Below, in pieces: positions 1-64,000 of a stretch of DNA of 64,000 bases (position 1 is the stretch's first letter; the number at the start of each line of letters is the position of its first letter). The stretch spans positions 2,790,001 to 2,854,000 of the forward strand of contig JAMWFC010000046.1 in NCBI GenBank assembly GCA_027475525.1, written 5' to 3'. This stretch comes from Macrolepiota albuminosa (lineage: Eukaryota; Basidiomycota; Agaricomycetes; Agaricales; Agaricaceae). Both the position numbers and the translations under genes were made by a program. A model generated the notes under the pieces. The model worked only from the letters and a program-made list of their open reading frames with translations. It did not search any database and was not told the origin of the DNA.

Positions 1-210
1 CCCCTTTCCACACTCCCTTTCTAGACACTCACTCAGTACTCAAATACCTACACTGCTATACCTAGCTCAAACTCCAGACCATGCTATTTTGATGTCTGCT
101 GTGGTGCTATTGTCACTTACGAGACAGTCTGGAACCATTGTAATTGTCCTAGATACCAACTCAATGCCTTGGCATTCATTTAGTGGCTCCAAGATAGGAA
201 TCAGTCTGAT

Positions 211-906
211 TCTAACAAGCATGAGTGGTGTACTAGTAGCCATTGTGAGGAGCAAACAGAAGCTATAGACAATGTTAATCATGGGTCAAGGAAATGGGCT
301 CAGATGACAAGATTTACATTCATCTATAATGTGATAGATGAAATAAATGCCACACAACTGTGGTCTCCAACCAGAAAGGAAGGGAATGAAATTGAGATGC
401 AAGACCAGGAACAGCTGACTTTATCATGCAGTACCTCACCTGACATTACCATGTCTCATGAACCTAGCTTTACAGACAAGAAATCAGAGACTGGAGACTA
501 TAACAATAGAACTAATTCTAATTCTGAGACTCACACATCTGCTGTTGAATCAGAGACTGATGAATATGAATTTGATGATGAAAATCTTGATACCATAACT
601 TAGACTGATGCACAGACAATCTTGGCTGCACAGGAAAATCAAAATATGCTGGAAGAGGAAGAAACCTCCTTCAGGCTCATATTGAGTCTGCACATCTCTC
701 AGAAATATATTCAGTTGATTCAGGGTGCAACTTTAGATGGAGACAAGCTAGATGAAGTTACTTTGTACCATCTTCAAAATCCTACTCAAGAATCTGTTGA
801 CACCAATACTCCAGATGATCAGTTCTATTTTAAAATATTTAGCAGACAAAAGGGGCAGATGCAAAGCAAAGAGAGCTTAAATGATGTGAGCAGTTATGAA
901 CACTGA
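211..906 (+). pseudogene. Unrecognised acidic ORF with one internal stop
   Basis: A single plus-strand frame is open from 211, with its first ATG at 304, to a TGA at 904-906. It is broken only by a TAG at 601-603; reading continues in the same frame beyond it. The predicted product is rich in Asp, Glu, Ser and Thr, with an acidic run around 545-590, and has no domain, signal peptide or membrane segment that I recognise. The base composition is AT-richer than the gypsy elements to the right. It may be the end of a host gene or of another transposon. There is no support for a function. Confidence 0.3.
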
Positions 907-1132
907 AAAACACACAGAAGACATCTTTGCACGATCTTTGCACAGAGCAACAATAGCAAATAAGAAAGACAACATTGCTCGTAATATTTGACGCAAGAAT
1001 TGTTACCTCCGCCATTCCATATCTAGGTCGCGTTTCATATCCGGGTTATTGATAGGTTTACGAGATCTTACCATCGTTTTATATCATCCATCCTCTGCGT
1101 ACAGGAAATATATACATCCAATAATGAAATCT

Positions 1133-1931
1133 TTACAGGTATGTAGGTAATACATCGTGAACAGACGTTAATGGACCCCAGTATCTCTCAAGCAGATCTT
1201 TAAATGAAATGGAGCCCGGCAAAAGAAGTGAAGGATTCACAACATTATCAGATGACAATTGCATGACCTTCGAAGTAAGCGTTAGCCTAGGGAATGGGAC
1301 GGGTATATAACACACCTGGTCTCGCGTGACGGTGAATAAGTTCGTTGGAAGCTTCTCCAAAATGGCGCCTTGGAGCAAGCCAACTCCATATGGGATAGAG
1401 ATAATAGGTCGATAGCGTTTGTTGTATTTCAAGGTTAACTCCATCAGTTGTTTGAAGGTGAAAACTATGAATGCGTTCTGCATTTTTTTAAACAAAATCC
1501 GTAGAAGGATCGGACATACTTTCAGGCCCGCCAGCCTCTATTATGCTACCTGAAACCGACTTGTTAACATCAGGATCGTCTCGTGCAATGATTTCGACAG
1601 CTTTGGCAAGATCTTCAACATACACCGGCTGAAAGCGTGAAGTTCCGCCACCAAAAACAGGCAGAAATGGAAGGAACTTCGATAGCCGAGAGAACCTCTG
1701 ATAGTAGCCTTGACATTGAGCAAAGCCCACATAGTTGAGAAGGATTCTCACGTTGAAAAAATCATCCTCAGGACCAAAGACAAGACTCGGCCGGATAATA
1801 GTCACATCTGGACAGATGTGCAGAATGGAATTTTCGGCCAGACCTTTCGATTTAGCATACATAACTTCGCTTTGGGGATCGGCACCTATGGCGCTGAAAT
1901 GGATAAGTTTTGCACCAACTCCCTTGGCAGC
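1133..1931 (-). CDS. NDUFA9-like mitochondrial complex I accessory subunit, 3' half, cut by gap
   Basis: This is the C-terminal 213 residues of an atypical short-chain dehydrogenase of the NDUFA9 (39/40 kDa) family, a nucleotide-binding accessory subunit of respiratory complex I at the matrix side of the inner mitochondrial membrane. Exons on the minus strand are 1931-1752, 1697-1520, 1464-1316 and 1267-1133. The three introns (1751-1698, 1519-1465, 1315-1268; 54, 55 and 48 bp) are all GT-AG, and removing them restores the family motifs. Those are an IRPSLVFGPEDDFFN block, a FLPFLPVFGGG block, FQPVYVEDLAKAV, GGPE followed by a FKQLMEL helix, and a TRDQV...SDNVV block near the end. The gene is still open where it meets the N gap at 1932, so its N-terminal Rossmann half is missing from the window. 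Fungal members are about 380-400 aa. It is the only clear host gene here. Confidence 0.88.
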
Positions 1932-2031
1932 NNNNNNNNNNNNNNNNNNNNNNNNNNNNNNNNNNNNNNNNNNNNNNNNNNNNNNNNNNNNNNNNNNNNN
2001 NNNNNNNNNNNNNNNNNNNNNNNNNNNNNNN
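1932..2031. other. Scaffold gap of 100 N
   Basis: There are exactly 100 N, so the true length is probably unknown. The NDUFA9 gene runs into it from the left. Unrelated repeat sequence follows on the right, so the two sides cannot be assumed to be contiguous. Confidence 0.99.
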
Positions 2032-2322
2032 TTCTACTTGCCATATTGCCTGCCATACCTCCTTTATCTCTGATGCCCCAGGTGCTGCATTGTCTGACTC
2101 TCAATTTTTGATATGCTCTACTCATGTCTACAAACCAGCCAACTCATTTTTAATAGCCACACATGCCACTAAAGTAGCATCTCTGACTCCAAATGCTCTG
2201 TCTCTGTCATGAATCGCCGTATTATGCTCTTGCTGCATGGCCTCCCAAGCATGCCATTTCTGCAGAAAATTCTTTTGCATGTGGTGCAATTGTAAAGTTA
2301 TCTGATGCTTATTTGCCAGATG
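2032..2322 (-). other. Unassigned sequence with a short open minus frame
   Basis: This stretch lies between the gap and the breakpoint of the B1 gag (about 2323), where similarity to the 31.07-kb gag copy stops. On the minus strand a frame is open from the breakpoint to a TAG near 2143, about 60 codons. It is rich in Gln, His, Lys and Glu and looks helical. I do not recognise it. It may be a fragment of another repeat joined to B1 by deletion or by misassembly. Confidence 0.35.
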
Positions 2323-3840
2323 CTGATAGCGTTTAGCTGGAGTACTTTGTAAATTAGTGCTTGTTGAGGAGTTGCCTTGGCTTCTGTTGTTGCCGTGCTA
2401 TTCAGGTTGCTTGTTGCTAAGTTCCCGGGGTTCCGACGGTGCCACTCGTCAATGCGTCTCTGAAACGTCTTATGTTTGGGATAAAGGGGAATGTTAGCGC
2501 CCGAAGGTAAGACTAGTTTCCCGTCCATTCCACGGCACGCCTTCCCTTGTCGCAGATACTGTTCAAGAATAGCGCACCTACCCTGGGTCATGGTATGTCC
2601 TGCCTCGCCACAAAAATGGCAAAGTCCCATCTGTACGTTGTTTCTAGGCACCAAAAGACTAGTCGAGATTAAGGTTTCCAGTTTATTCATGACATTAGTG
2701 ACTGCATTGTTGATGGCATTTTCCAAATTCTCCTTCTTGACGTACCCATTACGGTTATTGGCGGCGCTAGGCGCTGGCGACTCTATCTTGGGTGCCATTC
2801 CTCCATGGTCCGTGCCAGGTTGCTGCAATGGTATACCCGTATCCGTGCCTTTTAATACCCACTTTCCTGCCTCAAAGACCTTTTCTATGTTGTAGGGTTT
2901 CTCGGGGTGATGGTCATGCATAATGATCTCCAAGCGTCGTGCAATCTTAGTTCATAATGAGGTCGGGAATCCTTGTTGAAACAAACGGCGCTCCTTGTTC
3001 CCATATAACTTCCCATTTTGGACCAGCCATCTCGCTATCCGCTGGAAGTCACGATAATAAGTTGATAACGCTCCTAGGGTATAGATCCCAGCCGCAAAGA
3101 TGTCCTGTACTAGCTTCTGGATCTCCATTACCATATAATGCGTAGCTTCTTCAGCGCCAGGATATAAATGAATGATAGCCTTTTTCCATTCATCATAGAT
3201 AAAAGGCCTTGGTGCTGCGTCACTAGTAAGTCCTTGGAACTCCTTCAACCCTGTCCATGATTCAGCTGTATCGTATGAGACATATCTGGCGGCGTATTCC
3301 TTCATCTGTGTATCGTCGGTCACCCGGCAATCGCGTAGCAAATATTCCAACTCTTTGAAATACTGCGTTAGTTCATGGGGCTTCGTTTCATCCCATTTTG
3401 GCAACAAGAAGTGGTTTTTGGGCAGCATGCGCTGATTGTTTGGCTGATCCATACTGATAGGTGTGTTTGTCAAGGTAGGAAGGGTGGTGGTGCTTGTGTT
3501 ACTTAGCGTCGATGTTGTAGGTACCAGCTCAGTTGGCTCCGAGTCGCTAGGTTCTGGCAATAATAACCTAGATAACTCTTTTAGAGGAGTAAGCGGCATA
3601 TGGTTTTTACCTGCTAAGTACTTAAACGGTCAGGAAAAAGGGAAAAAGCTTTCGGCTAGGCTGTCTGGGGCGGCCTCAAGCTCCTGATCCAAAGTCTGTC
3701 TCGGTAGCGTGCCTGGTAAGTGTGGTGAGTCGGTGGTACTTGGTTCAAACGCGTTCTCCAACAGGAGGTGGCACTGTCGCTGGGCTCGAGTTTTCGGCGG
3801 AATTCTGTCTCAGAAGAACCCCTTGCGGTGGGCTCCAAAA
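2323..3840 (-). pseudogene. Element B1 gag fragment (gypsy)
   Basis: Minus-strand gag of a Ty3/gypsy element, collinear with the gag at 30606-32513 and with the plus-strand gag at 34550-38266. The conserved blocks are the region downstream of a Pro/Thr/Ser-rich leader (QYFKELEYLLRDC, then KEYAARYVSYDTAESWTG), LSTYYRDFQRIARWL, and a zinc knuckle CHFCGEAGHTMTQGRC near 2575-2625 with the unusual spacing CX2CX4HX6C. It is read in two pieces, 3599-2952 and 2933-2298. The last codons are foreign, so gag is truncated at about 2323 and no protease or pol of B1 is in the window. Immediately 5' lies the primer-binding site, and then the LTR at 3841. Confidence 0.8.
3820..3837 (-). promoter_or_regulatory. 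Candidate primer-binding site of B1
   Basis: Reading the minus strand, three bases after the LTR end comes TGGAGCCCACCG. The same sequence sits at the same offset in B2 (32589 downward) and in A2 (34553 upward). It begins with TGG, as expected for a site complementary to a tRNA ending in CCA; that tRNA would end CGGTGGGCTCCA. I cannot name the tRNA. Confidence 0.6.
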
Positions 3841-4659
3841 TGATGACGCCAACTGTGGTTGAGTGCGCTGGACGTATACGCAGTACAACGCCATCTCCAG
3901 CGCTTGGCATGCGTAGTTGTGAGGAGTCCTGACAGGGTCCCGGTGTGCTCAAGTAGAGGTGGTAAAATGATGCACTAGATTATAGCGCTTCGGGGGCTAC
4001 CTGGCAGACGGTAAGCATTGTAGTTTAGACAAAGATATTAAAGAAAAGATGAGTAGCGCAGCGTATTGTGCCCGTAGGTGGCACTGTAAACAATGAAGAC
4101 GAGATAGACGAGGCTAGTGCCCGACTTAGTGATGAAGTCAAAGGAAGCTAGTGCGATTTGAACGCTAAGTGTAACTGTGTGTGTGCAAGGGGTTACAATT
4201 CGTTGTTATATACATGTAAAGTAGCTATTTTATATACTATGCGCTACTGTGTTTGCCAAGATACAAGTCCATCTGCGGCGCTACCTCCTAGCGCCTCTCC
4301 TCATGGTTTCCTCTAACGGTGACCTGTCAACGGCGACCTTTTGCACATGAATGACGGCGACCAACGGCGTTCTGACCCACGGCGACCAGCAGCGACTCTC
4401 CAAATGGCCAGGCTGTTTTGGTGTATGGTCAGAAAATCCTTGACAGACGCTGTGAGCACTAATGTCAGCGCTACACATTGTACTAGTTCCTGACAGGTCC
4501 AGATGTCGGATTTAAGTATATCCAGTGCTGCCATCATTGATCCTTTTAGACTTCTGATTGAAGTGCCTCGTCAAATGGCAGCGCCTGCTGCTGGCTCCTT
4601 TTGGAAGTGATCAGGGTTTAGTTAGAGTTCTCTCCCGCCATCGTGTTAGCACTATACGT
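3841..4659 (-). repeat. LTR-B of element B1, outer part (interrupted)
   Basis: On the plus strand it starts TGATGACGCCAACTG and matches 17098-18166 and 32593-33808. It is cut at 4659 by element A1 and resumes after the duplicated ACGT at 13424, ending at 13713 in CCTATCA. In sense orientation (minus) it is the 5' LTR of B1. A TATATAAAATAG-type TATA box is visible on the minus strand near 4220-4235. Confidence 0.85.
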
Positions 4660-5615
4660 TGATGACGCCCAAAGTTTGGTCAGTAACAAATGTAACAAAA
4701 GTGTTACCGTACCAAGAGTGTGCGTTGGGCGCGCTAAAAGTGATGAGAGGAGTCCCGGGCAGGTCCCAGAGAACGCGTCTGTGAAAAAGAGGAAAAAGTC
4801 GGTAACGGGGTCGGCAAGTGTAAAGCGCTAAGGTAAAGCGCCTAGGAAAGAGCGGTAAGCGAACACGGCAAAGGTAAGCGGCAAGAGCACGGTAAGCTTA
4901 GCGAAGTCTAAGCGTCGATAATGCCTGCCGTAGTTGCAAGGCGCGAGTGTGTCGAGTGTTGGCGAGCGTCTGTAACTACCGATGAGTTCGACGTTGCCGA
5001 CCGTAGCGTAAATGAGCTCTTGAGCGTAAGGGAGACTGAGGAAAGGGGAGTAAACTGTGGTCTATTCGTCTGATCTGATGATGTCTATGTACAAATCGGT
5101 AAGTACTTTTATACTACAATGAGTTCGCCGTCGCCAGTGGCTAATGACGCCAGAGTGCGGTAAACTAGAAAATTTCAAAGGGGTAGCTCCAACGGTTTCA
5201 GATCCCTACCGTCCATTCAAGAGCCTTAGCGACGCCAGGCGACAGATCGCGAAGCTAAACCATCACTCCATCACCCTTCTGTCTGTCAGAACACCTAAGC
5301 GACGTTGGGCGCCAAATCGAGACGGTAAGCGGTGTCAGACGCCAAGGTCAAACGCCAAGCTGTCCGTCAGTTTTTGATAGATCATCAGGCTTCTCGCTAA
5401 GCGCTGTCGTCAGTGACTGATGCCATCTGTCAGTTGTCATTCTTGCTGCCGTCGGCGCTATCATTGATTGGATCTGCTTCTTGCCGTGCGCGGCCGTCAG
5501 AAATGGCTTAAAATGGGTAGAACGCGTGCGCTAAGTTCGGAACGAGTGCGGCAAGGTTTCCGGAGCCGGTGCCGAGCCTGCCGTTGATGCGCCTAACCTG
5601 TATGGGGTCCTATCA
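4660..5615 (-). repeat. 3' LTR of A1 (LTR-A)
   Basis: 956 bp. On the plus strand it starts TGATGACGCCCAAAG and ends TGGGGTCCTATCA, so in sense orientation it runs TGATAGG...CATCA. It belongs to an LTR-A subgroup shared with the solo LTR at 37155-38117. The other LTR-A copies (for example 26046-26983) differ in the roughly 100 bp next to the TGATAGG end. Confidence 0.92.
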
Positions 5616-5634
5616 TCTCCCCCCAACTGAAAAA
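5616..5634 (-). promoter_or_regulatory. Polypurine tract beside the A1 3' LTR
   Basis: On the minus strand, AGTTGGGGGGAGA directly abuts the TGATAGG start of the 3' LTR, as expected for the plus-strand DNA primer of a gypsy element. The same tract occurs beside the B2 LTR (18167 onward) and before the A2 3' LTR (58980-58992). It fixes the minus strand as the sense strand of A1 even though the nearest gene lies on the plus strand. Confidence 0.8.
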
Positions 5635-5717
5635 TTGACTGTCCTCAGTCACCAAATAAGGCTACCGTTACCGTTTTTGTGACAAGTGGCCCGTGCGTTC
5701 TTGAGATTTGGTTTATA

Positions 5718-5871
5718 GTCCTGGCGCATGAGTTTGGACTTCGTCTCTCCTCCACATCTTTACCTGGCGCTCTATTAAAAAAATATGTCTTTCCGTCCTG
5801 GCGCATGAGTTTGGACTTCGTCTCTCCTCCACATCTTTACCTGGCGCTCTATTAAAAAAATATGTCTTTCC
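5718..5871. repeat. 77-bp exact direct duplication over the start of the antisense gene
   Basis: 5718-5794 repeats as 5795-5871 with a period of 77 bp, including a second copy of the start codon region. It is one of at least 23 duplications in the window with the same period and is probably an unmerged k-mer overlap. The start at 5862 is the one in frame with exon 1. Confidence 0.9.
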
Positions 5872-8296
5872 GAATTCCAACTCCGCCCCCCGTCCCATCT
5901 CGCGAGGCTCAAGACGCTGCCTCTTCCTACATCGCCAAGGCCAACAACTTTATCAAGCGCATCGAGGGTGTGGGCGCGGAGGCGCCTTCAAACTTGGTGA
6001 TCGCGGTAATGAAGTTGTTGGAGCGCTGGTACGAAGTTCGTGTCCTTGGCGTAGGCTGGGACAAGGAGATCGAAGTGCGGGAGTGGTGCCGAGCGCGGTA
6101 CGTGGATAATCTGGGGTCTGAGTGGCTGGGTCCCTTCTCTCGCTTTGTAAGTTTTTATGATTGCTTGCCACGTCGCTAGCTAACTGATTCCCTAGGCGCC
6201 TCCTCCCGTTCCAACCATTGAGGACGAACTGGAGGACATCCTCTCTGGCGCCTTGCCAATGACGGTAAGCGCGCCAGCGCCTGAGTGAGTATCTCTAACT
6301 GTACTTTCTAACTTAGCTGTGGTCTGATCTATCTCCTCACAGCAAGCAAGAGGTGTTGGCGCCTCTCGCCAACCTGCAGGTCGATGCAGAGATGGCGGCA
6401 ATTCGCGAGAGTGTGCTGGAAGAGGCCTCCCGTGACGCCAAGGAGAGGACCAAGGCGTTGGAGGAGCGAGAGGTCGTTGGCGAGTCCCTGGTTGCTAGCG
6501 AGAAGTCGCCAGTTGCCAGGAGGCAGATGTCTGATGTGAAGGATTCCCGCGCCGGTAGTGCCCAGAGCCCAGCACTGCCGGCAAGCAAATCGGGCTCTCC
6601 AGTCAAGCCTGGCAAGACTTTGAAAAAGAAGGTAAGTTTGAGGGTTCTTACCGCTGGCGACTTCTGCTTATCCCACTCTCAGTCTCGTAAGGCTGCCGCC
6701 CCTCGTTACACGGTAAGTTCGTTGCGCCAAGGTACTTTCCTTGCTAACCAACCATTTGACAGGCGCCAACGCAAACTTCCTTTAGCGACGCAGAGCTGAA
6801 GGGTTTGTTGGTGGCACGACGAGATGAGGCGGTTTTGGATGGAGGAATGGAGGCGGGGGTGGTCTTGCCAGAGATGAAGGACAAGAAGACGGCAAGTCCG
6901 GCGGCAAGACGGGAGTTCAAGGACTCCCAAGGAGCGGTAAGCACTTTGGCTTTCCTTGCCGCTTTCGTTAACATTCTTGTAGTGCGACAAGTGCTGGGCC
7001 GACAACGACCCAGAGGGGTGTTGGTACCCCACTGGTGGCCAGCCCTGCTACCGGTGCGGTACGCTTAAACAGGCCTGCACTCTGGACGGCGCTAAGAGTC
7101 GAGAACGCGGTGGAGCTCCCGACGCGGTAGTGGAGCGCACTTTCAAGCGTGCCGTCCTCGTCAAAAGGGCGCGGGAGTTCGTTGAGGGGGAGAGGAAGAA
7201 GCAGGCCGCTGGCGACGCGGCGACGATTAGCAAGAGTTCCCTGGCGCTGCCGACGCGTCAAGGGGACGAGTCTGCAACAGTCGGCAACCATGGCGCCGGA
7301 GAGCGCCAAGGGACTACGGTCCCTTCAAAACGACAAGTCTCTTCGCCCGCCAAGGGGAAGGGCAAGGCCAAACGTGCGCGGGTAGAGTCTCCTCCCTCTG
7401 CCCCTGAAGACGTGGAGATGGAGGAGCTGGAGAAGGCGCTTGCCGCCAGTCGCCTACCGCCAAGGGACACTGAAGCCGGGCCCAGCAAGTTGCTCTCCCC
7501 AATCCACTTGAGAGGGGCTTCTCTGCCAACCGCCGACGAAGACGACGCGGTAATGGACCCGCTGCCAAGGGAAGAGCCTCAGGAGGTGGAACCCTCGGCA
7601 ATGGCAGCAAGGGGAGCGGGAAGCCCTATGGCTATGGCTGGTGACGAGGACGTGGAGGGGGAGCCAGACGAGACCTTGGCGACCCAGCGCGAAGGTGACG
7701 AGGAAGAGGCCCCCGCCAAGGAAGCGGTAGCGGGAGAGGGTGAGGGAGAGGCATCGGCAAGGGAGGTAGTGGCAGAAGTCGAGGGCGCGGCAGGAGTTGC
7801 CAGGGAGGAGCCAGAGTGGCACTGGCTACCTCCCTACGGTAACGTTGCCCCCTGGGAAGTCTCAGACCCTGAGGACGTTGCCGGATTGGAGCCAAGGCGC
7901 CCCGTGATCGCCAGGGTCGATCCCACTTGGACTCCCCAGCCACAGCCAACGGTTACTGGCGACGCTTTCCAGTGGCTGGGGCAAGACCTCGTTTACCCGG
8001 TCATTGCGCTAAATCCTCGCGAGATGCTGGAGCGGTATTCGAGGAGGGCGGCAACGATGGCAACGTCGATGGAACGGGAACGGGAACGGGTGCGGGGACA
8101 GCTCATGGCGCTTCGCTTGCGCTACTCCAACTTGGGGCGCAGCCTGCGCGTTCTGCGAGATTACCAGGACGACTGCCAAGCCGCCATGGATTGGCAAACC
8201 GCCAACAACATCTTGCCGGGCGACCTTTTACCGCTTCGCGACTCCTCTTTGCCGATTTCCGACGACTCTTTGCCGCTGGAAGATGAGAGCGACTGA
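5862..8296 (+). CDS. Antisense spliced gene of A1: Zn2Cys6-cluster-like protein (copy 1)
   Basis: Predicted product about 726 aa from six exons: 5862-6146, 6196-6284, 6343-6631, 6683-6712, 6763-6936 and 6983-8296. The introns are 46-58 bp and all GT-AG. Exon 2 could also end at 6264, but the A2 copy keeps only the 6284-type donor. The protein has a helical N-terminal domain (residues about 15-95, with RWYEVRVLG and a WD near its end), a Lys/Glu-rich middle, and a six-cysteine cluster C290-x2-C-x8-C-x8-C-x2-C-x6-C321 that opens the last exon. A Lys/Arg-rich stretch, a long acidic linker, and a C-terminal helical region rich in Arg/Glu/Leu follow. Fungal Zn2Cys6 regulators normally have x6 in the second gap, so this is a variant; nuclear DNA binding is an inference. 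It lies between pol and the 3' LTR, convergent with pol. Confidence 0.78.
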
Positions 8297-8723
8297 GCGG
8301 ACCTTAGCGTAGAGTGGCCGCTTATGTATATAATTTTCTTTGCTGTCGTGATATATATCTGTTTTTGCCGCCTCCTTGCAGAGTGGACGGGTAAGCCTAG
8401 TAGTCTGAGTTAGCGCAACCGCAAAGAGCGAAGCAAGTAAAGTTAAGAGAAAGTAAGCGGCAAGCCTTGTAAGGTAGGTTTTAGTAAGAGGAGTAGTAGG
8501 TGAGGGACTTAGTCAAATTTTGAGGAAAAGGGAAACGCTCAGTAGATCATCATAGCGAAAAACCCTTGGCGAGAGTTGCGCAAGGCGCTAAGCGTTAGCA
8601 ACACGCTAGCGCTGCGGCTTGACTATGTAAGAAATTGTCTGTTGAATATAGTATAGTAAGTATCGGCAAGAAAGATAAGTACAGTAAGTAATAGAAAATG
8701 AAAGCTTATCAGTATAGTCTTTT
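8297..8723. other. Convergent spacer between antisense gene and pol, with a conserved block
   Basis: This 427-bp non-coding stretch lies between the stop of the antisense gene and the stop of pol. It holds a block (about 8526-8575: GGGAAACGCTCAGTA, then ATCATCAT) that recurs at 23160-23205 in B2 and, inverted, at 56237-56283 in A2. It probably contains the two convergent 3' ends. I see no ORF. Confidence 0.6.
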
Positions 8724-11700
8724 CTAATTGTTTTCTTCTTCTTCCACTAAAGTCGGCAAGTCATCATCGTCCAATAGTTCGGTTTCTTCAAGTTCTCTCA
8801 GCTTGGCGGTGTCGATATCTAGCGCTTCAAGCGGCAAGTCGATTTGTTCTCTAGCGAGGTATGGCAATAGGCGAAAAGCGGCAACAGGTCGATGCAGTAC
8901 TGAACCATCTAATTCACAGAGCACGTAAGCGCCTCCACGGTTACGGGAGATAACTACCAAAGGTCCAAGATAGCGCGGGCGCATTTTCTTGTTGTAAGAG
9001 GTTTCGATTTTGGAGTTGCGCATAAGCACTAGCGCTCCTCTCGGGAAGTTGTAATCTTTGATAGTGGCGCTATGCTCGGACTCGAATCGTAATGCTGCTT
9101 GGCGACGTGCGCTAAAGACTACCTCGTGGAGTCGCTCTAAATCTTCCCTCCTTTGTTGGAGGTCAATGGCTCGTCTGGCGATCAGGTCGGTAGTCGCTAA
9201 GATGCTGTTGGGTGCTGGCTGAAGATAGGTCGCTTCTATAATGTCAGCAGGGAGTAACGGATGGGTGCCAGTAGCCGCGTAATAGGGAGAGCAACCCATG
9301 CGCTTACGAATAGTAACTCTTTCCGACCAGAACACTGAATAAGTCGCTTCGCTCCAACGAGACTCGTCGCCATCGACTGCCTTGAAGAGTGCTTGCCGAA
9401 CGTCAAAGTGTGGTCTTTCTACCAGGCCATTGGCGCGTTTGTTGTAGCCAGATACTCGAATGTGGTGAATGTTGTATTTCTTGGCGAGGTAAGTTAGCGC
9501 TTTGATAATGGGCGCACCGTTATCCGTGACGATTTCTCTTAGCGCTCCCCACCGGCAGATGACGTCTTCAAATAGCCACTTGGCGACCGCGTCGGTATTT
9601 TCTCTTTGAAGCATGCGAAACTCAGGCCAGTGGATTAGCGAGCAACGACCTTGGATGATGTACTTATAGCGACCAGATTTGGGCATGTGCATGGTATCGA
9701 CGTAGATTTTGCTGAAGAGGGGAGCTGGCGTCACAACGGTTGGCGGTATGAGCACTTGGCGTGTTTGTTGGATTTGGCAGAGGTGGCAAGTCCTGATGTA
9801 CCAGGCGATGTCGGCACTAGCGTGTGGCCACCAGAATCGTTCTAGCAGAGAAGCTCGGGTAGCGTACAGACCTCTATGACCTAGCTCGTCATGCATAGCG
9901 CGCAAGACCCGTAAGCGACCTTCTGGCTTGATGATCAACTTGTGAGCGCCATCTCGATTTCGTCGCCAAAGTCTGTTGTCGGTAAAGAAAAAATGGGTAG
10001 CATATCGGATAAAAGTAGCGTATTGTTCGTCGGTAAGGTCGGCGGGTCGCTTAAGGTCTTGTAGCCATTGTCCAACGAGTAACAAGCGACTGTCTTCCGC
10101 CTTTGCCTTGGTGGATCGGGAGACGACCTCGTAGGTAAGGTTTTTGCTGTCCTCTCTTAGCGGATGGGGTTCTTGTACGATTTTTACTGGTGGCGAGTCC
10201 TGACTGCAAATGCTTGCCGTGTAGAATGTGAGGGGTGCGCTAAAGGTCTCGGGGCGGTAAGGGATAATGGGATGTAGAAATATGCTGGTAGGCTGTTGCC
10301 GGCGTAGTAGGGGGATGGGCTGTTGTATGAGGTGTACGAATCCATGTAAGCGGTCGATCCAGTCCTCGAAATCGCTATCAGCCTGTGGGTCCACTGCCGG
10401 GTCGCCAGGCTGCCGTGGTCGCCTAGAAAGTCCATCTGGTCCGTGGAAAGAGCTCTTGACGTGTACCAACTCAAAGTGAAACATGAGGATAGCGACTACC
10501 CACCGGTTCATGCTAGCGGATGGCTGGATATCAGGATTCTGCAGCATGCCTTTGATGTACCTAGCGTCGACCTCAACAATCAGGTTCCGCACGCCAATTA
10601 AATACATCTTTAGCGCTCGGAAAGCCTTGAAGAGTCCATAGAGCTCTAGCTTAGGCTGGCTGTAGCGAGATTCCCGGTCGTTTAGCGTGATCGACCCAAA
10701 GCGGTTGTAGCGTCGCTGTTTCCGATTGTCGCTAAGGCATTGGCACAAGAAGTAGCCAACGGCAATGTACGAGGTGTCCACCGCCAAGATAACAGGGTCG
10801 GCAGAGGTATAATCGATGGGGACTAGGGGCTTGGCGTCCTGCAGAGCTTTTACTAAGTCGCGTTGGGCAGTGACCTGGTCTGGCCCAAATTCGAAGGGCT
10901 CGTTAGCGCGGGTGAGTCGGTTAAGAGCATGTGCGCGATGGGCAAAGTTTTTGACGAAGATCCTGAGAACGCCAACGGTGCCAAGAAAGGCGCGAACTTC
11001 AGATAAGTCGCGGCAAGGACCCCAGCGCTCTAGGAGTGCTAAGCGAGACTCGTCGGGAACGCGACCGTCGGGAGTGCAGATGTGACCAAGTATTTTGAAC
11101 CTTGGCGCGCAAAGGAGGAGTTTGTGACCGCTAAAGGTACCACCGCTATACTTCATACGTTGGAGAACTCGATTGAGCAGCTGGAAAAAATCCCATAGCG
11201 CTAAGCAAATGTTGGAGTTGTCGGGATGGGTTGCCGGTAAGCCGTTTACGAGTCGCCAGTCTTTGGGGCCTTTGACGCCAACGTCATCAATGAAGCTAAG
11301 GACATTATGCGGTATCTCGGGTTGGAGGATGAATGTGATGTCGTCATGGAATATGGGGACTGAGTTTGTCCAGCCCATCGGCAAGGTAACTAGGCGCAAG
11401 GCGCCAAACGGAGTTTGAAAGGTGGTGAGGTCACGGGAAGAAGGGTGTATCAAGCGTTCATCGTAGCCAACGTAGAGGTCAAGGGTGGCGCCACAAATGC
11501 GCCCGGCAAAGGACTCGGCAAAGTGGTCAGGGAAAGGCGGTACGCCAGAGTGTCGTATGGTTACTCTATTCAGCGGCTCAAGACTGTGAACTATGCGTAG
11601 ATTGCCGTTCTTTTTGAGGACGCAGAACCAACGGGAGCGGTAAGAACTATTGGAGGGCTCGTAGACGCCAGCCTGTATCTTGGTCCTAATGATTTGGCAG

Positions 11701-12550
11701 ACCTCGGCTTCGATCCCAGGCGGTAGCGGTCGGTTGTGCTCAGTCCACGGCACGTGAGGGATAGTCGGGATGACGACAGGCGGGAAGAAATCTGTACGTA
11801 GACTGCCGCGTTCGGAGTCCTCCCAAGCAAAGGCTTTGTCTTGCTTAGCGACAAGATCGGTAAGGACGTTTAACTCATCTTTGGTCAAAAATCCTGTGTC
11901 GTGCTCCTTGGCGAACTGCTGCTGGCGCTCCGTGGTAAAACGTCCTGTGGGCTGAAAGGGTGGCGGATTTGGTGATAAGGTCGGTATGTCGGCAAGAGGG
12001 TCGCCAATAATCTGGCGCTCGATCCTAAACGTCTCGGGAGAGTGCGTAGCGACCGGTTTTGTCTTAAGCGCAACTGGCTTATATTTCTTTTTAACTCGAT
12101 CCTAAACGTCTCGGGAGAGTGCGTAGCGACCGGTTTTGTCTTAAGCGCAACTGGCTTATATTTCTTTTTAACTTGTACCCCTTTCCTTTTGGGAGCGTTA
12201 GCTTGGTTATACACAGAGGTGGAAAGGGGAATCGTAGCCTGAGGGGCGGCAAGTCCAAGAACGGCAGGAGATGAGGCTCCGGGAAGAGTAGTGAGATAGG
12301 TGTCGGTAGACGCAATATTCTGAAATGACTCGGAAGCGGTAAGATATAAGTAGGCAAGAGAGGAGTCGGTAATATTTTGATTTTTCTGGGAAGGCTCTGC
12401 GTCGGTAGTGGGTAATGTAGTTAAAATATCTTCGTCAAGAAAAGCAGTAGACAAAACAGTTACAAGACCAGTTGAATGGTCAAATTCCAGCGTTAGCGCC
12501 ACATCTCCGTGATCGTCGCCAATCACCTCCTCGATGGTCTGTGAAAACAC
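8724..12550 (-). CDS. A1 pol: reverse transcriptase, RNase H, integrase
   Basis: Gypsy pol of about 1249 aa once the 77-bp duplication at 12018-12171 is counted once; as assembled that duplication splits it into 12550-11885 and 11888-8724. The RT has an FIDD catalytic box near 11290 and a preceding LPMGWTNSV block. The RNase H has the acidic residues AVDTS (about 10785), KLELYGLF and VEVDARYI. The integrase has a zinc finger with H-x4-H and C-x2-C (about 9895-9770) and the D, D, E residues at VDTMHM, TDNGAP and ERPH (about 9700, 9520, 9420). No chromodomain is present; the C-terminus is acidic. The frame has no ATG near its start and overlaps the protease stop by 28 nt, so it is probably translated by a -1 frameshift. 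Confidence 0.92.
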
Positions 12551-13249
12551 CGGTGGGGAGGCTCGTTGGCGTGTTGGTCGGTAAACTCCGGGGGCTTAGC
12601 GCGGGCGCCTTTTCGTTGTCCCCTAGGGAACGTTGGCACCGTTCGTCGGATTCCGGAATTTGGGTCGCTAATTGTGAGGGTCGTTTCCTCGTCGGTAACT
12701 GTCTTGACGACTGATCGCGCCAAGACGTCGAAGGGTCTGCCGAGTAATAAGTCGTAAGCCGGTGAACGTAAGATGTGTATCTGAAGATAAAAAGTGATGT
12801 CGCCAAGGGTGCACGGCACATTCTTGGCGAGGCCTAGGGATCTGTCCACTGTACCGTTAGCGCTCTGCATGTTTAGTATAATGGTAGGGTCGTAAATAAG
12901 GCCTAGATCGTTAGCGACTTCCGCTGCCATAGAAATGATCTGAGACCCGCTATCCACTATAGCCTCTACTTCGTGCTTGTTGTCTACCGTTAGCGCTACC
13001 AAGCGGATAGCGTGCGATTCTTGAGCGACGGTAAGGATTGCTGGATCTTCTCCATGGTCTACCGACCTAAGGTAGGTCTCCACTGGGTCCACAGAGGTGG
13101 CGTTAGCGATAGGATCGGCAGGAGAATCTTCAGCGTCCAGCGAGTCGACGGTAACAGAAAAACCAGGAAGCACGTCGTCGAGTTCATCAACCTCGGCAAC
13201 GGCTGTCGCCAAGGGTCGTCGGGGAGTGACTGCCGTCTTGACCTGGTTG
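12523..13249 (-). CDS. A1 gag-protease, 3' part
   Basis: Open minus-strand frame running from the N gap to a stop at 12523. Gag's last residues (QVKTAVTP) continue directly into the protease, so gag and protease form one frame. The retropepsin active site IVDSGSQIISMAA lies near 12950, followed by NMQSANGTVDRSLG and a LLLGRPFDV flap/core block. The N-terminal and central gag, including the zinc knuckle, is hidden in the gap. The A2 copy carries a TGA in place of one of the Arg codons at this junction; here it is intact. Confidence 0.88.
12543..12549 (-). promoter_or_regulatory. Candidate -1 frameshift site between protease and pol
   Basis: TGTTTTC lies inside the 28-nt overlap of the protease and pol frames. 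Slipping back one base on the four T's re-pairs TTT with TTT and enters the pol frame 20 nt before the protease stop. The same heptamer in the same context is at 38927-38933 (A2) and, on the minus strand, 29865-29871 (B2). I have not modelled a downstream pseudoknot. Confidence 0.45.
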
Positions 13250-13349
13250 NNNNNNNNNNNNNNNNNNNNNNNNNNNNNNNNNNNNNNNNNNNNNNNNNNN
13301 NNNNNNNNNNNNNNNNNNNNNNNNNNNNNNNNNNNNNNNNNNNNNNNNN
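13250..13349. other. Scaffold gap of 100 N inside A1
   Basis: The gap replaces most of A1 gag, the primer-binding site and most of the 5' LTR. In related copies this region is about 2.5-3 kb, so the real gap is far longer than 100 bp. Confidence 0.97.
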
Positions 13350-13423
13350 ACGAGTGCGGCAAGGTTTCCGGAGCCGGTGCCGAGCCTGCCGTTGATGCGC
13401 CTAACCTGTATGGGGTCCTATCA
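13350..13423 (-). repeat. A1 5' LTR, visible outer 74 bp
   Basis: Identical to 5542-5615 and ending CCTATCA, followed by the target duplication ACGT and then the resumed LTR-B. Confidence 0.9.
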
Positions 13424-13713
13424 ACGTTATGAGCCTCCTTTGTTCTTGGGATAGGTGAATGGAGTGTGCTGAAGGCTTGGTAGCTAGTGGTTAGGATAAA
13501 TGTCTAAATCCTGTAGTCGGTTGCCAGAGCTAGGGCTGCTCTATATTCCCAACTGGTCGCTAGAGTCCTCGGATAAATGTCTAAATCCTGTAGTCGGTTG
13601 CCAGAGCTAGGGCTGCTCTATATTCCCAACTGGTCGCTAGAGTCCTCAGTACATCAAGTGTTGGTTGGCCTATAATGTCCCTTGATGCGCTCAGTCTGAG
13701 TAGAAGCCTATCA
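13424..13713 (-). repeat. LTR-B of B1, resumed
   Basis: Continuation of 3841-4659 after the A1 insertion, ending CCTATCA at 13713. It contains a 77-bp direct duplication (13494-13570 repeated from 13571). The flank beyond is element F, so B1 inserted into F. Confidence 0.85.
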
Positions 13714-15820
13714 ACAGCTTACCTACCCTCCCACTCTTTGCACTCTCTCCTCCTTAAAACCCGCCTCACCCCCTCTGGAACCCCCCTCAACACCCTCATC
13801 AATAGTGGCGCCACAGACAACTTTATCAACGAGGCATGGTCTACCTTTGCCCCAGAACCTGCTCAGTGACTCCCGGTCCTAGTGTGACTCTGCCTCTTCA
13901 ACGGAGATGCCTCTACAGTGGGGGACATCATTCACTTTGTGCATATGCCCGTTACTTTTGCCAACAGACAGACTCACACCCTCCAGATGTTGATAACCAA
14001 ACTCCACCCCTCCGCACCCCTGGTCTTAGGGCTTCCATGGCTCTGAGACACCAACCTCCACATTGACTGGCAACATCTCACCCTTTGTCTGACCCAGGAA
14101 CCGATGCCCGACGACTAGCAACTCCCCTTCAACATTCCCCACTCTCTGGGCCCAACCCCGAAGAACCCCCTGGATGGGCCCCCACCGCCCCCCGGACTCC
14201 AGTCCTGCTCATTCCAATCCTTTGTCATTAATGCCAGGTTAGACAGCACCCTGGGACCAATATTGGCCCTCATTGACAGCAGAGCTACCGGAGTTTTCAT
14301 CAGCGATGTCCTTGACCTTCCCCACGACTCCCTCGACCAACCCCTCTGCCTGCAATGCCTCAACGGCACCTCCTCCTCCTCCAGCCTCATCCAGAGGTCT
14401 CACTCGGGATGTGTGACCCTGGACAATGACTACAAGTTCACCTCCAACTTCCTGGTCATGTGACTTCATGAATCGACCCCGATGGTGCTGGGACTACCCT
14501 GGCTATGTGACACAAACCCTGACATCAATTGGAGGACGCTCACCATGACCTTCCTGGGACTCAAAGACCACCCCTCAACTGCTGTGCACCTCTGGGCCCT
14601 AGGGAGGGACCTGATGCCTGACACCTCTGGGGCGGCAGCCACGCCCCCCACCCATATGCCACCAACACCCGTCCAAACTCACAAGGCTCCCAATCAACCC
14701 CCAAACATTCCTCGGAACAGGTACAAAGGGCTAAACTACTCAGGCTAGTCTCAGACACACGTCAAACCCACTCCAGCCTGTGAATCCATGGCCCCAATTG
14801 ACCCAAATGCACTCGACATTAGGATCATTGGAGCTGCCCTCTTTGTCCGCCTTATGAAGGACAGAACCCCCACATTTCAGCTACACACCTTGCCATCTCT
14901 CCCAGAAGAGCATCTATGAGAGGACGCTATCTCCCCAGAGAAGAAAACCAAGGAGAAGATCCTCTGAGAAGTAGTTTCTCTAGAGTATCATGAGTTCGCT
15001 GACGTATTCTCTGAAGGAGACGCTAAGGAGATCCCCCCTCACCGCCTCTATGACCATATGATCAACCTCAAGGAAGGAGCCGCCCCCCCTTTTGGCAAGG
15101 TATACAACATGTCGGAAGTCAAACTCCAGGCTCTCAAAGACTACCTCGATGAAATGCTCAGGAAGAGATTCATCCGACCCTCCACTTCTGCCGCCAGAGC
15201 CCCAGTTTTATTTGCCAAAAAGAAGGATGGTTTGCTCTGACTCTGCATCGACTACCAGGGACTCCATAAGATCACCAAGAAGAACCGCTACTCGCTTCCG
15301 CTCATTGGTGACCTAGTCGATCGACTCCGCAGTGCCAAGGTTTACACAAAAATTGACCTCCGCTCCGGCTACAACAACGTCCACATCACTCCAGGACATG
15401 AGTGGAAAACCACATTTCACACATGGTATGGTCTGTTTGAATACCTTGTAATGCTTTTTGGAATGACTAACTCCCCCGCCACATTCCAATACTTCATGAA
15501 CAACATCTTCCATGACATGAGCAATGTCTTCATAATCGTTTACCTGGACGACATCCTCATCTACTCCAACTCGAGGGAGGACCACCAGAAGCATGTCCGG
15601 CAAGTGTTTGAATGTCTCCGGGAGCACAACCTCCACGCCAAACCTGAGAAGTGTTCATTCCACATGGAAGAGGTTGAGTATTTCAGTGTTATCGTATCCC
15701 TGAATGGCATTCGCATGGACCCCCACAAGGTCAAGGCCATCGTCAACTGGCCGCAACCCCAGAACGTCAAGGAAGTACAATTCTTCCTGGGTTTTGCTAA
15801 CTTTTACCAAAGGTTCATAG
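13714..15820 (+). pseudogene. Element F: degraded gypsy pol, two protease-like domains plus RT
   Basis: Plus-strand gypsy pol remnant with several stops and frameshifts. There are two retropepsin-like modules in tandem. The first, about 13780-14085, has LINSGATDNFI and a VLGLPWL block. The second, about 14262-14560, has LIDSRATGVFI and again VLGLPWL. Both active sites depart from D-S/T-G. The RT follows: a leader with [20 protein letters not shown] (about 15200-15235), KIDLRSGYNN, FGMTNSPATFQ and an intact YLDDILIYS at about 15541-15567. It ends at FYQRFID, where LTR-E is inserted at 15825; the RNase H and integrase continue at 59941. No full-length product is possible. Confidence 0.82.
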
Positions 15821-15824
15821 ACAA

Positions 15825-16821
15825 TGATACGATGCTGTACCAGCAGTCAGGGATACACCATGCACCAGAAGTCAAAATAAACATTTAATCATGGGCTGAA
15901 AACTGTAAGCCTCCTGGTAGCAGTCTCAACAAATAACCATCTCCAAAAACATCCCAACAAATACACAGAAAAGTACAGAACAACAGGCAGGAACCAGTTC
16001 AAACTATCAGCTCAACAATAGTCTAACACTACTGTCATGGAGAGGAAAAGCATGGAAGCTGGCAATGGACAGAATAGAATGAAATTGGGAAATTATTATT
16101 GTCATTCAATATTATAATTTTTCAATTTCATTATCAAATCAGTCAATGTTTGATTTGACATAATTGGAAGGAGGAAAGCAAAGAAGTAGGCGATGCAGGG
16201 AGGTGCTAAAAGAGGAAAGAAGGATCCATGAATGGGATTGTGCTAAATGGAGCTCAAGCAAATGAGGAAGTGGCAATCCAAAACATCCGGAAGAATGGCA
16301 GAACGAGAAGTTGAATGGTGGAATGGGTGGCACTGAAACAGGCCTCTCAAAAGGGAAATTGGACTATCAAATACGTTCTGAAAGTGGGAGAGTTTCCAAC
16401 AAAGAGTCATATGTAGATAGTGGTCTGTGCACCAGAAAAACAGTATAAATAGCCCAAGTTTAGTAGAGAATAGACAGGCAATTGATAGGCAAAGGCTCGG
16501 TGATTCCCAGGGAGTGAATTGCTTAGGCCAGAGTTTGTTAAGAAACCTCAACTTGTGGGAATATTATTATTGCTCGGTGATTCCCAGGGAGTGAATTGCT
16601 TAGGCCAGAGTTTGTTAAGAAACCTCAACTTGTGGGAATATTATTATTTTCATTCAATATTATAATTCCTCAAAACCTCGGCGTTTTGCAAAATTATTAA
16701 ACGCATTCAAGATAATAATTATCCCTTTTGTCATCAAGGTCAGTGGGAATTCAAGGTCATATTCTACACTAGCAAGCCCCAGAACTATCAAGTAATACTT
16801 CTACCAAGTCCTACATCATAC
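15825..16821 (+). repeat. Solo LTR-E inside element F (left part)
   Basis: Starts TGATACGATGCTGTACC and resembles 63406-64000. It ends TACTACA at 59933-59936, because element A2 is nested near its 3' end. The duplication ACAA at 15821-15824 and 59937-59940 marks the insertion. It contains a 77-bp direct duplication at 16495-16648. AT-rich, no ORF. Confidence 0.75.
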
Positions 16822-17097
16822 TGATAGGACCCCATACAGGATCAGCGCATCAACGGCAGGCTACGGCAACACGGCACAGGTCCAGGATACCTTAGCATGC
16901 GCTAACTAACCATTTTTGGCAATATTTGACGGCCGCGCATGGCAAGAAGCAGATCCAATCAGTGATAGCGCCAACGGCAGACAGAATGACAACTGACAGA
17001 TGGCATCAGTCACTGATGACAGCGCTTAGCGAGAAGCCTGATGATCTATCAAAAACTGACGGACAGCTTGGCGTTTGACCTTGGCGTCTGACACTGC
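16822..17097 (+). repeat. A2 5' LTR, first part (LTR-A)
   Basis: Starts TGATAGGACCCCATACAGG. It is interrupted after CTGC (17094-17097) by element B2 and resumes with CCGC at 33809, matching the uninterrupted order in the copy at 26046-26983. Confidence 0.88.
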
Positions 17098-18166
17098 TGA
17101 TGACGCCAACTGTAGTTGGGTGCGCTGGACGTATACGCAGTACAACGCCGTCTCCAGCGCTTGGTGTATGTAGTTGTGAGGAGTCCTGACAGGGTCCTGG
17201 TGTGCTCAAGTGGAGGTGGTAAAACGATGCGCTAGATTATAGCGCTTCGGGGTACCTGGCAGACGGTAAGCATTGTAGTTTGGGCAAAGATATTGGAGAA
17301 AAGATGAATAGCGCAGCGTATTGTGCCCGTAGGTGGCACCGTAAACGATGAAGACGAGATAGACAAAGCTAGCGCCCAACTTAGTGACAAAGTCGAAGGA
17401 AGCTAGCGCGAGTTGAACGCTAAGTGTAACTGTCTGTTCGAGGGGTTACAATTCGTTGTTATATACATGTAAAGTAGCTATTTTATATACTATGCGCTAC
17501 CGTGTTTGTCCAGATACAAGTCCACCTGCGGCGCTACCTCCTAGCGCCTCTCCTCATGGTTTCCTCTAACGGCGACCTGTCAACGGCAACCTTTTGCACA
17601 TGGATGACGGCGACCAACGGCGTTCTGACCCACGGCAACCAGCGGCGACTCTATATTGGCTTAGAATTGCATGAGTCTGCTCACTTTTATTCTAACTCCA
17701 ATTGGCCAGGCTGTTTCGGGGTATGGTCAGAAAATCCTCGACAGATGCTGTGAGCGCTAGTGTCAGCGCTACTCATTGTATTAGTTCCTGACAGGTCCAG
17801 ATGTCGGATTTAAGTATATCCAGTGCCGCCGTCATTGATCCTTTTAGACTTCTGATTGAAGTGCCTCGTCAAATGGCAGCGCCTGTTGCTGACTCTTTCT
17901 GGAAGTGATCGGGGTTTAGTTAGAGTCCTCTCCCACCGTCGTGTTAGCGCTATACGTTATGGGCCTCCTTCGTCCTTAGGATAGGTGAATGGAGTGTGCT
18001 AAAAGCTGGGTAGCTAGTAGTTAGGATAAATGTCTAGATCCTGTAGTCAGTTGCCAGAGCTAGAGCTGCTCTATATTCCCAACTGGTCGCTAGAGCCTTT
18101 AGTACGTCAAGTGTTGGTTGGCCTATAATGTCCCTTGATGCGCTCAGTCCGAGTAGAAGCCTATCA
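17098..18166 (-). repeat. B2 3' LTR (LTR-B)
   Basis: 1069 bp, TGATGACGCCAACTG...GAAGCCTATCA on the plus strand. Beyond it, 18167 onward reads as the polypurine tract on the minus strand, sharing its sequence with A1. A TATATAAAATAG box lies on the minus strand near 17480-17491. The two ends resemble LTR-A while the middle is different. Confidence 0.9.
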
Positions 18167-20279
18167 TCTCTCCCCAACTGAAAAATTGACTGTCCTCAGT
18201 CAAACGCCGTCATTAATTTGACTGCGCTACGGTCCATATGATGCCGCCGGCGCCTTATAAAAATCGTTTTTAGCCCTTCACCTTCTCGTGTTTTCCTTCC
18301 CATCTTTCCAACATGTCCACTCCTTTCGATGCCTCTGCTCTTCGCAATTTCCTGGCTAAGGCCTCCTATCTATTTGATCGCGCTAAGTCTGTTGGTCCCG
18401 CTGATGCGCCACAAACCGTCCCTGGCATTATGCAACTTTATAGGCGCTGGCTCGTGGTCCGCAGTTCTGACAGTTCCTGGGCGCGGGGCGTCAAGGTTCG
18501 TGAATGGTGCATGGCTCGGTACCGTGAATATGAGGGTGCCGATTGGTTACTACTCTTTGCGGACTTGTTTGTAAGTTTTTAGGTTTGATTTTTGGGTTTG
18601 TGGCGCTAAGGTTCAGCGCTCATACTAGGCTTCTTCTTTATCCGACGAGATTGACGCCCTGTTGGCTAGTACCGAGGTTGGCGAAGTGAGTTCCCTCCTC
18701 TTCTTCCTCATATTTTCCATGTTAACCCTGAGTAGTCGGTTGCTACGTCACCCACTGTCGCCAGTCTTCCTAGTGCCCTGTCGGCTTCTACCGCTCCTTC
18801 TGCTCCGGCCGCTCCTCCTGTTGCTCCTGTCTCTGTTCTTCCTCCTCCCGTTCTTGGTAGTCCTTTTTGTGGCGATGTTTCTCCCGCTTGTACTGCACCC
18901 ATCGTCGCTTCTCCCACTCGTACTGCACCTCCTCATTTGGCCATCAAGCGGATTGCCGTTACTGCCAGTGAACCCCGGCCCGGACCTACTCGTACTATTT
19001 CTCGCCTTCCCCCCCGTAACTTCGCCGTGGTTATTGATCGCGTGCCCCCTGCTCTCGCTAGCCCTCCTAAACGTACCGTGTGTCCTTGTCTTCTTGCCTC
19101 TAGCTCTTCTACTAACTTTGCTTCTCAGGTCAATCTCCCTGCTTGCGTCGCCCCTTTATATGTCGTAAGTGTTTCCTTTTAAGATCGCTTATTTCTAGCG
19201 CCTGATCGAGCCCTCCTTAGGCGCCCAACCAAACTATGTTTACTGACGTGGAGCTTCGTGATTTGCTGCGCCTTCGTCGCGATACTACCATCATTGATAC
19301 CGGCCTCCCGGCTGGTGTCCAAGTACTCAGCGCTAAGAAGAAGGTTACAGTGGCACCCGTGGAGCGCCGCGCTTTTAGGGCGAAGATGCTGGTGTCCAAG
19401 TACTCAGCGCTAAGAAGAAGGTTACAGTGGCACCCGTGGAGCGCCGCGCTTTTAGGGCGAAGATTGGTGCGGTAAGTGCTTGTTCGTCCCTGAAAGGTTG
19501 ATAACGTCGCTAACTTCTTTCCCAGTGCGATAAATGCTGGTCTGAAAACGATCCCGAGGGTTGCTGGTTTCCTACCGCCTCTCTTCCCTGCTACCGCTGC
19601 GATGCGTTGAAACGGGGCTGTGCCTTCAATGGGATTCGTACTCGCGAACGTGGTAGGGACGCTATCATGCAACGCAATTACGAGTGAAACGGGGCTGTGC
19701 CTTCAATGGGATTCGTACTCGCGAACGTGGTAGGGACACTATCATGCAATGCAATTACGAGCGCGCCGTCCTAGTTCGTAACGCCCGTGCCTTTGTGCTG
19801 CAGCAACGCGATCTGGCCGCTACTCGCCAGCCCACTGTGATTAGCGCTGCAAGCCTAGCGCTTCCCACCACCCAAGATGGTACCACCGTTGCGGCGCTAC
19901 TCGCCAGCCCACTGTGATTAGCGCTGCAAGCCTAGCGCTTCCCACCACCCAAGATGGTACCACCGTTGCGGCCCCCTTCGCCCGCTCTCCCTGTTGTCCC
20001 GTCCCCTTGAAACGTAAGCCTATTGTCGCCTCTCCTAGCAAGAGTCCTGGTAAGCGCCGGGAGCTAGCGCCTGCTACTCCCGTGATCTTGTCTTCTACCG
20101 AGTCCTCTACTGATGAAGGCGAGGATACCGAGAGAGATGCTGAGGGCAAGGATGACGATGAGGCGGGGCCTGTAGTCGACACCAATGCGCTATTGGCGGT
20201 ACGCACTCTTCTGCTTCGCATTACTCCCTCTATCGCCGCTAATCCTTATCAGAGTGGCCCCAGTGGTAATCGGTGCGTT

Positions 20280-21292
20280 GATGACGCCCAAAGTTTGGTC
20301 AGAAACAAATGTATCAATAGTGTTACCGTACCAAGAGTTTGCGTTGGGCGCGCTTTAAGTGATGTGAGGAGTCCCGGGCAGGTCCCAGAGAACGCGTCTT
20401 TACCGTACCAAGAGTTTGCGTTGGGCGCGCTTTAAGTGATGTGAGGAGTCCCGGGCAGGTCCCAGAGAACGCGTCTGTGAAAAAAGGGGAAAAGTCAGCA
20501 AGGGAAGTCGGCAAGTGTAAAGCGCTAGGGTAAAGCGCCTATAAAAGAGCGGTAAGTGAACACGGCAATGTGAGCGGCAAGAGCACGGTATGCTTAGCGA
20601 AGTCTAAGCGTCGATAATGCCTGCCGTAGTTGCAAGGCACGAGTGTGTCGAGTGTTGGCGAGCGTCTGTAACTGCCGATGAGTTCGACGTTGCCGACCGT
20701 AAATGAGCTCTTGAGCATAGGGGAGACTGAAGAAAGGGGAGTGGTAAACTCTGGTCTGTTATTCGATGGTGTATGTACAAGTCGGTAAGTACTTTATATA
20801 CTACAAGGAGTTCACCGTCGCCAGTGACCAACCATTGCCAAAGTGCGGTAAACTGGAAAATTTCATAGGGGAAGCTCCAACGGTTTCAGATCCCTACCGT
20901 CCATTCAAGAGCCTTAGCAACGCCAGACGACAGATTGCGAAGCTAAACCATCACTCCATCACCCTTCTGTCTGTCAGAGCACCTAAGCGATGTCAGGCGC
21001 CAGATCGAGGCACTAAGCGGTGTCAGACGCCAAGGTCAAACGCCAAGCTGTCCGTCAGTTTTTGATAGATCATCAGGCTTCTCGCTAAGCACTGTCGTCA
21101 GTGACTGATGCCATCTGTCAGTTGTCATTATGTCTGCCGTTGGCGCTATCATTGATTGGATCTGCTTCTTGCCATGTGTGGCCGTCAAATATTGCCAAAA
21201 TTAGTTAGTTAGCGCGCGCTAAGATATCCTGAGCCCGTGCTACGTTGCCGCAGCCTGCCGTTGATGCGCTGATCCTGTATGGGGTCCTATCA
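20280..21292 (-). repeat. Solo LTR-A in the B2 antisense gene
   Basis: TGATGACGCCC...GTCCTATCA with target duplication GCGT (20276-20279 and 21293-21296). It includes a 77-bp duplication (20323-20399 repeated). No internal region accompanies it, so it is a recombination product. Confidence 0.92.
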
Positions 21293-22054
21293 GCGTAGTG
21301 TTCGTGTTTTCCTGTTTAGGTTGCGCTAACCTCTTTGTCGCCAGGTCCCCTACTCCTTTGCTTCCGGTCATCGTGGATATCCCTCCCGCCGAAGATGTCG
21401 TGATGTCTGTTGCTGGCGCTACCCCTGCTCCTGAGCCTGTCGTGGCTAGCGCCTCCCCCATTGCCCTTCCTATTACACCATCTCTTACCCCTCCTTGTAG
21501 CCTCTCTTCTTTCCCCAGTACTCGCGAGTCCTCTACCGCGCCTGAGTCCGAAGGGACCTTAGTAGCTCAGGGCGAGCGCCGCCGCCGCTGGAGGTATTTG
21601 CCTTCCTATGGCATCTGCCTTTCTTCCGCTAGGGCCATGTCCCCAGGCGATGAGCGCCATGAATGGACCCCCCGTGCTCCCGTAACCGTTTGAGTAAGTC
21701 TGCATTTCCTAGTTAGTTCGCCTTTCCGCTGACCTCCGCTAAGTTTGATCCTTTTTGGACTCCTCCCCCCGCCATGCGCGTTTCCGGCGACGCCTATCCT
21801 TGGCTTGGGGATGAGTTCTCTTATCCTGTCACTCCCCTTCGTCCTGCCACCGATCTCCATCAACAACTCCGCCAGGTCGAGGACGTGACCGACGTCATTG
21901 GTAGTGAACTCGCCCTTCTCCGTCCTTGTGTCTCCACCTTAGCGCGCCGTGAGCTCCTCCTGCTTGAGCTCCATGACAACATCACTGATGCGCTTGAGTG
22001 GCAAGCGAGTAACGCCATTCAAGACAGGGACTTGCTTCCATTGGGTGATCCCGC

Positions 22055-22990
22055 TGATGACGCCCAAAGTTTGGTCAGTAACAAATGTAACAATAGTGTT
22101 ACCGTACCAAGAGTTTGCGTTGGGCGTGCTATAAGTGATGAGAGGAGTCCCGGGCAGGTCCCAGAGAACGTGTCTGTAAAAATAGGGTAAAGTCGGTAAT
22201 GGCGTCGGCAAGTGTAAAGCGCTAAGGTAAAGCGCCTATGAAGAAGTGGTAAGTGAACACGGCAACGGTAAGCGGCAAGAGCACGGTATGCTTAGCGAAG
22301 TCTAAGCGTCGATAATGCCTGCCATAGCTGCAAGGCGCGAATATGTCGAGTGTTGGCGAGCGTCTGTAACTGCCAATGAGTTTGACGTTGCCGACCGTAA
22401 ATGAGCTCTTGAGCGTAAGGGAGACTGAAGAAAGGGGAGTGGTAAACTCTGGTCTATTGTTCTCTCTTTATGTACAAGTCAGTAAGTACTATATATACTA
22501 CAAGGAGTTCACCGTCGCCAGTGACCAACCATCGCCAAAGTGCGGTAAACTGGAAAATTTTATAGGGGTAGCTCCAACGGTTTCAGATCCCTACCGTCCA
22601 TTCAAGAGCCTTAGCGACGCCAGGCGACAGATCGTGAAGCTAAACCATCAATCCATCACCCTTCTGTCTGTCAAAAAGGCTTAGCGGTGTCAGGCGCCAG
22701 ATCGAGACGCTAAGCGATGTCAGACGCCAAGGTCAAACGCCAAGCTGTCCGTCAGTTTTTTGATAGGTCATCAGGCTTCTCGCTAAGCGCTGTTGTCAGT
22801 GACTGATGCCATCTGTCAGTTGTCATTCTATCTGCCGTTGGCGCTATCACTGATTGGATCTGCTTCTTGCCGTGCACGGCTGTCAAATATTGCCAAAAAT
22901 AGTTAGTTAGCGCGCGCTAAGGTATCCCGGGTCAGTGCCGCTTTGCCGTTGCCTGCCGTTGATGCGCTGATCCTGTATGGGGTCCTATCA
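22055..22990 (-). repeat. Solo LTR-A near the end of the B2 antisense gene
   Basis: 936 bp, with target duplication CCGC (22051-22054) and CCAC (22991-22994). The difference is a CG-to-CA transition. Removing it joins the C-terminal codons to a stop at 23014. Confidence 0.9.
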
Positions 22991-23016
22991 CCACTCCTTC
23001 TGTGTCTGATGCGTAG

Positions 23017-23542
23017 TCGCCGGCCCGTAGCGCTTCGAACTTTTGTGGACTCTGAAAATTTTGATACATAGTTTGTGATAGCCATACTAAAATAAACGCT
23101 CCCCTCCCCTTGTTTCGAAATCGTCAGTTTGTAAGTAATCAAAATACAAAGTAAGAAAAAGGGGAAACGCTCAGTAAATCATCATGGCGTAAAAACCCCT
23201 ATTACCAGCGCGACCCAATAGCCAATATCGTGCCAGCCTAGGAAGAAATAGGTATCGTCTGTAGAAAAATAAGTCGATTCATGCAAGAAGTTTTAATGTA
23301 TAAGAAATAGAGTGCCACTGATTGCTTGTGGTTATTTGGTGATGGTGGCTATAAGCGCTAGATCTCAAAGGTTAATTCCCTCTTTGTGCGACCTAAAATG
23401 GATTCCAGCGCATCCTATTGGTTCGTGTCTGCGTCAGGGTCCAAGCCCCTTGAGAAGTGCCCTCCCACGCTGTTGCTAGTTGAAACACCGTCCGAGTCCT
23501 ATAAATTGCCCATGCCTCGACAGCATCTCATCAGTCTTTGCG
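23017..23542. other. Spacer between antisense genes of B2
   Basis: Non-coding. It holds the conserved GGGAAACGCTCAGTA...ATCATCAT block at about 23161-23190, also found 3' of the antisense genes of A1 and A2. The upstream region of the next gene follows. Confidence 0.55.
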
Positions 23543-24054
23543 ATGGAAAGCCCAACCGGCATCGTGTGGACTCCCCGTTGTGATCATGCTCATATCGTAA
23601 TTGATCCCCCCACTTTCCTGGAACGCGCTACCTCATTCTTCCACCACTACCCAACGGTCGGCGTGCCCGGACTGACCAACGGAGTCGTTGAATTAGGTCG
23701 TCGCTGCCAGCTACTTTGTGTGGCCTGTGAGATTTGGCACAATGACCTGCTGTTGACCCGTTTTGGTATGGAGAAAAACTGGAGTCAGATTTTTCAGGTG
23801 CGCTATTGCCTTTTTTGCCCTCCTTCTCTTCTGATAGTTTCCAAATCAAGCAAATCGTGACCAAGGAAACGAAAGAACGTCTTGAGCTGCTGCTGGAGGA
23901 GAGTCACTACCTGGTTTGTCATTTTATTACCTCTTTTCTTCCTTCTAACGCGTCGCTTCGCTAGGCGCCTCGCTCGTCTACCAGTGGCCGGCTTTTTTGT
24001 GGTCCTGCTGAAGGCTGGAGGCCTCCCAGGCCTCTCCTTTTGCCCGGGCCTTGA
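23543..24054 (+). CDS. Second antisense gene of B2: short relative of the N-terminal domain
   Basis: A plausible three-exon model is 23543-23797, 23851-23913 and 23965-24054, giving about 135 aa in phase throughout; the exon 2 acceptor (AAG) is the weakest call. Exon 1 has the layout of the antisense-gene N-terminal domain: a helix starting FLERATSFF, a Gly/Pro turn, then a helix with ELGRRCQLL and a conserved Trp (EIW). No cysteine cluster is visible. It may be a short paralogue or a truncated copy. It lies on the plus strand between the large antisense gene and pol of a minus-strand element. Confidence 0.45.
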
Positions 24055-24293
24055 TGCTCGTCCGTCTCCCATGTTGTTTATGTAAGTCGGCTCCTTCTTT
24101 TCCGTGGCGCCACTGGGCTGACAGATTTTGGCTAGTTGATTTCTTTTTGTCGTAGTTATATGAAATGCATCGCTGTCTCCCCCCCCCTCATGATTGTTTT
24201 GCGCGCGTAAGAGTTCCCAAGTATCCGCGACCCTGCAAGCAGCTTGAGGTATTTTATGGGTTCTGGCGCTGTTAACCCGGTTAGTATCATATC

Positions 24294-24590
24294 ATGCCAG
24301 AACCTTCCCTCCTTCTTGATGACCCCGTACTCGTTCACCGGCCCCTCATCCTAGATCGCCTCGAGCGCTTTCTTGCGTTAATGCCTGACGGCGGCTTTCC
24401 ACAGGAGAACAGTAACATATTGACCCTTGTGCGCCGGTACCGGATCCTGCTAGCGGCCTCCGCCGAATGGGAGATAGATACAGACCTGGCTCTAGTCACC
24501 GTAAACCCTTTATTACCGCCCGCTTTTAGGTTAATGCTTATGCGTGTCGTAGGAGCAGACCATTACTGGTACCGCTTTGAGTCTTCATAG
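24294..24590 (+). CDS. Third antisense gene of B2: short relative, exon 1
   Basis: 98-codon ORF with the same pattern as the previous gene: ILDRLERFLALMPDGG, then NILTLVRRYRILL and a Trp in SAEWEID. Other family members have a splice donor (GTAAGT) after a terminal Phe; here the matching site reads GAGTCT and translation stops after three codons, so the donor may be lost. A downstream ORF at 24731-25018 may have been its later exon. Function unknown. Confidence 0.4.
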   Translation: MPEPSLLLDDPVLVHRPLILDRLERFLALMPDGGFPQENSNILTLVRRYRILLAASAEWEIDTDLALVTVNPLLPPAFRLMLMRVVGADHYWYRFESS

Positions 24591-24730
24591 TCTTCTCCGC
24601 GAGACCGGGGGTTTGGTTAGTGCCTATACCCCTTTTTCGCCTGGCTTCGGTTAGCTAACTCCCTGCCTTTTTCTAGAGCCTTTCCTGGCTCCCCCTTCTG
24701 GTTCTTGTTAACCTTAACGCTAGTAGAGCC

Positions 24731-25018
24731 GTGCTCGACCGCGTGGTCGTTCCTTTCACAGCTTTAGAGCGTCGCTTGGACGAGGTCGGGTGGTACTCGT
24801 CTCCTACTCGTTCCGCCGCTCCCCCGGGACCTTCCCGTGCTCCGCCTACAATTGCTCTTCCCGTGCCTCCTCCTTGCGCTCCCGCGCCTCCTCCTTCAGT
24901 CGCTCCTCCTGCGCTGCCTAACGCTGCCATACGTCCCCCTTCCGGTGCTCCTCCCGCCTATAGGCGACACAAAGAGCGAGTCAAGGGCCCTCGTCGGCGG
25001 TCTTCGTCGTTGTCTTAG
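24731..25018 (+). CDS. Pro/Ala-rich ORF with basic tail, possibly a later exon of the preceding gene
   Basis: 95 codons from a GTG, so probably an exon rather than a complete gene; a TAG acceptor lies just upstream. It opens with a short helix (ALERRLDEVGW), continues as a Pro/Ala/Ser-rich linker and ends in an Arg/Lys-rich tail (RRHKERVKGPRRR), suggestive of a nuclear localisation signal. It stops 131 bp before the pol stop, on the opposite strand. Confidence 0.35.
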   Translation: MLDRVVVPFTALERRLDEVGWYSSPTRSAAPPGPSRAPPTIALPVPPPCAPAPPPSVAPPALPNAAIRPPSGAPPAYRRHKERVKGPRRRSSSLS

Positions 25019-25148
25019 TCAAGTATAGTTTGATAGTGCCGCATGTATTAGTATCGCCAATTTATGCACCCCTTTCGTAGTTACTAGCGCAAGCTTTAAG
25101 TCCGTAGCAGGGGGCGCTAACCGCTGGCGCCTCGTCTCCCGTGGTCTT

Positions 25149-28100
25149 TTATTGTTCCTCTTTGTCATCAGGAGTGATCTCGTCATCGTCCACCAACTCA
25201 GTCTCTTCAAGCTCTCGCAGTTTGGCCGTGTCAATGTCTAGCGCCGGCAAAGGTAGTGGAATGTGTTCACGCGCTAAGTAGGGAATGAGTCGAAACGCCG
25301 CTACCGGTCGATGCAAAACCGAGCCGTCCAGCTCGCAGAGTACGTAGGCTCCTCCCCTATTGCGGGAAACTACTATGAGGGGCCCTAGGTATCGAGGTCG
25401 CATCTTTTTGTTATGGGTTACTTCGATTTTCGAGTTGCGCATTAGCACTAAGGCGCCAGCTGTAAAGTTGTAGTCTCGGATAGTAGCGCTATGCTCGCTT
25501 TCAAATCGTAATGCGGCCTGTCGTCTAGCTTGAAATACCACCTTGTGTAGGCGCTCTAGATCCTCCATGCGTTGTTGTAAGTCAATGGCGTGCCTAGCGA
25601 TAAGGTCGGTAGAAGACAGAATTGAGTTAGGTGGGGGTTGTAGGTATGTTGCCTCCACAACATCTGCTGGAAGCAGGGGATGGGTGCCAGTCGCCGCGTA
25701 GTAGGGAGAGCAGCCCATCCTCTTCCGTACGGTAACTCGTTCGGACCAAAAGACCGAATAAGTTGCTTCACTCCAGCGACTTTTGTCGCCGTCTACCGCC
25801 TTAAATAGCGCCTGTCATACGTCAAAATGTGGCCTTTCCACTATACCATTAGCGCGTTTATTGTATCCTGAGATTCGAATATGCTGTATGTTGTATCTCT
25901 TAGCGAGGTAGGTAAGTGCCTTAACTATTGGCGCTCCGTTGTCTGTAACAATCTTGTGAAGGGCTCCCCATCTGCAAATAACATCTTCGAAGAGCCACTT
26001 AGCTATAGCGTCGGTATTTTCTTGCTGGAGCATACGGAACTCCGGTGATAGGACCCCATACAGGATCAGCGCATCAACAGCAGGCTACGGCAACACGGCA
26101 CAGGTCTGGGATACCTTAGCGTGCACTAACTAACCATTTTTGGCAATATTTGATGGCTGCGCACGGCAAGAAGCAGATCCAATCAGTGATAGCGCCAATC
26201 AGCAGACAGAATGACAACTGACAGATGGCATCAGTCACTGACGACAGCGCTTAGCGAGAAGCCTGATGATCTATCAAAAACTGACGGACAGCTTGGCGTT
26301 TGACCTTGGCGTTTGACACCGCTTAGCGTCTCGATTTGGCGCCTGACATTGCTTAGGTACTCTGACGGACAGAAGGGTGATAAAGTGATGGTTTAGCTTC
26401 GCAATTTGTCACCTGGCGTCGCTAAGGCTCTTGAATGGACGGTAGGGATCTGAAACCGTTGGAGCTACCCCTATGAAATTTTCTAGTTTACCGCACTCTG
26501 GCGTCATTAGCCACTGGCGACGGCGAACTCATTGTAGTATAAAAGTACTTACCGACTTGTACATAGAGAATCAGAACAACAGACCAGAGTTTATCACTCC
26601 CCTTTCTTCAGTCTCTCTTACACTCAAGAGCTCATTTACGGTCGGCAACGTCAAACTCATCGGCAGTTGCAGACGCTCGCCAATACTCGACACACTCGCA
26701 CCTTGCAACTACGGCAGGCATTATTGACGCTTAGACCTCGCTAAGCATACCAGGTTCTTGCCGCTTACCTTTGCCGTGTTCACTTACCGCTTCTTCCCTA
26801 GGTGCTTTACATTAGCGCTTTACACTTGCCGACCCCGTTACCGACTTTTACCCATTTTTCACAGGCGCGTTCTCTGGGACCTGCCCGGGACTCCTCACAT
26901 CACTTATAGCGCGCCCAACGCAAGTTTTTGGTACGGTAACACTATAGTCACATTTGTTACTGACCAAACTTTGGGCGTCATCACCGGCCAATGTACCAAA
27001 GAACATCTTCCCTGGATAATGTACTTGTAGCGTCCCGACTTGGGCATGTGCATAGTGTCGATATATATCTTTCCGAATAAGGGTGCTGGAGTCGCTGCGG
27101 TTGGGGGAATAAGAACTTGGCGCATCTGTTGGATTTGGCAGAGATGACAAGTGCGAATATACCATGCGATATCAGCGCTAACTTGAGGCCACCAAAAACG
27201 TTCCAATAAATTCGCCTGCGTCACGTAGAGTCCTCGATGTCCCAGGTCATCATGCATAGCGCGTAAAATCCTAACACGGCCCTCTGGTTTGATTACTAAT
27301 TTGTGAGCGCCAGACCTGTTTCGTCGCCAAAGCCGGTTTTCAACCATAAAGAAAGTCGTTGCATATCAAATGAAGGTGGCGTATTCCGTATCCGTAAGGT
27401 CTGATGGTCTGCGCAAATCCTGTAACCATTTCCTAACCTGATCAACTCGTTGGTCTTCTAACTTAGCCTTGGCGCTACGAGGTACCGCCGAATATGGAAA
27501 GTTGCGACTGTCTTCCCATAAGGGTCTTGGTTCCTTGACTATCTTTAGATCATTATATGGCTTAGCGACGTTATAGATACTGGCCGTGTAAAAAGTCGAT
27601 GGAGCCTGATACGGCTTAGGCTGATACGGGATGATAGGGTGTAGCCAGGTCGAGACAGGTTGGTCTCCGTGGAGGGCCGAAATAGGCAATTGGATAATAT
27701 GTATGAAACCGTGCAACTGGTCAATCCAGTCGTCAAATACGTCATTATCGCTTTCGTCTAGCGCTTTGTCCTCCTGCTGCCTAGGTTGCCTAGATAGTCC
27801 ATCAGGTCCGTGAAACGCACTCTTGACGTGCACGAGCTTGAAGTGGAACATTAGTATCGCTACTACCCAGCGATTCATGCTAGCCGAAGGTTGAATGTCT
27901 GGATTCTGGAGCATTCCTTTGATGTAGCGTGCGTCAACTTCGACAATCAGGTTTTGAACCCCAATAAGATACATGCGTAGCACCTGAAACGCTCGAAACA
28001 ACCCGTATAATTCCAGTTTGGGCTGACTATAGCGTGACTCTCTGTCGTTAAGGGTAATTGATCCGAAGCGATTGTAGCGTCTGATTTTTCAATTCGCGCT

Positions 28101-29878
28101 ATCACATTGACATAAAAAGAAGCCGACCGCGATGTAAGAGGTGTCAATGGCAAGTATAACAGGATCGGACGTAGTGTAGTCAATGGGTACCAATGGCTTT
28201 GCTTCCTGCAGCGCCTTTACTAAATCTTTTTGGGCGTTAATTTGGTTGGGTCCGAATTTAAAGGGGACCCCTGAACGAGTTAAGCAATTTAGCACGTGCG
28301 CTCGATGTGAAAAATGGTGTATGAACATGCGCAGCATGCCTACCGTGCCTAGAAATGCGCGAACTTCCAAGAGGTTATGGCAGACTCCCCACTTCTCTAG
28401 AAGCGCTAATCGGCTCTCCTCAGGGATCCTGCCTTCTGGCGTGCAAACGTGCCCTAAAATTTTAAATTGGGGCGCGCAAAGAACCAACTTGTGTCCCGAG
28501 AACGTTCCGCCACAATACTTCATGCGCTGGAGCACCCGGTTAACCAATTGGAAGAAGTCCCATAGCACCATGCGGATATTAGGATTTTCCGGGTGCACTT
28601 CGGGCTTACCAGCTACAAGGCGCCAATCTTTTGGGCCCTTAACGCCTACATCGTCGATAAAGCTAAGCACATGGTGAGGTATTTCGGGTTGTAGAATAAA
28701 CGTAATGTCGTCGTGGAATATGGGTACCAAATTAGTCCATCCCATAGGAAGTGTAACCAGTCGTAGCGCTCCGAATGGCATTTGAAATGTCGTTAAGTCG
28801 CAAGAGGAAGGGTGAATCAAGCGCTCGTCATAGCCAACGTATAGATCCAGGGTAGCGCCACATATTCTTCCCGCGAACGATTCAGCGACGTGATCGGGGA
28901 AGGGCGGTACCCCTGAATGACGAATCGTGACTTTGTTTAGCGGCTCCAAACTGTGAACTATACGTAGCTTTCCATTTTTCTTCAGTACACAAAACCATCG
29001 TGATCGGTATGCCTTAGTGGCTCCAAACTGTGAACTATACGTAGCTTTCCATTTTTCTTCAGTACACAAAACCATCGTGATCGGTATGCCAAATTGGAAG
29101 GCTTGTAAACTCCTGCCGCTATTTTGGAACGAATAATTTGGCAAACTTCAGCTTCAATACCCGGTGGTATAGGTCGGTTATGCTCGGTCCAAGGCACGTG
29201 AGGTATCGTCGGTATAACCACTGGTGGAAAGAAGTCAGTTCTAAGTTTACCGCGTTCGGAATCCTCCCAAGCAAATGCTTTGTTTTGTTTTTGCATAATG
29301 TCGGTCAATACATCTAGTTCCGCCGTCGATAGGAAGCCTGTATCGTGGGTGCTAAGGAATAGCGCCCGTCGTTCTTCCGTAAATTGTCTGGTAGGCTCGA
29401 AGGGTGGTGGGTTCGGATTAAGCTTGGGAAGGGTCGCTAACGGGTTTCCAATGATCTTTCTCTCGATGCAAAATTCTTTGGGTATGCCGCTCACTACCGG
29501 TTTCGTTTTAAGCGCTACTGGCTTGTATTTCTTTTTAACCTGAACCCTTTTGCGCTTAGGGGTACTGTTGTTAGCAAACGTATTATAAATGGAACACTGG
29601 TTTCTAGCAAAACCGGATATCAAAGGTGCTTTAGAATCAGGAGTAGAAACGAAATAAGTGTCTGTCGAAAGATTTTCAGTAATATCGGGTGCAGTGAGGT
29701 ATAAGTAGGATAAAGCTTCGCTAGTAAGCGACGTAGAAGTGTTCAAGATTTCAGGGGCTAAAGGGGTATGTGATATAAAGGTTACTTGCCCAGTCCGATG
29801 ATTATAGTCCAAGATAAGTGCTTCATCTCCATGATCCTCATTACTCATCTCCTCGATGGCGCCGGAAAACACTTGCAA
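25149..29878 (-). pseudogene. B2 pol: RT, RNase H, integrase, broken
   Basis: Collinear with A1 pol: FIDDVGVKGP catalytic RT box near 28660, RNase H near 28170-27820 (AIDTS, KLELYGLF, VEVDARYI), integrase zinc finger near 27260-27130, then D, D, E residues split by a solo LTR at 26046-26983. The C-terminus (SRNRGGAYVLCELDG) ends at 25149. A 77-bp duplication (28942-29018 repeated) and some stops interrupt it. The frame overlaps the protease stop at 29845 by 34 nt, with a conserved TGTTTTC at 29865-29871 and no ATG. Confidence 0.87.
26046..26983 (+). repeat. Solo LTR-A in the B2 integrase
   Basis: 938 bp, TGATAGG...GTCATCA, with a perfect target duplication CCGG (26042-26045 and 26984-26987). 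It separates the integrase segments ending CSLVHWP and resuming FRMLQQEN. Inserted opposite in orientation to pol. Confidence 0.93.
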
Positions 29879-30606
29879 GGTTTGTCACTAACATAAGGTC
29901 GCTTTCTCGGTCCCGGCTTCTGGAACTTCCCTTGAGGAAATGTCGGTACCGTTCTCCTGACTCCCGAATTGGGGTCGCTAACAGTTAGCGTCGTTTCATC
30001 CTTGGACGTTGTTTTGACTACTGATTGCGCTAGCACATCGAAGGGCCTTCCCAATAATAAATTGTAGGCTGGCGATCTGAGTATGTGAATTTGCAGATAG
30101 AACGTAAGATCGCCTATAGCACATGGCACGTTCCGAGCCATCCCCAAGGATCGATCAATCATGCCATTAGCGCTCTGCATGTTAAGGATGATTGTTGGAT
30201 CGTAAATGATACCCAGCTCGTTAGCGACGTCGGCAGCCATTGAAATAATTTGTGATCCGCTATCCACGATCGACTCTATTTAATGATACCCAGCTCGTTA
30301 GCGACGTCGGCAGCCATTGAAATAATTTGTGATCCGCTATCCACGATCGACTCTATTTTGCTTTTCCCATCAACTGTCAGCATAATTGAGCGAATCGCGT
30401 GAGAGTCTTGGGCTACAGTTAAGATGGCGGGATCGTCGCTAGATCTTAGCGATTTTAGGTATGTTTCGACCGGGTCGACGGACGTGGCTTCTTTAGGTGG
30501 TGCGACCTCTTCCTGAGTTTCTGGAGCTACCGTCTCGGTTATATATGCAAAACCAGGCAGCACGTCATCGCATTCGTCTACCATCGCTACATTGTTAGCT
30601 ACGTTC
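29845..30606 (-). pseudogene. B2 protease region
   Basis: Retropepsin with IVDSGSQIISMAA and LLLGRPFDV blocks, ending at 29845. It is split by a 77-bp duplication (30205-30281 repeated). A TGA separates it from gag where A1 has CGA. Confidence 0.82.
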
Positions 30607-32513
30607 CGTCAAGGGGTAACCGCGGTACGCATCTGGTTCCTGACATCTGGCGCCACGCTGCATAACTCTCCTACCGATAGTGTAACCTGACTTTGCATGA
30701 TGCGATCAAAAACTAACTTAGACTTCTCCAGATCATATATAGGCGCTGTGGGTCGATATCCCCCCGTAGGTTTATCTGGCGCTCCGAAGTTACGATTAAG
30801 GGGCGGGGCGTAGTTGCCCCCGAGACCAGCGTAAGGATGTAGCGGTGGCTCCGGAACGGCCGGCGCCTTGGTAGCTTCTAGTACTTCGTCGTTAGCGCTA
30901 GATGTTGAGGCTAGTGCTGGAGTGGGGCCTGTCGTCGCGCCCGAAGGTCTATAATCCTTTAAAGGCTGCTTGCCCTTTTTGATCTCCACACCATCGAAGA
31001 CCTGATTTTTTAGCGACTTCAGTTCCTTCTCTAGCGTTTCAATCCTCTCTTCGCGGGACAGTGTGGGTTGGTCGCTGATAGCGTTTAGCTGAAGGACTTC
31101 GTGAATTAGTGCTTGTTGAGGAGTTGCCTCGGTTTCTGGTGTTGCCGTGCTATTCAGGTTGCCTGTCGCTAAGTTCCCAGGGTTCCGGCGGTGCCACTCG
31201 TCAATGCATCCCTGGAACGTCTTGTGCTCGGGATAAAGGGGAATGCTAGCGCCCAAAGGTAAGACTAGTTTCCCGTCTATTCCCTGGCGCGCCTTCCCTT
31301 GTCACAGATACTGTTCAAGGATAGCGCACCTACCCCTGGTCATGGTATGTCCTGCCTCACCGCAAAAATGGCAAAGTCCCGTCTGTACGTTATTTCTAGG
31401 CGCCAAAAGACTAGTCGAGATCAAGGTTTCCAGTTTATTCATGACATTAGCGACTGCATTGTTGACAGCAGTTTCCAAATCCTCCTTCTTGACGTACACA
31501 TTATGGTCATTGGCGGCGCTAGGCGTTGGCGACTCTATCTTGGGTGCCATTCCTCCATGGTCTGCGCCAGGTCGCTGTAGTGGTATACCTGTATCCGTGC
31601 CTTTTAATACCCACTTTCCTGCCTCAAAGACCTTTTCTATGTCATATGGTTTCTCGGGGTGATGGTCATGCATAATGATCTCTAAGCGTCACGCAATCTT
31701 AGTCCATAATGACGTCGGGAATCCTTGTTGAAACAAACAGCGCTCCTCGTTTCCATATAACTTCCCATTTTGGACCAGCCATCTTGCTATCCGCTGGAAA
31801 TCACGATAATAAGTCGATAACGCTCCTAGAGTGTAAATCCCAGCTGCAAAAGTGTCTTGGACTAGCTTCTGGATTTCCATTACCGTATAACACATAGCTT
31901 CTTCGGCGCCAGGATATAAATGAATGATAGCCTTTTTCCATTCATCATAGGTGAAAGGCCTGGGTGGTGCGTCACTAGTAAGTCCTTGGAACTCCTTCAA
32001 CCCTGTCCATGATTCAGCTGTGTCGTATGAGACGTATCTGGCAGCATATTCCTTCATTTGTATATCGTCGGTTACCCGGCAATTGCGTAGCAGATACTCC
32101 AACTCCTTGAAGTACTGCGTTAGTTTGCAAGGCTTTGTTTCGTCCCATTTTAGCGACAAGAAGTGGTTTTGGAGTGGCATGCGCTGATTGTTCAGCTGAT
32201 TCATACTGATAGGTGTGTTTGTCGAGGTAGGAAGGGTGGTGGTGCTCGTGTTACTTAGCGTCGATGTCGTAGGTACCGGCTCAGTTAGCTCCGAGTCGCT
32301 AGGTTCTGGCGATAATAGCCTAGATAACTCTTCTAGAGGCGTAAGCGGCGTATGGTTTTCGCCTGCTAAGTACTCAAATGGTCGGGAAAAAGGGAAAAAG
32401 CTTTCGGCTAAGCTGTCTGGGGCGGCCTCAAGCTCCTGATCCAAAGTCTGTCTTGGTAGCGCGCCTGGTAAGTGTGGTGAGTCGGTGGTACTTGGTTCAA
32501 GCGCGCTCTCCAA
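30607..32513 (-). pseudogene. B2 gag
   Basis: Long gag frame with a Pro/Ser/Thr-rich N-terminal region, YFKELEYLLRNC, YVSYDTAESWTG, LSTYYRDFQRIARWL and a zinc knuckle CHFCGEAGHTMTRGRC (about 31340-31387) spaced CX2CX4HX6C. A DEWHRRNPG block and a C-terminal APIYDLEKSK block follow. Two in-frame TGA stops (near 31689 and 31302) stand where the related copy at 2.3-3.6 kb has CGA. No ATG is visible in the first 100 codons, so the true start is unclear. Confidence 0.85.
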
Positions 32514-32571
32514 CAGGAGGCGGCGCTGTCGCTGGGCTCGAGTTTCCGGCGGAATTCTGTCTCAGAAGAAC

Positions 32572-32589
32572 CCCTTGCGGTGGGCTCCA
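32572..32589 (-). promoter_or_regulatory. Primer-binding site of B2
   Basis: TGGAGCCCACCG on the minus strand, three bases from the LTR end, as in B1 and A2. Confidence 0.6.
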
Positions 32590-32592
32590 AAA

Positions 32593-33808
32593 TGATGACG
32601 CCAACTGTGGTTGGGTGCGCTGGACGTATACGCAGTACAACGCCGTCTCCAGCGCTTGGCGTGCGTAGTTGTGAGGAGTCCTGACAGGGTCCCGGTGTGC
32701 TCGAGTGGAGGTGGTAAAACGATGCGCTAGATTATAGTGCTTCGGGGGCTACCTGGCAGACGGTAAGCGTCGTAGTTTGGGCAAAGATATTGGAGAAAAG
32801 ACGAATAGCGCAGCGTATTGTGCCTATAGGTGGCACCGTAAACGATGAAGACGAGATAGACGAAGCTAGCGCCCAACTTAGTGACGAAGTCAAAGGAAGC
32901 TAGCACGAGTTGAACGCTAAGTGTAACTGTCTGTTTGAGGGGTTACGATTCATTGTTATATACATGTAAAGTAGCTATTTTATATACTATGCGCTACCGT
33001 GTTTGTCCAGATACAAGTCCACCTATTCATTGTTATATACATGTAAAGTAGCTATTTTATATACTATGCGCTACCGTGTTTGTCCAGATACAAGTCCACC
33101 TGTGGCGCTACCTCCTAGCGCCTTTTCTCGTGGTTTCCTCTAACGGCGACCTGTCAATGGTAACCTTTTGCACATGGATGACGGCGACCAATGGCGTTCT
33201 GACTCACGGCGACCAGCGGCGACTCTATATTGGCTTAGAGTCTGCTCACTTTTGTTCTAACTCCAATTGGCCAGGCTGTTTCGGGATATGGTCGGAAAAT
33301 TCTCGACAGACGCTGTGAGCGCTAGTGTCAGCGCTACTCATTGTATTAGTTCCTGACAGGTTCAGATGTCGGATTTAAGTATATCCAGTGCCGCTGTCAT
33401 TGATCCTTTTAGACTTCTGATTGAAGTGCCTCGTCAAATGGCAGCGCCTGTTGCTGACTCTTTCTGGAAGTGATCGGGGTTTAGTTAGAGTCCTCTCCCG
33501 CCGTCGTGTTAGCGCTATACGTTATGGGCCTCCTTCATCCTTAGGATAGGTGAATGGAGTGTGCTAAAAGCTGGGTAGCTAGTAGTTAGGATAAATGTCT
33601 AGATCCTGTAGTCAGTTGCCAGAGCTAGAGCTGCTCTATATTCCCAACTGGTCGCTAGAGCCTTTAGTACGTCAAGTGTTGGTTGGCCTATAATGTCCCT
33701 TGATGCGCTCAGTCATATTCCCAACTGGTCGCTAGAGCCTTTAGTACGTCAAGTGTTGGTTGGCCTATAATGTCCCTTGATGCGCTCAGTCCAAGTAGAA
33801 GCCTATCA
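32593..33808 (-). repeat. B2 5' LTR (LTR-B)
   Basis: 1216 bp, including two 77-bp duplications (from 32948 and 33638). Without them it is about 1062 bp, matching the 3' LTR (1069 bp). Ends CCTATCA, followed by target duplication CCGC. Confidence 0.9.
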
Positions 33809-34549
33809 CCGCTTAGCGTCTCGATTTGGCGCCTGACATCGCTTAGGTACTCTGACAGACAGAAGGGTGATGGAGTGATGGTTTAGCTTCACAATCTGTT
33901 GCCTGGCGTCGCTAAGGCTCTTGAATGGACGGTAGGGATCTGAAACCGTTGGAGCTACCCCTATGAAATTTTCCAGTTTACCGCACTCTGGCGTCATTAG
34001 CCACTGGCGACGGCGAACTCATTGTAGTATAAAAGTACTTACCGACTTGTACATAGACCATCGAACAATAGACCAGAGTTTCCTGCTCCCCTTTCTTCAG
34101 TCTCCCTTACGCTCAAGAGCTCATTTACGGTCGGCAACGTCAAACTCATCGGCAGTTACAGACGCTTGCCAACACTCAACACATTCGCGCCTTGCAGCTA
34201 CGGCAGGCATTATTGACGCTTAGACCTTGCTAAGCATACCAGGTTCTTGCCGCTTACCTTTGCCGTGTTCACTTACCGCTCCTTCCCTAGGCGCTTTACC
34301 TTAGCGCTTGACACTTGCCGTTCTTGCCGCTTACCTTTGCCGTGTTCACTTACCGCTCCTTCCCTAGGCGCTTTACCTTAGCGCTTGACACTTGCCAAAC
34401 CCGTTACCGACTTTTCCCCTTTTTCACAGGCGCGTTCTCTGGGACCTGCCCGGGACTCCTCACATCACTTATAGCCTGCCCAAACGCAAGCAATTGGTAC
34501 GGTAACACTATTAATATATTTGTTACTGACCAAACTTTGGGCGTCATCA
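33809..34549 (+). repeat. A2 5' LTR, second part
   Basis: Resumes LTR-A at CCGCTTAGCG and ends GGGCGTCATCA at 34549, immediately before the primer-binding site. Contains a 77-bp duplication from 34243. Confidence 0.88.
34026..34036 (+). promoter_or_regulatory. TATA box of LTR-A
   Basis: AGTATAAAAGT in sense orientation, about 500 bp before the LTR end. It is conserved at the same place in the other LTR-A copies (for example near 26536 and 59484). Probable pol II promoter for gag-pol. Confidence 0.5.
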
Positions 34550-34552
34550 AAT

Positions 34553-34570
34553 TGGAGCCCACCGTGAGGG
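34553..34570 (+). promoter_or_regulatory. Primer-binding site of A2
   Basis: TGGAGCCCACCGTGAGGG begins three bases after the LTR end, shared with B1 and B2 apart from two bases. Confidence 0.6.
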
Positions 34571-35150
34571 ATCTCTAGGGCAGAATTCCGCCAGAAACCC
34601 GTCTCCAGCATAGGCGCTGCCTGCTAGACCAGTCGGCAGAAGGCATAGCTCCTTCCCACCCATCAACTCCACAACCACCTGGTGCCTTACCGGGTCTCTC
34701 TCTTGCACAGGAACTACAGAACACCACTGTAGACGAATTTCCTGATCTCTTCCTGCGTTCTCTCGACTTTAGCGCCGACGACCCCTCAGCATCGCCCTTT
34801 GCCGTACCGCAACCAGTCACACCCATCACTTCGTTAACACCGCTTTCTCAACTCGTTATTTTGCTTACCCCGTCGCCAACCTCTAGAACTCCTTCCCCAC
34901 CACCGCTAACCAAACTCGCCAACACAGTTGCCATGGAACAACAAGTCCAGTGCATGCCGCCACGTAACCACTTCTCGGCACCGAAATGGGACGAGTCCAA
35001 GCCACGGGAGCTCTCCCAGTATTTCAAGGAATTAGAGTATTTATTCAGAGATTGTAACATTACCGACCACACACAGATGAAGGAGTACGCGGCAAGATAC
35101 GTGTCATATGACACGGCAGAGACGTGGACAGGTTTGACCGAGTTTGCCGC

Positions 35151-35889
35151 TGTCAGGTTCCGCTGAATCGGGGGCCTTCCGGGAAAGCGATCACCCTTAC
35201 AATGCGGACTTGACCTACGGATACTTGGGTGTCTGGAACTCCGGGGCTAGGACTCCGGGGTTCAAGACGTGGACAGGGGAATCCCGGGGAAGGGGATTTG
35301 GTCTGGGAGTTTTGGGTGGTAAGTAGCTGGGGAGTTCGGGTGGGGGTCGAGTCGTGAACCAGAGGTTCTAAGACGAGACCAAGTTAGCAAATTAAAGTCA
35401 TGAAGTGCGTACCAATCTTAGAGCATGCGAGTATTCAAGCGTGCCAGTCAAAAGCGTAGTCAATGCGTACCAGTCAAGCAGAGGGCACGCAACAATCCAA
35501 GTAAAGCAATGTAATATCAAGACTACCAAATACAACAGGGAGCTACGCTATAAGTACTACGGGGCTGGGTCTCGGGGTTCCGGGATGTCTGGGATGGTGT
35601 TCCGGGGGTCATTGAGTAGCGGCAGGGGCTGCATACCAGGATCGCGCGTGTGGGGCGCGCGATCAATTGGCATGGATGGAGCCGTGATGCGTGATGCGTG
35701 ATGGCCGGGAACAAGTCGTGTGATCCGATCAGTGATCAGGGCTGGTGGCGGCTGATGGCGGTCCTGATGCGCATGATGGCGGTGCCGGCAGTCATGATGG
35801 CGGGGCGTGTCCTGTGGGGTCGGAGGGAGGGTCCCGGATGGTGTTCCGGGGGTGTCCCGGGGTGGGCCCGGAGGGGAGGGGTCGTGACA
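35151..35889. repeat. Solo LTR-G in A2 gag
   Basis: 739 bp, TGTCAGGTTC...GTCGTGACA, with 5-bp target duplication GCCGC (35146-35150 and 35890-35894). GC-rich, no internal region. Related to 61053-61809. The 5-bp duplication separates it from the 4-bp A/B/C families. Confidence 0.9.
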
Positions 35890-37154
35890 GCCGCCTTTGT
35901 TCCTGCCGCCCCACCAGTTCCAGCCCAAGGCACTTCATATGAGGACTGGAAGACGGCAGTAATCCAGCTGTATCCTGGCGCAGAAGAAGCTACCCGATAC
36001 ACGGTAAACGAGTTGCAGAAATTAGTTCAGGAATCTTTTGACAACAGCACTTCTTCTTTTGGCGCATTCTCCACGTATTACCGCGAATTCCAAAAAATCG
36101 CTAGGTGGCTTCTGCAGAACGGCAAGCTCTATATTAACGAGGAACGTCGCCTATTCCAGCAAGGCATCCCGACTTCACTTTGGACTCGTATTGCTCATCA
36201 CCTAGAGATAGTTCATCAGGCCCATCACCCTGACGAGCCCTATAATGTTGCCGACGTCTTTGAAGCCGGTAAATGGGTTCTCAAGGGAATGGACACTGGC
36301 GTTGATATACCATGCGCTAGGATGAGCCCACCACCTGAGCGAACCAATGGTATAATTCCCATCCCGCCTCCTGTTGCCAACTTCGTCAAGAAGGAGGATC
36401 TCAACGCTGCCGTTACCGCTGCCATCGCATCCGCTATGACACGTATTGAAACTATGATTACGACCAATCTCGCTAACCGACCCGCTAATGTACCCGCGTC
36501 TGGCCCTTGCCACTTCTGTGGGGAAATTGGCCATACCATGACCAGAGGACGCTGCGTGACTTTAGAGAATTATATTCAGCAAGGGAGAATTCGAAGGGCT
36601 ATCAACGGCAAGATAGTTCTTACCTCTGGCGCCACCATTCCCAACTACCTGGACAAGAAGTCCTTCCAGGAGCGGATGGATGAATGGCATAGGCGCAATC
36701 CAGGACAAATCGTCACCGGCACGCTTTCTGGCAACGCCAACCCCGACCCAGACCAGGCGACACAACAGCAAATGATTCACAAGGTCTTACACTTCAACAG
36801 CGTTGGCGACCACCCTACTTTCTCACGGGAAGAGCGTATTGCCAAGCTACAACAGGAATTGGATTCGCTCAAAAATCAGGTCTTTGATGGGGTTGAAGTT
36901 AAGCAGCCCAAACAACCTCTCAAAGGATATAAGCCAATGCCTCCCACTAGCAAGTTACCGACTCCTGCTCCTGCCGCACCGCCTGCTACTACCCCTGCTA
37001 CCACACCAGAACCATCGTCATCCGCTGCCGCTCCTGAACCGCCTTTGCCGCCTCTCCATCCCTACTCAGAAATTCCCGACTGTTATCACGCACCCGCACA
37101 ACGAAACTTTGCTGCTCCCGAGAAGTGTCCTGAAGGTGGTTACCGACCTACCGC

Positions 37155-38117
37155 TGATAGGACCCCATACAGGTGCAGCGCATCAACGGCAGGCAACGGC
37201 AGGCTCGGCACCGGCTCCGGAAATCTTGCCGCTCTCGTTCCAAACTTAGCGCATGCGTTCTACCTATTTTAAGCCATTCCTGACGGCCAGACACGGCAAG
37301 AAGCAGATCCGATCAATGATAGCGCCAACGGCAGCAAGAATGACAACTGACAGATGGCATCAGTCACTGACGACAGCGCTTAGCGAGAAGCCTGATGATC
37401 TATCAAAAACTGACGGACAGCTTGGCATTTGACCTTGGCGTCTGACACCGCTTAGCGGCTCGATTCGGCGCCTGACATCGCTAAGCATTTTGGACAGACA
37501 GAAGGGTGATGGACTGATGGTTTAGCACCGCAATCTGCCGCCTGGCGCCGCCAAGGGTCTTGAATGGACGGTAGGGATCTGAAACCGTTGGAGCTACCCC
37601 TATGAAATTTTCCAGTTTACCGCACTTTGGCAATGGTTGGTCACTGGCAACGGTAAACTCCTTGTAGTATATAAAGTACTTACCGACTTGTACATACAAG
37701 AAGAGAACAATAGACCAGAGTTCACTACTCCCCTTTCTTCAGTCTCCCTTATGCTCAAGAGCTCATTTACGCTACGGTCAGCAACGTCAAACTCATCGGC
37801 AGTTGCAGACGCTCGCCAACACTCGACATACTTGCGCCTTGCAACTACGGCAGGCATTATCAACGCTTAGACTTTGCTAAGCTTATTGTGCTCTTGCCGC
37901 TTACCTTTGCCGTGTTCACTTACCGCTTCTTCCTAGGCGCTTTACCTTAGCGCTTTACGCTTGCCAACCCCGTTACCGACTTTTCCCCATTTTCACAGGT
38001 GCGTTCTCTGGGACCTGCCTGGGACTCCTCACATCACTTATAGCGCGCCCAACGCAAGCAATTGGTATGGTAACACTATAGTTACATTTGTTACTGACCA
38101 AACTTTGGGCGTCATCA
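37155..38117 (+). repeat. Solo LTR-A in A2 gag
   Basis: 963 bp, TGATAGG...GTCATCA, flanked by CCGC (37151-37154) and CCGA (38118-38121). Same orientation as A2. It is closest to the A1 LTR subgroup, so a later A1-like element probably inserted here and recombined out. Confidence 0.9.
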
Positions 38118-38925
38118 CCGAGCCAATTTTCGACATAGAGAAATCAAACCACGTCTTTAACCGCATCATGAAAACCGCTGTCACTTTGTCAGTAGAAGAA
38201 CTTTGTAGTATTGCTCCCAACGTCCGCAACCAGGTCAAGATGGCAGTCACTCCCCGATGATCCTTGGCGACAGCCGTTGCCAAGGTTGATGAACTCAACG
38301 ACGTGCTTCCTGGTTTCTCTGTTACCATCAACTCTCCCGACACCGATAAACCTCTTGCCGACACCATCGCTAACGCCACCTCTGTGGATCCAGTGGAGAC
38401 CTACCTTAGGTCAGTGGACCATGGAGAGGACCCCGCAATCCTTACCGTCGCTCAAGAATCGCACGCTATTCGCTCAGTCGCGCTAACGGTCGACAATAAG
38501 CACGAGGTAGAAGCAATTGTGGATAGCAGGTCTCAAATTATTTCTATGGCAGCTGAAGTTGCTAACGATTTGGGTCTCATTTATGACCCTACGGTTATAT
38601 TAAACATGCAGAGCGCTAACGGTACAGTGGACAGATCTTTAGGCCTTGCCAAGAATGTGCCGTGCACCCTTGGCGACATCACCTTTTACCTCCAGATACA
38701 CATCTTACGCTCCCCGGCTTACGACTTACTACTCGGCAGACCCTTCGACGTCTTGGCGCGATCAGTCGTCAAGACAGTTACCGACAAGGAAACGACTCTC
38801 ACCATTAGCGACCCCAATTCTGGAATCCGACAAACGGTGCCAACGTTCCCTAGGGGACAACAAAAAGGCGCCTGCGCTAAGCCCCCGGAATTTACCAACC
38901 AACACGCTAACGAGCCTCCCCACCG

Positions 38926-41900
38926 GTGTTTTCACAGACCATTGAGGAGGTGATTGGCGACGATCATGGAGATGTGGCACTAACGCTGGAATATGACCAT
39001 TCAACTGGTCTTGTAAATATTATATCTACCGCTTGTCTTGACGAAGAAGTTTTAATTTCCTTATCCGCTACCGACGCTGAGCTTTCCCAGAAAAACCCAA
39101 ACATTACCAACTCCGCTCTAGCGTACTTGTACCTTACCGCTTCCGAATCCTTTCAAAATATTGCGTCTACCGATACATATCTCACTACCCTTCCCGGAGC
39201 CTCGTCTCCTGCCGTTCTTGGACTTGCCGCCCCTCAGGCTACAGTTCCCCTTTTCACTTCTGTATATAACCAAGCTAACACTCCCAAAAGGAAAGGGGTT
39301 CAAGTCAAAAAGAAATATAAGCCAGTTGCGCTTAAAACAAAACCCATCGCTACGCACTCTCCCGAGACGTTTAGAATCGAGCGCCAGATCATTGGCGACC
39401 CTCTTGCCGACATGCCGACCCTATCACCGAATCCGCCATCCTTTCAGCCCACAGGACGCTTTACCACGGAACGCCACAACAATTTGCGAAGGAGCATGAC
39501 ACGGGATTTTTGACCAAAGATGAGTTGAATGTCCTTACCAATCTCGTCGCTAAGCAGGATAAAGCCTTCGCCTGGGAGGACTCAGAACGCGGCAGCCTGT
39601 GTACAGATTTCTTCCCGCCTGTTGTAATCCCGACCATTCCTCATGTGCCGTGGACTGAGCACAACCGACCGTTACCGCCTGGGATCGAAGCCGAGGTCTG
39701 CCAAATCATTAGGACCAAGATTAAGGCTGGCATCTACGAACCCTCCAATAGCTCTTACTGCTCTTGTTGGTTTTGTGTCCTCAAAAAGAACGGCAACCTA
39801 TGCATAGTCCACAGTCTTGAGCCGCTGAATAGAGTCACCATACGACACTCTGGCGTACCGCCTTTTCCTGACCACGTTGCCGAGTCCTTTGCCGGGCGCA
39901 TTTGTGGCGCCTCCCTTGACCTCTACGTTGGCTACAACGAACGCCTGATACACCCTTCTTCCCAGGATCTCACTACTTTTCAAACTCCATTTGGCGCCTT
40001 GCGCCTAGTTACTTTACCAATGGGCTGGACAAACTCAGTCCCCATATTCCATGACGACATCACTTTTATCCTCCAACCTGAGATACCGCATAATGTCCTT
40101 AGCTTCATTGATGACGTTGGCATCAAAGGCCCCAAAGACTGGCGACTCATAAACGGCTTACCAGCGACCCATCCCAAAAACTCCAATATTCGCTTAGCAC
40201 TATGGGAGTTTTTCCAGCTGCTCAATCGAGTTCTCCAACGTATGAAGTATAGCGGTGGTACCTTTAGCGGCCATAAGCTTCTTCTTTGTGCGCCAAGGTT
40301 CAAAATACTTGGTCACATCTGCACTCCCGACAGACACGTTCCCGACGAATCTCGCTTAGCACTCCTGGAGTGATGGGGTCCTTGCCGCGACTTATCTGAA
40401 GTCCGCGCCTTTCTTGGTACTGTTGGCGTTCTAAGAATATTTGTCAAAAACTTTGCCCATTGCGCACATGCCCTTAACCGACTCACCCGTGCTAATGAGC
40501 CCTTCGAATTTGGGCCAGACCAAGTTACTGCACAACAAGACTTAATAAAAGCCCTACAAGACGCCAAACCCCTAGTCCCCATCAATTATACCTCTGCCGA
40601 CCCTGTTATCTTGGCGGTGGATACCTCATACATTGCCGTTGGCTACTTCTTGTGCCAGTGCCTTAGCAACAATCGGAAACAGCGACGCTACAACCGCTTT
40701 GGGTCTATCACGCTAAACGACAGAGAGTCTCGCTACAGTCAGCCTAAGCTAGAGCTCTATGGACTCTTCAAAGCCTTCCGGTCGCTAAAGATGTATTTGA
40801 TTGGCGTGCGGAACCTTATTGTTGAAGTCGACGCTAGGTACATCAAAGGCATGCTGCAGAATCCCGACATCCAGCCATCCGCTAGCATGAACCGGTGGGT
40901 AGTCGCTATCCTCATGTTTCACTTTGAGTTGGTACACGTCAAGAGCTCTTTCCATGGACCAGATGGACTCTCTAGGTGACCACGGCAGCCTGGCGACCCA
41001 GCAGTGGATCCACAGGCTGATAGCAATTTTGAGAACTGGATCGACCGACTACATGGTTTTGTGCACCTTATACAACAGCCTATCCCCTTATTACGACGGC
41101 AACAGCCTACCAGCATCCTTTTACATCCCATTGTCCTTTACTGCCCCAAGATCTTTAGCGCACCTCTCACATTCTACACGGCAAGCATCCTTGGACAAGA
41201 CTTGCCTCCAGTAAAAGTTGTACAGGAACCCCATCCGCTAAGAGAAGACAGCAGAAACCTGACCTACGATGCCGTCCCCCGATCCGCCAAGGCAAAGGTG
41301 GAAGACAGTCGCTTGTTAATAGTTGAACAATGGATACGAGACCTTAAGTGACCCCCAGACCTTACCAACAAACAATACGCGACCTTTATCTGGTATGCTA
41401 CCCGTTTCTTCTTTACCGACAACAGACTTTGGCGACGAAATTGAGATGGCGCTCACAAGCTGATCATCAAGCCAGAAAGTTGCTTATGAGTCCTGCGCGC
41501 CATGCATGACGAACTAGGACATAGAGGTCTGTACGCTACCCAAGCTTCTCTGTTAGAACGATTCTGGTGGCCACACGCTAGTGCCGACATCGCCTGGTAC
41601 ATTAGGACTTGCCACCTCTGCCAAATTCAACAGACACGCCAAGTGCTTATCCCGCCAACCGTTGCAACGCCAGCTCCCCTCTTCAGCAAAATCTACGTCG
41701 ATACCATGCACATGCCCAAATCCGGTCGCTACAAGTACATTATTCAAGGTCGTTGCTCGCTAATCCACTGGCCTGAGTTTCGAATGCTTCAGAGAGAAAA
41801 GGTCGCTACAAGTACATTATTCAAGGTCGTTGCTCGCTAATCCACTGGCCTGAGTTTCGAATGCTTCAGAGAGAAAATACCGAGGCGGTCGCCAAGTGGC

Positions 41901-42206
41901 TATTTGAAGACATCATTTGCCGTTGGGGAGCGCTAAGAGAAATCGTCACGGATAATGGTGCGCCTATTATCAAAGCGCTAACATATCTCGCCAAGAAATA
42001 CAACATTCACTACATTCGAGTATCTGGCTACAACAAGCGCGCCAATGGCCTGGTAGAGAGACCACACTTTGACGTTCGGCAAGCGCTCTTCAAGGCAGTC
42101 GATGGCGACGAGTCTCGTTGGAGTGAAGCGACTTACTCAGTATTTTAGTCGGAAAGAGTTACCATTCATAAGCGCATGGATTGCTCTCCCTATTACGCGG
42201 CTACTG
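38926..42206 (+). pseudogene. A2 pol, first part: RT, RNase H, integrase N-terminus
   Basis: Starts in the 28-nt overlap with the protease (TGTTTTC at 38927-38933). RT has FIDDVGIKGP at about 40105-40134; RNase H has AVDTS near 40611 and KLELYGLF; integrase has H-x4-H/C-x2-C at 41506-41625, VDTMHM, TDNGAP and ERPH. Against A1 it shows a 1-nt deletion near 39475, several CGA-to-TGA stops (for example 40977, 41349, 41443), a CGC-to-TGA change near 40371 and a 77-bp duplication from 41724. It is interrupted at 42206 by chromovirus D, with duplication TACTG. Confidence 0.87.
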
Positions 42207-42458
42207 TGTAAGAAATATTACTGTCTTAGTCACACAAGACACAGAATCTGCCAAATCGGTAGATTTCTCTGTACGTAGTGTAAGTAAAAAGTATCTACCC
42301 AAATAAGAGTAACTACATCGTAATTTAAAGGTAAATTAATTAGAGAAATAATTACTACTGTAATTATGTCCTCTAATACAACATACTTCCCACACCTCTC
42401 AGGGTGCGGTTGTGGAGAAATACTGAATTAGGGACCTCAACGAGGTCCTCCTGTTACA
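42207..42458 (-). repeat. 3' LTR of element D
   Basis: 252 bp, nearly identical to 55047-55298; only a handful of substitutions, mostly transitions. Terminal inverted repeat TGTAA/TTACA. Confidence 0.93.
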
Positions 42459-42475
42459 TGCCCCCCTTTCAGACC
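42459..42475 (-). promoter_or_regulatory. Polypurine tract of element D
   Basis: On the minus strand GAAAGGGGGGCA directly precedes the 3' LTR, fixing the sense strand as minus. Confidence 0.75.
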
Positions 42476-44542
42476 GTTGTACGGTCTGCAACACTCGACT
42501 CTGTGACCCATGACATCAGTCCATGGTGGGTGCAATAGGTGATGCCATTGGCTCCAGCAGGCTCGACAGGTAGTCCTCCAGCTGGGGGGACTGCATGCGC
42601 TCATTGACTGATGGCGGCCTCAAGGGCGGCGCCGAAGCCGGTGGATGAACCGGCACGTCGGGCTCCCGTGATGGGCCAGCACCTGCGGTTGGACAACTTG
42701 TGGGCAGGGGCCCATGGTGCTCCTGCCTCTTCCATAGATGATGCACGTTGGGGTCTGACCCAATGTAATAGTGCAATCCGTGGTTGGCATAAAACCGGCG
42801 CTGCTCATCCTCCTCCTTTGCCAATAATACCCGAAGGCGGTAAACGTCCTCGGTGGTGGGTGTTCTCCAACCATCCCAATCCAGTATAGCAACCGGTGCC
42901 CCATAACGATGCATTCGAACATGACGCTCATTATCCACATGAACGTAGCGTGGCATGGCCGGAGTAGGCTGGAAAAATTGGTGTTCGAGGAACACCACTC
43001 CATACGTATATGCATGGTCAGCTCACTCCACGGGGATGCGGTTGTAAAGCATCACCCGGATCACGTCGTCTTCCGTAATGGTGCTCGCTGCCTCATCTGG
43101 GAAGATGGGCATCATGATGGACACGAAGGTCCATGGAGCTGGAACAAACGGATCGTTGGGATGGACCGTATTAAAATCTTGTACCGCCTCACGGTACAAT
43201 CCCGGCTTGGCCAACACTAATGCCATTTGCCAGGCAAACGACGAACGAGCCTTGCCCTGGGGAGACAAGGACCTAATCAGGGCATGGCCAAAGATGGTTC
43301 TCCAGTGCATACGGTATGCAGTGTCAAATGCGATCCCAGAGATGGCATTAGGCATGCCTGGTCGCCCGAAGTACAGTGCATTCTGGGCCCATTTCTCCAG
43401 GTCCAGCGTCTTCTCAAGATGGCATTAGGCATGCCTGGTCGCCCGAAGTACAGTGCATTCTGGGCCCATTTCTCCAGGTCCAGCGTCTTCTCAATCTGCT
43501 CGAAGCTGACGCCTGCGAGCATTGTGTTTTGATGGCTCCCCCACTCCTTTGTGTGCACTATCCCATCCGGGACAGGTAGGGCCATCATCCTTATCACCGC
43601 CGATTGCGCCTCAAATGGGGGGTCCACCTGGCTGTAATCGCTATGGCTCAAGACCAGCTTCATGGTCTTGTCGCGTGCGCTGACGTCGCAGGCATCGCTC
43701 ACGCTGCGGAACTCTCAAAACAATTGATAGCCGGCGATCCTGTCGTTGGCTGGCGCATACCGGTTATGAATTAGCTCCACAAGTTTGCGTAATTGGAGGG
43801 GATTCATGGGGAATCCTCTAGGCACGACCTTACTGAGAGTTCCCTTTGCGCCACCATACCCACTCACATGGCTTGACTCGTGGATGTAGGCCTGTCGAGC
43901 CTCTGGTCCCACATATACGGTATTATTCGCGGACAAATAATAAAAGTGTCGGTCCAACCCTCCATTGAAGAACAAGTTAAGGCGTTCCACTGTGTGGTCC
44001 GCAAATACTCGAACACCGAGGCTCGGGGAGATAATCCCCGTAGCTTCCTCGGCTTGTCTCTGCTTGTTCTGCTCGAACTCAGCCTGTTCATTCTTCCTCC
44101 GCTTGTTCTTCTTCATATTGCAAGCGACCCTCACTCCCCGCTCGTGCTTCGACTCCTCCTTGTCAGGAGTAGCCTCATTCAAACTGATATAGTTTGCATC
44201 CTCGTCTTCACTATCCCTGTGGGGATAGGCTGCCTTTGCTTTCCCTGCAACAACCATTGGTGCACCTGAAGGCACCACATTCTCTGCCTCGTTCTCCGTT
44301 CAAGGGTCGGCGTCCAGCCACTTCTCCGGGTAGCTTTCCGATGGCGGTTCATACTCTACCGGGGGCTGAAACCTCAACACTCCTCCCAGCGCTCCCTGTG
44401 GCACGTCTGCTGCAAACGTCACTATTTGCACCAAAAATTCATCCACCTGCTTCGCTGCTCTCTCTTTCCTCTTCGGCGCTTGCGTCGAAGATATCGCACT
44501 CCTCACCGACCCCTGTCTGGACAACTCCGATGACGTTGACGG

Positions 44543-45692
44543 TGATGAGCTCCCATTATAGATGACCACGGATAGCGCCAACACAAGCACCTCACATTGG
44601 CACACTGGGACCACCAGGAGCGGCACGTCTTAGCGCTCCAGGGGCTAATTTTTGCATATTTTTATGTTAATAACTCGCAGCTGGAGCCTCTAATTACTCC
44701 AGGACCACTCTTTATGGCACCATCTATTCTTAGCACTCCTCTTGACACCTTGCCGCACCTTGCCACTCACCTTTCAGGGCCATACACGGACACAGACACT
44801 TGGCACCCATGATGCTCTTAGCCGGTGGCAGCAGGAATGATGAAGTATTTTATGACAGACAGCTTGGAGTTTCACCTTAGCACCTGACGTCGCTTAGCTT
44901 CTTGCCGACTCAGACTGACAGCATGATTGTGGACTTTTTCACCATATAGTTTAATTCAGGGCATTTACTTACATATAAATACTTACTTTTTGTTAGTAGT
45001 AGATTGTGGACTTTTTCACCATATAGTTTAATTCAGGGCATTTACTTACATATAAATACTTACTTTTTGTTAGTAGTAAATAATCAATTTGGCAGTAGGG
45101 ATTGTATCCCAACATTTTGGTCACCCTACGCAACAGACTACCTTTTGTTGACCGTGTCAGCAAGGGGACTCTGCTTTAGTTCTCTCTCACCCTTTCTGTC
45201 TGCAATCTCTTAGTGCCTTGCAACTACGGCAAGGCATTTGTGCTTAGATCTGCTAAGCAATCTTGTCATTTTATCATCTCTTTTAGGTGCTAACACTTAG
45301 CGCCTCTTAGTGACCCCTTTACAGTGTCTCTTAGCGCCTTTCCTTGGCAACTCTCTCTCGTGCTCCTTAGTGCCTTTCCTTGGCAACTCTCTCTCGCGCT
45401 CCTTAGCACCTTTCCTTGGCGACTCTCTCCCGCCCTCCTTAGCGCCTTTCCTTGGTGACTCTTTCCCACGCCTCTTAGCACCTTTCATTGGTGATTTTTA
45501 GCATACTCTTGCCGCATTTTTGGGCCTTAAATAAGCGCCAATCTCCCCTTTTCCTTACCACCAACCTCTTGCCTACTGTGCGTTCTCTGGGACCTGTCTG
45601 GGACTCTCTCCCATACTTAGCGCGCCCAAAGCTATATTGACTAAGTAGCTGTACTAGTGATAGTGCACCTTAGCGCAATTTGGGCGTCATCA
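44543..45692 (+). repeat. Solo LTR-C in ORF3
   Basis: TGATGAGCTCCC...GGGCGTCATCA, with target duplication ACGG (44539-44542 and 45693-45696). Contains a 77-bp duplication from 44925 and a 36-bp minisatellite. It shares its ends and 4-bp duplication with LTR-A and LTR-B. Confidence 0.88.
45331..45500. repeat. 36-bp minisatellite in LTR-C
   Basis: About four and a half tandem units, each containing CTTAGYRCCTTTCCTTGG, starting at 45331, 45367, 45403, 45439 and 45475. The second LTR-C (47969-48952) has only a degenerate shorter array. 36 is a multiple of 3, so it yields spurious repetitive ORFs on both strands. Confidence 0.9.
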
Positions 45693-46536
45693 ACGGCCCA
45701 CTCTCTCTCTCTATCCGCTGCTCCAACGGCAGTACCCCCGTTACTCAACCTTCACGAGGTCGAGCGCTATCCTCCGCCCGCGGTCGATCTGCCTGGGTTC
45801 TCTTCGGTTCTGACTCCAGGGCAGATTTGGGCATGGCCGCCCAACGTTTCAGCGCCTTGTTAAAGGTTGCAATAGTGTTATGCTGCTGCTCTTGCAACAG
45901 CGCTATCTCGTCTAACAATCCAGTGACCACTACTTGGGCCACTGTATCTCGAAGGAACTCAGTCTCAGGCGGCACGCGGTGACCCGCCTGTAACAAGTGT
46001 CTTATTGCACCTTACGTCGACCTTCTATCGGAGGCGAACTTTCTTTTCTCGGTCTACTCGCTCTTGCTTCCCCATCAACCTCCATAGGCTGATGACTTCC
46101 TCCACTCTGCGCCTGGCCTTGTGCCATTCCTCCCATTTGCTGCCAGGGCTGCAACGGCGGCATCATCGCTCCCTGGGGCATCATCATTCCCCAGTTCGAT
46201 CCTGCCCCCGCCGCCTGCTGACCCATTGGTACCGGCATCGGCATAAAGAACATGGGCATCTGCCCCTGCCCGTACCCCTGCTGCGCCTGAGGGTACGCAA
46301 AAAAACTCCCCATACCCCCTTGCTGCTGCGGCATTTGCTGCTGTTCTCTTACTTCTCCCCCACCACCAGAGCTCCATGAGCTCTGGTTATCTCTCGAATA
46401 GTGTTGGTCCTGGTGCGATGAAAACATGGCGGTGAGGTGTACAAACAATCCAATGACAAGACGAAAATTCCAAGTCAGCCGTACACCGCCTTTGCTTACA
46501 TCATCACTTCCCCTTTCAGCCAACAATCCGCCACAT

Positions 46537-47940
46537 TCACATGGCTCCCCGAGCCCTGTCCTTCCTCGGCAACTGTGCAGGGCGCTTCATGCCATGCAAC
46601 TCCAAATACCGATCCAAGGCGGCCAACTTGGCACACTCCTGATGTGGCTCCCATGTCATATCACCCAAGCTCCACCGTACCTCATACTCCAGACCCCCAG
46701 CCTTGTTCCACTGATGGCCTACTAGATCCTTAACAAACCACTCCTGATCATCCTTCGCCCCGAAGTCATAAGCTTCTGGGACCACCCGTCCGGGGAACAA
46801 TGCATCATCATTCGGCCTGAAGGGTCGAAGCAGTGATACATGGAACTTCGGTACAATATGTCATGCCTGCAGCGCCGTAGGCAACTCCAGTACATAGTTT
46901 GACGTCTTCGGCTTGGCCTGTATGATTTTATACGGACCAATATACTTCGGCCATAGCTTGCTTGCCCTGCCCTTGGGTAGGTTCAAATTCTGCGTTGATA
47001 GATATACCAGCGCCCCTACGGCCAGCGATGGCTCCTCCGCTCGCCTCTTATTCGCGTATTTCGATTGAAACACGCGTGCTTCAATGATCGCATCATGCGC
47101 GTTTGCTAAATTCTCCAGGGCAGTCCGCGCAAAGTCTTTAACTCCCTTATGCACCGCTGTATCGGCGCGCAACTCCTGAAGCATGGAGGGCATGAACCCC
47201 CCATTCAACTCGAACGGCGCATACCCTGTTGTCTCCGACACACTAGCGTTTATCGCAAACTCTGTCAGGGGTACTCGGTCTACCCAGTCCCGCTGGTCTG
47301 GGTGCACTACCATGCGCAATATCTGTGCCACATTACGGTTTGCTCGCTCTGTCTGTCTATCTGTCTGCGGATGGAACGAGGTTGACATCAGCAGCTTTGC
47401 GCCCATCATTGCGTGAAGCTCTCACCACCACTTCGACGTGAACTTTGAATCCCAATTGCTAACGATCGAGCTCGGCAGCCCGTGCAACCGCACAATTTCC
47501 TTCAAGTAAATCCATGAGAGCTCTGAGGCCTTCATTGTGGTGCACACCGGTATCAAGTGTACCATACTCGTCATCCTGCATATCACTACCCACAAGTAGT
47601 TGAACCCCTTGGACTCGGGAAATGGGCCAACAAAGTCCATCCCAATGGAGTCCCATGGCTTTGTGGGCACAGGTAGCAAGTGCAGCTTGCCAGCCGGTTT
47701 ACGGTTGGCCCCTTTCGCCCGTTGGCACAACTCGCAAGTTGTGCAAAACGCAAGTACATCAGCATGCATCTTCGACCACCAATACCAATGCTGCACATAT
47801 TCTAGCGTTTTCTGTGACCCAAAATGCCCAACCACCCCATGTGCCTGATTGATCACCTCTGTGATCAATGCACGCTGCCGGGGCAAGCACAGAACCTGCT
47901 GGCCACTAGCGCTAGCAGTGTAGATCAGCTCCTGACACAC
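46537..47940 (-). pseudogene. Element D integrase with chromodomain
   Basis: Integrase zinc finger: H in INQAHGVVGHFG and C-x2-C in CTTCELC (about 47855-47735). The catalytic core has GMDFVGPFP with the first Asp (about 47635) and a second site reading SNWDSKF, where the usual SDRDSKF has lost its first Asp. It continues after a stop near 47410 with HPQTDRQTERANR carrying the catalytic Glu, then a GPY-type block (PKYIGPYKII) near 46930. It ends in a chromodomain (WFVKDLVGHQW..LEYEVRWSLGDMTWEP, about 46740-46620), which in this clade binds modified histone tails for targeting. Stops separate the pieces. Confidence 0.86.
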
Positions 47941-47968
47941 TGAAAAACTAGGGTGATCCTCGGGCCGC

Positions 47969-48952
47969 TGATGACGCCCAAATCGAGCTGGACGCTGCGT
48001 GGACTATCACTAGTGCAGCTACTTAGCTGATATAGCTTTGGGCGTGCTAAGTGTGTGAGAGAGTCCTGGACAGGTCCCAGAGAACACACGGTAGGCAAGA
48101 GGTTGGTGGCAAGGAAAGTGGATGATTGGAGGCACTTGCATATGGCTCCAAAATGTGGCTACAGGGCGCTAAAAGTCGCTAAGGGGGAGCACTAAGAGCG
48201 TGGGAAAGTCGCTAAGGAAGGCGCTAAGAGGTGCGGGAAAGGGTCGCTAAGAGGCGCTAAGTGTTAGCACCTAGAACGTGATAATAAAAGGATGAGATTG
48301 CTTAGTGGATCTAAGCACAAAAGCCAAGCCGTAGTTGCAAGGCGCTAGAGAGAGAGAGATATAGAAAACTAGAGCAGAGTCCCCTTGCTTGACACGGTCA
48401 ACAAGAGGTAGTCTGTTGCGTATGGAGACCAAAATGTTGGGATACGATCCCTACTGCCAAATTGATTCCCTGTACTACTAACAAAAAGTAGGTATTTATA
48501 GTAAAGAAAGTTAGCCAACGCTAAGAGGTTAAGTGCTGCTAGAGGGTGGTAAACTGATAAAAATGTAAGTAAATGCGGTGAATTGAATTGTATAGTAAAA
48601 AGGTCCATAATGATGCTGTCACGGAAATACTTCATCATTTCTCTTTGTAAGCGCTGCCACTGGCTAAGAGCATTATGCCGGATTGACTGATGCCAAATGT
48701 CTGTGTAAATGTATAGCCTTGGAGTGTAAGTGGCAAAGTGCGGCGAGGTGTCAATAGTGGTGTGAAGAATAAGTGGTGCCATAAAAGTGGTCTGAGAGTA
48801 ATTGGAGTCTGTAGCTGCGAGTTATTAGTGTAAAAATATAAAAAAAATAGCGCTGGAAGCGCTAGAGCGTGGCGCTTCTGGTGGTACTAGTGGGCCAATG
48901 TGAGGTGCGGGTATTGGTGCGATCTGTAGCCAGCCACGATGCAGGCTCATCA
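47969..48952 (-). repeat. Solo LTR-C between RNase H and integrase of D
   Basis: 984 bp, TGATGACGCCC...GGCTCATCA, with perfect target duplication CCGC (47965-47968 and 48953-48956). Confidence 0.92.
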
Positions 48953-48956
48953 CCGC

Positions 48957-50640
48957 GTCAACACCTCTGTACACAGCCTATCCTCTGAATACCCCAGTAT
49001 CACTGCCTTTCGAAATTCAGATTGATGGTAGTCCCGAGGGGCAGACTTCATCTCAGCAGGCGCACGTAGTGCGTCTGCCAGCCGCATATCCCCGTCACCC
49101 GCATCCGCAGTGCGTCCACTAGAGCCTACCTCGGCCCCAGCACCTGCGACCTTGAGACATTCCGCCTCGCTATCGCGTGCCTCCTGCCGCTCTCGCAACC
49201 GCTTACTTTGCTGATGCTCTCGAACCTGCATGGCTCGAATGTCCACCACATGGTCCTTAATCTCCTGATACCGTTAGTAAGGGATGTCGTCCCCTTCTGG
49301 GTCAATATGTATATCCGCATTGACATAGTGATGAGCTTTATGGGCTTCATCTAGTCGGTCACTCTCAAAGTAGCGCGACAAACAGTCCGCTACCTTGTTA
49401 AGCTCCCCTTTGACATATGTTATGTCAAACTTGTACCGCGACATGTAATCAATCCATCGCCGCTGACGCGGAGATAAGTTCGCCTGGGTTTTGAAGAACT
49501 CAAGCGCTTTGTGGTCGGTTATGATATGAATATCATACCCCATCAGCTTGTCCTCCCATTTCAGGAGGGCCTCTAATATAGCCAATGTCTCCAACTCATG
49601 CACAGCGTAATTCTGCTGCACATTCGTGAACTTCTTTGACATAAACCCAGCCAGGCAGCAAGTTTGCCAGGACTGTCCCTGTCCATACATTGCTCCCACT
49701 CCCGTCTTTGATGCATCACAAATGAGCCATATTGGTTCATTTCGTCGTGGATCAATGGGACGTATGATTGGCGTGCAATCACATATTCGTTCAATCATGT
49801 CCAAGCAGCATTGGTGCAGTGGCCGCCATACAAATGGTGCCCCATTTTGTGTGATGGCCATCAGCAGCCCCGTGTATGTCGTGACATCCGGCAGAAACGT
49901 CGATACGTAGTTTACCAGCCCAACAAACCGCTGCACATCATTGTAGTTTCGTGGCGTCTGCCAGTCACGAATCCGATCCAATTTATCCTGGTCAGGATGA
50001 ATACCTTCATCGTCAATAACATGTCCCAGGCAGTCCACCCGGTCTGCATACAACTCGCACTTCTTCCACTTCAAGTACAATAGGTTCGAACGTAAGCGCT
50101 CAAACACAACACGGAGATGCTTCTCGTGCTCCTCAATGGAGTCCGAGTAAATGAAGATGTTATCAAGATATACGTGCATGAATCGTCCGATGACATCACG
50201 AAAAATCGATGTCATCAACCTCTGAAAGGTTGCTGGGGCATTACAGTCACCTATCTGCATTATGTTGCTGACATAGGTGCCGGTAATCGATGAAAACACG
50301 GTCTTCCCGACATCACTCTCCCATATTTGAACTTGTTTGTATGCGTCCGTCAGATCGATTTTTGACCTGACTTTCGCCTGAGCCACATCTTCACGAATCA
50401 CTTCCTGATCAGAAAGCGGGGTCACATCCTCAATGGTGTTATTGTTGCGCTGGCATGCGTCCAGTGCCGTGCGTAACGTCCCATCCTTCTTTGGAATGCA
50501 CAGCAATGGCATGGCCTGCGACGCAGGTCTCGCCTCCCACTACCGGGCCCTGAGGTAATGGTTCGTTTTATCTCGCAGCTGCTGCTGTAGGGCCATGGAG
50601 CAACGTGGTAGATGGTACTTGTACTGTTTTGTATCATCGA
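48957..50640 (-). pseudogene. Element D reverse transcriptase and RNase H
   Basis: RT: PLLCIPKKDGTLR, KIDLTDAYKQVQIW, NAPATFQRLM and a catalytic box reading YLDNIFIYS (about 50170-50144) where active enzymes have YLDD; the second Asp is Asn. RNase H: LICDASKTGVGAM near 49715, ELETLAILEAL, ITDHKALEFF near 49520 and a terminal VADCLSRYF. Stops at about 50512 and 49274. The first metal ligand of the RT pair is present and the second is lost, so this copy cannot reverse-transcribe. Confidence 0.88.
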
Positions 50641-50728
50641 CTAGGTTAATTTCATGGTTCACCTCACGCCACGGTGGCAGCTCCTCCTTAGTGCCATTGA
50701 CCATATCCGCAAACTCCTCCTGCCACTG

Positions 50729-52524
50729 TCAGCGGAGCTCCGGAATATCATCTCGGGACAACCCAGTTGCCCTGACCTTGCCTTTGTCCTTGGCTTGTGT
50801 CGGCTTGTTTAGCCTCTTCCCACTACTGCCCACTACCTGGGTAGTAGCATATTTCTCCCAAAGTGCTCGCAACCTCTCCTCACTGTCGTCTGGCACCTGT
50901 AGACGATGCGGTCTCTCCTTCCTGACTCGTCGAGCCGAAATTGACGCCCCGTCCACCTGGATCTCCTCCGGAAAGGATATCTCGTCATCCCTCACCTGTC
51001 GATAGACCTCGGTCTGCCGAATCCACGGTCAACCTTCCCAGGCACACATGGATGCCACCAGCTCGTTCCATTCTCTAGGCATTTGCGGATTGAACGCCCA
51101 ATCGAACGCTGGTGGAGGTACCGGCCGGTCCCATAAAGATCGGTGCGACTGTTCGCTACACGCTACATCATCCTCCCAGTCCCCATTCAATGGGTCCATC
51201 AGAGGTTCCTCACAAACTAGCTCTTCAACCTTCACCTTCGACGATGTAGGTTGGCATTCCCTTCTGACAGACCGCTTCTGCGGCCGTCACAAACTAGCTC
51301 TTCAACCTTCACCTTCGACGATGTAGGTTGGCATTCCCTTCTGACAGACTGCTTCTGCGGCTGCATTGGCCGAGTGCAATGCACATCCTGACCACCCACC
51401 GCACCTGCGGTGAGTTCCTCCCTTTGCACACTCTCATACTTAGCCCATTCTTCCGTGGACATCAGGATTGCTCCACACTCCTTGAGTAAGCCTCTGATAG
51501 GGTTTACCTCCTCTGGCTCATCCTCCACGGTAGCCGGTAGCGCCCCCGAGTGTAGTCAATTGGTGCCCACCGCTTGCTTCCTCTCCATCGTGCGTTGGCG
51601 ACGAACTCTCTCTCCAGCTTCCTCCACTGCGACCTGCACTGCCGGGATTTTGGTGCCAGCTACAATAACTTTGTTATTGCAGAAGTCAAGTACCACCTGG
51701 TGCTTGCGCATGTACGGCGTCTCTACAATCATGTTGTACCGGTTGAAGTTCGCCACGTCCACGTATTCAACACTTGTTGACCCCGGGACGGATAGCTCGA
51801 GGTTTGCTCCAAACTGTACTGCAGCGCGACTGCCTACAGTACCAAGCTGCAGAGTTATGGGCCGCTCCAACTGATGCACCGCCAAGACATGGACCTAGCA
51901 GAACTGGGGCATTACTCCTGTAGTTGTACTTCCCGAATCCCACAACGTCCATGCTTCGTGACCTCCCACCTTGACGTAGGTAGCCAAACATTCCTTATCC
52001 TCACGTTGCAGTTGCGGCCGGGTCAACTTGCGTGCTGCCTTCCTAAGTTTCACTTTGTGAACCTTCACTTGACCCGCACCCAACTGCATGCTTTCCTCAT
52101 CCTCAGGAAAGTCCGTTAACGCCATCAAGAAATCTTGTTCTGTGGAACTAGCATAGAGCTCCGAGTCATACACATCCACTTCCACATACTCATCCCCATC
52201 GATCATCACTGTCTCTACCTCGTTATTAGCTGGACCCTCATCGCCAGACTGGGAGCTCTCATCCTCCTCCTCCACGTCCGGCTCCTCATCTGCATCATTC
52301 GCAGACTCCTCTGCTTCAGTGTGCGCGGCGCGTACATATGCTCGTGGTTTACCCGCTATTTGCCCCCTTCTAGGGCAAGTGCTCGCGAAATGTCCTTTCT
52401 CACCGCACGCATAGCATGTTACTATGCGTTTTTCACCCGTCCCACCCAGGCCTGTTCCCCGCTCTTTACGCGGGTCACAATTGGCCTCAGGTTTTGGCGG
52501 ATTGTGACCACGCTCTTCAGCCAC
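50729..52524 (-). pseudogene. Element D gag zinc knuckle, protease and linker to RT
   Basis: CYACGEKGHFASTC (CX2CX4HX4C) near 52400-52440, an acidic linker, then a retropepsin with LWDSGSTTTGV near 51930 and a following conserved sheet region (QFGANLELSVPG, YVDVANFNRYNMIVETPYMRKH). Further linker sequence runs to 50729 with stops at about 51895, 51556, 51029 and 50729. A 77-bp duplication begins at 51210. Confidence 0.82.
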
Positions 52525-52548
52525 AAGTTTTGGCTCAATTGGCTTAGG

Positions 52549-54749
52549 TCAATGAGGCCTCGACAATGTTCGTCTCAATACGAACCTAGGGTTTCGGTTA
52601 CAGTCCATGTCCGCTTTCCTGACCAGGAAAGTGCCGATCATTCGTGACTGGCGTGCCTCCATCGGCCCCGCAGCTTTTACTCGCGAGCTATGCAGATCAA
52701 AGTGGCGTGCCGTCTTCAACGCCTGTTCGTAACGTATGGCATGCGCTACGAATTCCTCAACTTCATTTATTTCTGGAGATAATCCATCATCCCGGATTAG
52801 CACTTGCCTCATCTCAGCGGGTATGCCCTTAAGAAAGGTCTCGCACACAGTCCATGCGTCGGGATAAATGGCCATATTTTGAGCATGGTCAACAAGGGTA
52901 TCATAGAACCCTTGTACTCCGAGGGCCTCGGTGTACACCGCAGAGTAAAACGCCTCTTGTGCATCCTGCATTGTAGATGCACTTACGAATCGATTGTACA
53001 GTTCAAGGATCACATCCTTGAACGTCCACTGCTGCCTCGCCCGATTATAGTGAAGGACGTGATGCCGAAACCACCTCTTTGCCGGACCTTCCAGAAATTC
53101 GGGCAACACAAATACTCGTTCCTTATCCATACGATCTCCACCGTACAGGCATGCTGCCAGATGGTAGCATACATCCATGGTCCAGTCCTCAAGTTCGCTG
53201 AACTTTGTTCCCCCCTTATAGGGCAGAATATGCTTCAGGTCAGCCCACCGTGGTTTGATCCCTTCGGGTAATTGCAGAGCAATCCCGACTGCATCATCAA
53301 TTATGCTCACTAGTCTTCAGTGCATGATATCGGTGTAGGCTCTGGTGGCCTCATTCATCCCAGGTGTCTTGTTGCGTCCCTCGGCGGGGACAAACGTCGA
53401 GAAGGCCCGCACAGGCCGAGTCATCGGTCCCCTGGGGCTGCGGGATCTGTCGTCCCGAGGGCCCTGCCCTCCATTCCATCTATCCGACTCCAACCCCCGC
53501 GGCTCCTCTCTACTGCTGATATCGCTCCTGTGCTTATTTCGATGGCTGTTCTGTGCATGTTCCACAAATTCTCGCCTCATTTCATCAATGGGTTGGGGCC
53601 CATTGAAACTGATTCTCTGATCGTCAATACGAGAGTAGCCTTGCCCCCGTAAGTCCTGGATCCGCATTCTTTGGAATGCGACTCGGTCCTGAACTGATCG
53701 TCAATACGAGAGTAGCCTTGCCCCCGTAAGTCCTGGATCCGCATTCTTTGGAATGCGACTCGGTCCTGAAATGTGTCGGCAAGTGGTACCCTTGCCGGCA
53801 CCACTGGTTCCTCTGCTTCTCTTTTCACCTGAGGTGACAACACTTCTTCCGGTACTGTTTCCAACAGTACATGTGTAGCCGGTCTGGACGTCACCGTCTC
53901 AGCCACAGACATAGCTGTAGGTCGATACCCTACGAACCTCTGCTGCCTCTGCCCAGCCGCTACTCGTGTCTGGTATTGCTCCTGAGTCTCCCCCGCCTGT
54001 TGTGGAGCGAATATATTGCTAAACACCTCCTCAATGTGAGGGGAACTCCCTCTCCCTGCAGGAATTGTAGGGATTAGCTCCACCTCCACTGGGGTGGACG
54101 CAGCAGACCCTCGGTGACTTTTACGGTTGAGGTAGCTTTGAGCTTCCAGGTCCAAGATCTGCATATATGCTGAAATATACTCATCTGTTCCCCCCTCTGG
54201 AAGCGCATCGCCTCTAGCCTCTATCAATTGCATGTGCTTGTTCACATACAACTTCAACCTAGTCCTCGTCGACAATTTACTTATCTCTGGGAACCTGGCC
54301 CAGAGCATAGCTATTTGAACATTGAGGGTCGCTTCATAGCGTCCATTCTTGTCTTCATCAGACGTATCATCAACCACTGTGGGCTGACGTCTTCTTGTCC
54401 CCATAGTCTGCACCGGTACTGCTGGCCGCTGCCCTCCAGGACGTCGACTCAATGGTGTCGATTCTGGTATATTCCTCCATGGTGTCTCATGGAGAACTTC
54501 CTCTCGTCTACCTTCCGAACTTGTCCAAGCCTCTCCTGCCATTCCAGGAGCCCCTGCCCTAAACGGGGATGGTTTTTTTTCTTCGTGTGTGGCCACACCC
54601 ACGCCCGACGTCCTTAATCCCGAGAATTGTACCGGTGCCCTTTGAGGTACCTGTATAATCGGCGGTGACTCACTAGCCACCCCAACCTCCCTTCCAACTC
54701 TACGCTGGATTGGACGTCTCTGCTCTGTCATGAGCAAACTCCCCGGCAT
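52549..54749 (-). pseudogene. Element D gag
   Basis: Begins at an ATG at 54749 with an in-frame TAA just upstream, so this start is well supported. The N-terminal part is Pro/Arg/Ser-rich with a helical stretch (IAMLWARFPEISKLSTRTRL). After a 77-bp duplication (53617-53693 repeated) and a stop near 53317 it has the retrotransposon gag core: ELEDWTMDVCYHLAACL, EGPAKRWFRHHVL, VILELYNRFVSAS and YDTLVDHAQNMAIYPD. It ends at a stop at 52549, before the zinc knuckle. Confidence 0.84.
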
Positions 54750-55046
54750 ATCTGTTTAGGCTGGGGTCAACTCGACCTCAGCCTCTTCCCAATTTGCCAC
54801 CTGCTGATCTTGAGTGTGTGCTGCCACTGGTGTGGCATTCTCGTCCTTCTGCACCGGGGCGACATTGTCGTTCCGTTCTGGTGGCAGAGGTTCGTGATCC
54901 ATTCCACTATCAATCGGCTTGCGTTCGGCGCTCAAGAAGCTTGATGGTTGATGTCGCTGTCAATCGAGATTCTAGAACTAAGTTCTAGAATGTATAGTTC
55001 TTGTATGTTCGCGTACAGATTATCGTCGTTCGACAATTCAAAAAAG
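54750..55046 (-). other. 5' leader of element D
   Basis: Sequence between the 5' LTR and the gag ATG; no convincing TGG-type primer-binding site is visible next to the LTR (it reads CTTTTTTGAATTG). Self-priming, or an internal tRNA fragment as primer, is possible but not shown. Confidence 0.5.
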
Positions 55047-55298
55047 TGTAAGAAATATTACTGTCTTAGTCACACAAGACACAGAATCTGCCAAATCGGT
55101 AGATTTCTCTGTACATAGTGTAAGTAAAAAGTATCTACCCAAATAAGAGTAAATACATCATAATTTAAAGGTAAATTAATTAGAGAAATAATTACTACTG
55201 TAATTATGTCCTCTAATACGACATACTTCCCATACCCCTCAGGGTGCGGTTGTGGAGAAATACTGAATTAGGGACCTTGACGAGGTCCTCCTGTTACA
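55047..55298 (-). repeat. 5' LTR of element D
   Basis: 252 bp, TGTAAG...GTTACA, same length as the 3' LTR; followed by the duplicated TACTG and resumed A2 pol. Confidence 0.93.
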
Positions 55299-56079
55299 TA
55301 CTGGCACCCATCCGTTACTCCCTGCCGACATTATAGAAGCGACCTACCTTCAGCCGGCACCCAACAGTATCTTGGCAACTACCGATCTGATCGCCAGACG
55401 AGCTATTGACCTCCAACGAAGGAAAGAAGATTTAGAGCGACTCCACGAGGTAGTCTTTAGCGCCCGTCGCCAAGCAGCGCTATTGACCTCCAACGAAGGA
55501 AAGAAGATTTAGAGCGACTCCACGAGGTAGTCTTTAGCGCCCGTCGCCAAGCAGCCTTGCGATTTGAAACCAAGCATAGCGCTACTATTAAGGATTACAA
55601 CTTCCCGAGGGGCGTGCTAGTGCTTATGTGCAACTCCAAAATCGAGACCTCATACAATAAGAAAATGCGCCCGCGCTATCTGGGACCTTTGGTAGTTATC
55701 TCTCGTAACCGTGGAGGCGCTTACGTGCTCTGTGAATTAGATGGTTCAGTACTGCATTGGGACCTTTGGTAGTTATCTCTCGTAACCGTGGAGGCGCTTA
55801 CGTGCTCTGTGAATTAGATGGTTCAGTACTGCATTGACCTGTTGCCGCCTTTTGCCTATTACCCGTGGAGGCGCTTACGTGCTCTGTGAATTAGATGGTT
55901 CAGTACTGCATTGACCTGTTGCCGCCTTTTGCCTATTACCGTATTTTGCCAGAGAACACATTGACTTGCCACTTGAAGCGCTAGATATCGACACCGCCAA
56001 GCTTAGAGAACTTGAAGAAACCAAATTATTGGACGATGATGACTTACCAACTCTGGTTGAAGAAGAAGAAAATAATTAG
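55299..56079 (+). pseudogene. A2 pol, second part: integrase C-terminus
   Basis: Continues from 42206 (THPLLPAD), through an ERLHEVVFSARRQAALRF-type helix, to the SRNRGGAYVLCELDG block and the acidic end at 56077-56079. Three 77-bp duplications (from 55402, 55681 and 55786) make it look far more broken than it probably is. Confidence 0.85.
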
Positions 56080-56507
56080 AAAAGAATATATTGATGAGCT
56101 CCCTTTTTCTATTACTTATCTTACTTATCTTTCTTGCCGATACTTACTGTATTATATTCCACAGACAATTCCTTACATAGTCAAGTCGCAGCGCTAGCGT
56201 GTCGCCAACGCTTAGCGCTCTGTGCAACTCTCGCCAAGGGTTTTTCGCTATGATGATTTACTGAGTGTTTCCCTTTCTCCTCAAAAATTTGTCTAAGTCC
56301 CACACCCATTACTCCTTTTGCTAAAAACCTATCTTAGAATACTTGCCGCTTGCTCTTTGCTTTATTTTCTCTGCTCTCTGCCGTGGCGCTAACTCAGATT
56401 ATGGGACTTATACTTCCACTCGGCAAGAAGGCGGCAAGATGTATATATACACGTACGGGAAGAAACAAAAATTTATATACACGACGGCCTATCTACCCTA
56501 AGGTCTG
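56080..56507. other. Convergent spacer of A2
   Basis: 428 bp between pol and the antisense gene stop. It contains the conserved block (minus strand GGGAAACACTCAGTA...ATCATCAT, about 56237-56283) seen in A1 and B2. No ORF. Confidence 0.55.
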
Positions 56508-58822
56508 TCAGTCTTCACGATTGGAAAGCGGCAAGGAGTCATCGAATGGCAGGAGGTCGCCAACCTGAACCTGATTGAGGACTTGCCACTCTAGCGCCTC
56601 GTTGCAGTCGGCCTGGTATTCCTCGAGGGTCTCCATGCTACGGGTCAAGTTGGAGTACCGGAGTTGCGAAGCCATAATCTGTTGTCGAACGTGTTCGCGC
56701 TCGCGACCCAATACCGCACGCATGCTTGCCGCCCGTACTCCCAGCCGCTCTATAACCTGAGGAGGGTACGTTCGCGCTCGCGACCCAATACCGCACGCAT
56801 GCTTGCCGCCCGTACTCCCAGCCGCTCTATAACCTGAGGAGGGTACAGGGCCACCATGGGATAGACCAAGTCCTCCCCCAGCCACTCGTAAGAGTCGCCA
56901 GTGACTCTTGGCTGAGGCTGGGGGGTCCACAACAAGGGCCCACTCGAGCTCGTCCAGAGCTGCGTCGCTAAGTCGCCCTCACTTACCCAAGGGGCGGCAG
57001 GCTCCACCGTCAGCAACTCCTGGAACTTGCCAGGGACGTCTCGTAAAGTCTCCTCCGGTTCTCCCTCGGCATCCTCATTACCACCCTCTACCTCCTTGCG
57101 ACTAGGCGATCCTCCACATGTCTCCTCCTCCCCGGCCAACTCCTGCGTGCTAGTGGACTCTCCCATCACGACATCACCTTCATCGCCTGGGGCGCCAGGA
57201 GTCGAAACATCGAGTGGCGCGTTCTTGGGCAAGGCGAGGGGGGACAATAGGCGACTGGGACCAGCCTCACCGCTAACGGAAGGGAGGCGGCTGGCAGCAA
57301 GGGCTTCTCCAAGCTCCCTCATCTCCGTGTCCTCAGCAGTTGGAGAGGAAGGGGGCGACTCAATGCATACTCGCTTGGCCTTACCCTTGCCCTTGCTTGG
57401 GGAGGAGGCCTTGCGTTTTTCCTGGCGCTCGCCAGCGCTGCGCTTGCCGACCGATTCCAATTCATCTCCTTGGCACGTCGGCAGCGCCAAGGAGGACTTG
57501 CTGATTTTGGCCGCTCTCCCAGCGGCAACCTCCTTGTGTTCCCCCTTGACAAACTCCCTCGCTCGCTTCACCAGAACCGCCCAGGAAAAAGTCTTCTCAA
57601 CAAAGAGGTCAGGCACACCGCCACGCTCACGACTCTTGGCACCATCAATGGTACAGGCACGCTTGAGAGTGCCGCATCGGTAGCACGGTTGAGCGCCAGT
57701 GGGGAACCAACAACTCTCGGGGTCGTTGTCGGCCCAGCATTTGTCACACTACCCTTACTTGAGAACCAGAACTATATGAAGAGCTAAGGCGACTTACCGC
57801 TCCACGCAAATTTTTAAACTCCTGGCGCGTTGCCAGGGAAACTGTGCGCTTGTTCTTCATCTCAGGCAACTCCACTCCTCCCTCAATGCCCTCATCCATC
57901 ACTACATCTTCCCGGCGCGGCAAGAGCAGACCCCTCAGCTCCTTGTTGTCAAACGTTGTCTGACTAGGGAGCTGGGAGAGAGTCAGTAGAAAGTCGGCAA
58001 AGAGTCACTACGGCATACCTTGTATTGAGGGCCCTTCCCCTTACGAGACTAGCAAAAGTCAAAGTCAGTAAGAAGAGACGCCAATAACAGCAGACTCACC
58101 TTTTTCTTCAAAGCCTTGCCAGGCTTTGAAGGCAAACCCTGTGTGCCTGCCGGCAGTGTGGGGCTCTGAACACTGCCGGCGCGAGACCCCTTGCTAGAAC
58201 CCTCGGCAACAGACTCCTTCTTCTGCTCCTTGGCGAGCTCTGCCCGCACTACCGCCAAAGTGTGCGCAGCAGCAGCAGCGGCAGCCTCCTCCTGCTCTTG
58301 CTCGATCTGCAATCGAGCAAGGGGCTCTAGTACCTCTTGCTTGCTATGAGGGGATAGTTCAGTCCATAGCTAGGGAAGGAAAGGTCAGAAGCTACTTACT
58401 CGGTTGCCGATGCGCTTATGGTCATTGGCAACGTGCCAGAGAGAATATCCTCCAGCTCATCCTCGATGGTGGGGATGGGGGGAGGCGCCTAGGTAACAAT
58501 CAGCTAAGCGACACGGCAGGAAGCAGAAACAACTTACGAAGCGGGAGAAGGGTGCTAACCACTCAGCGCCACGATTATCGACATATCGAGCACAACACCA
58601 CTCCTGCACCTCGATCTCGCGATCCCAGCCAACGCCAAGGACCCTCACCTCATACCACTTCTCCAGCAGCTTCATCACGCCAACCACCAAGTTTTGAGAC
58701 GCCTCGGCGCCAACGCCCTCAATGTGCCGAATAAAACGATTGGCCTTGGCGATGTAGGCATACGCGGCTTCTTGAGCAGCTTGAGAGGGAACGGGGGGCG
58801 GAGTTGGAATACGGAAGGACAT
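56508..58822 (-). CDS. Antisense spliced gene of A2: Zn2Cys6-cluster-like protein (copy 2)
   Basis: About 661 aa after counting a 77-bp duplication (56693-56769 repeated) once. Exons on the minus strand: 58822-58538, 58488-58400, 58343-58100, 58048-58019, one of 174 nt near 57970-57797, and 57748-56508. Exons 1, 2, 4 and 5 have the same lengths as copy 1 (285, 89, 30 and 174 nt). The cluster C-x2-C-x8-C-x8-C-x2-C-x6-C opens the last exon (CDKCWADNDPESC...). An Ala/Glu/Gln-rich helix replaces part of exon 3. The reading frame has remained open although A2's gag and pol carry several stops, which may mean selection on this gene, recent conversion, or chance. Confidence 0.75.
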
Positions 58823-58979
58823 ATTTTATTTTATTGAGCGCCAGGAAAAGATGGGAAGAAGAAACGAAGTCCAAACTCGCGCGCCAGGACTATAAACAAA
58901 ATCTCAAGAACGCATGGACCACTTGTCACAAAAGCGGTAACGATAGCCTTATTTGGTGACTGAGGACAGTCAATTTTTC

Positions 58980-58992
58980 AGTTGGGGGGAAA
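58980..58992 (+). promoter_or_regulatory. Polypurine tract of A2
   Basis: AGTTGGGGGGAAA directly before TGATAGG of the 3' LTR, on the plus (sense) strand. Confidence 0.78.
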
Positions 58993-59928
58993 TGATAGGA
59001 CCCCATACAGGATCAGCACATCAACGGCAGGCTACGGCAACACGGCACAGGTCCGGGATACCTTAGCGCACGCTAACTAACCATTTTTGGCAATATTTGA
59101 CGGCCGCACATGGCAAGAAGCAGATCCAATCAGTGATAGCACCGACGGCAGACAGAATGACAACTGACAGATGGCATCAGTCACTGACGACAGCGCTTAG
59201 CGAGAAGCCTGATGATCTATCAAAAACTGATGGACAGCTTGGCATTTGACCTTGGCGTCTGACACCGCTTAGCGTCTCGATTTGGCACCTGACATCGCTT
59301 AGGTACTCTGACGGACAGAAGGGTGATGGAGTAATGGTTTAGCTTCGCGATCTGTCACCTGGCGTCGCTAAGGCTCTTGAATGGACGGTAGGGATCTGAA
59401 ACCGTTGGAGCTACTCCTATGAAATTTTCTAGTTTACCGCACTCTGGCGTCATTAGCCACTGGCGACGGCAAACTCATTGTAGTATAAAAGTACTTACCG
59501 ACTTGTACATAGACCATCGAACAATAGACCAGAGTTTCCTGCTCCCCTTTCTTCAGTCTCCCTTACGCTCAAGAGCTCATTTACGGTCAGCAACGTCAAA
59601 CTCATCGGCAGTTACAGACACTTGCCAACACTCGACACATTCGCGCCTTGCAGCTACGGCAGGCATTATTGACGCTTAGACCTTGCTAAGCATACCGGGT
59701 TCTTGCCGCTTACCTTTGCCGTGTTTACTTACTGCTCCTTCCCTAGGTGCTTTACCTTAGCGCTTGACACTTGCCGAACCCGTTACCGACTTTTCCCCTT
59801 TTTCACAGGCGCATTCTCTGGGACCTGCCCAGGACTCCTCACATCACTTATAGCGCGCCCAAACGCAAGCAATTGGTATGGTAACACTATTAATACATTT
59901 GTTACTGACCAAACTTTGGGCGTTATCA
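58993..59928 (+). repeat. A2 3' LTR (LTR-A)
   Basis: 936 bp, TGATAGG...CGTTATCA. Followed by target duplication ATAC and the last four bases of LTR-E (59933-59936). Confidence 0.92.
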
Positions 59929-59940
59929 ATACTACAACAA

Positions 59941-61052
59941 CTACTCTGGTATCACAAAGCCCCTCAACCAGCTCACGTGCAAGGATATTGCCTGGAACTG
60001 GGACAGTAAGTGCCAGAGCATCTTTAACTTGCTCAAGGAGGCCTTCACAGCAGCCTCTGTACTCCGGCACTACGACCCCACCCTCCCAATCATCCTGGAA
60101 TGCAACACCTCCAACTACACCATTGCCAGGATTCTCTCGCAGATGGGATCTGATGGTGGGGAATCCCAGCCAGTCGCCTTCTACATCTGGTCTATAATTG
60201 ACGCCAAGCTCAACTACGACATCTATGACAAGGAGCTCCTTGCCATCGTCTCGAAGCCTTCAAACAATGGCGAGCCTACCTTGAGGGAGCCCGGCACCAG
60301 ATCCAGGTCTACTTGGATTACAATAACCTGCAGTACTTCACCACGACCAAGCAACTTAGTTGATGACAGGCCCGATGGTCCAAAATCCTCTCGGAGTACA
60401 ACTTCATGATCCAGTACTGCCCGGGACAACTCAGGGCCAAACCCAATGCCCTCATCCAGCAACTGGACGTCTACTCCAAGAAGTCCTTCAAGGTGGAACG
60501 CAATGCGTTCAATCATCACGTGGTGATCTCTCCCAAATATCTGAATGCCATACTGATTCTAAACAACGAAGGGACCCTGAGTCAGATCCGCTGCACCCCC
60601 CAAGACAAGTACTTCACCGTCCATAACTCCCAGAACCCCCCCGATGGAACCAACCGGGACCCTGCCTTCTCCTTGTCCTCCGACAAAAAACTCCTCCTTT
60701 GGGATGGCCGCATCTATGTCCTGGATCATGCCCAACTTTGCTACGATGTTCTCCGCCAACACCACAACCACAAGCTCTGGGAACACTCTGAGATATGTAA
60801 GACCCTCCAGCTTATCTCCTGGGCTTACTTTTGGCCAGGGTTGAAGAAGGATGTGACCCACTACATTCGATCATGCAAACCCTGCCTCCAGGCCAAGGTT
60901 CCCCAACACCAACTCTATAGACTCCTGAAACCTCTGCTGGCTGTACGACACCCTTGGTCCTCCATATCCCTGGATCACATTGTCGAACTCCCAGAATTTG
61001 AAGGGTTCGATGCCATTCTCGTTGTTGTATATAGGCTGACCAAACAGGGCAT
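59941..61052 (+). pseudogene. Element F continued: RNase H and integrase N-terminus
   Basis: Resumes the F pol after the nested stack. The joined point reads FYQRFIDN then YSGITKPLNQL, a normal RT/RNase H junction. RNase H has LECNTSNYTIARILSQM (catalytic Asp lost in ECNTS) and KLNYDIYDKELLAIV. The integrase zinc finger has H-x4-H-like residues and C-x2-C in SCKPCLQAK (about 60870-60896), then SISLDHIVELPE with the first catalytic Asp (about 60966). It ends near 61052 at LTR-G, before the remaining D and E residues. Confidence 0.83.
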
Positions 61053-61809
61053 TGTCAGGTTCTGCTGAGCCAGGGGCTTTCCAGGAAAGCAATGCCCTTA
61101 CGAGGCAGACTTGATCTACAGATACTCAGGTGTCTGGAACTCCAGGGCTAGGACTCCGGGGTTCAAGACACGGACAAGACCGGGGAAGGGAACTTGATCT
61201 GGGGGTTTTGAGTTTTAGAGGCTGAGGGTTGAAAGGTGGTCAAGTCAGAAACCAGGGGTTCTAAGACAAGACCGGGTTAACAAATTGTAAGTTGCGAAGT
61301 ACATACCAAACTTAAAGCACGTGGTTGTTCAAGTGTGCTGGTCAAAGCATGCCAGTCAGCACCTACCAATCAAGCAGAGGGCACGCAGCAATTCAAGTTA
61401 ATATCAAGATTAGCGAGTACAACAGGGAACTACACTATAAGTACTATGGGACCAGGTCTCAAGGTTCCAGTGTGTCTGGGATAAGTTCCAGGAGGCATTG
61501 AGTAGCGGACAGGGACCGTATACCTGGATTGCGCATGTGGGGCGTGCAATCAATTGGCGTGGAGGGAGTTGTGATGTGTGATGTGTGATGGCCAGAAGCA
61601 AGCAGCGTGATCTGATTGTTGATGGCGGTTGATCCTGGGGTCCGTAATGCAGGGTTGCCGGGGGTGCTAGTTGATGGTGGTCTTTGATGCGTGTGATGGT
61701 GGCATCGGCAGCCGTGGGGGCGGGGCACATTGTGGGGTTGACAAGAGAGGCTCCTGGATGGGGCTCCAGGGATGTGCCGAGGAGGTTCCAGAGGGGAGGG
61801 GTTGTGACA
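61053..61809. repeat. LTR-G copy 2
   Basis: 757 bp, TGTCAGGTTC...GTTGTGACA, clearly related to 35151-35889 but diverged. The flanks (GGCAT and AAAGC) do not form a target duplication, so this copy marks a rearranged junction between element F and the ORF3-like sequence. Confidence 0.8.
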
Positions 61810-63365
61810 AAAGCTGCTGAATTGGAGCACAATATGAATAAGCACCAAGAAAGCCACCAGGATTATCCCTGTGAGCTTAGAGGTTTGAATATTTATGAAT
61901 TGAACAGTGGAAAGACTTAATTCCTTCTTTAAGAACAGGTTTGACTGCCATTTTTATTATTTGTCCACAAATAATAACATGTATATAGGGAATGAAGCTC
62001 ACAATGCATATGCACACAAGACTGCCATTTTTATTATTTGTCCACAAATAATAACATGTATATAGGGAATGAAGCTCACAATGCATATGCACACAAGTCT
62101 ATCCATATGAGTGGGTATGACAACACTAAGGGGCTTCTGAGAAGGATTGTACCATGGAGGTTCTCTATGAACCCCCTCCAGTTGCACAAGTTAGTAGAGT
62201 TAATCTGCAACCAATTTGCACCAGCCAACAACAGGATTGCCAGCTACTATTTATACAGGGAGTTCAGGTGTGTGAGCAATGCATGTGATGCAAGCGCTTA
62301 AGATAAGACCATGACAATGGTCTTGAACCAGACTGAGTACAAGGAAGTGAATCCTCCATTTGACACTTGCTCAGCTATGATGAGGAAGTTGCCTCTGCCT
62401 GTGCCTGAGGAGATTGTGCATATGAAGGAGTGGAGGAGCCACCGCACTACTACGTTAGCCAGTGTTAGTTTTGAACAGATTGAGAAGATGCTAGACCTGA
62501 AAAAATGGGCCCAGAGTATATTGTATTTTGGGTGCCCAGGGATGCCCAATGCTATACTAGATATAGCATTTGATACAGCTTATTGAATATATTGGAGAAC
62601 TATATTTGATTATGCATTAACCAGATCCTTGTCACTGCAAAGCAAGGCATGGTCCTCCTTTGCCTGTCAAATGGTCCTCATGCTTGCTAAGCCAGGACTG
62701 TACTGCAAGATGGTCCAGAAGTTTAATCTGGCCCACTCCAATAAACCATTTGTTTCTGCCTTATAGACTGCAGTGTCTATTATGATGTAGCTGGCACCAT
62801 TACTAAGAACAATGTTTTGTGAGGGTTGCTCCACAATCAGATTCTAATAGAGTGGGTTGACTATGCCTATACTTATGGTGTGGTATATCTTGAATATCAA
62901 TTTTTCCAACCAAGTGCAGACATGCCTCAGTTCATTCATATGGACAATAAACAGCATTGGTATATGCACATATATGGGAAACCAGTGGCCATCTCTGAGT
63001 GTGATTGTTGGAAAACATCTATGGATAAAGACATTCATTGCCTTTAGGTGCTCTTGGCCAAGGAGGAGAATGAACAGCGGCAGTTTTATGCCAGCCATGG
63101 GCTACACTATGATATTGAGTCAGATCCCAATGTGCATCATTTGTGGAAGCAAACTGTACAACATGGATCGCTACCCCAATCCTGCCCCAGCTTTGTGGCT
63201 GATTCATCTGTTGCATTGGGTTCACATCTTACCCTTGACAACACACTGGCTCTGTCCTCACAACCTCCTTCCCTCGACAAACATATGCAATCCCCTCAAC
63301 TTGAGGATTACCCTTCTAGTCCACACAAACCACTGGCTTCTCCTATTGCACCAGACATGGCATGA
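61810..63365 (+). pseudogene. Divergent relative of element D ORF3
   Basis: Collinear with the conserved part of ORF3: a Glu/Lys-rich helix, then HFYYLSTNN-like, NPLQLHKLVELICNQFAP, SFEQIEKMLDLKKWAQSILY, GCPGMPNAI, SLSLQSKAWSSFACQ and a C-terminal SPIAPDMA before the stop at 63363-63365. Several stops and frameshifts are present (for example 61918, 62299, 62583), and a 77-bp duplication begins at 61943. It lies directly before LTR-E, as ORF3 lies before the LTR of D, so it belongs to another element family with the same plan. Confidence 0.72.
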
Positions 63366-63405
63366 TTGCACATTTTCTCTAGCCTCTTCTTTTGAGACCG
63401 TATGC

Positions 63406-64000
63406 TGATACAATGCTGTACCAGCAGTCAGTGACACAACATGCACCAGAAGTCAAAATAAACATTTAATCATAAGACTAAAAACTGTAAGCCTCCTGGT
63501 AGCAGTTTCAACAAATTTATATCTCCAAAACATCCCAATAAATACACAGAAAAGTACAGAACAACAGGCAGGAACCAGCTCAAACTATCAGCTCAACAAT
63601 AGTCTAACTACTGTTATGAGGAGAGGAAGCATGGAAGCTGGCAGAGGTGACAAAATAGGATCAAATTGTGATGATTTAAATCAAGGTCTGATCTGACCCA
63701 ATTTGACATGACTGAAAAGAGAAAGGGAAAGAAGCATGGAGGGATATCAAAAGAGATGAATGGAATGGTGGCACTGAAACATGCATCACCAAAATGGAAA
63801 ATGGAACAACAAATTAGGTCAGAAATGCTGGGAGGTCAAGAGCAAAAAGTCATGTGATTAGGTAGTCTGTGCACTGGAAAATTAGTATAAATAGTCCAAG
63901 TAGAGTAGAGAATAACCAGGCATTTGATAGGCAAAGGCCCAGTGGTTCCCAGGGAATAAATTACCTAGGCTAGAGTTTATTGAACATCTCTTATTGGAAG
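63406..64000 (+). repeat. LTR-E copy 2, running off the window
   Basis: Starts TGATACAATGCTGTACC and resembles 15825-16821 through most of its visible length. Probably the 3' LTR of the element carrying the ORF3 relative. Confidence 0.75.

Follow-up and report, generated by a model that had tools for sequence, protein, structure and literature searches.

A spliced antisense gene with a six-cysteine cluster and an element-wide hexamer motif in a Ty3/gypsy retrotransposon of the fungus Macrolepiota albuminosa

Does a gene with five introns that lies on the opposite strand of an LTR retrotransposon belong to that element and, if so, what might its product do there? The question is raised by a stretch of 64,000 nucleotides from the Macrolepiota albuminosa assembly GCA_027475525.1 (contig JAMWFC010000046.1, positions 2,790,001–2,854,000; genome of 100 Mb in 129 contigs), hereafter the window, in which a plus-strand gene is situated between pol and the 3' LTR of a minus-strand element with a Ty3-type pol. 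A sequence-only reading of the window had described a Zn2Cys6-like gene inside a young and complete Ty3/gypsy element, and had suggested that it might regulate the LTR promoter or host silencing.

The order reverse transcriptase (RT)–RNase H–integrase, the two LTRs and the target site duplication identify the element as a Ty3/gypsy LTR retrotransposon. Its pol (8724–12101, minus strand), delimited by open frames and domain matches, encodes RT, RNase H, an H2C2 zinc-binding domain and integrase; it matches the RT/RNase H of Ty3 Gag-Pol (E 1.7e-18) and a foamy-virus integrase, and no chromodomain was present among its Pfam matches up to E 1. An aspartyl protease region was located by Pfam search at 12526–13249 (minus strand). 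The 3' LTR (4661–5615, minus strand, approx. 955 bp; TGATAGG...GCGTCATC on the element strand) was defined by comparison with other LTR copies and of the flanks, and directly inside it the sequence and the copy alignment reveal a polypurine tract (5616–5627, minus strand, CAGTTGGGGGGA). The perfect target duplication reported previously was borne out: the 5-bp sequence ACGTT occurs at 4656–4660 and at 13424–13428, and the insertion host is the LTR of another, related element, since the joined flanks align at 92% with an uninterrupted LTR of another element (17098–18166), the single gap in this alignment being one element base carried along in the join. The completeness of the element was, however, overstated and is unproven, as most of the 5' LTR and, judging from element C of the window with its gag-like sequence upstream of pol, gag fall within an N gap (13250–13349), as does the primer binding site of this copy. 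Its young age is likewise unconfirmed: the 5' LTR is readable over 74 bases only (13350–13423, minus strand), these being identical to the 3' LTR.

The antisense gene was found in at least 39 further places in the genome outside the window, of which 34 were fetched; those left unfetched were the partial places C110:2814153 and C114:3437591/3439301, plus three scoring equal to C92:2393319. LTR, gene and pol were in the same register in all of the 20 fetched 10-kb loci, which had been picked by the gene. In the converse test, starting from 39 pol places outside the window, the leader sequence that precedes the gene (described below) was found 2.8–3.8 kb away in all 10 testable ones, with an expectation of 0.01 per place, and it was located upstream of the gene at 23 of 23 places, the window included, for which leader matches had been listed over the whole contig. 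Thus, most copies carry an antisense coding gene at the position between pol and the 3' LTR, the arrangement of the plant type discussed below, and its placement within the element, as stated in the earlier reading, holds. That reading had itself named the case that would speak against it, a unique host gene bracketed by two independent LTR insertions; the 39 further places and the register constant in 20/20 loci exclude it. A captured host gene or a chance open frame has nothing in its favour beyond the view from the window itself, and with these places, the constant register with LTR and pol, the target duplication around the whole and a dN/dS of 0.12 (see below) we give it next to no probability.

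The gene model extends from the ATG at 5862 to the stop at 8296 on the plus strand and comprises six exons (5862–6146, 6196–6284, 6343–6631, 6683–6712, 6763–6936 and 6983–8296) encoding 726 amino acids, all derived from copy comparison and the splice model. Exon 1 encodes a helical N-terminal part, and exon 6, for which a structure model was also used, contains the cysteine cluster at its start, followed by an acidic linker, a C-terminal coiled coil and the stop. Of the 24 splice combinations that keep the frame open, we adopted that in which CDKC is joined at the cysteine cluster and which agrees with the phase shifts of the variable sites. Its introns (6147–6195, 6285–6342, 6632–6682, 6713–6762 and 6937–6982) are 49, 58, 51, 50 and 46 nt long. 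Across the 34 other genomic copies and the window, the donor GT is conserved at 173 of 175 sites (lost in intron 2 of L029 and intron 1 of L039) and the acceptor AG at 175 of 175, and the frames are unbroken in 29 of 35 copies, the exceptions being L029, L033, L038, L039, L040 and L041. The claim of a real multi-exon gene with five GT-AG introns is therefore upheld, as is the passage of the introns through retrotransposition, for all five recur across the fetched copies and the window; they persist because the genomic RNA, which comes from the other strand, does not undergo splicing at these sites.

Variation between the copies follows this model. Variable sites favour third codon positions with a three-base period whose phase shifts across each intron; indels of 1 nt are confined to introns and to sequence outside the gene, with the exception of one exon deletion in one copy. 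The remaining indels in exons have lengths divisible by three, provided that neighbouring +13 (or +19) and −4 changes, seen together in four copies, are counted as a single event. In 153 pairs among 18 representatives of the 29 intact copies, the median dN/dS was 0.116 (range 0.08–0.26). It was lowest at the cysteine core (0.027) and ranged from 0.05 to 0.20 in the other six segments, with the acidic part highest (0.20). For exon 6, the reading frame gave 0.13, four of the other five frames 1.4–2.4, and the minus-strand frame sharing third positions 0.25. The gene had a dN of 0.034 and a dS of 0.321, as compared with 0.014 and 0.236 for pol in 16 of these copies, 4 of which had a stop in the pol frame. 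These data show that the antisense gene has been under purifying selection in many copies. The third-position phase pattern and the dN/dS of approx. 0.12 rule out a chance open frame, and a hidden sense gene was rejected, no minus-strand frame within 5862–8296 exceeding 123 aa.

The same constraint bears on the proposal that the antisense transcript, and not the protein, is what matters, by pairing with the genomic RNA and feeding or blocking RNA silencing. The two transcripts would indeed overlap, and the idea has been put forward for antisense ORFs of plants (PMC7264820); however, a non-coding role needs neither strong protein-level constraint nor kept splice sites, and we regard this explanation as very improbable.

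The product has the cluster C-x2-C-x8-C-x8-C-x2-C-x6-C in 35 of 35 copies, so that the variant spacing noticed earlier, a first half with x8 in place of x6, is confirmed. Zn2Cys6 clusters have the spacing C-x2-C-x6-C-x5..12-C-x2-C-x6..8-C. With the fungal Zn2Cys6 proteins (PF00172) the product shares six cysteines in two C-x2-C halves, basic stretches, an acidic region and a coiled coil; it differs from them in its first half, C-x2-C-x8-C, and in the position of the cluster in the middle of the protein. A Pfam search up to E 10 matched no family, neither Zn_clus (PF00172) nor the TRP28 domain (PF04195) being found; membership in PF00172 was rejected, and the label "Zn2Cys6-like" went too far. 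Protein homology searches, the first two of which scored 7996 and 7995 candidates sharing most words, retrieved 107 relatives, all labelled Termitomyces (five strains) and often present in dozens per strain; this spread suggests a mobile family in Lyophyllaceae. No relative was found in the viral contigs searched. The core CDKCWADNDPEGCWYP...PCYRC..LKRAC is common to the Termitomyces relatives and to two further gene families of the window, B and D.

An AlphaFold model of one Termitomyces relative (P0001, with 68 other rows) had a mean pLDDT of 57 and a pTM of 0.33; it was confident for N-terminal helices (approx. residues 4–104) and a C-terminal coiled coil (542–604), of low confidence for the cysteine part, and otherwise contained long disordered stretches. 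Foldseek found nothing in the PDB at E 0.001 (best E 1.9), and a profile search of solved structures reached at best E 0.055, in a low-complexity stretch. Profile A2 was built from 69 of the 107 proteins.

A candidate target for such a protein came from motif counts. The hexamer CGSYAA (or TTRSCG) occurs 142 times between 4661 and 13249, that is, in 8.6 kb across the LTR, the antisense gene, pol and the protease region and on both strands (87 plus, 55 minus), against 19.2 expected (z 28). Of 138,240 patterns in which two positions are twofold degenerate, it ranks first, and no other hexamer of the element is as over-represented as any of its four variants. The sites are dispersed, also within pol and the exons of the gene, and their flanks carry little information. 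Observed and expected counts were 23 and 2.1 in the LTR, 39 and 5.2 in the gene, 51 and 8.0 in pol and 21 and 2.1 in the protease region, with z of 13.7–15.2 for each taken separately. Synonymous-codon shuffling does not account for the excess in pol (51 observed, mean 9.7, largest of 500 shuffles 18) or in the gene (34 observed, mean 6.5, largest of 500 shuffles 14). In elements B and C, where two short open frames were shuffled in this way, CGSYAA did not stand out. An unrelated element of the window (14119–16500) contains 3 sites against 1.6 expected (1.3 per kb) and the stretch 1–1900 contains 1 against 1.3 (0.5 per kb), while the stretch 59100–64000 has a moderate excess (17 against 4.2). 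Taking the window elements and fetched copies together, the word is dense in its own family and rare in others. The alignment of the element, which consists of the window and 15 of the 20 fetched 10-kb loci (L009, L016, L019, L020 and L021 were left out for insertions, gaps or many small changes) and from which the aligner dropped inserted bases, has 109–129 sites per copy.

The density is highest in the LTR, at 24 sites per kb, as would be expected if the protein bound the LTR, lowered transcription and so limited copy number, with the sites in pol secondary or acting as roadblocks. HTLV-1 to 4 offer a precedent, in that their spliced antisense genes encode mostly nuclear proteins which lower LTR transcription (PMC10186651). 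A repressor of a single promoter would nevertheless have no need of the 15–20 sites per kb observed across pol and the gene, and we consider self-repression of this kind unlikely.

Conservation of the sites differs between regions. In pol, the core letters C, G, S, A and A differ between copies at a rate of 0.017 as against 0.058 for phase-matched positions (none of 5000 as low), whereas the letter Y is free (0.047 against 0.057). Core conservation is marginal for the LTR sites (p 0.05) and absent from exon 6 (0.105 against 0.091, p 0.77). Among altered copies of window sites, 91 still fit CGSYAA and 221 do not.

Comparison with more distant genes extends this picture. Antisense gene D, the third in the window (56508–58822, minus strand), is 62% identical to the gene of the element under study (A), has intron-like GT-AG sequences at the same five places by eye, and is accompanied by a leader at 58957–58984; together with the classes L043, L044 and L045 it forms a group 62–72% identical to A. 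In the aligned part, where A has 39 sites, L043, L044, L045 and D have 41, 38, 30 and 21, of which 8, 15, 9 and 6, respectively, are at positions held in common with A, so that the density stays approximately constant, with D lowest, but the sites change position. Family B, represented by a second, diverged antisense gene (18313–22055, plus strand) that is interrupted by A-type LTR sequence and by 77-bp duplications, favours other words: GCGCTA occurs 52 times against 7.6 expected and KCGCYA 102 times against 24.1, and CGGCA is depleted (12 against 23.8). The cysteine cluster of B also departs further from that of A than do those of L043–L045 and D. Such joint divergence of motif and protein is the pattern expected if the word were read by the element's own protein. 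The evidence is circumstantial, as a comparison of only two motif groups, A-like and B, cannot amount to proof and the groups overlap via GCGCTA, which is enriched in A too, less strongly than in B.

Alternatively, the excess may have a different cause: the hexamers may be binding sites of a host protein, signals for nucleosomes or replication, or the product of biased mutation or conversion in these elements. The antisense protein would then have another function, such as assisting Gag, directing integration or exporting RNA. The circumstantial nature of the link between protein and motif, the absence of core conservation in exon 6 and its marginal level in the LTR are in keeping with this; the difference in motif between families A and B, the lack of an excess in the unrelated element of the window and the conserved core with a free Y in pol all point the other way. 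We judge it rather unlikely. A word recognised by the antisense protein is the interpretation we retain, and the element-wide motif makes a DNA-binding role of that protein more likely.

The gene and its neighbours do not appear to have evolved as one block. In L044, the gene is 72% identical to A and the adjoining pol 93%, and within the gene identity amounts to 95% over the first 96 residues and 62% over residues 126–726. Gene and pol distances between copies are weakly correlated (0.29–0.45). We infer that gene segments have been exchanged between lineages, with the caution that the assembly was stitched from short pieces.

The leader between the LTR and the ATG is 170 nt long, or 247 nt in the window as a result of a 77-bp duplication, and holds the polypurine tract, a palindrome, a CArG-like box, a TATA-like box and a CT-rich stretch. 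The leader motif CAACTGAAAAATTGACTGTCCTCAGTCA (5624–5651, plus strand), which includes the palindrome TGACTG-TCCT-CAGTCA at 5636–5651, has 778 genome matches with up to 3 mismatches, as compared with 0 for the reversed control, and occurs 3 times in the window and in none of 100 shuffles. The palindrome followed within 8 nt by CC(A/T)6GG has 363 genome matches (reversed control 0), and bases 5620–5659 are identical in the 16 aligned copies. The CArG-like box CCAAATAAGG (5652–5661, plus strand), found in the same genome motif count, is a putative functional element; MEF-2 and the binders of CArG boxes are both MADS-box proteins. On the basis of the sequence and the aligned copies, the TATA-like TTTATA (5712–5717, plus strand) and the CT-rich stretch after it are a candidate core promoter, and family B carries CTTATAAAAA at this position. 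The leader is thus a putative promoter of the antisense gene, the first part of which may also serve plus-strand priming. We also considered the palindrome as a possible binding site of the antisense protein itself, priming being the alternative.

It should be noted that exact 77-bp tandem duplications lie over the ATG (5718–5871, where 5718–5794 equals 5795–5871) and, by repeat comparison, at the pro-pol junction (12018–12171). In the 15 other copies aligned at 5718–5871, this 77-bp segment, which leads up to and overlaps the ATG, is present once. All 20 exact tandem duplications of the window with a period of 40–199 nt have period 77, and the same period alone was found in eight fetched loci tested, two of which had no duplications. 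We read these as probable artefacts, namely unmerged k-mer overlaps of a short-read assembly, and small-scale structure at the ATG and at the pro-pol junction is consequently untrustworthy.

Antisense genes in LTR elements are already known, from plants and, as brtn, from Botrytis. According to the portions of the accounts drawn on here, plant gypsy elements (Grande gene23, RIRE2, Retand TRP28) have an extra antisense gene between pol and the 3' LTR in most copies, the antisense ORF of Grande has its own promoter, and the plant proteins are nuclear or predicted to bind DNA (PMC7264820, PMC11963269); the function of such genes is called undetermined in the former (PMC7264820), and an element-wide motif is not mentioned in those portions of either (PMC7264820, PMC11963269). 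The gene described here differs in the lack of a TRP28 or other Pfam match, in its five introns and in belonging to a different kingdom. In fungi, brtn of the Boty-like elements of Botrytis cinerea is likewise reported to be an additional antisense gene in an LTR element; the gag-pol of Boty is reported to have a CHROMO domain (PMC4227169), which was not found in the present pol. The earlier remark that such a gene could not be matched to a described fungal element was incomplete as regards antisense genes in general. Our literature search, in which subscription journals were thinly covered, retrieved neither a description of this gene family nor one of a motif spread over a whole fungal LTR element, and no paper on Termitomyces together with LTR retrotransposons or gypsy. 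The element-wide CGSYAA excess is new here.

Two further systems suggest what such a gene might do. HBZ/APH of HTLV-1 to 4 is also a spliced antisense gene adjoining the 3' LTR, and its hbz promoter contains a MEF-2 site (PMC10186651), as the present leader contains a CArG-like box; with HBZ there is a precedent for a retrovirus reducing LTR transcription through a spliced antisense gene (PMC10186651). The two have no family in common, there being no Pfam match here, and the fungal gene has a cysteine cluster and an ATG approx. 170 nt inside the element, not in the LTR. VANC of the VANDAL transposons of Arabidopsis resembles our case in that an element-encoded protein goes together with a short motif that is concentrated in its own family and takes another form in a second one (PMC5735166); it shows that such a pair can act on the chromatin or transcription of an element. 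VANDALs are, however, DNA transposons whose VANC motifs are mainly in non-coding tandem repeats (PMC5735166), in contrast to the dispersed sites in coding and non-coding DNA observed here; binding and loss of methylation have been demonstrated for VANC (PMC5735166) and would be predictions for the present system.

Our preferred reading, held with somewhat less than even confidence, is that the antisense gene encodes a nuclear DNA-binding protein for self-recognition that acts on the chromatin or transcription of the element. The gene would be transcribed from the leader or the 3' LTR; the protein would enter the nucleus and dimerise via its C-terminal coiled coil, its six-cysteine core would bind CGSYAA, with the density of sites marking the whole element, and once bound it would act on the element's chromatin or transcription. 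The regulation of the LTR or of host silencing proposed earlier is plausible on this basis, and countering host silencing, as VANC does, seems somewhat likelier than holding down the element's own expression, as HBZ does. A more far-reaching version, possible in our view and on the whole doubtful, is that the spliced antisense gene produces a six-cysteine DNA-binding protein of a new type that coats its own fungal LTR element, coding regions included, through the density of a degenerate 6-bp word; that word and protein co-diverge between families (CGSYAA versus GCGCTA/KCGCYA); and that the other parts of the gene have been shuffled and diversified on a near-constant pol, as an arms race against host silencing would predict.

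The antisense gene of this LTR element comes with a testable prediction, namely a specific word that is dense in its own element and gives way to another in a sister family. Should the protein bind this word, an LTR retrotransposon would possess a sequence-specific means of recognising itself, in which a protein-coding element trades synonymous sites for binding sites along much of its length, and there would be a handle on the persistence of such elements in a repeat-rich fungal genome of 100 Mb.

The leader, the conserved stretch between the 3' LTR and the ATG of the antisense gene, was compared among the three gene families of the window (5624-5661 in A, 18175-18202 in B and 58957-58984 in D), and each carries a perfect 6-4-6 palindrome. 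A CArG-like box of the CC(A/T)6GG type comes after the palindrome in A-type leaders and in that of D; no such box follows it in the B leader. The element of the second family (B) at 17098-33815, which has its own version of the antisense gene, is broken up by four A-type LTRs (20276-21292, 22052-22990, 26046-26986 and 33807-34549). Element C, a further A-type element in plus orientation at 34948-42000, contains a solo A-type LTR (37155-38119) within its gag-pol region, flanked by ACCGC/ACCGA.

GCGCTA, the word favoured by family B, is in excess at 43500-55300 (20 versus 4.0), where CGSYAA, the motif dense in the A-type element, lies close to background level; this interval includes minus-strand frames labelled by eye as RT-like (49274-50539) and gag-like (52549-53316). 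No CGSYAA excess was found at 14119-16500, labelled by eye as an unrelated plus-strand gypsy-like RT.

Twenty exact tandem duplications occur in the window, all with a period of 77, starting at 5718, 12018, 13494, 16495, 19311, 19818, 20323, 30205, 32948, 33638, 34243, 41724, 43340, 44925, 53617, 55402, 55681, 55786, 56693 and 61943. They are present in fetched loci as well, and are very likely an assembly artefact that mimics frameshifts and repeats. At the left end, minus-strand frames at 1133-1931, by eye similar to an NAD-dependent epimerase, are truncated by an N gap (1932-2031).

Compared with A, the antisense gene of the fetched copy L044 (C92:898000-901000) is 72% identical overall, with 95% identity over the first 96 aa and 62% over the remainder, and the adjoining pol (C92:900988-902564) is 93% identical. 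The L044 gene is diverged and appears mosaic, next to a near-constant pol.
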